The notes beneath the pieces are model-generated. The model was given only the letters and a program-made list of their open reading frames with translations. It did no database searches and was not told the origin of the DNA. This document shows, piece by piece, positions 1-64,000 of a stretch of 64,000 bases of DNA. This DNA is from Saururus chinensis (Eukaryota; Streptophyta; Magnoliopsida; Piperales; Saururaceae). Location: contig CP141148.1 of the NCBI GenBank assembly GCA_035235625.1, positions 26,165,057-26,229,056 of the forward strand, given 5' to 3'. The translations under genes and the position numbers were made by a program. The first letter of the stretch is position 1. The number at the start of each line of letters is the position of its first letter.

Positions 1-1123
1 ATACACGTAGGAATAGATTAAAACTTCCAATAAAAAAAATATATATTATGAGAGAACCTCATAGGGCCTCTTCACACTCAAAATTAAACGGCTGAGAAAG
101 GTTTTATAAGCCTCACATGGCCACATAAAAAAAAAATCTAAATTGCAAAGGGCTATGAGGGACCCCATAAGTCTTACACCGAAATAGCCATAAAACCAAA
201 AGGTTAAGTGACATTCGTAGACCCCACGATAAGTTTTGTAAAAAAAAAAAAAAAGAATAATGATGTGTAAAGAGAGTGATTAAGTGGAGGGGACCAAGTC
301 AAAGGTATAATACCCGATCTTCTTTCACACTTCCCATTAACCCACATTTCCCACTTCCTCCACTAATCAAGCCGGTTCTTACCAACCCTCCCACTAACCC
401 ATTTTTCATCTCCCACTAATTCACTCTCCACTTCCCACGAACTACCTTTCCAACTCACCCCACTACTTTGCTTAACTGTACAAACCTCATCCTATAAATA
501 CCCCTTCGATTCCATAAGAAGGGGCTTTTGGCTCTCAAGTCTACGGAACCTCCAAAGAGAAATCCAGAAGTCCATCACACACCAAAAGACACACAAAATT
601 CCCAAAAAAGCCTTGACCTTTTGAAGTTTGAAGAAGTTCAAAGAGTTGAAAGACAAACAGAAGCATTCAAGAAGGAAGAGGAATTCGTACAAGGGAGCTC
701 TCATTCTTCCGGAAGAAGTTTCTTTGTTTCTTCTTTCTTTTTCTAAATTTGCAAATTGTAGCCACTTCTCCTGGCAACTCTTTTTTTTTTATTTTAATAA
801 AATTCCAGTTGTTTCTTCCATTTTGCCAATTAATCGAAGGGTTTCGAGAATTGGTTAATCACTACTACTCACTTCAAAGTGTAAAGAGTAGTATTGATTA
901 ATCAAGAGAAGGTCGTCCCACATTAAAAAAAAAAGGTTCTTCTCTACCTCTGGCAAGAGAGGATCATCCGATCCTTCCTCTTGTCTTGTGCTTAGAGAAC
1001 AACCGAAATCCCCCAACAATGTGTCCACGGGCTTCCTCGTAGCCCCACGTTAAATAGGGCCCATATTTTTCCATGGACACCTATGATTCACCCTTTAGGT
1101 TATTTTGTAGCTAACAACCTGTG
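1..1123. other. Intergenic DNA, possible LTR remnant with a TATA box
   Basis: No supported gene. The stretch has a CT-rich block (about 310-470), then a TATA-like CTATAAATA at 492-500 followed about 25 bases later by a GGGGC-containing leader and A/T-rich DNA. A TATA box inside otherwise non-coding repeat-like sequence is what an LTR promoter looks like, but no TG/CA ends or target duplication were found. Short reading frames here (for example 528-858) look like chance. Confidence 0.3.
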
Positions 1124-1234
1124 GGTTTGACTAGGGCTGCAAGTTTATGGCCAGGGCCAAACCTGACCCGGCTCACAAAATAGCAGGTTTAGGCTTGAAT
1201 AGATCAGACTCGTTGTAAATAGGAGCAAGCCAAG

Positions 1235-3087
1235 TGTAACGACCCTGATTTTCGGATATTATTTTCTAACCTCTATAAGACTAATATTCGAGTTTTTATC
1301 AAGTTTTAATTAATTAAAGATTTTTTACTTTTGAGTTTTATTAATGACGTGATAGAGTGTTAAAAGACTGAGTGTAATGGGTCTTGAACCACTAGAATCG
1401 GATACCAGAGCTGAAAGTTACAGCCTTGTGAAGAATACCTTATGGGCGGGACTCACTTAAAAAGTGTGGTATAACCTACCAATGTGAGGTCTAGTTTGGT
1501 AGAGCTCGTTGATATGAGCCCAACGTTATTAAGAACGCATGAATCAGAGTCCGGAAGAGAAAGTTATGAACATTTAAAGTTTTTGGATTTTTTTTAAATA
1601 GTTTTATTGCGTCAACATGCTGGCACCAATAGGACACTCGTCACGCCATGATGCACATCAGCGCAATGTGAACAAATGCGTGGCATGCCCAAACCGCCAC
1701 AAACAGCTATAAATAGCCATGTGGGGTTCAATTTTTCCAGTTTTTCTCTCTCCCACTCAAACTTCATTTCTCTTGTTTTAAGTTGTTTTAAGTCTGATTT
1801 AAGCTGTTCAAGAGGCGTTCTTACCTAAATCGAGTACACCGGAAGTCATGGCAGGGTTATTTTTCTGGTTTGAGACCTCTAGGCCTAGAAACATGACGTC
1901 CAAGTTCTTAGAGTCATGTGTATCGTCTTTGTTCTCACAAGAAGCAATGTAGGGGTTTAAAACTTTAAATTCATGCTTTCCTCATAGAATTTAACTCGGT
2001 TAAGCTATTATTTGGTCATACTTATTCGTTGTGCTTTAAATCTATGCTCTGCTCGTAAAATTTAACTCTTTTGAGCTATTTTGCTTGGTTATGCTTATTT
2101 GTTGTGTTTTCTGGAAAGAATATGATACTTATGAGAAATAATTGCATGCATTGTATTATGTTTTGATTGCATGATCTATCATGGTAGTTCCTTGGCTAAA
2201 AAACTAGGAATGTACCATTTACTTGGATAGTCGCAAAGAGATATGATATCTGTGAGAAATGATTGAATGCATTGCATTATATATTTGATTGCATACTCTA
2301 CCATGGTAGTTCCTTGGTTGAAGAACTAGGAATGTACCATTTTACTTAGATATTTGCCGAGAAAAATAATTGAAACTAGCACATGCGCTAAAAGGTGTGG
2401 AGCATCATGGGAAAGTTCTTATCTACATGAGCCTTCCGATTGCCCTATGAGTATCTGGGAACGTCATTCGGTATCACAACTCCTGTTGTTTATAATAATT
2501 AGACAAATTGACATGTAGTGGATCTGTTTCTAAATTGGATTTCTTTTGAATAATCAGTTTTCTTATAAAAAGATTTTCTAAAAAAGAGAATATATGTCTT
2601 GGGGATTTCATCTTAGTATTATTTTAGATTTTAACTCAATTTACTGAGTAGAAATATACTCATCCACCTCTAGATCTTTTAGGTGTTGCAGTAAGGATAG
2701 AGGTGGAAATGGAAGATATTATGAATATTTATCTAGTTGTTGTAATCAATATTTTTTTAATTATTTATGTGATTGATGTTTAAAGGCATAATGTGCCTAG
2801 AGATTTATAAACGGTATAACTATTGGCTCTACGCACGGTGGTTCTTAGCCTATGTAATTATATTATGTTCCGCTGAATACATAATTTTGTTATGTAGTTA
2901 TGATACATGTTTTTAGTTGTGCAATGACTCTGTTTTATGCTATATTGATCATGTTGACGATATATGCAAGTATTTTATGTCTATTCGGTACCTGATGGCC
3001 ATCACATTTGGTCATGTGCATGATAATTACGTGTGTCAAATAAAATTATAATAATTATTATATCATATTAAAATAACGACCATCACA
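1235..3087. mobile_element. Solo LTR nested in the hAT element
   Basis: The 1853-bp segment begins TGTAACGACCC and ends ACCATCACA (TG...CA). It is flanked by CCAAG (1230-1234) and CTAAG (3088-3092), a 4-of-5 target duplication. No retrotransposon coding sequence lies inside, so it reads as one LTR left after LTR-LTR recombination. Removing it rejoins the hAT sequence on either side. Confidence 0.6.
2121..2341 (+). repeat. Two-copy tandem duplication (about 105-120 bp) inside the solo LTR
   Basis: The block starting TATGATACTTATGAGAAAT at 2121 and ending AGGAATGTACCATTT near 2220 is repeated with substitutions from about 2241 to 2341. Both copies share a TGGTAGTTCCTTGG core. Confidence 0.6.
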
Positions 3088-3540
3088 CTAAGGTCCAAGC
3101 GTAAAAAGCCCAAAGGCCCGCAGGCCTAGTCTAAAATGAGGAAAATAATTTTTTTATATGAGATAGTCTCGCATCATTGGAACAAGAAAAATTCAAGGGA
3201 AAAATTACCTATTTAAATAAGGCAAAACATCTGAATCCATATCTCTATTCTACTAAGGTCCAAACCTAAAAGACTAAAAGGTCCATTAGTGAGACCTTAC
3301 TCAAAGGCTCAAGGCTATATTTTTTTTTAAATATAACATTAGAAAAGCCTAAAAGTTGTGGCTCAGCCTGGACCTCATTTCAGGCCGGGCTAGGCCAGGT
3401 CAGATCATCTTTTTAGTTAAGGGGTATTTTTACCCACTAAGGGCCGGCTCGATTGCGGCCCTACGTTTGACTTGCCTGTCCGACCGGACCTTATAAAAAA
3501 CATTGATTAAAAATCGGCCCGGAGGCGGACGGTCCAAGGG

Positions 3541-4233
3541 GTGACCCAGTATCTCGGGTCGGTCCGAGTTACACAGTGGAGTTTTTTCAGTCTCGGTTTA
3601 CACTTGTCGGCCGATCGGAAGACCGGGTTTCATTTCCTCCCCTCTCTTCTCCGCTCCGGCGCTCCCCTCTCTCCAGCGATCGGACTGTCTTTGACTGACC
3701 GGCGCTGGAGGAGATTTAACCACCCGCCCTTTCCCCTTCCGGCGAAGACGCAGGCCTTAGCTTCCATTCTCTTCTCGCCTCCCAATTCCCATCTGTCAGT
3801 GACTTCATTGAACTGTGGTCTATGAGGGCACTGGAGGAGATTCATAAGAGCCCACAAATCAACGCCGCCGCCCTCCCCCCTTCCGACAGTTCGGTTACGA
3901 CGCCGGCTATAGCCTCCATTTTCTTCTGGCCTCGCCTACCATCTCTCCATCAAACTGTATGTAACTGAGGCGCTGGAGATTCAGAAGACCCCAAATCAGC
4001 GTCGCCCCCCTTCCGGAGAAAGTCTGGTGATGACGCCGGCCCGTCTGCCCTAGCCATCCGTTGTGGACCCAAAGGCCCCATCTTGCACCGTGCCTAGCCA
4101 CCGGCCCTTCCCCCTTCCGGCGAAAACGTGGTGAAGCGATGCCCTGGCGTTGTCGACCCAAAGGCCCAATGTGGTCTGCAGTTGGCGGCTTGATAGAGTA
4201 TCTCCATCCTTAACTGTCCAGAGGCTGTAGGAG
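3541..4233 (+). other. Probable 5' UTR exon of the SRR1-like gene with degenerate tandem repeats
   Basis: A GC- and CT-rich block ends at a good splice donor (GAG|GTGAGT, intron from 4234). Within it a unit of roughly 130-140 bp starting GC(G/A)CTGGAG(GAG)ATT recurs near 3701, 3829 and 3969, each with a CCCCTTCCGGCGAA-like core. A last, differently arranged piece around 4066-4180 repeats GACCCAAAGGCCC. Several small reading frames exist on both strands, but none resembles a protein family. I infer it to be leader because the next acceptor lies about 130 bases before the SRR1 start codon. The transcription start is not determined. Confidence 0.4.
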
Positions 4234-6518
4234 GTGAGTTTCATTAACGAATTCCTTTCTTCTTCTGCATCTCTAATATGGTGGTGTGTTTATATTACCT
4301 TTTCTATATACTTGGGGGGGGGGCGGGGGGGGGCGGCGGCGTTTGAAATTGGGAATTTGGGAAATATGGATTTTGGGGCATGAATACTTTGGCGAGGCAT
4401 GTTAATATTGTGGATCTTGAGTTGCATCCGTTTTCTGTTTTAAAGTTGTTATATTAGAGAACTGCTACTTCGTACCTATTACCTGACGATTTGAATTGCT
4501 AGTTGCAATTGTTATTTTCTGAAATATTGATGGTCTGTGTGCCAGGCTATTTTAGCAGAGAGATGGGAGAAAAAACTTATAAGCAGCAGGTCATTAAATG
4601 GATTAATTAAAATTAGTGAGGGAGAGGTGACAAATATCCAAATATTAAAGAAGATGAAGGCGAAATACTAATATTCTGAAGAATAAAATGTCACAGAGTT
4701 GGGCTTCAATCATATGGATTCTGAATCTAAGGGGCTGTTTGGCAACAAATTCAAGGGCGAATTATGGGCAGATTCAGGCTGGATTTATCCAAGAAGCACT
4801 GAATAATGTTTTGTTGAACTGATTCATGTCGACATCAGATTTGCCTATGTCTAAGGATTTAGGTAGGGGTGTTATTGTGCTTTAGATCGTTTTGGCTGGA
4901 GCTTGAAATTTCATTTTCTAGTTCAAATTGAGCTGGAGTCGACCTCGAGTCAAGTTGAGTTGCTTTAGCGTGTGTTCATTTCTTGGTTTTGTAGTTGGTG
5001 GCCCAGTGGTATTTAGAGAAAAAATTACTAATAGGAACATGAGCATTCCAATGTGTTAGGATCAGAAAAATAAATGAACCATAAAAAATGGTTCTTGATT
5101 TCATGAGACATATTATCTATGTCCTCTAAATAGAAAGCTTGTGGCAGTTGTACCTAAAAAAAAGTAAAAATTATATATTTGATGGAAGGAGTTGAAACTT
5201 AGGAGACATGTAATGTATATATAGTGTGTAATAAAAAAATAATATATATAATGTGAGGTCAAGCTTTTTCTTGAGCTTCGAGCCAGTATGTTTGAGCTTG
5301 GCTTGAAGAACTTCGAGTTTGAGCTCAAACGCAAGTCAAGCTGAGTAGAACGGGAGCCAAATTGAGCTTTTGAGCTTGCTTTAACACCCCTAGATTGGCA
5401 ACAAAAATTCTTCAATATAGCAGATTCAAACAAGTCAAAACTTAAATTGCGGTGACTACAAAGTTTTGCGCAAAGAATTAAATGCACTGTATATTGTTGA
5501 TGAAATTTCCATAAAAAATAAATGCTACCAAACACTCTTTTAAAGGTGAAGTTTTTTGGATTTGCAAGTGTTTTATCTGGGCCATGAGGAATATAATATA
5601 TTTGTCTCTCATTTGTAGTAATCTAAAGCTAAATGCAAGATTTTTAGTTTCTATCTCAAGTCCTCAAGGGTAATATCTTAATTGCTTTGAACTCTGTTTA
5701 ACATAGAAATTATTTGCTCTCTCTTACATGCATCGTATGGTTTGATCTTGCTTGTATGATGACCTGCATATACTCATCTGGTGTGGAACATTTTACTTTT
5801 TCTTTTCTAGTATTTTTCTTCATGATAGAATTTTAAATAAACTGTATAATTTGGCATTTCTATCATTATATGCACATATAATTTGTTAGCTTTTCTTTTT
5901 TTAGATTATGTAAGTTGAACATTAAATGTTTGATAAAAATCCAGATGCATTTCTGGTTCTCTTGTGTCAATCGTCTGTGCTGTGAACTGTTGAGACAAAT
6001 TTTAGGAAACAATCCATTTGGCCAGTATTCTTTTCTTGAAATTCCATAGAAGTATGTGTGATTAAAGAATCTTTGACAAAGTTGTAAATTTTCAAAAACT
6101 CTTTTCAATTTATGTAATCTAAAACAGTTGAGATGCATCAGGAATTTAGCCTGTTATCCTTAGCATTTGAGAGGTGGTGTTTCCAATGCCCCTCTCTGCA
6201 TGCTTTTTTCTTTTTCTTTTGGTTTTTTAATTCATTTGGTGCACGGGAAGGTTGTGTTACAATGCTGAAGAAGTGTTGAGGGCTATGCCCTTACCTCCAT
6301 AGTTTCTGTTTCCGAAATTTCTTCCTATTCTTTTTGTTAAATTGGTTGCTTGAGAATAGAATATCATATTCCATATTCATTCGAATTTAACAAAGTTGCT
6401 TAGATATGCTTTTTCATTCTGATTAAGGGGAATCAATTATGTGTTGGAGAAGCATGGTCGAAACTTTTGGCATCATAAGTTTGCCTGCTTACATTTTGCA
6501 GTTTTATTGTCTTTGCAG
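4234..6518 (+). other. Probable leader intron of the SRR1-like gene
   Basis: The donor GTGAGT at 4234 and acceptor TTGTCTTTGCAG at 6507-6518 would define a 2285-bp T-rich intron wholly in the 5' UTR. Near its 5' end (about 4313-4337) is a G-run tract of two long G stretches split by single C residues. No gene was seen inside. Reading frames at 5113-5535 and 5866-6138 on the minus strand are AT-rich and featureless. Confidence 0.4.
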
Positions 6519-6649
6519 CTGTGTGGTCATAAAATGAGGAAAATTTAATATTTTCTGAGAGAACTGAGCTGAAATTGGAAAAGGCAGATGATTTTTACTA
6601 AAATCCATACAATCAGAAGAGTCAGACGACAAGAAAAAATATTTTTTGC

Positions 6650-7471
6650 ATGGAGGCAGCGGAGACTTCTGCCAAGACCCCCAAAACTGAAGTCTCAGAC
6701 GGAGATTGGACTGTTGTTCTACCCCGTCGTGGCAAACACAAGAAGAGATTTGTTCCAAAGACCATAACCCCACAAATGCCATGGTGCCCTGGTGATTCAG
6801 AATCTGATCCTGCATTAGAGTCCAGTATATTGCAGAAAATTGAGCTCTCTATCAGGAAGCTTGAAACCTCTAAATTTTACCTGGCTTTCATTGACCAGCT
6901 TGAAAGCCCGCAGCTATCCTCAAATATCCACAAAGTATTAGCCTTAGCAAAACAATTTCAAATGGTAATATATGGAATTGGAAGTATTGAGTCCTATGGC
7001 AATTCCCGAATTCAGTTAGCTCTTGCTCTCTTGCTTAAAAGAAAATTTGATTGGATAGGAGAAATAGAGGTTTTTGATCCAGTGCTCACAGCTGTGGAAT
7101 GCCATGTTCTGGAAAGACTTGGTTGTAAGGTCTTGTTGGTAAACGAGCAAGGAAGGAGGGAGGCATTAAGGCCTACGTTGTTTTTCATGCCCTACTGTGA
7201 GGTAATTCTTTATGACAATTTGCTTGGAGCGAACTGGAGTTCTGAGCATTTGAATCGGCTGGTGATATTGGGCAATAGCTTTGTGCAGTATTATAAATGT
7301 GTATCTCAAATTAACTCTTTTGCTAAGTCGACTCACTATTTGTTACATAGTCGGTTATTTGTGGAAGAGGTGGCTATTGAGAATATACCGGAGGAGTTCT
7401 TCAGGGCCTTCCACGATATGAGCTGGCATTTCTTTCATGTCGATCCTTCAGTGGAGCTAAAACGGCCTTGA
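6650..7471 (+). CDS. SRR1: SRR1-like protein (SENSITIVITY TO RED LIGHT REDUCED 1 family)
   Basis: A 273-residue, intron-free coding sequence. Near the N-terminus is the basic segment DWTVVLPRRGKHKKRF (about 19-35), typical of plant SRR1 proteins. The SRR1-like domain follows: VIYGIGSIESYGNSRIQLAL (about 106-126), FDPVLTAVE (about 144-152), LERLGCKVL and then FMPYCEVILYDNLL and NRLVILGNSF (to about 205). Length is close to Arabidopsis SRR1. In Arabidopsis, SRR1 is a cytoplasmic and nuclear factor needed for normal phytochrome-B responses and circadian output; its biochemical activity is not settled, so function here is inferred from family. The start is the first in-frame ATG after the probable leader acceptor, and the basic motif sits at its usual distance from it. 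No internal stops or frameshifts. The domain family is confident; one-to-one orthology is not shown. Confidence 0.88.
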   Translation: MEAAETSAKTPKTEVSDGDWTVVLPRRGKHKKRFVPKTITPQMPWCPGDSESDPALESSILQKIELSIRKLETSKFYLAFIDQLESPQLSSNIHKVLALAKQFQMVIYGIGSIESYGNSRIQLALALLLKRKFDWIGEIEVFDPVLTAVECHVLERLGCKVLLVNEQGRREALRPTLFFMPYCEVILYDNLLGANWSSEHLNRLVILGNSFVQYYKCVSQINSFAKSTHYLLHSRLFVEEVAIENIPEEFFRAFHDMSWHFFHVDPSVELKRP

Positions 7472-8144
7472 ATTGAATTTTCGTTAGTTGTAATCTAGCT
7501 AACTTGTTTGGCTTGCTGACGCTAATTGGATGCATTCAGTTGTTTATTTTGACAGAATTGTAATATAGAGGTTGTGAGACTAGGCATAGGTATGGCTGTT
7601 GGTCACCTAAACCAAACGCCAAATTCCAGTTGTCATATTAATTGTTCTTAGGGTTCACCGGTCATTATTTTCAATGTACATCTAATCTATCTTGATTGCT
7701 TGTCAGTTGTAAAATCTGTGGAACTTGAGACCATTTCAGAGGAAATTTTCAGGGATATTCATATAATGATTTTTTTTCATGTACCTTGAACTGACCTGAA
7801 GTCTTTTAATTCGACTTTTTTTTCTTGTCCTGTTATGTAATGTGTTCAGCTCTTTTAAATATTGATTTCTGTGTATCTCTCCACAATCTAATGGGAGTGA
7901 CTAAACTAAAACTCTATTTCATCTTCATATTGCACAAGATAATGGAGTATTGGTTGCGACTACGCGCAGCATCTGTGGCCTTGTGAAACTTAAAACTGTA
8001 AAAATCAGAAATGAGACTTCATAGCTGGTGACAACTTTAACACACTCAATCTTTTGATAGGTAGGAAGGACTTAGAAGTACCTGTTACTTGTATATTACT
8101 ATTCCATGAATATTGTAAAGACAATATTGCATAAAAAGGCCGAG

Positions 8145-8450
8145 CATAAATCACACTTACACCCCGTGACCTTTGGCAAAGTGGCACTTACGCCACTGGA
8201 TGTTTCAAAAATTACATATACACTTCATGTCGTTAACAAAATTTTAAGTTGTAAATTACCTTTGCACACTAAACCGCTAAGAAGGTCATGATTGATGAGA
8301 GCGTGCTGGGGTGTGGGTGGCTTGGGGTTGTTTTGAGAATAATTGTTAATAGTTTTGTTAACGGCAGGAGTGTATGCACAATTTTTGAAAGGTCAAAGAG
8401 TGTAAGTATTATTTTACCAAAGGTAAGAGGGTGTGAGTGCAATTTATCCA
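8145..8450. mobile_element. MITE with about 110-bp terminal inverted repeats
   Basis: The left arm (ATAAATCACACTTACACC... GACCTTTGG... GTTAACAAAA) is matched in reverse complement by the right arm ending GAGTGCAATTTAT near 8447. The shared order is ACACTTACACC, GACCTTTGG, TTTCAAAAATT, GTTAACAAAA, so the element would fold into a long imperfect hairpin. It has no coding capacity, lies about 700 bp past the SRR1 stop, and its exact ends and target duplication are uncertain. Confidence 0.65.
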
Positions 8451-8774
8451 AAGAATAATTTATACGAGATGTAATGGTTTCGTACTTATATTCCTTTCAA
8501 GAGAATATCTATGAACAAATTTACTATGTGGTGGGTTTATAAATGCCCAAGCCTAACCATCTTATTTTCCTTGTATTATTATCATGTGTTGGTATTTATC
8601 TAAATCATTTTATATGAAATGTTAATGGTTTATGGGAATCGCAATAGGCAAAAAATAAGCTGGTCTTTCTTCTCTTCAGTTTATCACGACGCAGATCGAA
8701 ACACTAGATTTCTGATGAATAATGATGATGCATTGTATCTACGCAGTATCATAATTTAAACTATAAAGAGTCCC

Positions 8775-8957
8775 GTTTATATAAGCTTGGGCTCGCTTGG
8801 GCTATATGGGTCATTGGATTTACATCCAATGGCCTATAATATTTACGGTTACTTATGAGCATTTAAACCCATAAATATTATGGACCATCGGATGTATATC
8901 TGACGGCCAATAGAGCTCGGGCTTACATAGGTTTATATGAGCCTGGGCTCATATAAA
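8775..8957. mobile_element. MITE-like hairpin, GGGCTCATATAAA family (copy 1)
   Basis: Ends are GTTTATATAAGCTTGGGCTC and the near inverted match GAGCCTGGGCTCATATAAAC. Two inner inverted pairs (TTGGATTTACATCCAATGGCC and GGACCATCGGATGTATAT) extend the fold. A related copy is at about 19561-19690. Confidence 0.6.
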
Positions 8958-11750
8958 CTTTTTCCAAACTATAATATTATGTTAGCTATCTTTTTATAAG
9001 TTTCTTTCATGGCAGCAGCTGCCTTTAGGTCTCAAACGAGGGAGCCTGTATGTTCTTTGTGTGGATATTGGTATCGAAATGCAGTATAAAATGTTGCCCA
9101 ATTTAAAAGAACATTGGAAATTAGCTAGCACAATCTGCTCGAGTTACATTAGCAGATTAGAGGAGTTAGAACTAGACCTCAGTCAACTTTGGATGTGCAA
9201 CACGATCTGAGCGATGGAGCTCTAGTTCGTAATTGCTGGAAAGAGTTGAATAAGACCTTAGATTGAACCCATGTTCTTAAAAGGAGATGAAGACCTCTTA
9301 TCAAACGAGTTGCTAACATGGTTGATGGCTATGACCTGGGCTTTGACTTCCATATTTGGAATTAGCAGTGATTATAGAGGTGGTTGGCACCCATAATATT
9401 AAAATTGTGTGAAGCCCGGGCAACCATTTTGGGAGCGCACCATTTTTTTACTTAAATCAGTGCAGCTGAATTGTGCGTTGTGAGGAGATAGACTCACCAT
9501 ATTTTTCATATGTTGCATTGGCAAGTCAATTTTTTGTCTGATGGGGGTCCTTTCAAAAATTCTGAACCCCTGAAAATTGAGTAATGAAACTGCATCATTC
9601 AGCTGAGAATGGCCTATTTTGGCTGATTCTTTCAGCTAGTAGGCTCATCTCACACACAACCAAATAGGTCAAACAAAACCTTTCATCTAAGTTTTAATTT
9701 AAAGAACGACAATGTGATATGGAAAATGATAATTACCCAACAAATTGGTCAAACAAAACCTTTCATCTAAGTTTTAATTTGACGGAACATGTAGGTCTAA
9801 GTGAACTTTGTATGGGGCCGACATGTTATGCCAATTTAAACCAAGTTGGTGGGACAGACTTGTTGAGTGTGCAACAGTCCAAGTGAAATTATGAAGGGGT
9901 ACTCCTGTTTTAATCCTAAAAAGCCTAGCCTTAGCTGTTTTTTTAGCTTTTTTATGCTAATGTTGATTTAACTTTATTAGCCATCTAAGCTGATCAAAGC
10001 TCATTTTCTCACACAAGCAACTTTCCACACCAACTCAAAGTCGCAAAAGCAACTTTTTAAGCTGCATCAAATGCAACCTTGTAACCAAATCATAGGGGTT
10101 TGGCAATTGCTTTGTTGGGTTTTTGTGGGAAGATTTGAAGAAGATCTAACAAAAGCTTGGTTAGGAATACCAAAGTTATGATTGTCTATATAGTTGCTTT
10201 GTTGAGGAAGAAATATATTTAGAAAAACTCCCTTTGTCTCACATTAATAGTTTCCTTTAATTTTCCAAAATGAACTATTTAAAAAAAAAACAAATGAAGC
10301 TTTTATTGTGGGACAGAGGGAGTACCTTGTTTGGTATAAAAAATCCCATCAAGCCCTAACAAAGTCCCAACAAAGCCCTTCAAAATTTAGAGTTGTGTTG
10401 AAAAAGTGACAAAGCTATCCTGTGGCTAAATGTCCTCAGTGGAAATTTTAGAGGCATGCAAGTTGCTTTGTTTTTTTTTGTTTTTAGATTTGAATGTGCA
10501 ACAAATACTTTCATACTGCCATCATCATGAGAATCTAAATTAAAAAAATGCTTTAGTGACATAAAAGTTGCTTTGATTTCTCAGCCCTATTTTTTTAGAC
10601 CCCACTAATCAATGCTGTCAGACGATGAAGTAGGTTTGTCACGTACGAAACTTAATGTCATTTTAGAAGTACTCATCTAAATTGCCAACAAAGTATCTTT
10701 GTCAATAAATTTTTTTGAAAAAGATGTTGATAAATTTGCAGCTTAGTTGCAAAGCGCCTGCAACCCTCCTTTAGTTTATAGCTTATAGCACATCGGGTTA
10801 GGCAATCATCAGACTATTGCTCGACAACTGACTAAGAGGCTTATTGAGAGAAGATATCATGGAATGTTTAGGAAAGGGGATTTAGGCCTATCCTGCAAGA
10901 TCGGGACCTATTCCAACTTCATAAGGAAGATGTTAGTCAATCAAATCAGAAACAAAGTAGCTTTCAAAGTTTTTCATCACAACTCCATATTTCCAAGCGC
11001 TTTGTTGGTAGTGGGTTCTTTGTGGGGAGATTGACAAGAATTTTGATGTGAAACCAGTTATTCCTAAAATTACTTCTTCCCAAACAAAGCAACTGCAAAA
11101 ACAATCGAACTTTGGAGTTCCTAAACAAGTTTTAGCCAAATCTTTCTTAAATCTGCCCACAAAGTCATAACAAAGTGGTTGTCAAACGGACCCTTAGTCG
11201 GACTTGGACTTAAACTTGCAACTTAGTATATAGTTTTGGGATCAAATTAATGTAGAAATTAAGTTACAAGTATAATAATTATAATCAAAATAAAAATCCT
11301 ACCCAAGTTAAATTGATTCTTATACAATAATTCGTGTTTAAAAATATATATTAAGATTAAAAGTGGGCCGGTTAGTGTGGCCGATTAATCTAGTATCTTT
11401 GAAGTCTATTTCCGTATGACCGATTTTTTTACCAATTTGGAAAGACATGCTAGTATGGCGAAGCTAGCTGGTCGGTTCGGTTTTTAAAACACTTTTTATT
11501 AGAGTTTTAGCACCAATAATTACTCTCATTGAGAACCTAATCTTAATGCTTAAGGCTTAGGCAAACTGAAATGGGCAATTGGCTTACTCCAACCTAATAG
11601 AGCCCTGAAGCATGTAGATCCAAACATACAAGGCAGGTTGGACCGGATTTAGGTTTTATGCGGGCCCCTCTCCCTAGTTTTTTGGCCCACTGGGCCGCCA
11701 CTTGCTCTGGCCCATTGATGGAGTTGGCGACCGCTTGCTTTCTACTCTCG
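8958..11750. other. Intergenic region without supported genes
   Basis: Apart from the direct repeat at 9.67-9.78 kb I see no gene, tRNA or clear element. Scattered phrases such as AACAAAGC and TTGTGGGAAG recur irregularly between 9.9 and 11.2 kb, which suggests an old decayed repeat. Small reading frames at 10380-10562 and 10933-11160 on the minus strand have no recognisable domains. Confidence 0.4.
9664..9781 (+). repeat. Direct repeat, 35-bp units 80 bp apart
   Basis: The block starting GGTCAAACAAAACCTTTC near 9667 is repeated without visible change from about 9747; each copy ends AGTTTTAATTT. The spacer is AT-rich and non-coding. Confidence 0.7.
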
Positions 11751-11823
11751 CCTTCTGTGCATCCGACAAACAGTCTACTGCCTTTTCTCTTCCACTTGCG
11801 ATAATTGATTAATTAAAGATTTA

Positions 11824-12194
11824 ATGGAGGAGATCCAATCTTTTCTTCTTCCCAGCAGAGGTGGTGGGTCGTCGAGATGGCTTAGGGACTGGTCAGAAAT
11901 TTTTTTGTTTTTTGTTTTTTTTTTCATTTTTTGCTTGAAACAGCACTGATTGTTCTCATTTTTGTTTGTTTTAGCAGATTTCCTGAACTGGGTTTGCTCA
12001 GAAACTGCTGCTTGGTATATGGGACGTCTCTTATTGTCGCTCTTATCTGGCTGGTGAACAATTTGGTATGAAGATTTATGCATCTTTTTACAGTTCGTTG
12101 TTGGGTTCTATCTTTTACCTTTCAATTTCCGTTTTGTTTGATTTATAATACCTTTGAGCCCCGGTTTTAGGAATTCACAGTGAAGACGCAGTAA
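11824..12194 (+). CDS. Possible three-exon membrane microprotein (60 aa)
   Basis: Exons 11824-11891, 11975-12065 and 12171-12194 join in frame to a 60-residue protein. The donors are TG|GTCAGA (weak) and TTG|GTATGA; the acceptors are TTTTAG|CAG and GGTTTTAG|GAA. The product starts MEEIQSFLLPSRGGGSSRW and has one hydrophobic segment, CCLVYGTSLIVALIWLV (about residues 36-52), which would be a single membrane span. The second acceptor is a NAGNAG pair (TTTAGCAG): using the downstream AG creates an immediate TGA. I do not recognise the family. It may be a separate gene or an upstream reading frame in the leader of the F-box gene that begins about 900 bp downstream. The model rests only on splice-site logic, so confidence is low. 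Confidence 0.28.
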
Positions 12195-12383
12195 AGTTCA
12201 AACATTTTTATGATATAATGAATGGAAAATGTCAATCGCTTTTTGAAGGAGGTTACTGATTGCTATTCTTGAGCGTGTATACTTATTTTGATTGATCAAT
12301 TTGAATAAAAAATATCTTCTAAAATTTTGAAATAGTTGAACCAATTTTTCGTGCTGTATGTTGATCAGCTTTATTAGATTGTA

Positions 12384-12538
12384 CTCCCTCCGTCCCATAT
12401 TAATATTTCCATTTGGAAAAATAGTGATTTTTATTGAATGGTGGGACCTGTAGCTTAGAGGATAGAAAAGAAGCTTCTGGGACGATTTGTTAAGTACCCA
12501 ATCACTTAAATTGAGCTATTAATATGGGACGAAGGGAA
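12384..12538. mobile_element. Stowaway-type MITE (155 bp)
   Basis: The left end CTCCCTCCGTCCCATATTAA and the right end ATGGGACGAAGGGAA are imperfect inverted repeats of the standard Stowaway (Tc1/mariner) terminus, each flanked by TA (12382-12383 and 12539-12540). It has no coding capacity and lies between the microprotein model and the F-box gene, probably in an intron or the promoter of the latter. Confidence 0.85.
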
Positions 12539-13078
12539 TATTATTGTTAGTAGGATCATATGTGGGATTTGGTGATTTGTGCAGTTGTGACGTCCAGGAC
12601 TTTTTGAAACTTGATCTTTTTAGTAGTAATCTATCAGTTGTTTTAGAAGTATTGACGTTTGAGTAAGAAATTTTAGTTTCTGCTTAATCATTTGTTGAAG
12701 ACATTTCCTAAGTGAGGAAATGACCCATAAGAGAACCAAAAGGAAGTTGGAAGTGTTTACCAATCTAAAAGCGTTCAATAGTGTGTACAATGCGGATGAT
12801 TGCTGTTGCTTATCTTTTAGAACTTTCCAGCTAGGATTTAGCTTTTTGATGAAAAATTAACTTCCCAATATGGGACTCATTTTCTTCTGCTAGCAACATG
12901 TGTGCTTCTTATTTTCTGAATCAAACTAGAGTCACCTGACAATCTTCATGTTTAAGTAAGCAGACTGTATTTCAAAGCTAAACTACATCTTGTGCATGAG
13001 AATGGTATTAATATACGAGGATATTTGGCTCTTTTAACGATGAGGTTGTGCTGCAGTTTTATCAACCTGTTATAACGA

Positions 13079-13828
13079 TTGGATACGATGCTAGTTAAAC
13101 AGTATCGATGCGTACATTCTACATCATGTGCGTGCACAAAGGGCCATCTTAGTGAGGATGTGATATTTCTTGTCCTCCAATCCTTGAAATGGAATCCGAG
13201 GTTGATTGCAACTCTCTCGTGCGTCTGCAAATGGTTTGATGACATTGCAAAACGGATCTTGTGGAAAGAATTTTGCCGGATGCGTGCACCAAAAATGATG
13301 CTTGATCTACAGTCTAGTGGAAGTCACAGTGTTGATGGGAATTGGAAAGCACTGGGGAAGTTGCTTATATATTGTTCAGGATCCACCAGGGGTGGCTTAT
13401 TCAGCAGTAGCCAGATCCCTGGGCACTTTGTTTACAGAACTCGTTTCTCAAGGACTTCTGGAAAGAGGTTTCTTCTGCCTCAGTGTCGAACAGATGTGTT
13501 GTATGTGTCAGATCCATGCGAACATCTTTATCAAGAGGAGGGTGATATTGGTTTTTTTCGAGGTGTATTTAAGTCTTTTTCTGTTTCGAGGGTTCGCAAA
13601 ATGCTGATTGATCGGAAAGCTAGTTTACATCCAACAGAGGTCTGTCCATATTGCAAAGCAAAGCTGTGGAGCCTACTTCAAGCAAACATGATACCAAAAA
13701 GTCTTTGCATCAGACTGGGAGCTTATGAAGATTGTATCGATTATTATGTGTGTCTAAATGGGCATATGCTTGGAATCTGTACTCTTCTACCTCTCTCAGA
13801 TTCAGAAGAGGCATCAGAACTAGAGTAA
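13079..13828 (+). CDS. EID1-like F-box protein
   Basis: A 249-residue, intron-free coding sequence. An F-box lies at about residues 22-66 (GHLSEDVIFLVLQSL, then LSCVCKWFDDIAKRILWKEF), the part that binds the SKP1-like subunit of an SCF ubiquitin ligase. Behind it comes the tail typical of the EID1/EDL family: a WKALGKLL segment, FLLPQCRTDVLYVSDPCEH (about 140-158), the cysteine pair in EVCPYCKAKLWSLL (about 188-201), and CIDYYVCLNGHMLGICTLLP near the end. EID1 is a negative regulator of phytochrome-A signalling and an EDL relative acts in ABA and flowering responses; I cannot tell which member this is. The ATG was chosen because the F-box begins at the usual distance and no in-frame exon upstream is evident. 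A probable 3'-UTR intron follows 20 bases after the stop. Confidence 0.85.
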   Translation: MDTMLVKQYRCVHSTSCACTKGHLSEDVIFLVLQSLKWNPRLIATLSCVCKWFDDIAKRILWKEFCRMRAPKMMLDLQSSGSHSVDGNWKALGKLLIYCSGSTRGGLFSSSQIPGHFVYRTRFSRTSGKRFLLPQCRTDVLYVSDPCEHLYQEEGDIGFFRGVFKSFSVSRVRKMLIDRKASLHPTEVCPYCKAKLWSLLQANMIPKSLCIRLGAYEDCIDYYVCLNGHMLGICTLLPLSDSEEASELE

Positions 13829-13848
13829 TAATTTGGAAATAGCATCAG

Positions 13849-14569
13849 GTACCCATTTTTCCTTACATTTCACTTGTGGTAATTGTCTTTACATATTAAA
13901 AAAGTTTTTTTTTTTGTTGTATAAATCATAAACTGTTTGGTACAGCTTGGGCTGCAAATTAATGTGGTCATGGATATCTTGGAGTTGTTTTTCGTAATTT
14001 GTCCTGAACATTATGAATAGTCTCGCATGATTACTTGAGTTTAGTGCTTATTTCTATATTATGAGAACTCCTGTTGATGTAACTAGACTCAATCAAATTG
14101 TCGTCAACCTCAAGAATGGGTTTGATAATTTAGTTGTTCTAAAAAGAGGGGCTTCTGGAGCATTTATATTTATTTTAGTGTACTCATCCCCCACTCACTG
14201 CCATCATTATTACCCATTCCTACTATAACAGTGAGGAGTGACTCTTTTGAGTATGTATGGTTGTCCTTTGTCAGGCTGTAATAGTAGGGGTTGGGGGAGG
14301 GGAAAACATAAGTCCTTGGTTCTTATTATATTTGTTGCGCCTGTACATCCTCTTCCCTTAAGGGTTGGCATAAAGAATTGTTTTTCAGTTTTCTAGAGAT
14401 GTGTTTGTCCCCCTATCATTACATAGTCTGCAAAGTTCTTGATTCAGTTAAGCAAAAAGTTGAGTGAATCTTCTGTAATGTTAATTTTGGTGTCGCTGTT
14501 TTGCTTCTATGTAAAAGTTCTTTTTTACCCTGACTTTTTTAGTTTAACATCATATTCCTTTTCTTGCAG
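13849..14569 (+). other. Probable 3'-UTR intron of the EID1-like gene
   Basis: Donor CAG|GTACCC at 13849 and acceptor TTTTCTTGCAG ending at 14569 enclose 721 bp of T-rich, non-coding DNA. The junction would lie 20 nt after the stop codon, inside the roughly 50-nt window that does not normally trigger nonsense-mediated decay. The downstream UTR exon would run towards about 14.7-14.9 kb. Confidence 0.4.
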
Positions 14570-15037
14570 ACTAAACCTGAGATTTTTGGACCAGGAGAAT
14601 GACAAACTGTGAGGATTTTCACTTGTAATGTCATGACTTGCAAAACCAGCTTTCGTGTTGATAGGTTTCACGATCACCTTGACCAGCTAACTTCAGTAAC
14701 CTGCTTTAAGTCGTTCTCAGTGCCAGTGCACAAAATTTGCGAATAAATATCTACAGTGTGGAGGTTTGCAATTATGATATGGGCATTTTTTATTCAAAGC
14801 TGATCCTTTTGGTCATTAGCCAATATATATTTTAGTGTCAATCAGCCTTTTCAGGTTCAAGATCATGTGTGATTTGTGGTGATCTTAATTACTTGATTTT
14901 TGCAAGTCCAAACTTAGTAATGTAAAAATTCATTTCTATGCTGACTGGATCAAATTTTACATTCTTTCCCCATCTCTTTCATGAAGATTGTATATTAGGA
15001 AGTAATAGTATAAATTCCAAAGGGATATTAGTGGATG

Positions 15038-17240
15038 TTAGAAGCAGAAATACTTAATGGGAAGTTGCCCTGTCGATCTGTACTTCATTGCCTTTTTCCT
15101 TGTGATTGCCTCATCATTTCTTTTCTTTTCTTCTGTGAGCGCCCTTGCCTCTTTTGTAACCTTCTCAATCCTTTCTATTTGTATATGGTATGCACGCGAT
15201 GCTTTTGCTCTTCTGCGTTCCAGTTCACTCTATATGAAGCAAGTGGAATCAGTTAGGTTGAGATGGTGACCTTTTTTCTTCAATCTGGTTAGACGGTAAT
15301 TGCAAAAAGTTGAATTTCTTAGCAAAGAGATTTTGTTACCTCTTTTCTATCAAAATGGAGTCTTGCTTTTTTCTTCTTCTCACTCTCCCATGACAGAATG
15401 GTAGAATTCATCTTTTCATACCTGAAATTATAGCACACTTATGGCACACGATTTGAATAATGGTGGTGCTAGATTTGGTTGAATTTTTCATAGTAGAATG
15501 AATCAATTGTCACCTGGTAGTCTCTACGTTTGTTTGTCCTTTTTTTCCTCAGTTACTTTTGTTTGTTCATTTTCTTGTGAAATTTGACATATTATCTTAC
15601 CAGTTTCATATAGTTTTTTTCTTGTTTTGTGCAAATCTAAACAAATAGAGTTATGAGGATCATAGTGTTTGACTTCTTCTTTGATCAAGTCTCTGTCTTG
15701 AGCTGCAGCTTCATCCTACAATTCTCTTTCTCACTATTCAAATAAATTAATGGAATACAGCTACTTGTGTTTGAATTTGAAGGCAAAGTGTTTCTTTAAA
15801 GCTGGTACCTGTCATTCTAAAGAAGCTACCGTGCGGAACCTTAATCTTTTATTTCGGACATAGTGTAAGTATTCCATATAATCAAACTAGTTGTGTTTCG
15901 TCGTTATTTATGACCAAATTAGTACTCAATAGAGAAAAAAATTACCGCTTTTCTATTTTGGCCATTTGTGCTTTCTCCCATGCATCTGCCTTTGTTTCTG
16001 TTTTGCCATTCTGTTTTGATTTCCCAGCTTTTTTCTGACTGTCAGCAGTTGGAACCATAGATTTTGGGGGTGATGGATCATTTTCCTGCTGCATCATATC
16101 CTTTAAGTTTTCTGATTTTGTAGTCATGTCATTAGCCTTCTTATCTGAAAAGCTTACAGTCCTTTTTTCACTTGGGCCTCTTTCTGGTTTTCTGTCCATT
16201 TGCTCTGATTTCTTGAATGATGCTTCACCTGGTAGACACAGCATATTCTTATTGTTTTACAGATATTACAGAAGTAGTAAAGTTGTTAAATGAGAAGAAG
16301 TCTTGATTCTCATAATTGTCTCCATTTACTTCCTTACCTTTATCTGTGAATCGACGTGAAAGGATTTTTGCAGAATCTGCTGCATTGAGCTTGTCATCTT
16401 TTCCGGTCTTACTTCTGGTCAGAGAAGCTCCTGTTCCATTTATTGATGATTTTCTTTTCTGATTAGCTTGAACTAATTCTTCAAGGGAGCTTACAGCGTA
16501 TGCAGCTGCTGCAACTGCAGTCTTGAATTCTCCATCACTGGAGTCACCGTCACGACTCAATTGTCTCTGGAACCAGTTTTGTGTCTTCTTTTCTGCAGAA
16601 ATTTTGGCCATTTCAGTGTCTTGTTTCTCCCTTGTGTTGATGACTACGATGATGATGATCCCTGTAGCTACATGCTTGGTTTTCCAGAAAGTACTTAGGC
16701 AGGTTATCCTTATGACTACTTAAGAAGGCTCACACCTTGGGTTTCTTCAACTATAATAATAATCTCTGTGTAGTTTGTCTATTTTATATACAGTTTGTTG
16801 ATAACTGAAACAAGTTAATTACGTGTACATATAAAAAATTGGATTCTCTTATGTTCGTTCGCTAAGGAAGAGATAAATGCAAAAGTTTTTTTTTTTCAAA
16901 ACATGAGTTGGGTTACCTTTTGAGTTGTGTAGTTACCACTTATTGATCTCAATTTAAGTGTAGAGATCGTAAGTAGTGGCTTCTTGCAAATTTCATCAAC
17001 TACTGGAAGAGGATGAAAATCACCTTTCCTACAACTCTAAAGGAAACATGGGACAAGAGAAAGAGGTGCCTGTGGAGCTGTACTTAAGATGTATATATAT
17101 GTTTTGTGTCTGTGTGTGGTACCTGTTTTAAATGCCTCTGTTTTTCGTGGTGGCATCCTTCTATCTGTGACGCGGTAGGATTCCTCTTGGTTGTCCTGTC
17201 CTAAACCAGAAAATCTCACCCTGTCGTAGTGGTCAGTTAA
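15038..17240 (-). CDS. Remorin family protein, five 3' exons; first exon not found
   Basis: Exons on the minus strand: 17123-17240, 16338-16661, 15946-16228, 15340-15421 and 15038-15229 (stop 15038-15040). All junctions are GT/AG and phases agree throughout, giving 332 residues as a minimum. The middle carries NWFQRQLSR and TAVAAAAYAVSSLEEL, followed by a polar, disordered Lys/Ser-rich stretch. The C-terminal third is a Remorin_C domain: ADAWEKAQMAKIEKRYEKMN, STILSWESEKKKKARLHFDR, ESELERRRAKASRAY, then a charged coiled coil. The protein ends RSTGQLPIKYFCF; a cysteine next to the C-terminus is the usual remorin lipid-anchor site for plasma-membrane nanodomains. The 5' exon boundary could instead be 17220, and the exon with the start codon must lie above 17240. 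The group within remorins is not assigned. The gene converges with the F-box gene, the two 3' ends lying a few hundred bases apart. Confidence 0.8.
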
Positions 17241-17340
17241 CTCAAAGCATTTCAGAATGAGCAGTGAAGTATAATTGAATGTACAAATACATTCCAGAAC
17301 AGTAAGTGTTTTTTTTTTTACATCATTTACCTTGAAAGTA

Positions 17341-17372
17341 CTTCCTCTATTAATGTGGGACGAAGGGAGTAT
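17341..17372. mobile_element. Single Stowaway-type terminus
   Basis: CTATTAATGTGGGACGAAGG followed by GAGTA is one end of a Stowaway-like MITE. I do not see its partner nearby, so this is a truncated copy. It lies just upstream (gene sense) of the first remorin exon I can place and may separate it from the true start exon. Confidence 0.5.
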
Positions 17373-19560
17373 AAATTTGCGTGCTTCCATGTCCTACAGT
17401 TTTTTTTTTTTCTTTGCAACTATCTTTGTACATTAGTTATTTCATTGATATGTTTTCTACAAAAGGATTTAAACTGGCAATATGTACTTCTGCATATATA
17501 TAACAAACGATTTTATTTTTTGACTAAATAGTCCAGTCAAGGTTCTTTTACATCAACCAAATTCTGTGTTGATAGCTAGCATTTACAAAATTATATTTGG
17601 ATCCTCTTGAGACGCTGATCATTATTTCATCATAGATAAATTCCACTTATTAGTCATTGCTGAAATGAAATGTTCTTGAGTTGAGTTTTTTATTTTTTTT
17701 TGGCACAGACATTTTTTATGTATTATTTCTTTGTAGGTGGTAACTCTGATCTTAGTAATAAATAATTAGGTTGATTATCATGTGGATGGAGTCAATGAGT
17801 TCATTTGATGGATAGAGGTATAATTAGCACATCACTGGCACGATCTTTTTAAGGATCATATTGATAGAAGTAAACACAGAATGTAATTTACTTTGGTGAA
17901 GAATAACATGGGGAAAGAGGTATTGACATCATGGTTGAGGGATTACAATTACCTTATCTGCTTGACCAAGTTCTCCATATTTCTGTACCACTTCTCTTGT
18001 GTATTGGTTCAATAATAATGGGTCTGGTAGGATGATGTTTCATGAGATGTTGGCTGTATTTGAAGCAGAAGCCTTGAAGGTACATGAAGTTTTTTAGATG
18101 TTTATTGCCATGCGACGGGAGCTGGGACAAGCAAGGTGAGATAAGTATTACTTTGCATGGAAGGCTCATATTATGCATTGAGAAGTTTCAGTTGGGTGAA
18201 GAAAAGAACAACCCGCCTTTGTCTTCCTGATGGGTTTTGGTGCCACTGTCTTCTTGATCACTTTTCAATGCTTCGCTTGTTTCTGGATTTGGTACCTGTG
18301 TGGGTTGCTTTAGGGTAGCAAAAGCTTGTCATCTTTCTGACAATAGGAATTGGGTTCCGTCTGTTGCTTCTTCCTTTTTATTCCGAGCATATGTTCCTTT
18401 TCATTCTTCTGTACTTCAGGCTTTCCTGATTTTACATTCTCTCTTTAGGAAAATGATATTTATAGTAAAAACTCAGACATGAGTTTTGATTGGCTTGGAT
18501 GAGTGAGTTATGAGGCCCACTTCTTAAGAGAGAGTTTTTATGGGTATTTTTGTTTGTGGGAATATCACTATCCATTCTCTTCATTCATCTTATACCACCC
18601 GTTGGCACTTTCACACGAATTAGTTCCCATAAAGCAAGTAAAAATTGAACTTGACATTTACAAGATGAACAAAAGAACCCATAGATCACCCTCCATAATA
18701 TTGTTTTATGACGAGAAAAAGGTGAAATAGGCAAATGGAAATTAAACTTTTGATGGTTCTGTTTGCGGCTATCAGGTTTAAAAATCATAGCAGGGGTGGC
18801 TTACAGCCGAAAACATTGAAGCAATCATTGCAATTCTCCCTCTCCCGTAATAATTGTCTTATTTCAAAAAACTGTTTATCCTATATTGTGTCCTATTTCT
18901 CTTACCCTTACGGTTTTGCCAAATAGAAAATTTCTAATATGCTTTTTTACCATAGTAGTAGGAGTATCATAATCTAAGTTAGTTAAGAGTCATGATAATC
19001 TATGTCTGTTAGACTTCATTGAAGTTTTATTTTTTGTGATCTAAGATGCTCCTCACCTTCCCTAAAATTTACATTTTTTCCACATTTTAGGCACTTGATA
19101 TAAGGATAGAGGGAGTATAATATACATACGCTTTTATTGTAAAAGGAAAATGTTCGACTATGCCAAATGCATTCTTCAGAGAACTTTGATTGCGTAATCT
19201 GCCAACGTTGGTGATTCCTTTGATCACAGGGATGTTAAGCCTCCACTCGAGGCTTGGCTCAACTGACCTTGATATGTAGAATGTGGGCTCGATGAGGCTG
19301 TGCGCAATATATATGATGTTTGGCACTTTTAAAACTTTTTTATGTTTATTTATATAGTCCTATTTATATGCATATGCGTGTGCTGAATGCTTTTGGGATG
19401 CCCAATTTTGATTGGACTGTCCACATTACTCTTAGGGGCAGGTGAATTTAAATCACCCGCCTCCTTGATACGAGACGAGCAATTAGAGAATGATTAGACA
19501 GTTCACGTCACACTAGGTGCATATGTTTTGATATGTGCCCAACACATTAATTTTTTCTTT
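17373..19560. other. Remorin upstream region, no supported gene
   Basis: The start exon of the remorin gene is expected here or further right on the minus strand, but no ATG exon with a phase-compatible donor stood out. Part of 17.9-18.5 kb looks vaguely coding-like on the plus strand, with stops. I could not assign it. A lone GGATAGAGGGAGTA at about 19107-19120 resembles a decayed Stowaway end. Confidence 0.35.
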
Positions 19561-19692
19561 ATATATATATACGAGCCCGGGCTCATATACACTTACATGA
19601 TCCCGGGCTCTATGGGCTGCCAGATGTAAATCCAACGGCCCATAGAGCCGGGGCTCACGTAGGTATATATGAGCCAGGGCTCATATAAGCTT

Positions 19693-19730
<38 letters not shown>
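19561..19730. mobile_element. MITE-like hairpin, GGGCTCATATAAA family (copy 2), with (AT)n tract
   Basis: TATACGAGCCCGGGCTCATA at the left and TATATGAGCCAGGGCTCATA at the right frame inner inverted pieces (GGGCTCTATGGGC / GCCCATAGAGCC; AGATGTAAATCCAAC), as in the copy at 8775-8957. A run of about 15 AT repeats follows (about 19697-19727). Confidence 0.6.
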
Positions 19731-19849
19731 TTATATAAACCTTATTGTTATAGATATTTTTACATGATTTTAAGTTTTAAAAAAATAGATAATAAAGAAA
19801 TACTCGTATAAAACAATCCAAGCCAACCAGGACTGAGCTTAATTCCATC

Positions 19850-19928
19850 AAGCAAACTTGAGCTTGCATGACGCCTTAAAATTGAGCTAAGCAAACTTGA
19901 GCTTGCATGACGCCTTAAAATTGAGCTG
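19850..19928 (+). repeat. 39-bp tandem duplication
   Basis: The unit GCAAACTTGAGCTTGCATGA...CCTTAAAATTGAGCT occurs twice head to tail, almost without change. The flanking ...GAGCTTGAGC... phrases suggest the decayed remains of a longer repeat, also glimpsed near 5260-5390. Confidence 0.7.
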
Positions 19929-20370
19929 AGCTCTACCCAGCTGAAGCTCTGCTCATATTGTTAGCTTACCTACTTTAACGGATGACTTTTTGAGAGTGGA
20001 ATGACAGTATTCATCCCTACCACTCAAGAATACATAATATTTTGCTTATTTTAAGAGCTTTTTTTTTCTACTTGGTGGGAGTATGGAAAATATGCACTTA
20101 ATATGAGACTTTTTTTTTAAAATAAGACATTTAATATATGAAAGAAAGAGTATAATTTAGTATATTTTATTAAGTGCTTATGTATATGCTTTCTCACATT
20201 ATTTTAACTAGTAGAAGTGCACGTGTTGCACTCCAACATATGCAAATTGAGCTTCAAGTTTAATAATTTATTAAAATCAACCCCATCTAGTTAAATCTAT
20301 GTAACTCTAAGATCTAAAACAAGTAGTAAATAAAGGTAGCTTAGTCTTACTTTCACACCTTAAAATCTAG

Positions 20371-20545
20371 GGAAAATTATATAAAAAATTTTAAAAAATT
20401 AATTACCGAATAGCGGAGAGATAAATTTAGTAATTTCGTCATTGTAAAAGACAAAATTACTTTAATTTTTTAAATTATAGTTTTGTCCTTCTAAAGGACG
20501 AAGTCACCTTTCATCCTTTAGAAGGACGAATTTAGTGCCCTTTAT
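20371..20545 (+). mobile_element. Solo arm related to the 29.4-31.3 kb hairpin element
   Basis: The segment begins GGGAAAATTATATAAAAAAT and holds small palindromes of the form TTTCGTC(C/A)TT...AAGGACGAA, as in both arms of the element at 29430-31252. The matching right arm was not found, so its extent is uncertain. Confidence 0.45.
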
Positions 20546-22700
20546 CCTGTAGCCACCCCACCCCATCTCTCTGTCTCCGCTTCGATCCCAAACCCACCCT
20601 GCCCCTTCTCTCTATCTCTTCTTCGATCTTGAATCCACCCCACCTGTCCTAGCTCCTTTCCTCTCATCCCCCATCCTAGCCTCTCTCTTCAAGTTTCCTA
20701 TAGCTTGTCTCTTCACGTTTCCTAAAGCTTAGGGTGATTCGGATCCCTTCACCGAGCTCAGCACAAACAATGGATCTGCAAGCATGAGAGCTGATCTCTT
20801 TTGGGTTTCCTTTATTTGTGTCGAATCAAGGTTCCAATCAAGTCTCCCTTGATTTGCCCTTTCTTTGTGTCAGATCAAAGTTTCCTTTATTTGTGTTTCC
20901 TTTCTTTCTTTATTCGCCCTTTAGATTTTTCAGTCTTTGTATAGTTATGTTGGGCCTTATTACTTAGAATTGTTTTGAAATTTGTGTGGTGCAGGAAACA
21001 AAATTCTAGTTACTGAGAATTTGGGTGTGACTAAGGTGAGGTGCTGCTTGTTGAAATTTGAATAATTTTGCTTTCTTTGGCTTTTGTAAATTGTTAATTT
21101 CCTTCTTTGTAGTTTTTGGTGCCTTTTTGTGTACAACTTTTGATTCATGTAAAAGTGGCTATGGCCATGCATTTTGTGTTTTTAATTTCGGTTTTAGTAA
21201 GGCGCTGAAATTATGTAGGTCGGATGTTGTTCTACTACTTAGCCATTCTCCCTTTTGTCCTAAATCTGACACTACTAAAATTTGTATCTTTATATATCAA
21301 TGGCTACGTAATCATTTGTGGGCTAGTTATTTTATTGCATTTACCTACTATTTGGGTGTTGGATTTTTTAGAATATAAATTAAGGTTTGTAATAAAAAAA
21401 TTTAGAATAAATTCAGATATCACGTCAAACCCAATTTAAAATTTTAAACTAATATAACTCTCTCTTCTGAACTTTAATATGCACATTATTCGTACTATTA
21501 TGCTCCTAAATTCGAGCTCTATTAAACAAGATCCCACAAGGGTAGATAATTTTTAAAATTTTAAAGTAGGCCCTACCTATCTTACTATATTTGGGTTAGG
21601 TCGGGTACATGGTTAGGTGGGTTGGGTTGGATTTTTCCGGCCATAACTTGCTCCATAGTCCCTCTCATTCATCTGATTCGATCCTTTGTCTTAAAACTAA
21701 GAATTATCAACTTCAGTAGCCGAGACTCACCAAGTTTAAAAATGACCTTTTTCTATGGGAAGAAAGCCCTTCTTTATAGAGCACATTGCCCACCCATTTT
21801 CCCATCTATAGAATAATCCTCCCTTAGAGCATGATAGTGGAATAATTAATTACCACCATTGAGTTATGGTTTTATCATAGTCCATGAAAATGATTCGTGG
21901 TGTATGTTAAAAATGTTATGATAGGCAGTGGTTTGGCGAATAATTATTAAAAAAAAATTATACCTTTTTGTTTTGGATGGGTGGGTATCACTCTCTTAAC
22001 ATTGTGATTTTTGTAAAATTGTTATATATTATCTTCAAGTTGCAAAAGGATTTACCTTCTACCTTAGGTGTCATAGGCACAAATCTAACAGGAGACCTCT
22101 TTTTTGACAAGGAGAGGTCATATACATCACATTATGGACGGATTGCCAATTTATTTTGAAGTGTACATGAATGAAATGTACACATCATCAATTTTCACTA
22201 GAAATTGGAAATAAAGCAAGGCGAGAAAAAGCAAGATAGGAGGGTAAATTTCGAAGCCTTCATGTTATTGAATCGCTTGTAGGATTTTTGGGCTTTGTTC
22301 TAGATTTTTGCCTTCCACTTTCATGTGGGTATAGCTTGAGGTGGATCATTTCCCTTAAGGCTATCAAAATGGTTGGGTCGGGTTAAATTGAGTTAGGTTG
22401 GCCTTAACCTTAGGCTTAAAAGAGTTGGGTCAAAACCCTACTCTAATAATTAAAAGGTTGAACATGCATATTCTAATCCTACTTGGGTCCTATTGAGTCA
22501 TGTTATGAGGATACTAAAAGATTACTTTAATAATCTCTTATTATTCACATTTTCAATAAACATGAGTGTATTTTGTGCATATTTCTCAAATTAACAACTC
22601 CAAGCACAAAAAATACATGTCTAACACTATAATAATTCAAGAAACTTAAAATTAGTAAAAATGTCCCACATGTAATTACCCTACATGACCTTTATATTAA
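20546..22700. other. Intergenic DNA without supported genes
   Basis: A CT-rich stretch (20.56-20.75 kb) resembles a promoter or leader, but no coding sequence follows it. Reading frames at 21058-21378 and 21224-21439 are T-rich and low in complexity. GGGTTGGGTTGG and GGGTCGGGTT phrases near 21.6 and 22.4 kb are common dispersed repeat words. Confidence 0.35.
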
Positions 22701-24356
22701 TAGGGTCAATTTTTTTAGGAGTGATTTACCAAAATAGCCCTAAAATACAATGTAATACACAAAATGGTGCATATTTCTCTGTTATACAAATAATGGCCCT
22801 GTGCACATGTGAAACTCCACATGTGACAAAAATTGTCTCAAATACCTCTTTCCTATTTTCTTACTTTTAACTTTACCAACCCACTGTTTCCCTTTGTCAA
22901 CAACTTCGGCTTCAACTCCACCATCTCTGCCACCAACTCCAACACCTTTGCCAACGACTACACTAGTTCCGATTCATCCGCCTTCATTTTCACCTCCTCC
23001 TCCACTGTCTTTTCCTCCTCCCCTCCTCTACGACAACTACCACTTCCTCCTCCTGCCCTCCCCTCACATTCCTCCTTCTCCTCCTCCCCTCCTTTCTATC
23101 CTCTACCCCTTTTCTTCTTTTTTTGCATTCTCTTGCTCCTTCCCAAAATTTGACAAGATTCGTCACAAACTAGCTGAGAGAGCTATTAATTTTTTTTTCT
23201 CTACAAGCTCAAATCTTAAAAAATGAACTAATAAACATGTTAAAGTACTTAAAACAAAGAGTGGGTTTTATTTTTACTTGATTTTGAGTTTTTTCTATTG
23301 TTAAACCAAACCTTATAATGATAGTTGATAGTCAATAGTTGACAAGAAAATTCACTGCAATAAAGGTGACATAAGGCAACATTTTGAGTGGTAGTATCTC
23401 CCTCCGTATTTACAATGAACTATCTCAACAAACCGAATAGATAAATAAAAAATAAAATATATTTTAAACACACGGCTATTAACTGTCTCAACTATCGACT
23501 GTCACACATTAATAAAAGGTTGCTAGCGCCAAAGAAAAAGGTTGTCTCCGGTACCAGATGATATGACAATCGACAATCGGGACAATCGACAATTGAGACG
23601 ATTGACAATCAAATGTTTAAAATTTTCTTTATTTTTCTATTCAATTATTTGGTTTATTGAGATACTTCATTGTAAATACTGAGTGCGATATTGCCACTCA
23701 GAATATCGTCTTATGTCCCCTTTACTATAGTAAATCTACTTGTCAGCTGTTAGTATGATCTTTGGGTTAGCTTTAGAAAAGGTTAGAATCAAGTATAACC
23801 TAAACCCATTCTTTGTTTGAAGTAGATAACATGTTTATGGGTTCTTTTTCAAGATTTGAGCATATAGAGGTAAAAAAACTAATTTTTCATAGCTCCATTG
23901 GCTAGTTTGCAACCACTTTTGTTAAATTTTAAAAGGAACAAGAGGAGCCAACCGAGGAGGAAAATGGGAAAAGGAGAGGAAAGAGGGAAAAAGGAGGGAA
24001 GAAGGAGGAAGGGGAGGAGGAGGAGGCAACAGTGGAGGAGAAGGTGAAAACGAAGGTGTATGAAGCAAAGTTGGTAGTGGATACAACAAAATTGGTAGTG
24101 GAGTCGATGGCAGAGGTAGTAGAGCTAGTACCAGATGTGGTGGAGTTGAAGCCAATGCTACTGGCAAAGGGAAGCAATGGGTTGAAGATAAAAGAAAGAA
24201 TATAAGAAAGAAGTATTTTAGATAATTCCTACCATATGTGTGGAAGTTTACATATGAACTAAGTCATTTTTTATATTACACAAAAATATGTGACATTTTT
24301 TGTATTATAGGTGTATTCTAGGCTGATTTTGGCAAATCGTTGATTTTTAGACCCTA
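22701..24356. mobile_element. Foldback (long-TIR) element, about 0.8-kb arms, about 60-bp loop
   Basis: Almost the whole 1.65-kb segment is an inverted repeat. The left arm (22701 to about 23510) and right arm (about 23568-24356) align in the same order: AGGGTC end, GATTT(A/G)CCAAAAT, TACACA/TGTGTA, TTGGCTTCAACTCCACCA-like, a CCTCCTCC tract, CTCAAATCTT, AACATGTTA, AAACAAAGA(G/A)TGGGTTT, GTATTTACAATGAA and GACTGTC. The loop is about 23511-23567. Open frames in the arms encode only Ser/Thr/Pro-rich low-complexity sequence and no transposase. The long TIRs suggest a Mutator-like or foldback class, which is inference. Confidence 0.75.
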
Positions 24357-24752
24357 ACCCTCATATCAATTGGTTTTGTGGGTCTAGTCAATTTTTGAAA
24401 GCCTTATGTTTTCTTATAATTATATTTTGTACCCATTATTTTTGTTCTGTATTAATTTTTACATGCCCAAAAAACGGTGTGGAAGAATTTTTGAAACTTG
24501 TTCTGATCACTAGGAGCAACCTGTTCAGGCAATAGGTGAGAAATTTCGTCAGCCATGAGTTTATATATGTGAAAAGAGGATTTGCCTCACCCGGAAATAC
24601 AATTTCATAAATCCATACAAAAATGCATAAGCCATGGATTGGGAATTTCCTATTCCAATTTCCTTGTCATTTGTATATGTACATGCTCATCTATCCCTCA
24701 TCTTCTTTTTACTCATTTCATCACAAAAGTGAGCTGGTAAAGACACATAAGC

Positions 24753-26897
24753 TCATCCCAAGTTCTGATCCCCACCATCCTGCTCTTTCTTCAAATCTGC
24801 AGGTGGGAGAAAGCACTCCATGGACAAGCCCCATATGTTGAAATCCACCTCTTCAATCTCCCATGTCTCCACCATCTTCCTCTTGTGGTTGGCTGAACCC
24901 TCCCCATACCTGAACAATGTGACCAGTGTCTTGCCACTATGTGCAATGTTGATGCCATCAATGTACCTGTAATCCTCAATCACAGACTCCATGCTTGTCT
25001 CCCAAAAGACACTGTCATCACCCTTGGACTTCATCCTCAACAAATGTGAATCCTCAAACTGGATCAAGAGCCCAGTTCTTTGGCTGAAGTAACCCCACAG
25101 GGTGTGGTGAATGATCTCAAAGGAGTTGCTGCTTCTTGCTTTCAATGTGGCAGGGCTTGCCTCCAGTTTGAGAATGAAGCAGTCCTCATTGTTTATGATC
25201 TTCTCGCCTATGCATACAGCATCCGAAAATAAGTTGGCTGTAGACCTGGGGTCCAGACCCTGTTGATGAACCAACTCAGTACTAGTGTAAGTTACAACGT
25301 CCAAATTCCAAGTTTTTGCTCGGTAAATCCAACACCATTTTCCTTTTTTTATGTGCTCGATCGGTAAATTCTACACTATGTTTCAAATGTGATTTGATAG
25401 ATTTTTACTTGGGAATCAATATAGTTAATCATTCATTAATCATGCAGTCATGTTATTTTGAGTCACCATGACTTTTTAACTAGCTTGTTCTATAGTTTGA
25501 GTTTAGTTAGTGAGTGCAGTGTAAAAGAGCGACGAAGATGAAGTACCTGTAATGACCGGCGTAGGGGCCGGGGAGGGCCCTTGGAGGCGTGGGACTGCTG
25601 GGAGGCGAATTGCCGCCACGCCACCTTGCCGTCGGCTCCGGCACTCACCTTGCAGCCGGAGACGACCAGCTCCAAGTACCAGAGATCCGGGTTCTTCTGC
25701 CACAGAACAAATCCCCCCACCTCCCCATTGCCTCTCAAGTTCACACTCTCATCGCCCATATGGAATTCTGATGCACTCATCCTCACCTTGCCGATGGCAT
25801 ACATGCTGTTGACTGAGTTCAATGCGGCCTGGCCTCCTGTTGCTGCAATGTACTGCTGAACTATGTATTTCGCCGTTGAGGCTTCCTGCAAGTCATGATT
25901 GCCATGTCTTCATCAGATGATAAAGAAAGTTGGTTTAATACTTGAATTGAATAATGTTTGTCTTTTAGACGTCTCTGCATATTGATTATATAAGAATTAT
26001 CTTAATTGACAAAAATCACATATTTTGACTCAACAATCATTGACACAATGAACAATGCAAAGTATATGTTCTCTTGGAAAAGTTTACGGTGATGATCAAA
26101 TTGGTGATGATGATAATGACTAACAATAATAAAACTAAAAATAACACTAAAAAAATAATTAGTAAAAAGTTCGTATGAGCCTAAGCTTACATAGATCCAA
26201 TGGTAGAAACTAATTAAGTTATGTGCATCCTCGAATTTTGATCCAACAACGTATGATGCTCCCAGACTCAGGCCATCACGCATGAGCCTGGACACGTATA
26301 AACGGGTTCTAAATAATTAAACTAATGATAATAACCACAAGTAAGATTTAGATCGTGTAATAAGAAAGAATATAATTTAGATAAATGAAATTTAGTTGAA
26401 ATCATGCCATTTTTAATTCTGTGGATCGGATATGTTTATTAATCTTCGAATTTCCCCTATATATATATCTGAATATAAGGGATTCGGCCGAGTGGTTTGT
26501 TTCTAAATAAATAGATTAAGGATTATCGCCCATGCATGCATGCCCATGCAAATCAACGTGGACGTGATTGCATTTACGTATCTCCATTGATCATGTAGTG
26601 CAAGGGTCTTACGATGGAGATGTCCTTGATGGGGCGGGCGACAGCCTGGCCGGTCTGGATGGGCAGTGGGACAAGCGGGGAGCCGACGACGTTGAGGAGG
26701 AGCTGGAGCTCGGCGTTGCGGCCGGCGTGCACCGGGGAGGCCTTGTCGGCGCCCTGGCACTTCATGAGCATCAGCATGTTCTGCCACCGCAGCGCCGGGT
26801 TGCTCCCCAAGCTCGCGAACATCTCCTCCGGGATGGGCACCTCCAGCACCGTCTCGAGGCCGTCCTCCCGGTCGAAGTTGGGGCACAGCTTCTTCAT
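24753..26897 (-). CDS. DUF620 family protein (three exons, 376 aa)
   Basis: Exons on the minus strand are 26613-26897, 25547-25885 and 24753-25259, with phase-0 junctions (ATC|GTAAGA, TTGCAG|GAA, CAG|GTACTT, CAACAG|GGT). Exon 1 gives the family start MKKLCPNFDREDGLETVLEV and EEMFASLGSNPALRWQNM. Exon 2 gives EASTAKYIVQQYIAATGGQ, LWQKNPDLWYLELVVSGCKV and GPPRPLRRSLQ. Exon 3 gives GLDPRSTANLFSDA, CFILKLEASP, WGYFSQRTGLLIQFEDSHLL, VFWETSMESV, INIAHSGKTLVTLFRYGEG and, near the end, FLPPADLK. These blocks span the whole DUF620 domain in order. Molecular function of the family is not known to me. The first two exons are GC-rich and the last is not. An in-frame extension upstream of the chosen ATG lies in leader DNA that is duplicated elsewhere without it, so I reject it. 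The gene looks intact. Confidence 0.88.
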
Positions 26898-27160
26898 GCG
26901 AGCTCCAATTCCGACCAAGCTGGGGCAGCTAATAGACGGTAATGAACAAGGAAAAGGTGCAGAGAGTAGGGTGGTGGGAGGGGAAGGGATGGACGGAGGG
27001 GAGAGGGGGGGAAGGTTGAGGCCTTCAAGCTCTGCGTTTCTGGATTTCCTTCCATCAGTTTTTGAGAGTGAGGAAGCGGAGGGAGGCCAGCCAGACAAGG
27101 GAGGAGAAGGGTGGGGCTGTCCTTCATTGTAGGGGAGGCCGGGGCACAGGGGCTGGGCCG
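26898..27160 (-). promoter_or_regulatory. 5' UTR of the DUF620 gene, pyrimidine-rich on the sense strand
   Basis: Between the ATG (26897) and the TATA box lies about 260 bp that is CT-rich in gene sense, especially opposite 26975-27010. The portion from about 27011 to 27175 is repeated at 33729-33901. No other gene is apparent; plus-strand frames here are shadows. Confidence 0.5.
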
Positions 27161-27176
27161 GTAGTTTTGGAGTTCT

Positions 27177-27186
27177 ATTTTATATA
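27177..27186 (-). promoter_or_regulatory. TATA box of the DUF620 gene
   Basis: In gene sense the sequence reads AGTATATAAAATAG about 280 bp upstream of the ATG. The captured-gene element ends at 27223, only about 37 bp further upstream. Copies of the same TATA segment recur at about 31640-31650 and 31755-31790. Confidence 0.55.
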
Positions 27187-27599
27187 CTAAAAATATTAAA
27201 AAACTGGAAAAGTTTTTTAATAATCCCTCCGTCGTATATTAATAGCTTTAATAGAAAAAAAAATTTCGTTCTATATTAATTGCTTCATTTCCAACAACTT
27301 AAGCCTTAAGTGGGTCTATGATACTTCTCACTCGAGCTCCGGTTAAAATAACGATACAGGCAATCAAAACATGCGACTAAAAATTAATGCAGAGCCTTAA
27401 AACGCTTCCATCGCGTGGAGGGATGAGCCGTAAATGGTAATCGCCATGTCCAAAGTGAACAAGCTTCCCCTCCCCTTCACCCATCATCCCCTCTAAGGCG
27501 AACGAGCAGAGTGAAGGCGGCCACCCATCCAATCCCGGCCTGACAAGAAGAGCAACCCTGGTTGATATCGAAGCCATCAAGGTCATAGGTGTAAGCCTC

Positions 27600-27766
27600 A
27601 GCAATGGTGGATTGATTCCACCCTGCTAGATCGTGTGGCCCATCACCATCCTCTTCACTCTCGGCACCGCTGCCAGCGCCTCCTCCAGAGCCACGCAGTC
27701 GCACCGCCACTCAGACTCCTCCGAGAACAGCCGCAGCCACACCACCGAGTCCCTCCCCCACACGAA
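27600..27766 (-). pseudogene. Shewanella-like protein phosphatase fragment
   Basis: Immediately after SCGFT of the ADH fragment, in the same frame, comes FVWGRDSVVWLR, then CDCVALEEALAAVPRVKRMV and MGHTI, as in the C-terminal half of plant Shewanella-like (SLP) metallophosphatases (xxGHTxxxGIN metal-ligand region). The next codon is TAG where CAG is expected, and reading resumes as QGGIN. The fragment is a joined exon piece without the first metal-binding half. Homology beyond about 27605 is unclear. Confidence 0.6.
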
Positions 27767-28064
27767 GGTGAAGCCGCACGAGAGGAGGCTTGCATGGTGC
27801 AGGTCTATGGCTGGATCAATCTTGAGGACGTAGTTGACGTTCACCACAGTGTACTCAGGTTGAGCAGGTGAAGAAGTGGTACAGCTTCTGGCCGCGGGCG
27901 GACATTCTGGAGGTGCCATCTTCCATGAGGCCGGTCCGCGGACTTGGGTGTTTGAGGCACAAGTTGGTGCTTCCCGACAAGCAGTTTTCACACGTTCTGC
28001 ACTCTCCGATGTAGGTTGGGATCACAATGTCACCTTCTTTCAATTCAGTGACTCCTTCTCCCAC
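27767..28064 (-). pseudogene. Alcohol dehydrogenase-like fragment
   Basis: The minus strand reads [20 protein letters not shown], then [20 protein letters not shown] (the four structural-zinc cysteines of zinc-dependent ADH), [12 protein letters not shown], and, after a frame change near 27860, [16 protein letters not shown]...HHASLLSCGFT. These blocks resemble the plant ADH-like (non-ADH1) group. It is short by both ends: no N-terminal catalytic zinc region and no NAD-binding domain. Just upstream the phrase EVHIL is duplicated in tandem. Confidence 0.75.
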
Positions 28065-28139
28065 GAGGATATGGACCTCGTCGTTGATCCGCAAGATATG
28101 GACCTCCTCGTTCATCCGCTCCAGCCCGTAACCCCTCAT

Positions 28140-28560
28140 GGAACTCCAACTTCCCCAGCCAAACGAGCTCCTCATACTCTAGCTTCCCCAGCAGAACACG
28201 AGTGGGAGCATCAACATCGTCAATGACGACAATCAATGGCATCGAGCTGACCGTTTCCGTGATTAACCACTTGAGGGCCTCCTTGGCCACTGGGACATAC
28301 TCATAGTCCACAAACATTCTTGGCATGCATCCGGGTGTTGAGCACCGCCCCGGCCATTGGCCCAGGGAAGTGCATCTTGTAGAGGGCCGTCACATTCAGT
28401 GCAAGCACGGAGACTTCATCTGGGACATGGTTAGGAACCATCGGGCCCAAGCCTGGAACTCCGCAGCCCCCGTTGACAAGAATAGTTGTATACGTCCGCC
28501 TTGATTGTGGTAGCCGAGAACAGGGAAAGGTTAGGGGCGAGAGAGGCAGCAAAGGACCGG
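28140..28560 (-). pseudogene. Acyl-activating enzyme (AMP-binding) N-terminal fragment
   Basis: Minus-strand reading gives RRTYTT, then DEVSVLALNVTALYKMHFPG and PMAGAVLNTRMHA, then in another frame FVDYEYVPVAKEALKWL and MPLIVVIDDVDAPT...[10 protein letters not shown]. These are the early blocks of plant acyl-activating enzymes (AAE1/AAE7-type, peroxisomal or cytosolic acyl-CoA synthetases). A stretch expected between LNT and FVDYE is deleted, with a frame change at about 28310. The ATP-binding and catalytic parts are absent. Non-functional by this evidence. Confidence 0.65.
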
Positions 28561-28800
28561 AGGAGGAAGGTTACTAGATCTGGGTTCTGGTCGAAGCTAA
28601 TGAGGTTGGCGAATAAGACGAGGAAGGAAGAATTGTTCCACTCCCGACCGGCTCTTGATGCATGGGTTGGTGCTCGTGTATTTTTGAAAACTACGCGTCG
28701 TCATATTATTATTCTATTATTCTAAGACGCAGAAGAGAGTTCCTTAATAAAAATAACAAAAAGTTAGAAATGGAGCTATTAAATTAGGACGGAGGGAGTA

Positions 28801-29429
28801 TTATATATAACATACAAACTTTATTTTATATAAAATAATAACATTTATTAATATATAAAATAGAACTCTATCTGATAATGAGCCCGTAATGTATACATAG
28901 GACCCGTTTATCCATAAGATCACGACGTATATGCTAGCATGTAAAAATAAGATCATGACGTATATACACCTTAGATCTAAAATATCTACATTTTCCATAC
29001 TTTACAATAGGTTAAAAACTATTCCTTCGAGCTGGCAATCTTCCAGTCTTTTCCATTTACTATTTGCACCGAAATGGCAAAACCCTTCTTCCTCTTTCTA
29101 TCAATGTATTGGGTTAGCTAGTCTAGTCGGCAACAAATTTCGTACCAAAAGACCTTTTGGGCTCTCCTCTTCGCCGTCAATTTATATAAAATTTTATATA
29201 AATTTTTTTATATAAAACATGAGATACAAAAAATTTTCCAATATTAAAAAACTGGAAAAGCTCCTCCACATATGAGGAAGATGGTAAAGATGTGCGGTCA
29301 GCTGTGTAGCATCCATTGGAGGAGGACCGCGGACATGTCAATTTATATAAAAAATTTTATATAAATGCATATCATTTATATAAAAAAATTTATATAAAAA
29401 AATTTATATAAGATAGTGCAAATAGTAAA
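28801..29429. other. AT-rich spacer with repeats of TTTATATAAA words
   Basis: No gene. AAATAGAACTCTATCTGATA at 28859-28878 is present inverted at about 31666-31685, and TTTATATAAAAAAATTTATA strings at 29340-29410 recur near 31275-31335. These outer similarities suggest that the hairpin element at 29430-31252 lies inside a larger inverted arrangement. Confidence 0.4.
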
Positions 29430-31252
29430 GGGAAAATTATTTAAATAATAATTAAAAATAAAATATTTACTAATTTAGATTATTTTGGGAAATATTTCTC
29501 AAAGTAGTGTTGGTTTTGGCCACGTAGGCGCCAGCCAAGCGCTAGCACTTGCGTGGCTTTTTTTACAAAAATTTAGTTGATTTCATCGTTTAGAATGGCA
29601 AAATCAAGTTTAAGTTGATTTCGTCATTCTAAACGACGAAATTATTTAAAAAAAATTAAGTAATTTCGTGCTTTAGAAGGACGAAATTATGTTAAATTAA
29701 TTTCGTCCTTCTAAATGACGAAATCAACATGAATTTTTTTTAAAAAAAAATAAAATTACGGGAGGGATGAATTAAAGCTTTTTTTATTGCTGGAGGGACG
29801 AATAAAAAAATTTAATAATTTTTTTAAAAAATTTTATTTTTTTAAAATAATATTATATATATATATATAATATTTTATATTTATATTTGGGTCGGGTTGG
29901 GTCAGGTTGGATCACTAAAACCCGAACCCAACCCATTAGAGTTATTTTTAAAAATCAAACCAAACCTATTAAAGTCGGGTCGGATTTACCATTTACCAAA
30001 CCCGAGAGTGGCATCCTTGTTACTATACTTAAATTTCGTGTCATTTCGTCGTTTAAAACGACCAAATCGCCATCAACCCATTTTCAGCCCTTTGTACAGT
30101 AAAAAGCTGACACTGCACAGTAAAAATCATTGACTAAACTCTATACAGTAAAAAACACTCGTAGAAAGAACTCAATAAAAAAATCAACACAAGCACTTTA
30201 CACAGTAAAAAGTACTCAGTAACAGTAGAAAGCACTCTATACGTAAACACACTCATAGAAAGAACTCAATAAAAAAAATCAACACTCTCTCTGCACGTCA
30301 AAAATCAGCACTCTCTGTGTCAAACAGTAAAAAATTAAAATACATATAAAAATAACGTAAATAAAAAATAAAAAATATACTACTATAGTATAGGTGCAAA
30401 TAATCATGATAAAAAATATAAAAATACATACAATAATAACGTAATTAAAAAATAAAATACAAAAATAAATACAAAAATAACGTAATTAAAAAGTAAATAT
30501 ATGTCAACATAACTGGAGGGGTCAACATAACTACAGTTATATACTACTTAATTTTTTTAAATCCTCCATATTCACCCTCCTATTCCTGCCTACTTCAACT
30601 GAAATTTAAGTATGGTGCTCAAGATGCTTAGTATATTAAGCACCTAGGATTTTTTTATTTAGTATGGTTTAAGTGAACGATTGCCTAAGTGACGAATTAA
30701 AGCTTCTTTTATGCTTAATAGATTTAAGTGAACGGTTAGGTTTTTAAAAATAACCCTAATGGGTCGGGTTCGGGTTCGGGTTTTAGTGATCCAACCCGAC
30801 CCGACCCGAATATAAATATAAAATTTATATTATATATATAATATTATTTTTTTTTAAAATAAAATTTTTTAAAAAATTTATTAAAAAAATTTTATTCGTC
30901 CCTCCCGTAATAAAAGAAGCTTTAATTCGTCCCTCCTGTAATTTTATTTTTTTAAAAAAAAAATTCATGTTGATTTCGAAATCAACTTAACATGATTTCG
31001 TCCTTTTAAAGGACGAAATCACTTAATTTTTTTAAACAATTTCGTCATTTAGAACAACGAAATCAACTTAAACTTGATTTCATCATTCTAAACGACGAAA
31101 TCAACTAAATTTTTTTTAAAAAAAGCCACGCAGGCACCAGCGCTTGGCTGACGCTTACGTAGCCCAAACCAACACCACTTTGAAAAATATTTCCCACAGT
31201 GGTCTAAATTGGTAAATATTTTATTTTTAATTATTATTTAAATAATTTTCTC
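29430..31252. mobile_element. Long-TIR hairpin element with palindrome-rich arms
   Basis: The left arm (29430 to about 29956) and right arm (about 30738-31252) are inverted copies. Both start GGGAAAATTATT or GAGAAAATTATT and continue through TGGTTT...ACGTA(G/A)GCG, GCGTGGC, a series of TTTCGTC...GACGAAA palindromes, ACGGGAGGGA, a T/A tract and GGGTCGGGTT to TTATTTTTAAAAA. The centre (about 29957-30737) is A-rich, with at least seven CAGTAAAAA-like repeats and ACGTAA(A/T)TAAAAA words. No transposase. The GGGAAAATT ends resemble Mutator-like elements (inference). Confidence 0.7.
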
Positions 31253-31589
31253 AATATTAAATGCCCAAAAGGTCAATTTATATAAAAAAATTTATATAAA
31301 AATTTTTTATATATTAAATTTATATAAAAAATTTAAGCACCTGATCCATCAATTTCTCACTGGCTATCAAAATGCATATCATGTCTTTTACTAAATCAAA
31401 TCATTAATAATAAAATACTTCTGGACAAATAAAGTAAGAATCTACATTAAATAACACTGTATACAAAGTTCGAATAGTAAATAGTTGCACATGTTAGTTC
31501 CCCCAAACTTTCATTTTCAACTATAGCCTACAGTCAGTGTTGCTGACAAGTACGGACTACTGAAAGCCACGAAGTAAAAAAACCTTTTG

Positions 31590-31800
31590 GGCACAGAGGT
31601 TGGGCCTTGAAAAGCTGCAGTTTTAGAGCTCTATTTTATATACTAAAAATATTAAAAAACTCATTATCAGATAGAGTTCTATTTTATATAAGATAGAGTT
31701 CTATTTTATATACTAATAAGTGTTCCATTCCACAGAATCGGATATTAATTCCGATTCTATTTTATATACTAAAAATATTAAAAAATATACTAAAAATTTT
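31590..31800 (+). repeat. Copy of the DUF620 TATA/leader segment and multiplied TATA motif
   Basis: GGGCACAGAGGTTGGGC...GCAGTTTTAGAGCTCTATTT parallels 27143-27181, and the following TATATACTAAAAATATTAAA matches 27181-27200. The TTCTATTTTATATA motif is then repeated at about 31675, 31698 and 31755. No coding part of DUF620 is included. Confidence 0.65.
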
Positions 31801-32687
31801 AAGCAATCAAAACATGTTAGATGTGTGCTATCTAGTTTATATACTTACATTTATTCTAAATACTTCTATTTTCAATCTTTCTTTAAGCATTTTACTATAC
31901 TTTGTAGATAGAACTAGTGTTTAAGAGGCTTGTTCACAAAGCCCTTCAGATATATGACTTCAAACTGGAATGTCTATGGCAGAGCTGAGTGTCAGAGTAT
32001 GATTTCTGTTTGCATTCTCGTAGAATTGGGGTGGACTGCTGATAATGATATTGTTTTTTATAGATAGCTTGCCTGTCTTCATATAGTATAATGCTTATTC
32101 ATTGGAATGTTTCATTATAGATAATTGAGCAGTGTAAATTTCGTATACTTACTTTGAAGCCCCAGCAGAGTTTGCCAATTATCAAGTAAGTTGGTGACTG
32201 ATTTTCTCATTTATCATTTTAGGGTAAGAGGTTGTTTTATGTAGTAGGCACAAGCGTGTTCTATATATAATGAATGCGCCTTGATGGAAGATCTTAATCA
32301 TGTTTAGATTAAAAAAATTTAGATTATTTTAGAATATAAATTTTTTTTAATCTAAAATATAATAATTTATTATTATATTTTATTATAGTATATAGAATTT
32401 TTTATTTTTATAAAACTATATATATTAAATTTATAAAGTATTTCATTTTGGTTACTTGGATACTCATTGTATTTATAAAATTTTTATAAAATAATATAAT
32501 ATAAAATTTTACAGCGGCTGTTCTGACAGCATCTTCTCTTCTAAATAGTGCTTTCCGCACATACAAAATAATGTAATCCTGAAAAATTAGGATATTTTTA
32601 TATATATAATTTTTATATTCTAAAATAATTTAAAATTAAAAAATTTTAGATTATTTTAGAATATAAAAATTTTAGATTAAATTTTTT

Positions 32688-32997
32688 TTATATACATTAT
32701 AATTTTTTTTATAACGTATATAAAAAAATGCAACTCCAGAATCAGTCTCATTTGTTTCTATCACCTTCAAGTTGTCATTTTCTCGAGAAATTTAATATAT
32801 TATTTTAATTACTTTAATAATTATAATAATATCACACGAAAGATTTCCCTCGATGTAATAGCTAAGGGATTGGATGAGAGCCGAAGAATTCCCTCCAAGG
32901 AAAAAAAGATAACTTGAAGGTGATAGAAACAAGTGGGACTCATTCTGGAGTTACATTTTTTTATATATATTATAAAAAAAATTATAATGTATATAAA
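32688..32997. mobile_element. Hairpin MITE with about 95-bp arms
   Basis: The left arm (about 32691-32785, ATGCAACTCCAGAATCAGTC ... CACCTTCAAGTTGTC) and right arm (about 32898-32997, GATAACTTGAAGGTGATAGA ... CATTCTGGAGTTACAT) are inverted copies around a 110-bp centre. A third arm copy lies at 34628-34735. Confidence 0.65.
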
Positions 32998-33688
32998 AAA
33001 AGATTATATTATTATCTAATATAATATAATTTTTTAATTATATTATAATATATTAGATTAGATTAGATAATAATAATAATATAATATATTTTATTATTTA
33101 ATATATTTTATTATATTAGATAATATAATATAATAAAATATTATATATAAATTTTATTATATATAATATATTATATTATATTATATTAGATAAAATTATA
33201 AAAATTATTTTTATAATTTTATTATATTAAGGTTTTGCCATTTCAGTGCAAGTAGTGAATTTTTATAAATAAATTATTTTATTTATAAATTTTTTTGTAA
33301 TACAATATAATATAAAATACAAAATTTATAATTTATAAATAAAAATTATAAAAAAATATTAAATATATAAAATTTTATAATATATAAATAAAATTTTATA
33401 TATTATAAATATTTTAGAATATATAAAATATATTTTTTATTATATAATAATCTAAACAAACTGAACAATTAATCCAGTAACTAGTGTAATAATTTCTAAA
33501 GAAATGTTGTTTATATTATCTAATATACTATAATATAATATAAAATAATTTATATATTTTAGAATCTATAAATAAAATTTTATATATTCTAAAATAATAT
33601 ATAAATAACCTCTAAATTCCTTCTCATTTGTGGGGCCTACATAGGAGTCCCACATGCACGAGGGCCCCACACAAAATTGGAATTTGGA

Positions 33689-33943
33689 GGGGAAGACAAT
33701 TGCCCCTTGTAACTACCCAAACGAGTAGAGGAAGGTTGAGGCCTTCAAGCTCTGCGTTTCTTGATTTTCTTTTATCAGTTTTTGAGAGTAAGGAAGCGGA
33801 GAGAAGCCAGCTAGACGAGGGAGGAGAAGGGTGGGGCTGTCCTTCATTGTAGGGGAGGCTGGGGCACAGGGTGGGGCATTGAAGAGCGGCAGTTTTGGAG
33901 TTCCCCTACTAGTTTAGGTAGTTGTAAGGGGCAGTTATCTTCC
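33689..33943 (+). mobile_element. 255-bp TIR element carrying a copy of the DUF620 leader
   Basis: About 40-bp inverted repeats, GGAAGACAATTGCCCCTTGT...CGAGTAG at the left and its imperfect inverse CTAGTTTAGGTAGTTGTAAG...TCTTCC at the right, enclose 33729-33901. That interior matches 27011-27175, the transcribed leader upstream of the DUF620 start, with about a dozen visible substitutions. The small open frame at 33628-33852 is only a consequence of this copy. Confidence 0.7.
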
Positions 33944-34627
33944 CCTTATATAATATTTTAATATAAAATTATATATATAATTTTATATAAAAATATTTTA
34001 ATATAAAATTATATATATAATTTTATTATATTAAAATATTTTTAATAATTTATAAAATTATAAAAACGCCTCCAAAACTCCACTCTAAATTCTAATCATT
34101 CTTATCATAAAATATTATAAAATATATATTTTATATAAAAATATATATAAATTATAAATTTTATATAAAAATATAAAATATATATTCTAAAATATATATT
34201 ATATATATTTTTTATATAAAATTAACAAGACAAAAAAAGATGAAGAAAGAAGAAATAGAGAAAAACCACAACCAGCCTCTATTTATAAACTGTGGTTACG
34301 TGATATAGAAGATTATATTATCTAATATAATATAATATAAAATAATTTATATATTTTAGAATATATAAATAAAATTTTATATATTCTAAAATATATAAAT
34401 TATTTTATAAAAAAGACCTTTCATTTAGAACATGGCTATATGCAATTTATATATTTTAGAATATATAAAATTTAATTTATATATTCTAAAATATATAAAT
34501 TATTTATATATTTTATATATCCCTCTAATATAATATAAAATTTATATTATATTATATTATCTAATATAATTATATTAGATAATAAAATATATCCTATTGC
34601 AAAGAATCTTTAATGGCCTCTCGAAGG

Positions 34628-34735
34628 AGAAAATGATAACTTGAAGGTGATAGAAACAAGTGGGACTGATTCTGGAGTTGCATTTTTTTATATACATTAT
34701 AAATTTTTTTATAATGTATATGAAAAAAATTATAT
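34628..34735. repeat. Third arm of the 32.7-kb hairpin family
   Basis: GATAACTTGAAGGTGATAGA through TTCTGGAGTTGCAT and on to the T/A tail repeats the right arm of the hairpin at 32688-32997. No inverted partner is adjacent. Confidence 0.65.
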
Positions 34736-35000
34736 TATTATCTAATATAATATAATATATATTTTTTAATTATATTATATTATATTATATTAGATAATAA
34801 TAATATAATATAATATATTTTATTATATTAGATAATATAATATAATATTATATTATATAATATTATAATAAAATATATAAATTTTATTATAATAATATAA
34901 TATATTATATTAGATAATCTAAAATATTATATATTATATTATATATAATACATTATAATTTTTTATAAAACAATTAGAGATAGAAAATTCTCATGATTCT

Positions 35001-35989
35001 CGTGAGTAATGACTAGAGATTCAGAAGCGGTACATTTCAACTCAGCCTTATGGAGAACACTTATACGCGATGCTTGATATGGAATTGGGTTGTAGATGTG
35101 ACCACGAAAGATTCCTTTTAGAATGAGTCTATGTGCACCCCAATAATATTCTCCTCAGTGCCCTAATAACCCCATAAACTCTTCATAAATTTATAAGTAA
35201 AATAGGGAAATATAAACTCTTCATAAATTTATAAGTAAAATAAGGAGATTAGTGGGGTGCATATAAGACTTATTCTTTTATAATATTTGTAATATTCTAT
35301 TTAACAGACAGAGCTAGGAATCACATCATCTCTTTTTTACATATGTAAGCATGTGTTGGTGCCTGTGCATGGTTGCGCCTATCTTGTTAAGGGACCTCGT
35401 TGAGTCCGTGGGGTCCATGGTATTGTGGGGGCAGACCCACAACTCAATGTTATACAGTTATGGATTAGAAAGACCCACTATGGGTCTGTCCTAATTAAAC
35501 CATGGAGCGATACTTAATGTTATTCGGTTTATAGGTGTTTTTGACCTTTTTGCTCTTACCTCGTAATGGCCTTGTCTGTTGAATGCATTAATTCATATTA
35601 GAAAAGGTGTGACAAATGTTGGACGGGTATGTTATATTCAATAAATGTGTCAATCTAATCACTATATTGCCCCGGGAATCACAATAAAGATTTTCTTTGT
35701 CTACATCTTCGCCCATCGCCTCGTACTCCGGCCACCGAACATATATCATCTCTTCCTATCCTCTAGACATTGCATTTTGTCCTCTTATTTTATCACCTCA
35801 TCCTTGATATTCTTCTTCTTATGCTTATTCTCCTTTTTTTAAGTCAAATTGAATGGCTGAAAAATTAACATCGTCGGTAGAGGTCACCCACTTAGGCAAG
35901 TAGATGTTGCGGAAAACTTTTGTTATAGTCTTGTGTATAAAAATTTTGATAATAAGTTATAAAATTTTAAATTTTTTACAAATTGTTTG
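35001..35989. other. Intergenic DNA without supported genes
   Basis: Contains a tandem pair (AAACTCTTCATAAATTTATA...AAAAT at about 35173 and 35214). The rest is unique-looking and non-coding. The T-rich frame at 35645-35842 has no recognisable features. Confidence 0.4.
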
Positions 35990-36980
35990 AACAATAGCGT
36001 TAAAAAATTTCGATGCTTATGGGTGAATTTAATAGGTTTTTTTAAAAATTGATCTAAAATGTTAAGATTGAGATGAAATTTCACCAAATATCAAAATGTT
36101 TCAACAATGTGGTGAAAATTGTTTATTCATTCTACTAAAAGGTTTCGTTTTCACAAAATTGATCACAAGATTTAATTATAAGCTTGTACTTTTTGATGAA
36201 TAAGTCAAAATGACCCAAGAAATAACACCAAGAAACATATTGACATATGCCTAAACCTTAAACAACAGTGTTAAGTAGTTGTCATAACTGTGTAATTTTT
36301 TTTACCGTAGTTGTTAAAATGTTTTGATATATGGGTCAAAATGTTTTAACATAGTCATTAAAATATTTTAAAAAAAATGTCAAAACAATTATATAAGTAT
36401 ATATCAACACATTGCAACACAGTAGTGAAAACGTTTTGACACTCATATCAAAACGTTTTGACAACTATGGTAAAAAATTTTGACACACTATCAAAATATT
36501 TTAAAAGTGCAAATTTAAACATATTTACATAGATCTTGTGCAGAGTTGAACAAGCGAAGATAAGAAACGAAAAGACCAAAGATAACACTGGTACCATGTG
36601 TGCTAGATAGGCTAAATAACACAAAGCCGATAATAACTAGCAACAAACTTATAACCGAGAAGATGGAGGTTGGGTTATTCTACAAATTCTATGTGGCGAT
36701 GAGGTTAACATGATGTAAGTAGTTGATGGAGCACTTGGTATTGATCTAGTGTGAAGAGTCCAGCTCTCATATGCTACCATCCTATATTTTGGTTGCGCAA
36801 ATTTGTCTTTTCTAAATGTTTCAAAACTATGGTGAATATGATATTTTAAATGTATTAAAACATGTTAACAAAAGTGTTGAAATGCTTTAACACGATTATC
36901 ATTTGTCAAAAACATTTTGACAACCATGTCAAAACTTTTTTACACGGTTGTCAAAATATTTTGACAAATGTGAACAATTA
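35990..36980. repeat. Block rich in a CAAAACGTTTTG-type palindrome
   Basis: Variants of (G/A)TCAAAA(C/T)(G/A)TTTTGACA occur repeatedly, clearest at about 36330-36500 and 36895-36968, often beside TATGG or CAACTATGG. The pattern is irregular in spacing, so it is not a simple tandem array. Origin unknown. Confidence 0.45.
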
Positions 36981-37184
36981 TTCTCAGGTATATGGGCCAA
37001 ATTATATTCTAAAGAAATTTAGATGCTCTAATTTGTTTATTCAATTATTACAAGGGCATAAAACTTTTTTTTATCAATTGTGCAGTAAGACATATCCCAT
37101 TATTTAAGACCATAGATGGCAACTAAGATCTTGAGGGGGTATGTTAATTGAACTTTATAAATACATGGAATGTTCATAAGTTTC

Positions 37185-37700
37185 ATTTGCGGCAGAGACT
37201 GATGCGTTAGGCAATGGTCTTGGGGCCATGTTACTTCAGGATGGCCACCTTATTTCCTTCTTTAGTAAGGCTCTATTTGGGCGCTCACTTCATATATCTG
37301 CATATGGGAAGGAACTATTAGCAGTCGCTCACGCAGCAATCAAATGGAGGTCTAATCTTCTTGGGCGACACTTCATCATTTGGATGGATCATTAGCCCTT
37401 GAAGTTCTTGGACGAGCACATTTCCACTCAAGCTCAACAACAATGGGTAAGCAAATTATTGGGTTATGACTACACAATTTTTTATAAAAAGGAAGACTAT
37501 AGTTGACGCCCTATCTTGGTAATTCTAAGAAAGAGATCATTTCAGCTCACCATTCTTGTCTTTCCATTATTTGGTGAGTTGTGGCAAGCATATGGAGAGG
37601 ACACCGAGGTTGTTAACACTCTAGCGTCAACTACACCTTATTCGAGCCAGATTTTGTGCTGGATGCATCATCATATGCTCCCAGATACTAGCAACTGATC
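37185..37700 (+). pseudogene. Ty3/gypsy polyprotein relic (RNase H region)
   Basis: Reading from about 37190 gives AETDALGNGLGAMLLQDGHL, then ISFFSKALFGRS, SAYGKELLAVAHAAIKWRSN, LLGRHFIIWMDH, a stop (TAG at about 37393), PLKFLDEHI and QQWVSKLLGYDYTIFYKK. These are the RNase H blocks that follow reverse transcriptase in Ty3/gypsy elements. Further stops and a frame change follow (about 37503), then SFPLFGELW-like residues up to 37700. No reverse transcriptase, integrase or LTRs were found around it, so it is an isolated, inactive fragment. Confidence 0.75.
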
Positions 37701-39314
37701 AGCCAAAAGCATAATTTGGCAGGTTGGAATCCCAGCATATTTGGATCAATGAGAGGAGACTCAATGAAGCACCTGATTCAGACCTAGCAAGAACTGGCCT
37801 CAAGCCTTGGGAAACCACAACATCTGTTAGTTGTTGTTCTATGTAATTCATTTCAAGAACCGTGTGTGCCTAGATGACATTGGCATAAATCAATCACTAA
37901 AGTTGATAATAGTGGATTATGATTTGTCTTCATCAGTTTTTACATCAAAAACATATTCTGAGTATTCTATGGAGAAACAAACAAAGTGACAAAGAACCTT
38001 GTAAGCATATTTGCTAATGGTAGACAGGACACTAAGAGAGGCATACAGGAAAAAGACAGTTTCTCCTTCCCATAGTTGTTTCTCCATTAGTCATCTCAAA
38101 TAAGCATTGCCCAATCAGTTTATTAGCTAAATGACCCAACAGTTTGTCAAAACTCCCCAGTCAAGAGCCCCACAAAGAGGTAGAATTATCTTGCTCTGCT
38201 AATGTTGTATGAGTTATTTTCAGTCATTATTTTTTTCATTATTAAAAACTCAGTTTGCTTCCATAGTTAAATAAAAATACTCCCGATATTGTATTTATAA
38301 AAATTGCTTACTATTTTATGATATTATAATCAGAAAACAATGCACAAAACATAAATATGGTGACAATTTACATTGCATACTATGTGGTGTGATACTTGGA
38401 AAAAGAAAATGAAAGGATACCTGAGCTTGTGCACAGAGATTTGTATAAGGCACAACACTTGTGAGAAGCTCACTGCAACATACCAATAGATAAATAAGAT
38501 TCCTTTCACATTTAGTTAAAGTTCAAATGGTAAAAGATGTCACTTTCATTATATCTTAACAACATCACTCTTATTGATAAGATGATTTCATGAACATGAG
38601 AGTTCACATCAACAATTTATAATAATTGTGATGTGATCCAAACAATCCATCTCAATTGATCAATCCCATGGGGAAGTTAATATTGAATCAGAGTAGACAA
38701 GATATCTAAAATGCTTACTTGAGGGAAGTTATCATTTGGTCACAAAGTTTACCTAGAGCCTCTCCTAAGAATATAATTGGGAAGCATTGTCCTTGTTTTT
38801 GTTTGCGTAAGCCCAAGTCTAATCTTCCATGAACTAATAGGACATTGAAAGATGTTGCATATCAAATGCTCCAACTGAGAGGAAGGAGTAATCTCTCTGG
38901 TAGCTAGGAAACTATTTATAACCAGAAGGCATGAAAGCAGAGGCATTGGAAGTAACCAACATCAGCGGGCATGCATAATAAATTAGAAAAAATCTCTGTA
39001 ATAATGTATAGATTTGGTCGGACCCTTCTTGTCAAATCCAAAGTAATATACGTACCTATAACCAAGCAATCCCAACACCATTAAAATGATTCAAAAACAC
39101 AGCACCCTATCAAGAGGGAAAAAGAGCTTCAACTTTTCCTCAATCCTAATCTTGTCAAACTCATAATACAACGCAGACAAATGATGCCTTTCTAAAAAAA
39201 TGATACTCCTATATATTAATCATGCGAGCAATATCAGCAACAACAAAGAAAAACTACAAAGACAATAATCTCTAAGAAAATAACAGAGGATTAACCATCA
39301 GAGCCCACTGGCTA
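37701..39314. other. Non-coding DNA with possible orphan exons on the minus strand
   Basis: One minus-strand segment (about 38422-38474) has both an acceptor (TTGCAG) and a donor (CAG|GTATCC) and would read ELLTSVVPYTNLCAQAQ. I cannot assign it. Another (about 39110-39195) follows a TTTTTTTAG acceptor. Neither joins to the ribose-phosphate pyrophosphokinase exon in a convincing frame. Confidence 0.3.
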
Positions 39315-39370
39315 GCAAAAGCACGAGCCCTGGCTACACCTCCAACATCAGGTGAGACCACTACCATATC
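39315..39370 (-). pseudogene. Lone exon of a ribose-phosphate pyrophosphokinase gene
   Basis: Minus-strand reading DMVVVSPDVGGVARARAFA after a TTTTTCCTAG acceptor is the highly conserved block just before the PRPP-synthetase KRR loop (normally followed by KKLSDAP-like residues). Here the next codons are SQWAL and no KKL or DKRR sequence follows within reach, nor is the upstream exon present. I read it as a transposed or decayed exon, not a working gene. Confidence 0.55.
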
Positions 39371-42239
39371 TAGGAAAAATTAGAGCAATAGCAACAACAA
39401 TTATCAGAAGAAATTCAGATTGCCAAACATTTAATTAGCTCCACCAACTAAATTTCAATCAGTGACAAAAGTCATTAGCGTGAACACACGATCAGTTGAT
39501 AGATAGTACTGACAAAAGTAGTAAAATAAATGTACATTTTCCATGTGATTGATTACCTGCGAAAGGGCGGGATTGGCAGGTAACTTCCAACCCCTCCGCT
39601 AGGCATCCCTGCACCAGCCTGCTAGCATTAAGCTTGTTCATCACTTCCATTGCCCTTGTCCAATCCTAAAATAATTAAGTTGGTCCAGTTTTCATGGTTT
39701 TTGAATCCTAGGTGGACGTCCACCTAGTGTTTCATGTCTCTACTATCTGCCGCTTTGTTATCTTTCTCTGCCTGTGTTTTATAGCGGGGGATTTGCCATC
39801 GCTCTCTTTCGTTTTTCTTGATATTCCCGTATTCAGAGAGATCTACAAAGATCATGATCGCGCGAGGCTTATCTTCAGAGGTAAAAAGGATCGATCATGA
39901 GGCCGACTCCGGCCGGGGATGAGAATCAAACCGCCATCCGCCGATGAAGCAGGGATTTGCAAGGCATGCGACGTGTGGGGGAAATCCCAATTAACATCCT
40001 CCCTTGTCGATTAGAATTTTTGCTTTTTCGATCTCGCGGCTTCCTAGAACAGAGGAGACTTTCGGCTAAAGGCACTCAGGCAGCCATTTCATCTCCAAGT
40101 TGCTTCTATTAACAGGTCTTTCTATCCTCCTGTGATTTTTATTTCTTTCTTTCAGAAATGTTCCATGAACTGCTTCTTGGTAAAGGATCTGGTGTTAAGA
40201 TTTTTTTTTAGAAAAATGAAAATAATAATTGAAAAGGTCTATGAACTGCAAGTTGGTGAGTGTTTTGAAATGAGAAAATTAAATATAGAAGGTCTATCAA
40301 CTGCATGTTAGTGTGTTTGTTTTTAATCAGTTTAAGGGTCTAGACCAATAGCCATCAATCAGTGGCAGACCAAAAAAATGTCCCTTGGAGTAAGTTCAGT
40401 CCTTGGAGCTATAGTTCTTAAAAATATCTCTTACAAAATCAGTGTCAGTTCTTACTTGAAAATACAGTTTTAGTTTTAGTTGCACTTTATAGCTGACTCT
40501 TTCAGTGTGGAGTCCTTTTTGTTTAATTGACAACTTTATTTGTGAAAAGAATGTGTTATTGAACTGCAAATGTGTCCTTTTTTTGTTTTTTGCGTAATCT
40601 GTTTACTTGAATCAGAGTACTTACATTACAATCCCTTAGCATATAAGCTCTCCCTACCAAATTAGTAGTTCACATTTGAAAAAAAATGATATACAAGAAA
40701 GCCAATTAATTAACTTTTTTACTCCATTCATGACTAATGACTATTAGAATGATAACATGAAATAAGACTATTAATATGTGATAGATTTTTTTTGTCAAAT
40801 AAGTCTATCAAAATAAGATGGAAGAAGTATATTATCTGATAAATGCCCTCAGACCCAAATTCTTTCCATATTTTGCTCTTAAAATTGGATCAATTGGCAG
40901 CAAGTCAACTTCAACAAATGAAAATTTAATTTAATATAAAGTAATGGAATTCTCTTTCTAGCTAAAATTGAAAACCAATAAAGAAATGAATGGTAGAGCT
41001 TGATTGTTCATACTTGAGGTCGGCAGAATAGATGGGCAACGATGTTAAGGAACATATAAATATTATCTGAGACCCTAATCAACTCACTAAGCTTAATTAT
41101 TTGATAACGTCCATTAGTTGGCAACATAATCCATGCTCAAAGATGATAATGGGAAAATAAATCACATTAAGCATTTTTTTTGTACTAATGAAGTCGAGTA
41201 ATTAGGTTTACCTTTTTTTAGATAAACAAACATTGTCCGAATTAGGTTTACTTGTCAATTTAATACAATAATATTGTACATAATCATCTTACATCCATAG
41301 GTCATTTACCTGTTTCAATTCTTTGTTCCTTTGGTGTATGTGGTTTTCTAAAATATGACCTTTGTAACCATAATTTAAAATACTTTTAAAGAATGTCTTC
41401 AGGCCCCACGTTCAGATTTGGGGAAAGAACCCTCGAACCTTTGTTTATTTATAAGTCTATTAGTAAGATTATTGACCTCTTCCTTGGTGCTTCTTAGCAA
41501 CGATTCCACCTCATCAGTAGCACGGTGGTCAAGATATTTAAGTGCAAATTAAAATAAGGTATCCACCATTTTTAGAGAAAACTTTCTTGACAAGCAAGAA
41601 TGCAAGAAGAGAAGATGAGTAGCTTTATAAAAAGCTTGAAGGGCTTGATCTAACTAATTCCATTAACTTGCTTCATCCACCAGCACTAGTTTTTTTGTTG
41701 TTGTACGAGTTGTCGATCCCGGCTTGCCAAGCTTGAATGCACATGACTCGAGGCCCATTTGGCCTGTTTTCCACCTTACTGAATTCTATTCCTGTGAGTC
41801 CTACTGTTACCATATGTTTACCATTTTGTTTGTCTAGCTATTAGGTAACTCAAAAAATATACTCTTTTTTCTTCTAATTACTTTATCTAGTGCCTCCTTT
41901 CTTACAATTTATAGGTAGTTTCTTAATACTAAATGTATGTTCGATATTTTTCAACTTATACTTGGCCCTATCAGTAGAACTGGGGGTTCTCTATCTTAAA
42001 TTGATCCATCAAAAGAGCTTCTACTTCTAAAATTTATGGTCTTGTAGGTAAGAAATGATAATAACTCATATAACAATATTTTCTACTATTTTTCAAATAT
42101 AATGAGTAAGTCTCTTCATGACATGAAGGATAGGCTAGCTTCTTTTTGTGCTCCAACCCGATAGCATCGCATACCTTAAGAAGTTATGTATAGTCCACAG
42201 AACAACTGCATTCATTTGAAATATCTCTTTCTTCAATAA
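39371..42239. other. Intergenic DNA, possible orphan leader exon, no supported gene
   Basis: A GC-normal block at about 39700-40116 ends in AACAG|GTCTTTC and could be a 5' exon of an unidentified plus-strand transcript. The minus strand at about 39550-39610 has an exon-like piece (GMPSGGVGSYLPIPPF with GT/AG flanks). The rest, 40.1-42.2 kb, is AT-rich and featureless. Confidence 0.3.
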
Positions 42240-42700
42240 ATCATATGTCTCTACACCAACATCTTATAATTTTTTTAATTCTTCTATCAACGACGTAAGA
42301 AATATGTCAATCTTATTACGAGGGTCATTTGGGTTGAGCAATGATAACATAAAATTTGGTTGTTTCGTGCATAACAATGGAGGTAAGTTGTAAGGAACTA
42401 GATTAATAGGTCATGTGCTATATGATAGAGATAATGTCCTAAATGGGTTGAAGTCATCACTACTTAACTAAGTCTAACATTATGAGGCCATGAAGTAAAT
42501 GCATGATAGATAAAATCAAGTTATTTCCATGTAAGGGAATCAACTGGGTGTCTTGGGATTTGGCCTCTCTTATGCTTCTTGTCATGCCATCACATAACAC
42601 TGCAATTTTGGATGACATGTACAATCTCTGCAGCCTTGGCTTTTGGGGGAAATGACAAAGAACCTTTGCTTAGATCTTCCTTTTAATACCATAATTTATA
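42240..42700 (-). pseudogene. CACTA (En/Spm, TNP2-type) transposase relic, minus strand
   Basis: The reverse complement parallels 43125-43560 on the plus strand: AGATTGTACATGTCATCCAA, then TCATGG-type GPVMLGL, GFNPFKT and YNLPP-type blocks, as in TNP2 transposases. Many substitutions and stops. It faces away from the plus-strand relic. Confidence 0.6.
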
Positions 42701-42859
42701 TAGATAAAGGAAGTGTAATACCTTATGTTTTGATTACACCTAAACTAAAGGGTTAGGGGTAATTATATACTTTTTAGTTAAATTTTAAGGGGTTTCAAGA
42801 AATGGAGTCCTAGTAGAAGAGGTTGGAATTGAAGTGTACAACACTCACAAAGTTATCTT

Positions 42860-43930
42860 TTGTTCTTAGACGATGACATGTTAAATGTTGAGGTACATGG
42901 AATAACAAGTCAGTCACTATATTATTTAACTTGTTATATGAACTACATTCAAAAGATAATAACTTACCTAAGACATTTGAACAATGTAAGAAAATTATAT
43001 CAATGTTGGGACTTGAGCATTACAAGATTCATGTATGTCTAAACAATTATATGTTGTATTGGAAAGACACAGCTGACCAAAAGATATGTCAGACCTCGTT
43101 GGATGACTACAGAAGGTGATGAAGATGGTACTAAAGGGAAGATCTCAGCAAAGATTCTTTGTCATTTCCTCGTAAATCCAAGGTTACAAAGATTGTATAT
43201 GTCATCCAAAATTACAAGTGCCATGTGATGACATGACGAGAAGTGTAAGATAAACCGGATCCTAAGACACCTAGCTGATCTCCAACATTGAAATAACTTG
43301 ATTTTATCTATCCTATATTCACTTCATGGTCCTGTAATGTTAGGCTTGGGTTAACTAGTGATGGCTTTAACCCATTTAAGACATTGTCTCTTTTAGATAG
43401 CATATGACCTATAAATCTAGTTTCTTACAACTTACCTCCATTGTTATGTATGAAACAACCAAACTTTATGTTATCATTGCTCATCCCAAATGGCCCTCGT
43501 AATATAATTGACATATTTCTTACATTGATTGAAGAATTAAAGAAATTATAGGATGTTAGTGTGGAGACATATGATTCATTGAAGAAAAAGATATTTAAAA
43601 TGCATGCAATTATTTTATGGACTATAAGTAACTTCCTAAGGTACACGTTGATGTCAGGTTGGAGCATAAAAAGAAAACTAGCATGTCTCTCATGTCATGT
43701 AGAGACTTACTCATTATATTTGAAAAATAGTAGAAAATATTGTTATATGGGCTGTCGTCGTTTCTTACCTAGAGACTATAAATTTTGGAAGCAGAAGCAC
43801 TCTTTTGATGGATCAATTGAAGATAGAAAAACCCTAGTTCTATTGACAGGGTCAAGTATATTGCATAAGTTGAAAAATATTGAACATATATTTTGTATTG
43901 AGAAATTACCTATGTGCATCTCAATTTAGT
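42860..43930 (+). pseudogene. CACTA (En/Spm, TNP2-type) transposase relic, plus strand
   Basis: Readable blocks in several frames: LPKTFEQCKKIISMLGLEHY, KIHVCLNNYMLYWKD, ISAKILCHF...PRLQRLYMSSK, HGPVMLGL and GFNPFKTL, YNLPPLLCMKQPNFMLSLLI, then LMSGWSIKRKLACLSCHVET, NSRKYCYMGCRRFLPRDYKF and KHSFDG. This order matches the CACTA TNP2-like transposase. Frameshifts and stops separate the blocks, so the copy is dead. Confidence 0.75.
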
Positions 43931-44455
43931 AGATTTGGGAGTGAGAAAAGAGTTACACCGACAATGGCATATGTTTTGGAGGGTGATGAAAAATTATCTC
44001 TAAAGTATAGTTATGTGCTTTTTTTTGTAGTAGTTCTACAATTTTATATGCTAACTTTGTTTTATTTTAATTTTGTATGAGCTAATAGTGAATGATTCTA
44101 AATTGTCAAGTTGCACGAACGGATTAAGTCTTATCTAAGACTTTTCTTTTTTTATTTATATTAAATAATCTCACCATTAGTACTTAGATATTGTGAACAT
44201 CTGGAACTATTGTATTTGTAATTTTTTTTCAACACTTTATTAGGTACTTTTATTTAAATAATTTATGTTATTTTAAGACCTCTATTTTTGTTTGAGAATA
44301 CATAAATATAAAATTCAAATAAATGAAAGGTATGCTTGAGAATATATTATGTTGTGAATAATGTGTTTGAGAATGTAGAAAGTAAATGTGATAAAAGAAA
44401 AGTTAAATAAAATTTTATATAAATAAAAGATTATTTTTAATGCAGTTTTGAAAAA

Positions 44456-44913
44456 TAGCCACGTGTTGAGCCGTCGCTAAAGCATTTAGCAACAGCCCGC
44501 AGACCACCGCTAAAAATATTTAGTGATAGTCTAAAATCCACCATGAGGAAGAAACTGAAGCTTCTAGAGGTGGTTTGAAGGCCACAACTGAATATTTTTA
44601 GAGGCGGTTTGAAGGCCGCTACTAAATACTTTAGCGACAGCTACTTTGGTTGTTACTTATTATTTTCTACAGCGATTTCTTGATGGCCAAAAAAAGATTT
44701 TGGTATTTTAAAAACCATTAGCAGTGGTTGTAGGAATTACCGCTAAAAGTATATTTTGTAGCGACAGTAATGAAAAATGTTGTGATTATTCTCGCAAAAA
44801 CTTTTTGTGGAGCTATTTTCAGCGGCAACTTCAAAACTGCCACTTAAAATTTTTATTATGATTTTGAAGTCTTTAGCGGGGGTTTTGAAAGCCTCATATT
44901 TGTTTTTGTAGTG
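44456..44913 (+). mobile_element. CACTA element 3' terminus with subterminal repeats
   Basis: The stretch repeats words such as GCCGCTACTAAATACTTTAG, GGCGGTTTGAAGGCCG and TTTAGCG(A/G)CAG, as CACTA subterminal regions do, and ends TTTTTGTAGTG at 44903-44913, the inverse of the CACTACAAAAA terminus. Flanking 3-bp target is CTT if intact. No left CACTACAAAAA end was found, so the element is 5'-truncated or rearranged; it may belong with the plus-strand transposase relic. Confidence 0.7.
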
Positions 44914-46107
44914 CTTTCCGCTTTCAAGCTCGCTTCCTATTGCATGACACAATCGGCAATGGGAGGATGCCACTTGGTCATAGAGGATGAGTTTTTGGCA
45001 AGTTATTCCATCGAGGTCAAAGGCATGTGCAGACGTGGTGGAATGATTTGTCCCGGAATAGTGTGATTGATTGCTCGACCATGTTGGTGGTGCTACTAGA
45101 TACATCACTTCACTCCTGGTGGTAACGTGATCGATCATCCTCCACGCGAGAACTATGATATCTTGTTTCCCTTCTTTCGTACCCCTACCCTCATCCCTCT
45201 AACTCATTTAGCACCAACGCCCTCTGTAAAGGCCCGTATGGTTTGAAGATTATCCTTTCTTTTTTCCATAATTCTCCCTCTTCTTTCTTCTCTTTCATTT
45301 CATTTCATTTCATTGGTACCTTTGGGGGCACAACAAGAAATGTTGATATGATGGATTGAAATGTCCATAATTCATCAACAAGATCACTTGGAACAGGTAG
45401 GTGTAAAAGACTAAATGGCCGAGCGTGATATAATGGATTGAAATGTGATGAGATTTTGTAACCAGGACTTGGTGACCAATAATAATGGAAAGCTACCACA
45501 TCATAAAGTGGTGAGAAAAAACTTGGGAGCATGATCCAAAAGTTTCCACGTTTCCCCCCCTCTACATGTCTACTAATCCTGCAATTTGGTATTGCTCGAA
45601 AATTATTTTGGTTTGGTAGGGATTCAATGAGTGGGGCGGCACTTGCAACCCACTCCTCCAGTTTTTATGCTGAACTGTTATGTCGACTTGTGATGTGGCA
45701 CACAACATATATAATGTGTTGTGAAATGATTATACTTGTGTTTTATGAGACTATTGAGAGTAATTAAACATTTAATCATCTCTTGTTTGAGAATTTTTTA
45801 TTTTATAAACTTGTTTGTCTCCTTGACATTTGTTGACATATTAATAGATACTTGTACTCCCTTTTAATCAGCTTTTACTAGTCTTCGTTGCTCACCCCTT
45901 TTGGGGCACATGCCAATGCACAGGTTTTAATGTGGAGAGATCTTAGAGCATTTGTTTTGCAACGGTAGCATTCAATGATCATACATCATACCCCAGAAGA
46001 GGAACAAAATTATTTTATCTTGTACTTCTCATTGTGGGGTATGACAGCAACTACCAGATTTATTACGTGATTATATCTCCATATATATGTTGTATTTATT
46101 ATTGGAT
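44914..46107. other. Intergenic DNA without supported genes
   Basis: Contains a (CATTT)n-like run near 45295-45313 and short frames (for example 44743-45138 minus, 45531-45767 plus) with no recognisable domain. Confidence 0.4.
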
Positions 46108-46272
46108 AGTGATATTCGTACACCCTATTTTTAATATAATGGGTCTTACACCACTTATGATTTGATAGAAAAAAGTGATTCTTATGCTGTTAGGTAGAAC
46201 TCACATTTCCTCTCCAATCAAAGGTTGTGTAAGATCTATAATATAGAAAAATAGGGTGTAGGAATATTATTT
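46108..46272. mobile_element. MITE with TATTC(G/C)TACACCCTATTTTT ends
   Basis: The left end TATTCGTACACCCTATTTTT and the right end AAAAATAGGGTGTAGGAATA are inverted repeats, and the match continues inward through TCTTACAC(C/A)AC. It is 165 bp with no coding capacity. Confidence 0.75.
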
Positions 46273-46299
46273 TTCTTAATTATTTGAACAAATGTAAGA

Positions 46300-46860
46300 A
46301 AGAAATATAGAAAATATATGAGAAAGCTTAGAATCATGTTAAACTAAAACCTATTATTCTTTTTAAGTAGTTTAAGATGTTTATAAGCTTATTTTTTAAG
46401 ATTAGAGCTCATAAATTAAGAAACAACTTTTTATATGGCTTCACGACTAGTTTGTGTCTAGTTCTGCCAGATTCTAGGAAGGAGAGAGGATAAGAAGGAG
46501 AATGAGGCATAGGAAAAAGGGGGAGGAGGAGATAGAGGAAGTGGAGGAAGGGAAGAGGAGTAGAATGTGGACAAGGAGAAGGTGGAGGTGGAGGTGGGGG
46601 ACGAGGGTTGATGGAGACCAAGAAGGGAGACAAAGGAGGAACCTGAGCCAAAGTCAGAGGAGGTGGAGCAGGAGCCAAGAGTAGGAGGAAGAGAGGAGGT
46701 TGATCAATGGGCAAATAAACATTAAGAAGAAGAGGGGAAAAGAATAATTAAGTGTTTTGTTATCACATGGGCGAAAGTTTACATAAGCGTAGGTCTATTT
46801 TGAGTGTTACTAAAGGTGTGCACATTTCGTGTGTTTCATATTTTGAGTCTTACTAAAGGT
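46300..46860 (-). mobile_element. Solo arm of the 22.7-kb foldback family
   Basis: In reverse complement this region follows the left arm of the element at 22701-24356: CCCATGTGATAACAAA, CCCATTG, a Pro/Ser-coding CT-rich tract, GACACAAACTAGT, GAGCTCTAATCTTAAAAAAT and AAACATCTTAAA. It is clearly diverged and has no adjacent inverted partner. A 44-bp tandem pair at 46799-46888 overlaps its outer end. Confidence 0.55.
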
Positions 46861-46888
46861 GTGCACATTTCGTGTGTTTCATATTTTG
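46799..46888 (+). repeat. 44-45-bp tandem duplication
   Basis: The unit TTTTGAGT(G/C)TTACTAAAGG...GTGTTTCATA occurs twice head to tail with one visible difference. Confidence 0.75.
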
Positions 46889-46999
46889 CTAAATTTTTCT
46901 TGGAAGGAAGAGTTTTTCATGTTTCTTAGCATAGCATAAAAAATGCTTGTTGACCACTTGCATTAACACATGATGCCGAGCGCTAGCTAGCTTCAGCCT

Positions 47000-48081
47000 G
47001 GCCATGGTGAGGCCACCTCCCTAGTGTCACCCTGGTGAGCCCCGCCGCCCTCCAGCCAGCTCTGCATTGGTTTGCCTCTTCCCCCTCTCTCTATGTTTTG
47101 TAATTTGTGGCTGCTGCCGCCATGGGATGGCAAGGGCTGGCTGGCCGCCCACGGCTCTGCCCCGGCCCCATAATGGCGGTGGGCCACCCTTCCCAGCCAG
47201 ATTAGCATTCCCCTCTTCACCTTCGTTTCTCCCTTTGGTCCCTTATTTTTTGCCCAAACCATCCCCTCTCTATTTTGCTGTTTTGGGACTTCGCCCTGGC
47301 CCAATGATGGCTAGGGCCAGCCCCACCAGGCTTGGCTCCACTGTTCTGGCTTCCCCTATTTATTCTCAGCCCCACCTCTCTCTTTGGCCCAAACTAGATG
47401 TGCCTTCCCCCATTTTTTTTTGCGACAAAAACTTGAGATCGCTCAAATGAGAGCATGCCTCCTGTCAGCCAACATTGGGTTGGTGATAGTGGGATCGCCG
47501 CCTAAGCCTAGCTCCTTTGCCCCTAACCATTTGTTGGTCCTTTTCACCTCCAGCAGAGTCATATTTTCCTTTTTCCCTATGTGTTCTCAATTTGCTCGGG
47601 TGAGCCACGGCTGGCCAATGGCTGCCAGCCTCCAGCTGGCCTCTGGCCAACCAATCTCGACTCGATGACATTGGTGCAATCGCCCTACCTCAGCTCTGCT
47701 GCTACAACTCCATCCCCTCCTGTTTCCACCTTGGTGTTGTGGCATTTATGACCACTACCATCGGCAAGACTCAGCCAATCAGACCTCCGTTCAGCTCCTT
47801 CCCAGCCCATCGATGACAAGTCTGCCACCAACGACTAGCCCTAGCTCCGCCCTCGATCGTGTTAGATGCATAGCCATCAGCATCAATTATTTTGGTTGTG
47901 GGTGGCGATTAACAATGTTGCCATCTCCGCTAGCCACTACTAGGGCCTTAGCTTTGTCACCCTTTTAGGCCTTGGGCTACCATTGTCTAGCCCCTCTCCC
48001 CCTTGAGTGGTCTTCTTTGCCTTGTGTGCATGTAGCCAAGCATGCGATTTAAGGTTTAGGTGCCACTTTGCCCCGCCTAAC
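47000..48081 (+). mobile_element. Degraded family-1 LTR, left part
   Basis: GC-rich sequence with phrases shared, in the same order, with 54000-54640 of the solo LTR at 53414-58052: GGTTGTGGGTGGCGAT, GGCCTTGGGC(T/C)ACCA, GTGCATGTAG/GTGCATGTGG. Open frames on both strands (for example 47067-47450) come from GC richness. It continues, after the inserted family-2 LTR, at 51602. Confidence 0.55.
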
Positions 48082-51000
48082 TGTCACGACCCAGATTTTT
48101 AAAATTATTTTTTTAAATAGCACGAATGGTAAGTAGTGAGAATTTTTTTTTCTTTAAATACAAAACAAACCATTCGATTAAATATCCAGGTCATGATAAT
48201 TGGGGTTCACAAATACGAATATCAAATCATATGATATTATTTAATGTCTAAAAATTCATAAAGACCAGCTCATCCATCTAAGTACAAGTCTGTCACCCGT
48301 CTAAAAATAAATAACAAGTTGACTCTCACGCTAAAGGTACACTTACATACCGGAGTTGCAGAAATGCAAAATCTTCTTCTTGTGCTCGCTGTCTTAGTCT
48401 CACTTATCGTCGCCTGGATAATTTGCACCCAACTAAACGAAGCAACCACAACAACAACAATGGAATCTCTCCACCTTCATGAGAAAAGCTTCCAAAAGAC
48501 AAAAGGTTTTATTAATATTTTTCGGATTGGGACAACATCACCCGATGTTAGTTGTCTACGTACTCATCTGACAACATCTCCAATGTTTCCAACAAGATCA
48601 GATCCAAACGTAGTTCTGCCTAATGCTACACTATACTAAGAAGCATAGCATCACACATTCAATGCTTAACTATTTTCAAGCAACCTACATTTTATGCAAG
48701 TCCTTTAATTGCTCCACTTGTTCTAATTAAACAAGCAATATCAAACAATGTTATTAATTATCTCTCGAACCATTGTTTGATAATTAATATCCTTGTCTAA
48801 TCCTAATGACAGACAGACTCATCAGATGTCAACCTAAGTGACAAATGACAACGAAACACCCTGGAATCTACCAGGCCCCTGGAATCCACCAGGAAGTGCC
48901 ATCTCCCAACCTAGCTCATAAGGACCTGACCGGAGTGGAAGGGCATGACCCACAACTGCACTTGAATAAAAGTGGTCAGAGACGCCAACCAAGCAGGATG
49001 TCAGCGACCCTAAATGCGTGTACACTAAAAGATCCTCAATCGATCTGTGGTGAGCTCGGCTCACAAGGAACTCCCTCCAATGGGGAGGTGCAACTACATG
49101 GTCAAATCAGCGGCTCCTCAATAGAGCTAAAACTCAAGAAACCATTCTGAACCCTACCTTGCTCATCTATAAGCCAGGATTCCGAATGACTATCCCAAAC
49201 CTTATTAGTCCCTTCTAGACTAAGGTTTACAACTCGAGACATGTCATCGGTTCATCAACCAAGGCAAATCGTTAGGTCAAAGGCTTTGTTCACTGTATGA
49301 ACTAGTCCCAGACCCCTCAGAGGTATCTTAGTTTTTACCTTGATTAGGTGTTCTCCCCACAATCCAATAATCAATATCTCTTGATTAGTCTTTATTAACC
49401 TTACGATACTGATACAAATTAACGCATCAATAACAAAAGCATGCAGTAGATTTAGCAACATAAAGAACATGCAAACATACAAGTGCATAAATAATAACAA
49501 AGGCCCATTGCACTCATTTGCAAGGCTAGGGCTCAGTGAATTCAAGCCCGAAACGCTTCCCGCGAGTTACATATATAACACTCTAGTCGATCGATGTACT
49601 CGATTGTAGACACGTGTAACACGCTGCCTTAAACCTTGAGAATTATGGTTCTTCCCCTTGTTTCCCATGACACTATGACCTGTCAAGGTCTTCATGTCTT
49701 TTACTGGTCACACCCCTTCCTTTTGAAGCCATTTAATGTCATTCTAAGTCACCCTAACGCTTGGTTGCTAGGTTATCCGTTTTAGCAAAAACAGAACAAA
49801 CTACCCCCTAAGGGCATTAGAGTAATTCCACCACTTGGGGTATGCTACCCTCCCCTATGTCATTTGGTCATATCACTACCCTTTTAATTATTTTGAGTCA
49901 TAATCCTCTCAGAAGGCTCCACTTTCAAACTGACCCACGCTTCTATTCACACGAATGTGGGCGGATCCACTCAAAGGGGTATTTTTATCATTTGGTTTAA
50001 AGCCTTAATGACATCCAATGGGTCCAAAATTAAACTCAAGGGTACTACTTGACTTCATGGACCCTATGTAATTTTCCTGACATGTGAGGGGTCGTGAACC
50101 TCTTGAACTAACCCAGGTTGTCTTAACGGTTTATGATAAATACTAAGGGCAAAATAGTCAATTAACTATTCACTGGGCTTTTTCCTCGCTATGAGATTTG
50201 GCCTATAATTAATTTACTTATTAAACTCTCACTGAGAATTTTCTAAATTTTTAACCCAACTCATAGGCCCCTGAACCAGAGCCCCGAAGTCGGGTAAATG
50301 GTTTTCACAAGATGATTGAACTACCAGGGGTAAAAAGGTCATTTTATAGTCATTGGGATTTTTCCCAAGTCTGAAACTTTGGTAGGGCACTCTTCATACA
50401 CCCATGGTAATTTATTATTTTTTTTAAAATTTTCTGACAACTCTAGCTTACTGAACCAGACCCGGTTTGTAGAGTATATATAAATATTTATTTTTATTAG
50501 ACCGGACCGAATCAGGTCGGGTCACCCGACACGGTCCAGAGCGCACAGATGACCCACATCGCAGGTCATCTTCCCCATGACCGGCCAGAGACCGTTCAGC
50601 TTCTGGCAGTGCCAACCTTCCCCCAGGCATCCTGGTGGGCGAGGCAGGAGCCGGTCGGATCGCCGCCTTCAGGTGATTCCGATGAACTCGGCCTTGCCTC
50701 CGTCCAGCGGATGGCCGGGGACAAAGCGGCCATTTTTTTTTAATAGACGGTGATGCCGCCGCAGCCGGAGCCAGCGTGGCCCAGGCCGGTGCATCCGGGG
50801 CCATCGTGGCTTGGACCGGCATGGCCGGGACTAGCGCGGCCACGGCCAGCATGGCCTCGGCCAATGCGGCCAGCGACTGTGTCTCTCTTTCTTTCTTTTT
50901 TCTCTATGCACTGACAAGCGGTCCATCCGACAGTGGCTACGTACCGAAGCCCAGCCTGCATGAAGCTGCAGCCAGATGACGGCTGGCCAGACGGTGCTGA

Positions 51001-51601
51001 CCGATCTGCAGCCGGCCAAGAAAATCTATTGTTGAATGGTACAGTTGAACGGGATTACAGTACACCGATTATTGTTTATGTAAATTACACTATTCAAATC
51101 TAATTAATCAAACTTTTATTCATCTTCAAGCGAAGACAAGGCAATGATCCTACCTTAATTGTCGATCCACTGCCATCGAAGCCTTGCCAGAGCTTCGCCG
51201 TTTACCCCATTCTCTCCTCCGATCGGACAAAGACCCCCAAATTATGCCCTAAGAAGGCCTTTTACAAGCAAAAGGATTAGGAATCCTAACCCCTCTAGAA
51301 TTTTGGTAATCCTCCCCAATTAGGCCACCTTATTTAGACCTTAAAAATTAATTTTGGAATTATAAACAACCGGGCCCGCAAAACGACTTAAATGGACCAA
51401 ATAAAGTCTAAATCGGGTAAACGGGTCCTGCACGATATGTTCAACTTCATACGGTCGTATCTCCCTCATCCGGACTCTGATTCACGCGTTCTTGGTGGCG
51501 TTTCGAAGCTCTTTCTGTCTATTTTTCATTCATATATATTTCAGATACAAATTCTAAGCATTTATTAAGTTATTCTAATAAGAAGATCAAGGGATCCAAC
51601 A
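48082..51601 (+). mobile_element. Family-2 LTR copy A, 3' end truncated
   Basis: The segment starts TGTCACGACCC and parallels copy C (59485-63302) through GGGGTTCACAAATAC, AAATCATATGATATTAT, AGCTTCCAAAA, CAACATCTCC, TCACACGAATGTGG and CTCTTTCTGTCTA. It ends GGGATCCAACA at 51601, whereas copy C has a further 53 bp ending GACGTTACA, so the 3' tip is missing. No gag-pol sequence inside. A TATA-like TATATATAAAT sits at about 50476-50486. Frames at 50448-50979 are Ala/Gly-rich GC artefacts. Confidence 0.6.
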
Positions 51602-51990
51602 CCCTTGAGTGGTCTTCTTTACCTTGGTGCATGTAGCTGAGCATGTGATTTAAGGTTTAGGTGCCACTTTGCCCCACCTAACCATCGGCTAGCTCTGCCA
51701 TCGAATAAATTTGACCATCAGAGCCACCTCCTCTCTCCTTCGTCCTTGAGCATGGCCCCATGCCCTCCACCCCTTATGTGTAACATAGTTGATGTGAAAT
51801 CGCCATTGTTGGGCATTGTCCATGGCCGATATATGCATCTTACAGCCAACCGAGTACTTATTAGCCGTTGGCCAACTTCCATTTAGTCCACCCTTAGTTT
51901 CTAGTCACACTCGCCACTTCTTTGGCATGATCATTCTCCTGGCCACCCTAGTGAGTTGTCGTTAATGAAAATATCTTCGTAAAGATGATG
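51602..51990 (+). mobile_element. Degraded family-1 LTR, right part
   Basis: Starts by repeating 48000-48081 (CCCTTGAGTGGTCTTCTTT...) and continues in parallel with 54655-54920: GGCT(A/C)TGCCA(T/C)CGAAT-like, CATGCCCTCC, TTGGGC/TGGGTGCTGTCCA, CAAGTACTTCTCAGCC-like. Non-coding. Confidence 0.55.
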
Positions 51991-53413
51991 AGAAAGGGCT
52001 ACATACTTTGGTCGGCCTAGGCTAGTGTGAATCTCCCGTCCACTTGACATTAGGGAAAATGAATGAAAAAGAAAGAAAAAATAAATGATACAAATACACA
52101 GGTTTCGGAAAAAGTTAAGCCATTGAAAAATGATTTGAGGAAAAATATCATAACTAAGAAAAATGCATGAGCATATTCTATATTGAGGTTTGATCTTTTT
52201 AGAAGTGTATATTAATTCAAGGTTAAGTGAGTCAAAAAATGAGAATTATGTCTTTACGAGAGTCTAAGCAATTTTGTCACTTTTGAATAAGGACCTTGAG
52301 AAATTTATGAGTGAAAGAAACAAGAGTTAAACATTATTGGTTTCTTCAAAAATTAATAAAAGAGAGTTAAAATATTAAAAAGAAGAAATGAAGATTGAGA
52401 ATTTTAAAAAAAGGAGCATACTAATCTAAGGCAAGGTATAAATTACCATCATCTGTGGATATACTTAAATTAAGGGTTGAATTAATAAAATTTGACAAAA
52501 GAGCTCAACTTGTTTTTGATTTTATAAAGTCATTAAATTTCAGTCAATTTTGAGGTCGTTGCTTCTGTTAATTTTTGCATTAGGTTGCTAGATGAGCCTT
52601 AAATTCACATTGTCTTGTAGTTTTATGAATTTTTATTGGTCAAACCTTGTGTTCTACACATTCAAAAGTTTTGACTTGATTTGGAGTTTGGGAACTTAAA
52701 GATTTTTTAAATGAGATGTAGATTTTGACTGATTCTAACAATGTTATTTTTTCAAAACTTGATTTCAAACAACATTTAAACAATTGAGATAACTTTAAGA
52801 TTGTTGTTATCTAATTACACTTTGTTGATTTTGCAATTTTAGGGGTAGTTAATCTTACAACAAATTTTTGGATGTTTCTACATGTTGGTATATGTTTCTA
52901 GATTGTAATTGATTTTAGAATGTCTTGAATAAATAAGATAGAGACTATTGTACATAATGAGTTTAGTGAAGTAGAGTCTCTATTGTTGATTCAGTTGAAA
53001 TATGAATATTAGAATATGATGATTTTGATGTATCTTCAAATTAATGATTCTAATTAGATATTGACTTAATTGATTATATCTTTTTGTTTAAGAGTCATAT
53101 GGATATGATTCTTTTTAATTTGAATTTTTGATGTGAAATTTAACTATTCTTTTCTTAACATTGTTCTTTTCTTACCTTTGTCTATTTCTGTAAAAAAGGG
53201 GAGAATATGTGATTAATTTATTAAGTGCAGAGAAAATTTAATGGAAATCGAATGTCATATGTGACAATTACTTGAGCATTTAAATTCTTTATTTACTTAT
53301 TATTTGGAACAATATTATGGGAGTATGTTCTTATTTATGATGTGCATGATGATTACATATTGAAGATCATTATACCACATTATATATGAATGTCATAGAT
53401 TTAGGGGGAGACT
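51991..53413. other. AT-rich retroelement-like DNA ending in a polypurine tract
   Basis: No coding sequence was recognised. It ends TTTAGGGGGAGACT (53401-53413), like the polypurine tract before a 3' LTR of plant Ty1/copia elements. If the solo LTR 53414-58052 and one AGACT are removed, the tract is followed by CATTGTCAAAG, which could be the old element's own LTR start. Confidence 0.35.
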
Positions 53414-55289
53414 TGTAATGTCCCAAAATTTTCTACGATTTTCTGTGATTTTTCTGCTATTTTTCTAATCATTTTCGGCAGGAAAATATGACGCTTCGAC
53501 GTATTCATATTTATGTATTTACCCCATATTTATACTAGTAGAGTCGGGTGTGGGGCTTAGTCGCGGGCCGTCGGCTTCGCCATGTGCTTATGGCGCGAAT
53601 TTTAGAGCTACAATGTGTAACCAGTGGGTGAACGCGTGTTAGGGATGTAGATGTAAAAATTAAAAAGAATGTAGTAAAAAAATCGACTTAAAAGCCGATC
53701 ACAGTAAGTTTCGTTCCAGAAACTTACAGAAGAAAGTTTTGACATCCAGAGAGAAGAGAAAACCCGAGCCCATTTCCGGTCGCTCTGTTCTCCCTCCTCC
53801 GTCGTCGGATTCCTTAGATTCTTGTCAGGATCCGCTTTGCCTCACCGCCACGAGTCCGTAGGTACCGGCTATGACCGCTGCCACGGCCTCTTCACTCCTC
53901 CACGAGGTACCAAAATTTTCTTTGGGTTTTTCTCTCCTTCAATCCCGTTTTTGAGCTGTGGGTGTACGATTTTGATGTCGTTTGCAGCCACACTCAACTA
54001 GACTTATGTTTAGTTGGCCGCTAGGAACCCATAGGCGCTGGCTAGAGCCGCCGCCATGCTTTCTTCGCTCCGTGGTAAGCTACCGACACTTTGGTCGGGT
54101 TTTGTTTCTATTTCCATCTCACTGTCCGTGGGATTTTTTGGACTCTAGTGTGTTTCTGGTCATCGTCCGGCCACCGATAGGACTCCGTCCAGCCTACCTC
54201 GACCCAGTATCGGTAGGGGTTTGCCATTTCCGACCCCGCCTCGCCCCTATTGCCTTGCTCCGCCCGGTTAGACGCTTTGGGTGTGTCTCGGGTCGTTGCC
54301 ATCGGCAAGCCGTGTGCCATTTGGCCATCGTGGGCTCTACCTCGGCTTGGCGACTGTGAGGGTTAGCCTCACTTGGCCCAATTATACCTCCGCTCGGAGT
54401 GGGCCGCTTGTCATTGCCCTATACCGTGCGAGATGCACAACCGTCCGCACCATGGTGTTGGTTGTGGGTGGCGATCTGCTATGTCGCCGTTCCGATTGGC
54501 CACCACTTCCTGACCCTAGCTCCGTTGTCCCTTTGTGGGCCTTGGGCCACCACTGTCCGACCCATCTCCCCCTATAGTGGCACTTTTTGGCCACGTGTGC
54601 ATGTGGTCACGCATGCATTTTTGGGTTTAGGCGTTGTATTTGTGCCGCCTGACCGTCGGTTGGCTCTGCCACCGAATGGAGTTGACATTAGAGTCCTCCT
54701 CCACCTCTCCACTGTCCTTGAGAGTCACCCCATGCCCTCCGCCCTTATGTGGGCCCTTGTTGACGCAAAATTGCCGCCGTTGGGTGCTGTCCACGGTCGA
54801 TTTCGATGTCTTATGGCCGGCCAAGTACTTCTCAGCCGCCGGCCAACCGTCAGTGAGTACACCTTCGATTTCTGGTCGCACCGCCACTTATGTTGGCAGG
54901 ACATTTCTCCCGGTCGCCCCTAGTGTGCCGCCGTGGATTGCAGATTTTGCCGCATCGACTTCTAACACCTCGTTTGGCCATGATTGTTTCCGACACTTCC
55001 TAAAATCCTCGGGACGACAACTTTCTCAGCTAGGCAATGCTTTTGGCCACCAACTCCGCCGCCGACGCCTACGCCGTCGTGTGCTCGCCATCAAACGTCA
55101 TGATTACGAGGTAGGGGAGCTTTGAACTCGTAATTTCATGATAGCATGCTTTGAATGAATAGCAACATGCTAGGACAATATGATTGAATGCTATGGATGT
55201 TAAATCAGATCCACTTGCAAGATGTAAGATGGTGAATTATGCCATGTTGAAATGCATATGACATGTATGTGGACGGTATGCATGTTTGA

Positions 55290-55560
55290 AGTATGTTGAT
55301 TGAGTATGTGCTAGTGATGGCTAGCGTGTATGTTTGAAGTATGTATGTATGTATGTATGTGCTAGTGATGGCTAGTGTGTATGCTTGAAGTATGTATGTA
55401 TATGCTAGTAATGGCTAGCGTGTTTGTTGGCAAGCTTAATATGTTGTTTGAGTATGTGCTAGTGATGGCTAGCGGGTTGTGGGTATGTTACATGTATGGA
55501 TGCGTATGTATGCTCTAGTGATGGCTAGTGAGTATGATAGTAAGCTATGTACGAAAGTAT
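55290..55560 (+). repeat. Irregular repeats of GTATGTGCTAGTGATGGCTAG
   Basis: The word TGCTAGTGATGGCTAG(C/T)G recurs at least five times, spaced by GTATGTATG-type sequence (about 55306, 55357, 55404, 55455, 55513). Confidence 0.7.
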
Positions 55561-56315
55561 GTGTATGTTATACGTAGGTATGATAGACATACGTATGTAT
55601 GATGGCTAATGGCCTATGCTATGGATATGTGTAAGTGTATGTGGGCAGAGGTATGGGCGATGGACAGTAATAGGTGACAGAGGTTTCATCTAGATGTGGA
55701 TATGGATGTGGATGCGTAAGCGTATGATAAAAGATGATGGATATGAGTTTGACGAGTGAGGATTGGATCAGATTGTTTGATTTGGATCAGAACGTATGAT
55801 TGGGGGATTGTCAAACAGTAAGAGTGTGCATAATTGTACAAGCATAACGTATAGATTATGAAGTGAAAAGTAAGCTCAATATGTGAGGTATAAGTAAAAG
55901 GGTGACAACTGGGTTTGGCTTTAAGGAGCTTAATTTGATTATGTTAGTGTAAGATGATTTAGCCATAAGGGTAGATGGCGGAGTATGTAAGACTGTAAGA
56001 TTTTGGTGTACGATGAGTTTGATCATGACATGGACATGTTAAGGAAGTCTGATGCCCTGACGAACTAGGGTTTCATATCGGGCTCAACTACGGTTTGATC
56101 AATGGAGCACGGTACGTTTGAGTGCTTTGTGGCATAATTGTACCGCATAATTTACTTAATTCAAACTTGAATTATAAGAGAGCTAATGATAGCGTTGTGA
56201 GTTTGAGACCTGAGGATTCGGCGGATTAAGTTCCATGTTTGAGCTAGCCGATAATGAGTCGACTGAGGATTTATCATGTCTTACCTTGGTGTTTATCCTG
56301 CAGGATGTTGTCTGT

Positions 56316-56492
56316 GTGCTAAATAGAGCACCAGACGTCTGTTGCTCTATTGAGAGCGATGTATGTTTCCGATTTAGTCTGTGTGTTGTATGAAGCCCCA
56401 GACATTTGATGCTCTGTTGAGAGCGATATATGCTTTCGATTTGGTCTGTGTGTTGTTTTAAGCCCAGACGTTTGATGCTCTATTGAGAGCGT
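56316..56492 (+). repeat. Tandem array, about 70-bp unit, roughly 2.5 copies
   Basis: Units share CCAGAC(G/A)T(C/T)TG(T/A)TGCTCT and TTGAGAGCG(A/T)T followed by GATTT(A/G)GTCTGTGTGTTGT, starting near 56330, 56398 and 56464. Confidence 0.75.
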
Positions 56493-56567
56493 TGTATGAT
56501 TTCCGCCCAAGAGTGGCACTATATGTTTTTGCCCAAGTGGTATTGTATGATTCTGCCCAAGAGTGGC

Positions 56568-56736
56568 ATTGGCACTATAAGTGGGCAATTCTATGGCACT
56601 ATAAGACCCATTATGGTGGGCAATTCTATGACACTATAAGACCCATTATAGTGGGCAATTCTTTGGCACTATAAGACCCATTATGGTGGGCAATTCTATG
56701 GCACTATAAGACCCATTATGGTGGGCAATTGTATGA
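56568..56736 (+). repeat. Tandem array, about 38-bp unit, four to five copies
   Basis: Units read GGCACTATAAGACCCATTAT followed by GGTGGGCAATTCTAT, with few changes. The array ends in GGGCAATTGTATGACCCC. Confidence 0.85.
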
Positions 56737-56999
56737 CCCCTTATGTGTGGGTGTTTATGTTTGTGCACTCAGGTAAGTAGTATCATGGACCTGCTCTTAC
56801 CTGTTTGATCCTGTGCCCCATGAGCACTGGTGTGCCTTATCTTCGGAAAAGTCCATGGCATCTAGTCACTCCCCGGAGGTTAAGGTGATGCCCCTGTGGC
56901 ATTCTTTTCTTTCTCGACGCTAGAGCTTATTAGTTGTAATGAGCTTCAGCAGTCGATAGTATGTGTACATCTGTGAGAGTATGAGTAAGACTGTAAGAG

Positions 57000-57190
57000 T
57001 ATGTTTCTGAGTAAGACAGTAAGTGTAAGATGTACGAGTAAGGTCGTACGAGTAAGTGTAAGATGTACGAGTAAGGTCGTACGAGTAAGTGTAAGATGTG
57101 CGAGTAAGGTCGCACGAGTAAGTGTAAGATGTACGAGTAAGGTCGTACGAGTAAGTATATGATTGTACGAGTAAGGTCGTACAAGTATGT
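57000..57190 (+). repeat. Tandem array, about 35-bp unit, five copies
   Basis: Units read TAAGTGTAAGATGTACGAGT followed by AAGGTCGTACGAG. Each contains GTACGA...TCGTAC, a small inverted pair; one copy has matched changes to GTGCGA and TCGCAC on both sides. Confidence 0.85.
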
Positions 57191-57269
57191 GTAAGTTGTA
57201 TGAGTATGCGTACGATGGTATGAGTAAGTTTGTAAGATCCTGGATAAGGGTGTTTGTGTAAGTTTAATT

Positions 57270-57392
57270 TGATGGTATGATTTTGGCATGATAGTGCATT
57301 TGGTATGATTTTGGCACGATGGTGCTCTTGGCATGATTTTGGCACGATGATGCATTTGGTATGATTTTGGCACGATGGTGCATTTGGTATGA
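57270..57392 (+). repeat. Tandem array, about 30-bp unit, four copies
   Basis: Units read TGGTATGATTTTGGCACGAT followed by GGTGCATT, with single-base variants. Confidence 0.8.
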
Positions 57393-58057
57393 CTGTATGC
57401 ATATGAGCATGATTATGATATGCTTGAGTGCTTCATGTTTGAGTTGCATGAAAGCGTCTATGTATGGATTTACTGAGTTCACTATTTAGAACTCCCCTAC
57501 TGGGTATTTTCCTACTAAGTATGAAAATACTCATTACCCTATTTTTTTAGACCCGTTGTTCGGGAGGCATTTGCAGGTTTGTGACGGAAAGCTCCTGGAG
57601 ATGGATGCTCATTTTAGCGATGGATTGATTCCCGTTGACTCAGGTATATGTTTGACTTACTATGAGTAGTATTAGTGTCATGATCTGATGTATTGGGTAA
57701 GACAAATATTAAGATGTTTATTCTTTCTGGACTTTAGTTTGGATTAGACTGTGGACTGTTATGGGACTTGCACTCAGTGATGCCTGGGAGGGATTTGTAT
57801 TTAAAGTCTATGATCATAGCAATTTATTCATACGGTTGTTTTCGAGTAGCACCTGAGGATATTTGCTTTGGCCGTACGATGGTTAAGCGAATGATTAAAA
57901 CTTTGGATGAGAAAAGTGATGTGTTATGTTTTAAATTATAAAACTGTTTTATCAGGTTTCGTATTCGTCATTTTCTCCGATTTATAGCAGTTATATTGCA
58001 AAATTTTTCTATGAATTTTGCGGAAAATGTATGAAAAACCCCGGGCGTTACAAGACT

Positions 58058-59484
58058 CATTGTCAAAGTTAACTACTGTCAGACTCTAATCGATGCACCA
58101 TGAGTTGTGATTTTTTTTAAGATGGTGGGTTGTAGTGTTTTGTCATGAAATAGCTAAAAGGGAAGTTTGTAAGAACATATGTGGTCATATTATTGTATTG
58201 GCTTATTTTGGTGAACAAAATAATGTTAAATATGAATCACCTACCAGTGGAATATCAAAACATATAATATTATTATACGTGTCTAAATTTGATAATAACA
58301 AGTTAACCTCTAAGTAAAAGTTTGTCATCTGTCCAAAAATAAATAACAAAGTAAAGTTGGCTCTCACGCCAATAATTATAATTATTTATAAAATTGCAGA
58401 AGTAAGGAGCTTGATCTCATTAGTGCAATGTCATCCTCAATCGCCCACCAACCTCCTAATCTTGCAACATCTTCATCTAAAGCACCTGTAACTAAACAAC
58501 AACCAAGCATCTCCTCCCCTCGGAGGAGCATTCCAAAAGAACAAAATTATTATTTAATATTTTTCAGATCGGGCCAATATCACCTGATGTTAGTTGTCTA
58601 CTTACTCATCAGGCAACATCTCCAATATTTCCAACAAGATCGGATCCATATGTAGTTTTGGCTAAAAACTACAATATCCTAAAAAGTATAGTATCACACG
58701 TGCAATGCTTAAGTATTTTCAACCAACCTACATTTTATACAAGTCCTTTAATCATTTCACTTATTCTAATTAAAAAGTAATATTAAACAATATTATTAAT
58801 TATCTCTTGAACAATTGTTTGATAATTAATTTCCCCGTCTAATCCCAAACATAGATAGGCTCATAAAATGTCAACCCTAAGTGACAAATGATACAATCAC
58901 CATGAACCTTCCTCCAAAGGGAACCATCCACAATGCGTCCTTGGAATCCACCAGGAAATACCATCACCCATCCTAGCCCATAAAGGACGTGATAGGAGTG
59001 GAAGGGCATGGCCTACAACTACACCTAAACAGAAGTGGCGGGAGAAGCCAACCAAGCAGGATGTTAACTAATTCAAAAGCGTGTGAACTAAATGATCCTC
59101 AATAGATCGATGGTGAGCCCGGTTTACGCAGAGCTCCCTCCAATGGAGAGGTGCAACTACACGATCAAATCAATAGCTCCTCACTAGAGCGAAGACTCAA
59201 AAAAACCATTTTGAACTCTATCTTGCTTAACAATAAGCAAGGGTTCTGAATGACCATCCCAAACCCTATAAGTCCTTTGTAGACTAGGGTTAAAACTCAT
59301 AATCACCATCAATTCATTAACCAAGGCAAATAGTCATGTCAAAGGTCTTGCTCACTCTATGAACTCGTCCCAAACCCCTATGAGGTATTTTAGTCTTTAT
59401 CTTGATTAGGTGTTCTTACCCAATCCAAAGTTATCTACCCCATTGATTAATCTTTTATTAATCTTAAGTTAGTGATAATTTTAC
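58058..59484 (+). mobile_element. Family-2 LTR copy B, left part
   Basis: From about 58139 (TGTCATGAAATAG) the sequence parallels the start of copies A and C: AAATAAATAACAA, CTCTCACGC, GCATCTCC, TCACCTGATGTTAGTTG, GATAATTAAT and ACCATCAATTCATTAACC. It stops where copy C is inserted and resumes at 63308. The first 80 bp belong to older flanking DNA. Confidence 0.6.
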
Positions 59485-62400
59485 TATCATGACCCAAAAT
59501 TTTAAAAGTTTTATTAAATAACATGAACAATAAGTCACAAGATTTTTTTTAAGTACAAAGCAAACCAATCAATTAATTATCCAAGTCATGATAACTGGGG
59601 TTCACAAATACAAATACCAAATCATATGATATTATTATACGTCTCAAAAATATATAAATAACAGCCTATCCATCTAAGTACAAGTTTGTCATCCGTCTGA
59701 AAATAAATAACTAAGTTAACTCTCATGCAAAAATATATATTTACCAAAATTATAGAAATGAAGAACTACATCTCATGCTCGTCAATCCTAGTCTCACTTG
59801 GCGTTGCCTAGAAAACCTGCAACCAACCAAGATAAACAACAACAAAACCTCTCCTCCCTTAGGAGAAGAGCTTCCAAAATGACAAAAGGTCTATTAATAT
59901 TTTTCGGATTGGGCCAAAATCACCTGATATTAATTTCCAACATCTCCTGATGTTAGTTGCCAACATCTCCTGTTGTTAGTTGCCAACATCTCCAATGTTT
60001 CTAACAAGATCGGATCAAAATATAGTTCTGCCTAGAAACTATAGTGCCTAAAGAAGTATATCATCAACCATGTAATGCTTAAGTATTTTTAATAAACCTA
60101 CATTTTTTGCAAGTTCTTTAATTGTTCCACATGTACTAATTAATAAGAAACATCAAACAATGTCATTGATTATTTTACAACCCTTGTTCAATAATTAATA
60201 CCCCTATCCAATCTCTTGGATAGACAGACACATCATATGCCAACTAAATGACACGACACTAATCATCCTTCATCATTTCAACCCAATTATAGTTTTAACA
60301 TAATATAAATATGTGTTAACTTAGAGATAACTTGACTTTCAAAGAAATCCCCAGACATAGGACTCCAACATTGGAGTAGACTACTTAATAACATCTTGAC
60401 TCAAATCCCCAGGGCTCTCAATAGCCTGCCATGAAGCTGGAGAAGAGGATCCTAATTGTGCACATGGACACAGATTGACGAGAAGCAAAAGCCTTCCAAG
60501 ATGCTCATACAACTTCGCTTTGCGTACGCACTATATGGCCCTATGAAGACCTATGGGAAACCCGTAATAGAGACCTTGCTAACGAATACCCAAACTGTTG
60601 TGACAATGAAGAAAGCATATCATAATCTCCACTATCCCAACTCTAGGAGCAATGTCTGTAAAGACATAAATAATATAATCCATATAAGCCTAAGATCTTT
60701 ATGATCACTGACTCCCCCAACATTCAAAACTTAGACTCGATTATTTATATTCAGTCAAGTATTCTTCCAACTAATTGGGTCCTCTTCACATTGTGAATCG
60801 GTCCAATAAATAGGTCATCCACTGAGCTATGACTCAGAGAACATCCAAACCATAATAGTCTCCATGATACTAGGGTAAAGTCCCATAACTACCATCGATT
60901 CATTAACCAAAGTAAAATTCTATGTCAGGGCTCAGTTCACTCCATGAACCGGTCTCAAACCCTATTAAAAGTATTTTAGTCTTTATCTTGATTAGATGCC
61001 CTCCCCCCATCCTACGACAACCAATATCTCTTTATTAATCTTCATTAATCTCAAGTTACTAATATAAATTAACACAACAATAATAAAAACATGAGTCAAA
61101 GTAAGAAACATAAATAACATCAAGTCATACGAGTTCATAATAATAAACAAAGGCCCATTGCAATCATTTGTAGGGCTAGGGCTCAGTAAATTCAAGCCTA
61201 AAAATATAAATAACTCTTATGCATCACGCTAGTTATGTATATGCTACCCTAGTAGATTGTTGTGTTGCGTGGCAAACACGTGTAATATGTTGTTGTAAAC
61301 CCTGAGAATTAGGGTTCTTTCCCTTGTTTCCCATGATACTATGACCTATAAAGGTCTTCCTGTCACTTACTAGTCACACCTCTTCCATTTGAAGTCATTT
61401 AACACTATTATAAGGTACCCTAACTCTTGGTTAGCTAGGTTATCTGTTTTGGCGAAAATAGAATATACTTCCCTAAGGGCATTAGGGTAATTCAACTACG
61501 TAGGATATGGTACCCTCACTTGGGTCATTCTAGTCATCTCATTTCCCTTCTATTTAATTTAAGTCATTACCCTCTCCTAAGGCTTCACTCTCAAATCGAC
61601 TCGCACTTCTATTCACACGAATGTGGACGGTCCGCTCATAGGGGCATTTTTATCATTTTGTTCAAAGCCCTACTGACATCTAATGGGTCCAAATTTGGGC
61701 TTATGGGTACTACTTATCATCATGGACTCTGGGTAATTTTCTTTGCGTGAGACGGGGTCGTGAACCCCTAAACCGACCCTGACGATTTATCCTAAATTCT
61801 AGGGGTAAAATGGTCAATTATCTACTCACTGGGATTTTTCCTCACTATTAGGTTTGGTCTATATTTAGGGTACATATTAAAATCTTACTAGAAAATTTCC
61901 CAATTATTAAGTTTACTCATAGGCCCTTGAACCAAAGCCCCGAAGTTGGGTAAGTAAATATTACACTATAATTTAACTATAAGAAGTAAAAGGGTTATTT
62001 TATAGGCTTTGAAAATTTTCCCTGATTTGAAACTTGGTCAGGGCACTCCCACTCCTCACTAGATACATTATTAATTTTCTATAATTTTTTTGGACACTTA
62101 TACCCCCCTGAACCGGACTTGGTTCAATTGATTCTTTATTTCTCTTTTTTTTAAAAAAAATGACCTAGACCGGATCCAAGCCATGCCCAGGGCAATCGGG
62201 TCTGGGCCAAGCAAAGCGTCTTCCTCAGTTCCGGCCAGCAAGGGGTGGCACCCGCCAGCCACCACCATTGGCCAATGGGCTGGGCCAGTGGGATCACCTC
62301 CGGGAGGTGATTTCATTAGGCCCAATCTTGTAGGTGCACGATGGTTGCCGAGTGGTTCTCACTGTGGCCAGACCCTTCGCCGGCAGTATGCATCAGTGCC

Positions 62401-63302
62401 GCTACCTCGGCTAGCCACGAGGCTGGGGTTGTTCAATCCGCCATAGAGTGGCGATTCCAAACCCATTGGTCCCGACGCCAGCCCATCGCTGGTGGTATGG
62501 CCTGCAATGTTTCCTCTCCTTTGTGATTTCATAGAGAACCAGAGGATGAGCAGGGGCACGACAGTAGTTCAAACGGCCAACGAGGCTCCGCCTCCTATTG
62601 CTTGATCAACAAAAAAAGCAAAGACTCAAGCTTTGCCCCTCTGCTAGCCAGAATAGTGGGTTTGGCTGGTGGCCAGAAATTTCCTGTCCAGCGATTCAAC
62701 TGCCATGTCCTTTGCTAATTAAATGGGTTTATACTTGTCCCTAATTTAAATTAAAAGTGTATTAAGCGATTCTACCTTACTTTCTGGGTTGTTGTCGATC
62801 CACCGCCTTTGGAGCTTCAAGCTCCCTTGCCCTTGACTCCGTCACGGCCATGGTCTTGCTCCGATTGCCGGAAAAACTCTGCCATCGATGACTCCGTCCC
62901 CCCGGCCAATGCTAAAAGATCCCCTTTTACAAGCATGTGGATTAGTTCCTAATCCCTTTAGAAGTTAGCCTAAATAGGTTACTTGGGCCCATTTTTTTAA
63001 ATTTTCGTCCCATAATTAATCAGACCCATATAATGACTTAAACAACCAATTTAGGCATTCAATTTGGGTAAACAGCCCTACGCGCTATGTTTAAGTTTGA
63101 ACAACCATATCTCCCCATCAGAACTCTAATTTGCGCATTCTTGGTAGAGTTTTGAAGCTCTTTCTGTCTACTTTTTATCCATATATTTTCAACCACATTT
63201 CCAACCAATGATCAAGTTATTCCCATGAAAAGGGAAAGGGGTCTAACACCCTAACTTCCATGTGGTTGACTTTGGGAATTTAGAAAATTTCCAGACGTTA
63301 CA
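59485..63302 (+). mobile_element. Family-2 solo LTR copy C (3818 bp), nested in copy B
   Basis: Begins TATCATGACCC (TGTCACGACCC in copy A, so the first dinucleotide is mutated) and ends CCAGACGTTACA. The flanks are TTTAC at 59480-59484 and 63303-63307, a perfect 5-bp target duplication. No internal coding domain was found. Frames such as 62183-62446 lie in a short GC-rich part and show no homology. Confidence 0.75.
59936..59998 (+). repeat. Tandem array, about 24-bp unit, 2.5 copies
   Basis: CCAACATCTCCTG(A/T)TGTTAGTTG is repeated, then a partial unit ending CTCCAATG. Copies A and B have a single unit here. Confidence 0.7.
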
Positions 63303-63307
63303 TTTAC

Positions 63308-64000
63308 TATCGTAACAACATTAGTAAACATCAAAACAATGAACAACGTAAACAATATAAACTCACATAGGTCCAAAAAGATCGCAATATCAAGAATTAA
63401 ACTCAATAATGATATTAAAAATGTTCGTGCTCTCATGCCCTAACCCTCCATGGGTTAGCTTATTAACCTTTTATGAAAATGGGTCATAATGTACCTAAGG
63501 GTATTAAAATAATTATCTGATATTGAACATGGTCCTCTTTGTTCTCAAGTAAGTCACCACTCATAAAGTTCTAGTAACAAATTGGCCCATTAATTCCATT
63601 CACTTGAATGCGGGCCGGTCCGCTCATAGGAGTATTTCTATCATTTTGTTTAGGGCTTCTGAACCCTATGGGTTTAAAAGACAAAAACTAATCCCTCGAG
63701 TACTCCTTGATGTTATGGACTGGGGGTAATTTTCATGTCGTTTAATGGGGTTATAAACCCTTTGAACTGACCCCGGTTTAATTAATAATTTTACCTTAAC
63801 CTTAGGGGTAAAATAGTAAATTACTTATTTACTGGAATTTTCCCCCACCATGTGGTTTGATATAAATTTAGGGTGCACATGTACTTATCAATAAAAAAAA
63901 TCTTAATTTTTAAACTCACTCATAAGCCCTTGATCGGAGCCTGTAAATTGGGTCATTGAAAATTATTCTATGATTAAATTCATAAGGTTAATTTGCATTT
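63308..64000 (+). mobile_element. Family-2 LTR copy B, right part, runs off the window
   Basis: Sequence continues the copy-B order after the insertion: CATGCCCTAAC, ATTCACTTGAATGCGGGCCG, GTCCGCTCATAGGAGTATTT, GGACTGGGGGTAATTTTC and TCATAAGCCCTTGA all have counterparts in copies A (about 49.9-50.3 kb) and C (about 61.6-62.0 kb). The 3' end is not in the window. Confidence 0.6.

Follow-up and report, generated by a model that had tools for sequence, protein, structure and literature searches.

A probable Pack-Mariner of Saururus chinensis with Stowaway-type ends and cargo from several unrelated host genes

A single TA-flanked element of 1,576 bp, at positions 27223-28798 of the window (the term used here for the whole 64,000-nucleotide stretch of Saururus chinensis DNA analysed, C9:26165057-26229056, from a genome of 516 Mb in 11 contigs), has Stowaway-type ends and an interior drawn from at least six host sources. 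In genome coordinates it occupies C9:26192279-26193854. Very probably it is a non-autonomous Pack-Mariner of Tc1/mariner type, from a family whose short fixed ends hold changing cargo. A sequence-only reading had proposed that one element with ends of this type had captured several unrelated genes and, as the same ends recur in pairs around other cargo, that proposal holds. The observation is real and was understated; it is confirmed in part, and the interpretation put on it is likewise supported in part.

The element and its cargo

In the following list q is the element coordinate, i.e., window position minus 27222; loci are given by L number.

27221-27222, no strand: left TA target-site dinucleotide, read from the sequence; its position is the same across the family
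27223-27359 (q1-137), plus: family left end, Stowaway TIR and subterminal region; profile match 109.8 bits
27380-27564 (q158-342), plus: leader (5′ region) of gene X; two candidate sources
27565-27611 (q343-389), minus: GH18 chitinase remnant, 47 bp; homology to a fuller fragment in L013
27612-27766 (q390-544), minus: SLP phosphatase, C-terminal piece; 143/155 = 92.3% to L022
27767-28065 (q545-843), minus: ADH-like piece; match to C8:37.58 Mb (L010)
28066-28101 (q844-879), minus: 36 bp filler, most of one copy of an SLP tandem duplication of 27 bp period
28102-28130 (q880-908), minus: SLP middle piece; 28/29 to L022
28152-28420 (q930-1198), minus: AAE piece; 243/269 = 90.3% to L019
28412-28464 (q1190-1242), minus: SLP N-proximal piece; 49/53 to L022
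28482-28504 (q1260-1282), minus: receptor-kinase-like remnant, AKADVYNY-like coding; longer in L013
28506-28677 (q1284-1455), plus: DUF740-like fragment; 157/172 = 91.3% to L023
28678-28714, plus: 37 bp tail, common to L014, L015, L020 and L025, in L017 partly, not in L018
28715-28798 (q1493-1576), plus: family right end with Stowaway TIR; profile match 71.3 bits
28799-28800, no strand: right TA target-site dinucleotide, read from the sequence

That Stowaway-type ends and flanking TA enclose 1.58 kb is borne out by a terminal inverted repeat (TIR) of 30 bp, 87% complementary (27218-27247 / 28774-28803), by the TA on either side and by motif enrichment. With up to one mismatch CTCCCTCCGT..., which we take to be the Stowaway TIR motif and on which the naming of the ends is based, occurs 8 times in the window vs 0.98 expected, a number that none of 100 shuffles reached. 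Within the left end the TIR core is repeated (27230-27248 / 27267-27285). Composition measurement upholds the claim of a GC-rich interior, and the reported lack of a transposase agrees with the element ORFs scanned (the ORF list, with Pfam on 8 ORFs of the area), none of which encodes one.

The cargo had been described as fragments of three genes, AAE, ADH and SLP, joined in one orientation. Pieces of all three are indeed present and the search suggested for their parents found ORFs at other places in the genome that match them (at 90.3%, 95.4% and 92.3% of aligned bases, respectively), but the count fell short, the X leader, GH18 and DUF740-like pieces bringing the sources to at least six, with the receptor-kinase remnant perhaps a further one. 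The single orientation was wrong, because the X leader and DUF740-like piece are on the plus strand and oppose the remaining cargo pieces, which are on the minus strand.

For the X leader the candidate sources are C8:36.06 Mb (L021; 166/185 = 89.7%) and C1:57.02 Mb (L024; 124/133 = 93.2% over 27432-27564), and the GH18 fragment of L013 scores 7.7e-15 with Pfam GH18. SLP is present as three separate pieces, together with the tandem duplication (copies 28068-28092 / 28095-28119), and its candidate parent L022, at C3:43.22 Mb, is an ORF of 390 aa that looks intact (Metallophos 8.1e-8). At 0.001 the only PDB matches of that ORF are psychrophilic phosphatase chains, 1v73, 2z72 and 2zbm (best 3.6e-14), presumably of Shewanella origin. 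ADH_N was detected in one of the 8 ORFs of the element area (Pfam 3.7e-6); against its candidate parent L010, a single exon-like ORF, the ADH piece matches at 292/306 = 95.4% (27760-28065) with a 5 bp deletion. The AAE piece has deletions of 38 and 9 bp relative to L019, a 612 aa ORF at C11:3.25 Mb that also looks intact (AMP-binding 1.8e-82), and its final ~9 bp overlap SLP as microhomology (GACTTCATC / GACGACATC). Identification of the kinase remnant is based on an L013 ORF whose best PDB kinase match reaches only 0.0052, and ‘DUF740-like’ is so labelled because the DUF740 score of its candidate parent L023, at C2:41.62 Mb an ORF of 207 aa, is 0.0038 and under the Pfam cut-off.

Was the AAE piece acquired via RNA? 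An apparent 1 kb intron-like gap in the copies within the long-TIR elements described below was considered as a sign of a spliced copy and rejected: it lacks GT..AG, and its junction is the SLP/AAE join with its microhomology. The candidate parent consists of a single open ORF, and L014 remains homologous past the start side of that ORF (L019 4200-4531, the ORF ending at 4415), which points to acquisition at the DNA level.

The ADH and SLP pieces had been seen to meet in frame, and they do share one open frame of 131 aa (27629-28021, minus). As to its significance, a join is in frame 1 time in 3 by chance, the 5 bp deletion in the ADH piece shifts the frame upstream of the join, and the SLP part ends GHTI* where the parent reads GHTIQ, so that the in-frame join weighs little. 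The chimeric peptide that had been suggested may be possible from this frame, yet the frameshift and stop are signs of decay.

A family with paired ends

How widely do these ends occur? Genome searches gave at least 52 matches to the whole element (40 of 546 candidates scored), at least 43 to the left end, the window included (40 of 301), and at least 40 to the right end (40 of 236), the end-match counts being lower bounds because only part of the candidates were scored. The left-end matches elsewhere (at least 42) mostly stop near q106-113; a few are shorter and three extend to q137-140. Those examined, 37 of the 43 with six left out, are the window, four in L035 and 32 at other loci; with L013, L037, L038 and L039, which entered via other matches, the sample is 37 loci plus the window. 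End profiles were built from 10 elements in which BLAST had already matched both ends to those of the window element, and the scan, with cut-offs of at least 60 bits (left) and at least 25 bits (right), also took in gene loci and long-TIR loci. All 21 right-end matches at or above cut-off are in line with a left end, at a span of 0.8-2.2 kb; 10 of these 21 paired elements had built the profile and 11 had not (L038 and L039 being near copies of L037). The 38 left-end loci comprise the 21, a further 16 for which the 1.8-4.3 kb examined downstream contain no right end reaching 25 bits (L061, with a weak right end of 17 bits, is counted here), and L035. In the last (C6:25308360-25309095) at least four left ends stand in a tandem array, spaced 195-217 bp apart, without right ends. 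Two further pairs, at C8:19.83 Mb and C9:16.89 Mb, come from match coordinates alone.

Other copies with the same ends had been named as something to look for, and 20 more sampled elements share the window's pair, a left end of ~120 bp and a right end of ~85 bp. TA is present on both sides in 18 of the 21; the exceptions, L013 (CA on the right), L032 (right end doubtful) and L033 (right TIR degraded), are kept in the family counts despite their imperfect right side. None of the 21 complete elements is shorter than 800 bp.

It is between the ends that the family varies. Mean GC over the 21 elements is 51.2% (0.512) for interiors vs 35.7% (0.357) for flanks of up to 580 bp per side, and compared at 1e-5 the interiors form 15 unrelated groups, those with several members being the window with L013, L037 with L038 and L039, L045 with L059, L052 with L057, and L050 with L055; a 38 bp stretch beside the left end shared by L029 and L033 was set aside in the grouping. 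Pfam domains over cut-off were found in 4 of the 15: ADH_N (window) and GH18 (L013) in one, GH14 (L038), Cupin_1 (L047) and Pkinase (L050) in the others. The scans outside the window covered six, ten and ten element ORFs rather than all ORFs, with L037, L039 and L052 represented by group partners; 20 ORFs from 13 elements gave the kinase of L050, a weak sub-threshold LRR in L060 and otherwise nothing. Since domains are confined to those 4 groups, it is GC content that suggests a genic origin for the remaining interiors. L030 has a TPR stretch below the Pfam cut-off, with a phmmer match to stress-induced phosphoprotein 1 (1.6e-9) that ranks behind engineered TPR proteins; for L059, considered as a possible kinesin, a PDB search gave no match.

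The ORF of L038 matches chloroplastic beta-amylase 1 (1.3e-36), and this cargo is present as 8 full-length copies, 88-100% identical and on six contigs, with two partial copies on two other contigs. In all 8 the ends could be read, each with its own flank, and TA is on both sides in 7, the C7 copy having CA on the right. Packed elements therefore move as units. In L047 the germin-like cargo has a candidate source, by match, at C8:36604666-36605355 (94% over 690 bp) and is joined, with a 3 bp overlap, to a piece of a second locus (best C1:58.36 Mb, 83%); the joined cargo recurs, again by match, at C3:43.18 Mb (88%). The kinase piece of L050 has candidate sources by match at C6:36.50 Mb (87%) and C8:0.38 Mb (85%); its further pieces match C1:14.04 Mb at 91%, and one lies in the opposite orientation to that locus and to other copies. 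C1:11.97 Mb is likely to hold a second copy of this cargo.

The ends could instead be those of two separate Stowaway insertions that flank an older duplicated region, with no single element involved. AT repeats and local duplications abound around the insertion, and the genome search found no empty site; on the other side, left-type and right-type ends pair in 20 other elements, a left end stands in line with every right end over cut-off, L013 and the window element have both ends and two cargo pieces in common, and the beta-amylase element reached its 8 sites as one unit. At the family level two insertions are refuted, and for the window element itself they are exceedingly improbable. Nearly as hard to sustain is the proposition that the element is a functional chimeric gene, or a regulatory unit for the adjacent DUF620 gene. 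It does lie upstream of the DUF620 exons, 326 bp from the likely start codon, and the 131 aa frame is open; the frameshift, the stop and the deletions relative to the ADH, SLP and AAE parents make a functional role very unlikely. A single packed element, decaying after its captures, is the reading followed below.

Order of captures

Three related elements, L013, L009 and that of the window, appear to preserve successive stages. L013 is 2,162 bp long and carries, between its two ends, X, a long piece of GH18, a piece resembling a kinase and DUF740; SLP, AAE and ADH matches are absent from it at 1e-4. L009 has the left end, X, a GH18 remnant, SLP and AAE without ADH, its right end not being found within 4.3 kb. 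There SLP is unbroken across the position at which ADH interrupts it in the window (88.7% to the gene over 230 bp), and the SLP matches of L014 and L018 also cross that site, over 121 and 120 bp. In the window element 335 bp, made up of 299 of ADH plus the 36 bp filler, take the place of 46 bp of SLP (L022 2934-2979), and ADH is the least diverged of the longer pieces, at 95.4% vs 90-93%. Because SLP is unbroken in relatives and ADH is least diverged, ADH is, by comparison of these copies, the youngest capture, gained within an existing element; the order would be L013, then the SLP-AAE of L009, then the window with ADH inside SLP. The breakpoints of the newest capture can be read inside an older captured gene, and with staged relatives to hand, models of fusion and of repair are therefore distinguishable from sequence.

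A cassette shared with long-TIR elements

Part of the cargo, DUF740-SLP-AAE-SLP, also occurs at five places without Stowaway ends (L014, L015, L016/17, L018 and L020). Inverted ends of ~280-390 bp are present in L015 (81%), L018 (83%) and L020 (77%), and L014 and L016/17 are grouped with them by homology; no clear target-site duplication was readable at the ends. A 1 bp deletion in AAE is common to all five copies; neither the window nor L009 nor either of two AAE genes has it. L015, L017 and L020 carry a shortened version of the window's kinase-SLP junction, the fuller kinase-DUF740 junction being found in the Stowaway-ended L013. Plain identity points the other way: the window's DUF740 piece is 88.2-90.7% identical to the long-TIR copies vs 87.1% to L013, and its AAE piece 90.4-92.3% vs 89.1% to L009. 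The 37 bp tail was tried as proof of transfer from Stowaway-type to long-TIR elements and dropped, shuffle tests being weak and a control stretch scoring equally.

Between L016 4352 and L017 1961 (C11:28.88-28.89 Mb) there is a 407 bp direct repeat, 98% identical, which suggests an LTR retrotransposon nested inside the long-TIR element. In the window itself an element with ~600 bp inverted ends (82%) lies at 29355-31329, and 29433-29725 within those ends is 77% like the long TIR of L015.

Repair, fusion or transfer?

A mariner transposase acting in trans would move family elements in cut-and-paste fashion; repair of a break within one of them might copy genic DNA from unlinked places, switching templates, and so add cargo, as when 335 bp were substituted for 46 bp of SLP, and the captured copies would decay through deletion and frameshift. 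We infer repair from the breakpoints, and gap filling with template switching, argued for animal Pack-TIRs in the accessible text of Tan et al. 2021 (PMC8277862), would fit the ADH step better than fusion of two neighbouring elements with the DNA between them. Fusion is the published model for Pack-TYPE elements (Catoni; Gisby & Catoni, PMC8903248, as far as the accessible text goes), in L013 another TIR-like stretch lies inward of the outer left end, and the first captures could be accounted for in this way. However, ADH sits, with 46 bp replaced, in an SLP that runs on without a break in L009, L014 and L018 as in the gene; no family end sequence is present at the edges of the ADH piece; its source cluster is on C8 and the window element on C9; and SLP-AAE occupies, between the same ends, the place that GH18 has in L013. 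Fusion is thus an unlikely source of the cargo in general, and for the ADH step the position within SLP, the edges and the source on another contig favour repair. Could the cassette have arisen in a long-TIR element, perhaps a Mutator-like one, and been taken up from there by a Stowaway-ended element? Its presence in the five copies, three with long inverted ends, the closer plain identity of the DUF740 and AAE pieces and the tail common to L014, L015, L020 and L025 speak for this; the shared 1 bp deletion, the shortened junctions and the membership of the window's ends in a family holding much other cargo speak against it, and we think it improbable. Judged by the junctions, the simplest reading would be that the cassette was assembled between Stowaway ends and entered the long-TIR family afterwards; as plain identity points elsewhere, this has about an even chance. 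More tentative, and on balance doubtful, is a wider scheme of a mariner-type cargo shuttle, with ends seldom or never free of cargo, uptake by break repair, and a cassette passed to, and multiplied in, the long-TIR family. If true, scraps of genes circulate between transposon superfamilies.

Relation to known systems

Stowaway MITEs are short and AT-rich; the present family shares their CTCCCTCCGT... TIR and TA sites but its elements are 0.8-2.2 kb with GC-rich interiors. Pack-MULEs carry multiple gene fragments and GC-rich cargo, and the resemblance in several unrelated gene fragments and in GC-rich cargo is clear; however, Mutator hallmarks are long TIRs and a ~9 bp target site, and here the TIR is ~30 bp and the target site TA. 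Helitrons lack TIRs, insert between A and T and have a 3′ hairpin, whereas the window element has TIRs and paired TA.

Capture of several genes by Tc1/mariner-type ends had been thought unusual. It has precedents, however: rice and maize have published Pack-Mariners whose TIRs are of Stowaway type (Gisby & Catoni 2022, PMC8903248), and the accessible text gives 642 annotated Mariner elements in rice, with 19% of rice Pack-Mariners carrying more than one locus. The element is therefore of an already known kind, and the likeness, to the extent of that text, covers Stowaway-type TIRs, TA sites, no transposase, host coding DNA, sometimes from several loci, and low copy number. In the window element Stowaway TIRs, TA sites, host coding DNA with candidate parents, no transposase in the ORFs scanned and related elements were all found. 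The worked example in the accessible part of PMC8903248 has one piece of ~260-280 bp, the Saururus elements being 0.8-2.2 kb in total, and, beyond what that part describes, the staged relatives here indicate capture inside an existing element. Animal Pack-TIRs (gap filling / FoSTeST; PMC8277862, accessible text) are alike in microhomology at joins, internal breakpoints and amplification of some packed elements, and unlike in that the present case is from a plant, mariner-type and with many loci per element. A literature search found ‘Pack-Mariner’, among the papers covered, only in PMC8903248 and ‘Pack-Stowaway’, ‘Pack-MITE’ and ‘Pack-Tc1’ in none of them; nor were there, among the papers listed, reports of staged captures, missing short members or a cassette shared across transposon types. 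Subscription journals are mostly outside its scope, so that it is weak evidence that staged captures, a sampled family without short members and a cassette shared with another type of transposon are new relative to published Pack-Mariners. A 2026 review (PMC13317346, in its accessible part) considers that an alternative route for DNA-transposon uptake of unlinked genes may remain undiscovered. The family also has cargo multiplied through transposition, as in the 8 beta-amylase copies, and cargo common to another type of transposon.

Candidate partners, empty sites and other features of the window

DUF7769, which we take to be part of plant mariner transposases, was found at 8 loci in the genome, and the family ends are absent within about 1.5 kb of the 6 of these examined. 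At C11:21.96 Mb (L064 346-1773, minus) a transposase-like ORF of 476 aa has DUF7769 (7.2e-14) and a sub-threshold Tc3-type HTH; the family ends are absent nearby. When the joined flanks of the window element were searched in the genome no convincing empty site emerged. There were seven non-self matches, among which C5:22098623 alone spans the join, and it was rejected since 6 of 300 random window stretches score equally high; window 31619-31785 was discarded as a rearranged local duplicate of the flank, part of the stretch 31580-31785 in which the element's flanks recur in rearranged form.

The neighbouring DUF620 gene (PF04788) lies at 24753-26935 (minus), as two ORFs of 1e-36 and 3.2e-81, and probably starts at 26897, which leaves 326 bp to the element; its leader, 27010-27175, is duplicated 6.7 kb off at 33730-33903 (88%). 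Elsewhere in the window are a short Stowaway-type inverted-repeat element of ~155 bp (12384-12537), a 1.6 kb near-palindrome (22723-24338, 69% to its own reverse complement), an inverted repeat of ~790 bp, 84% identical (41911-43913), and, at 48080-62124, several direct repeats of 0.8-1.25 kb and 70-76% identity, perhaps a tandem gene cluster.
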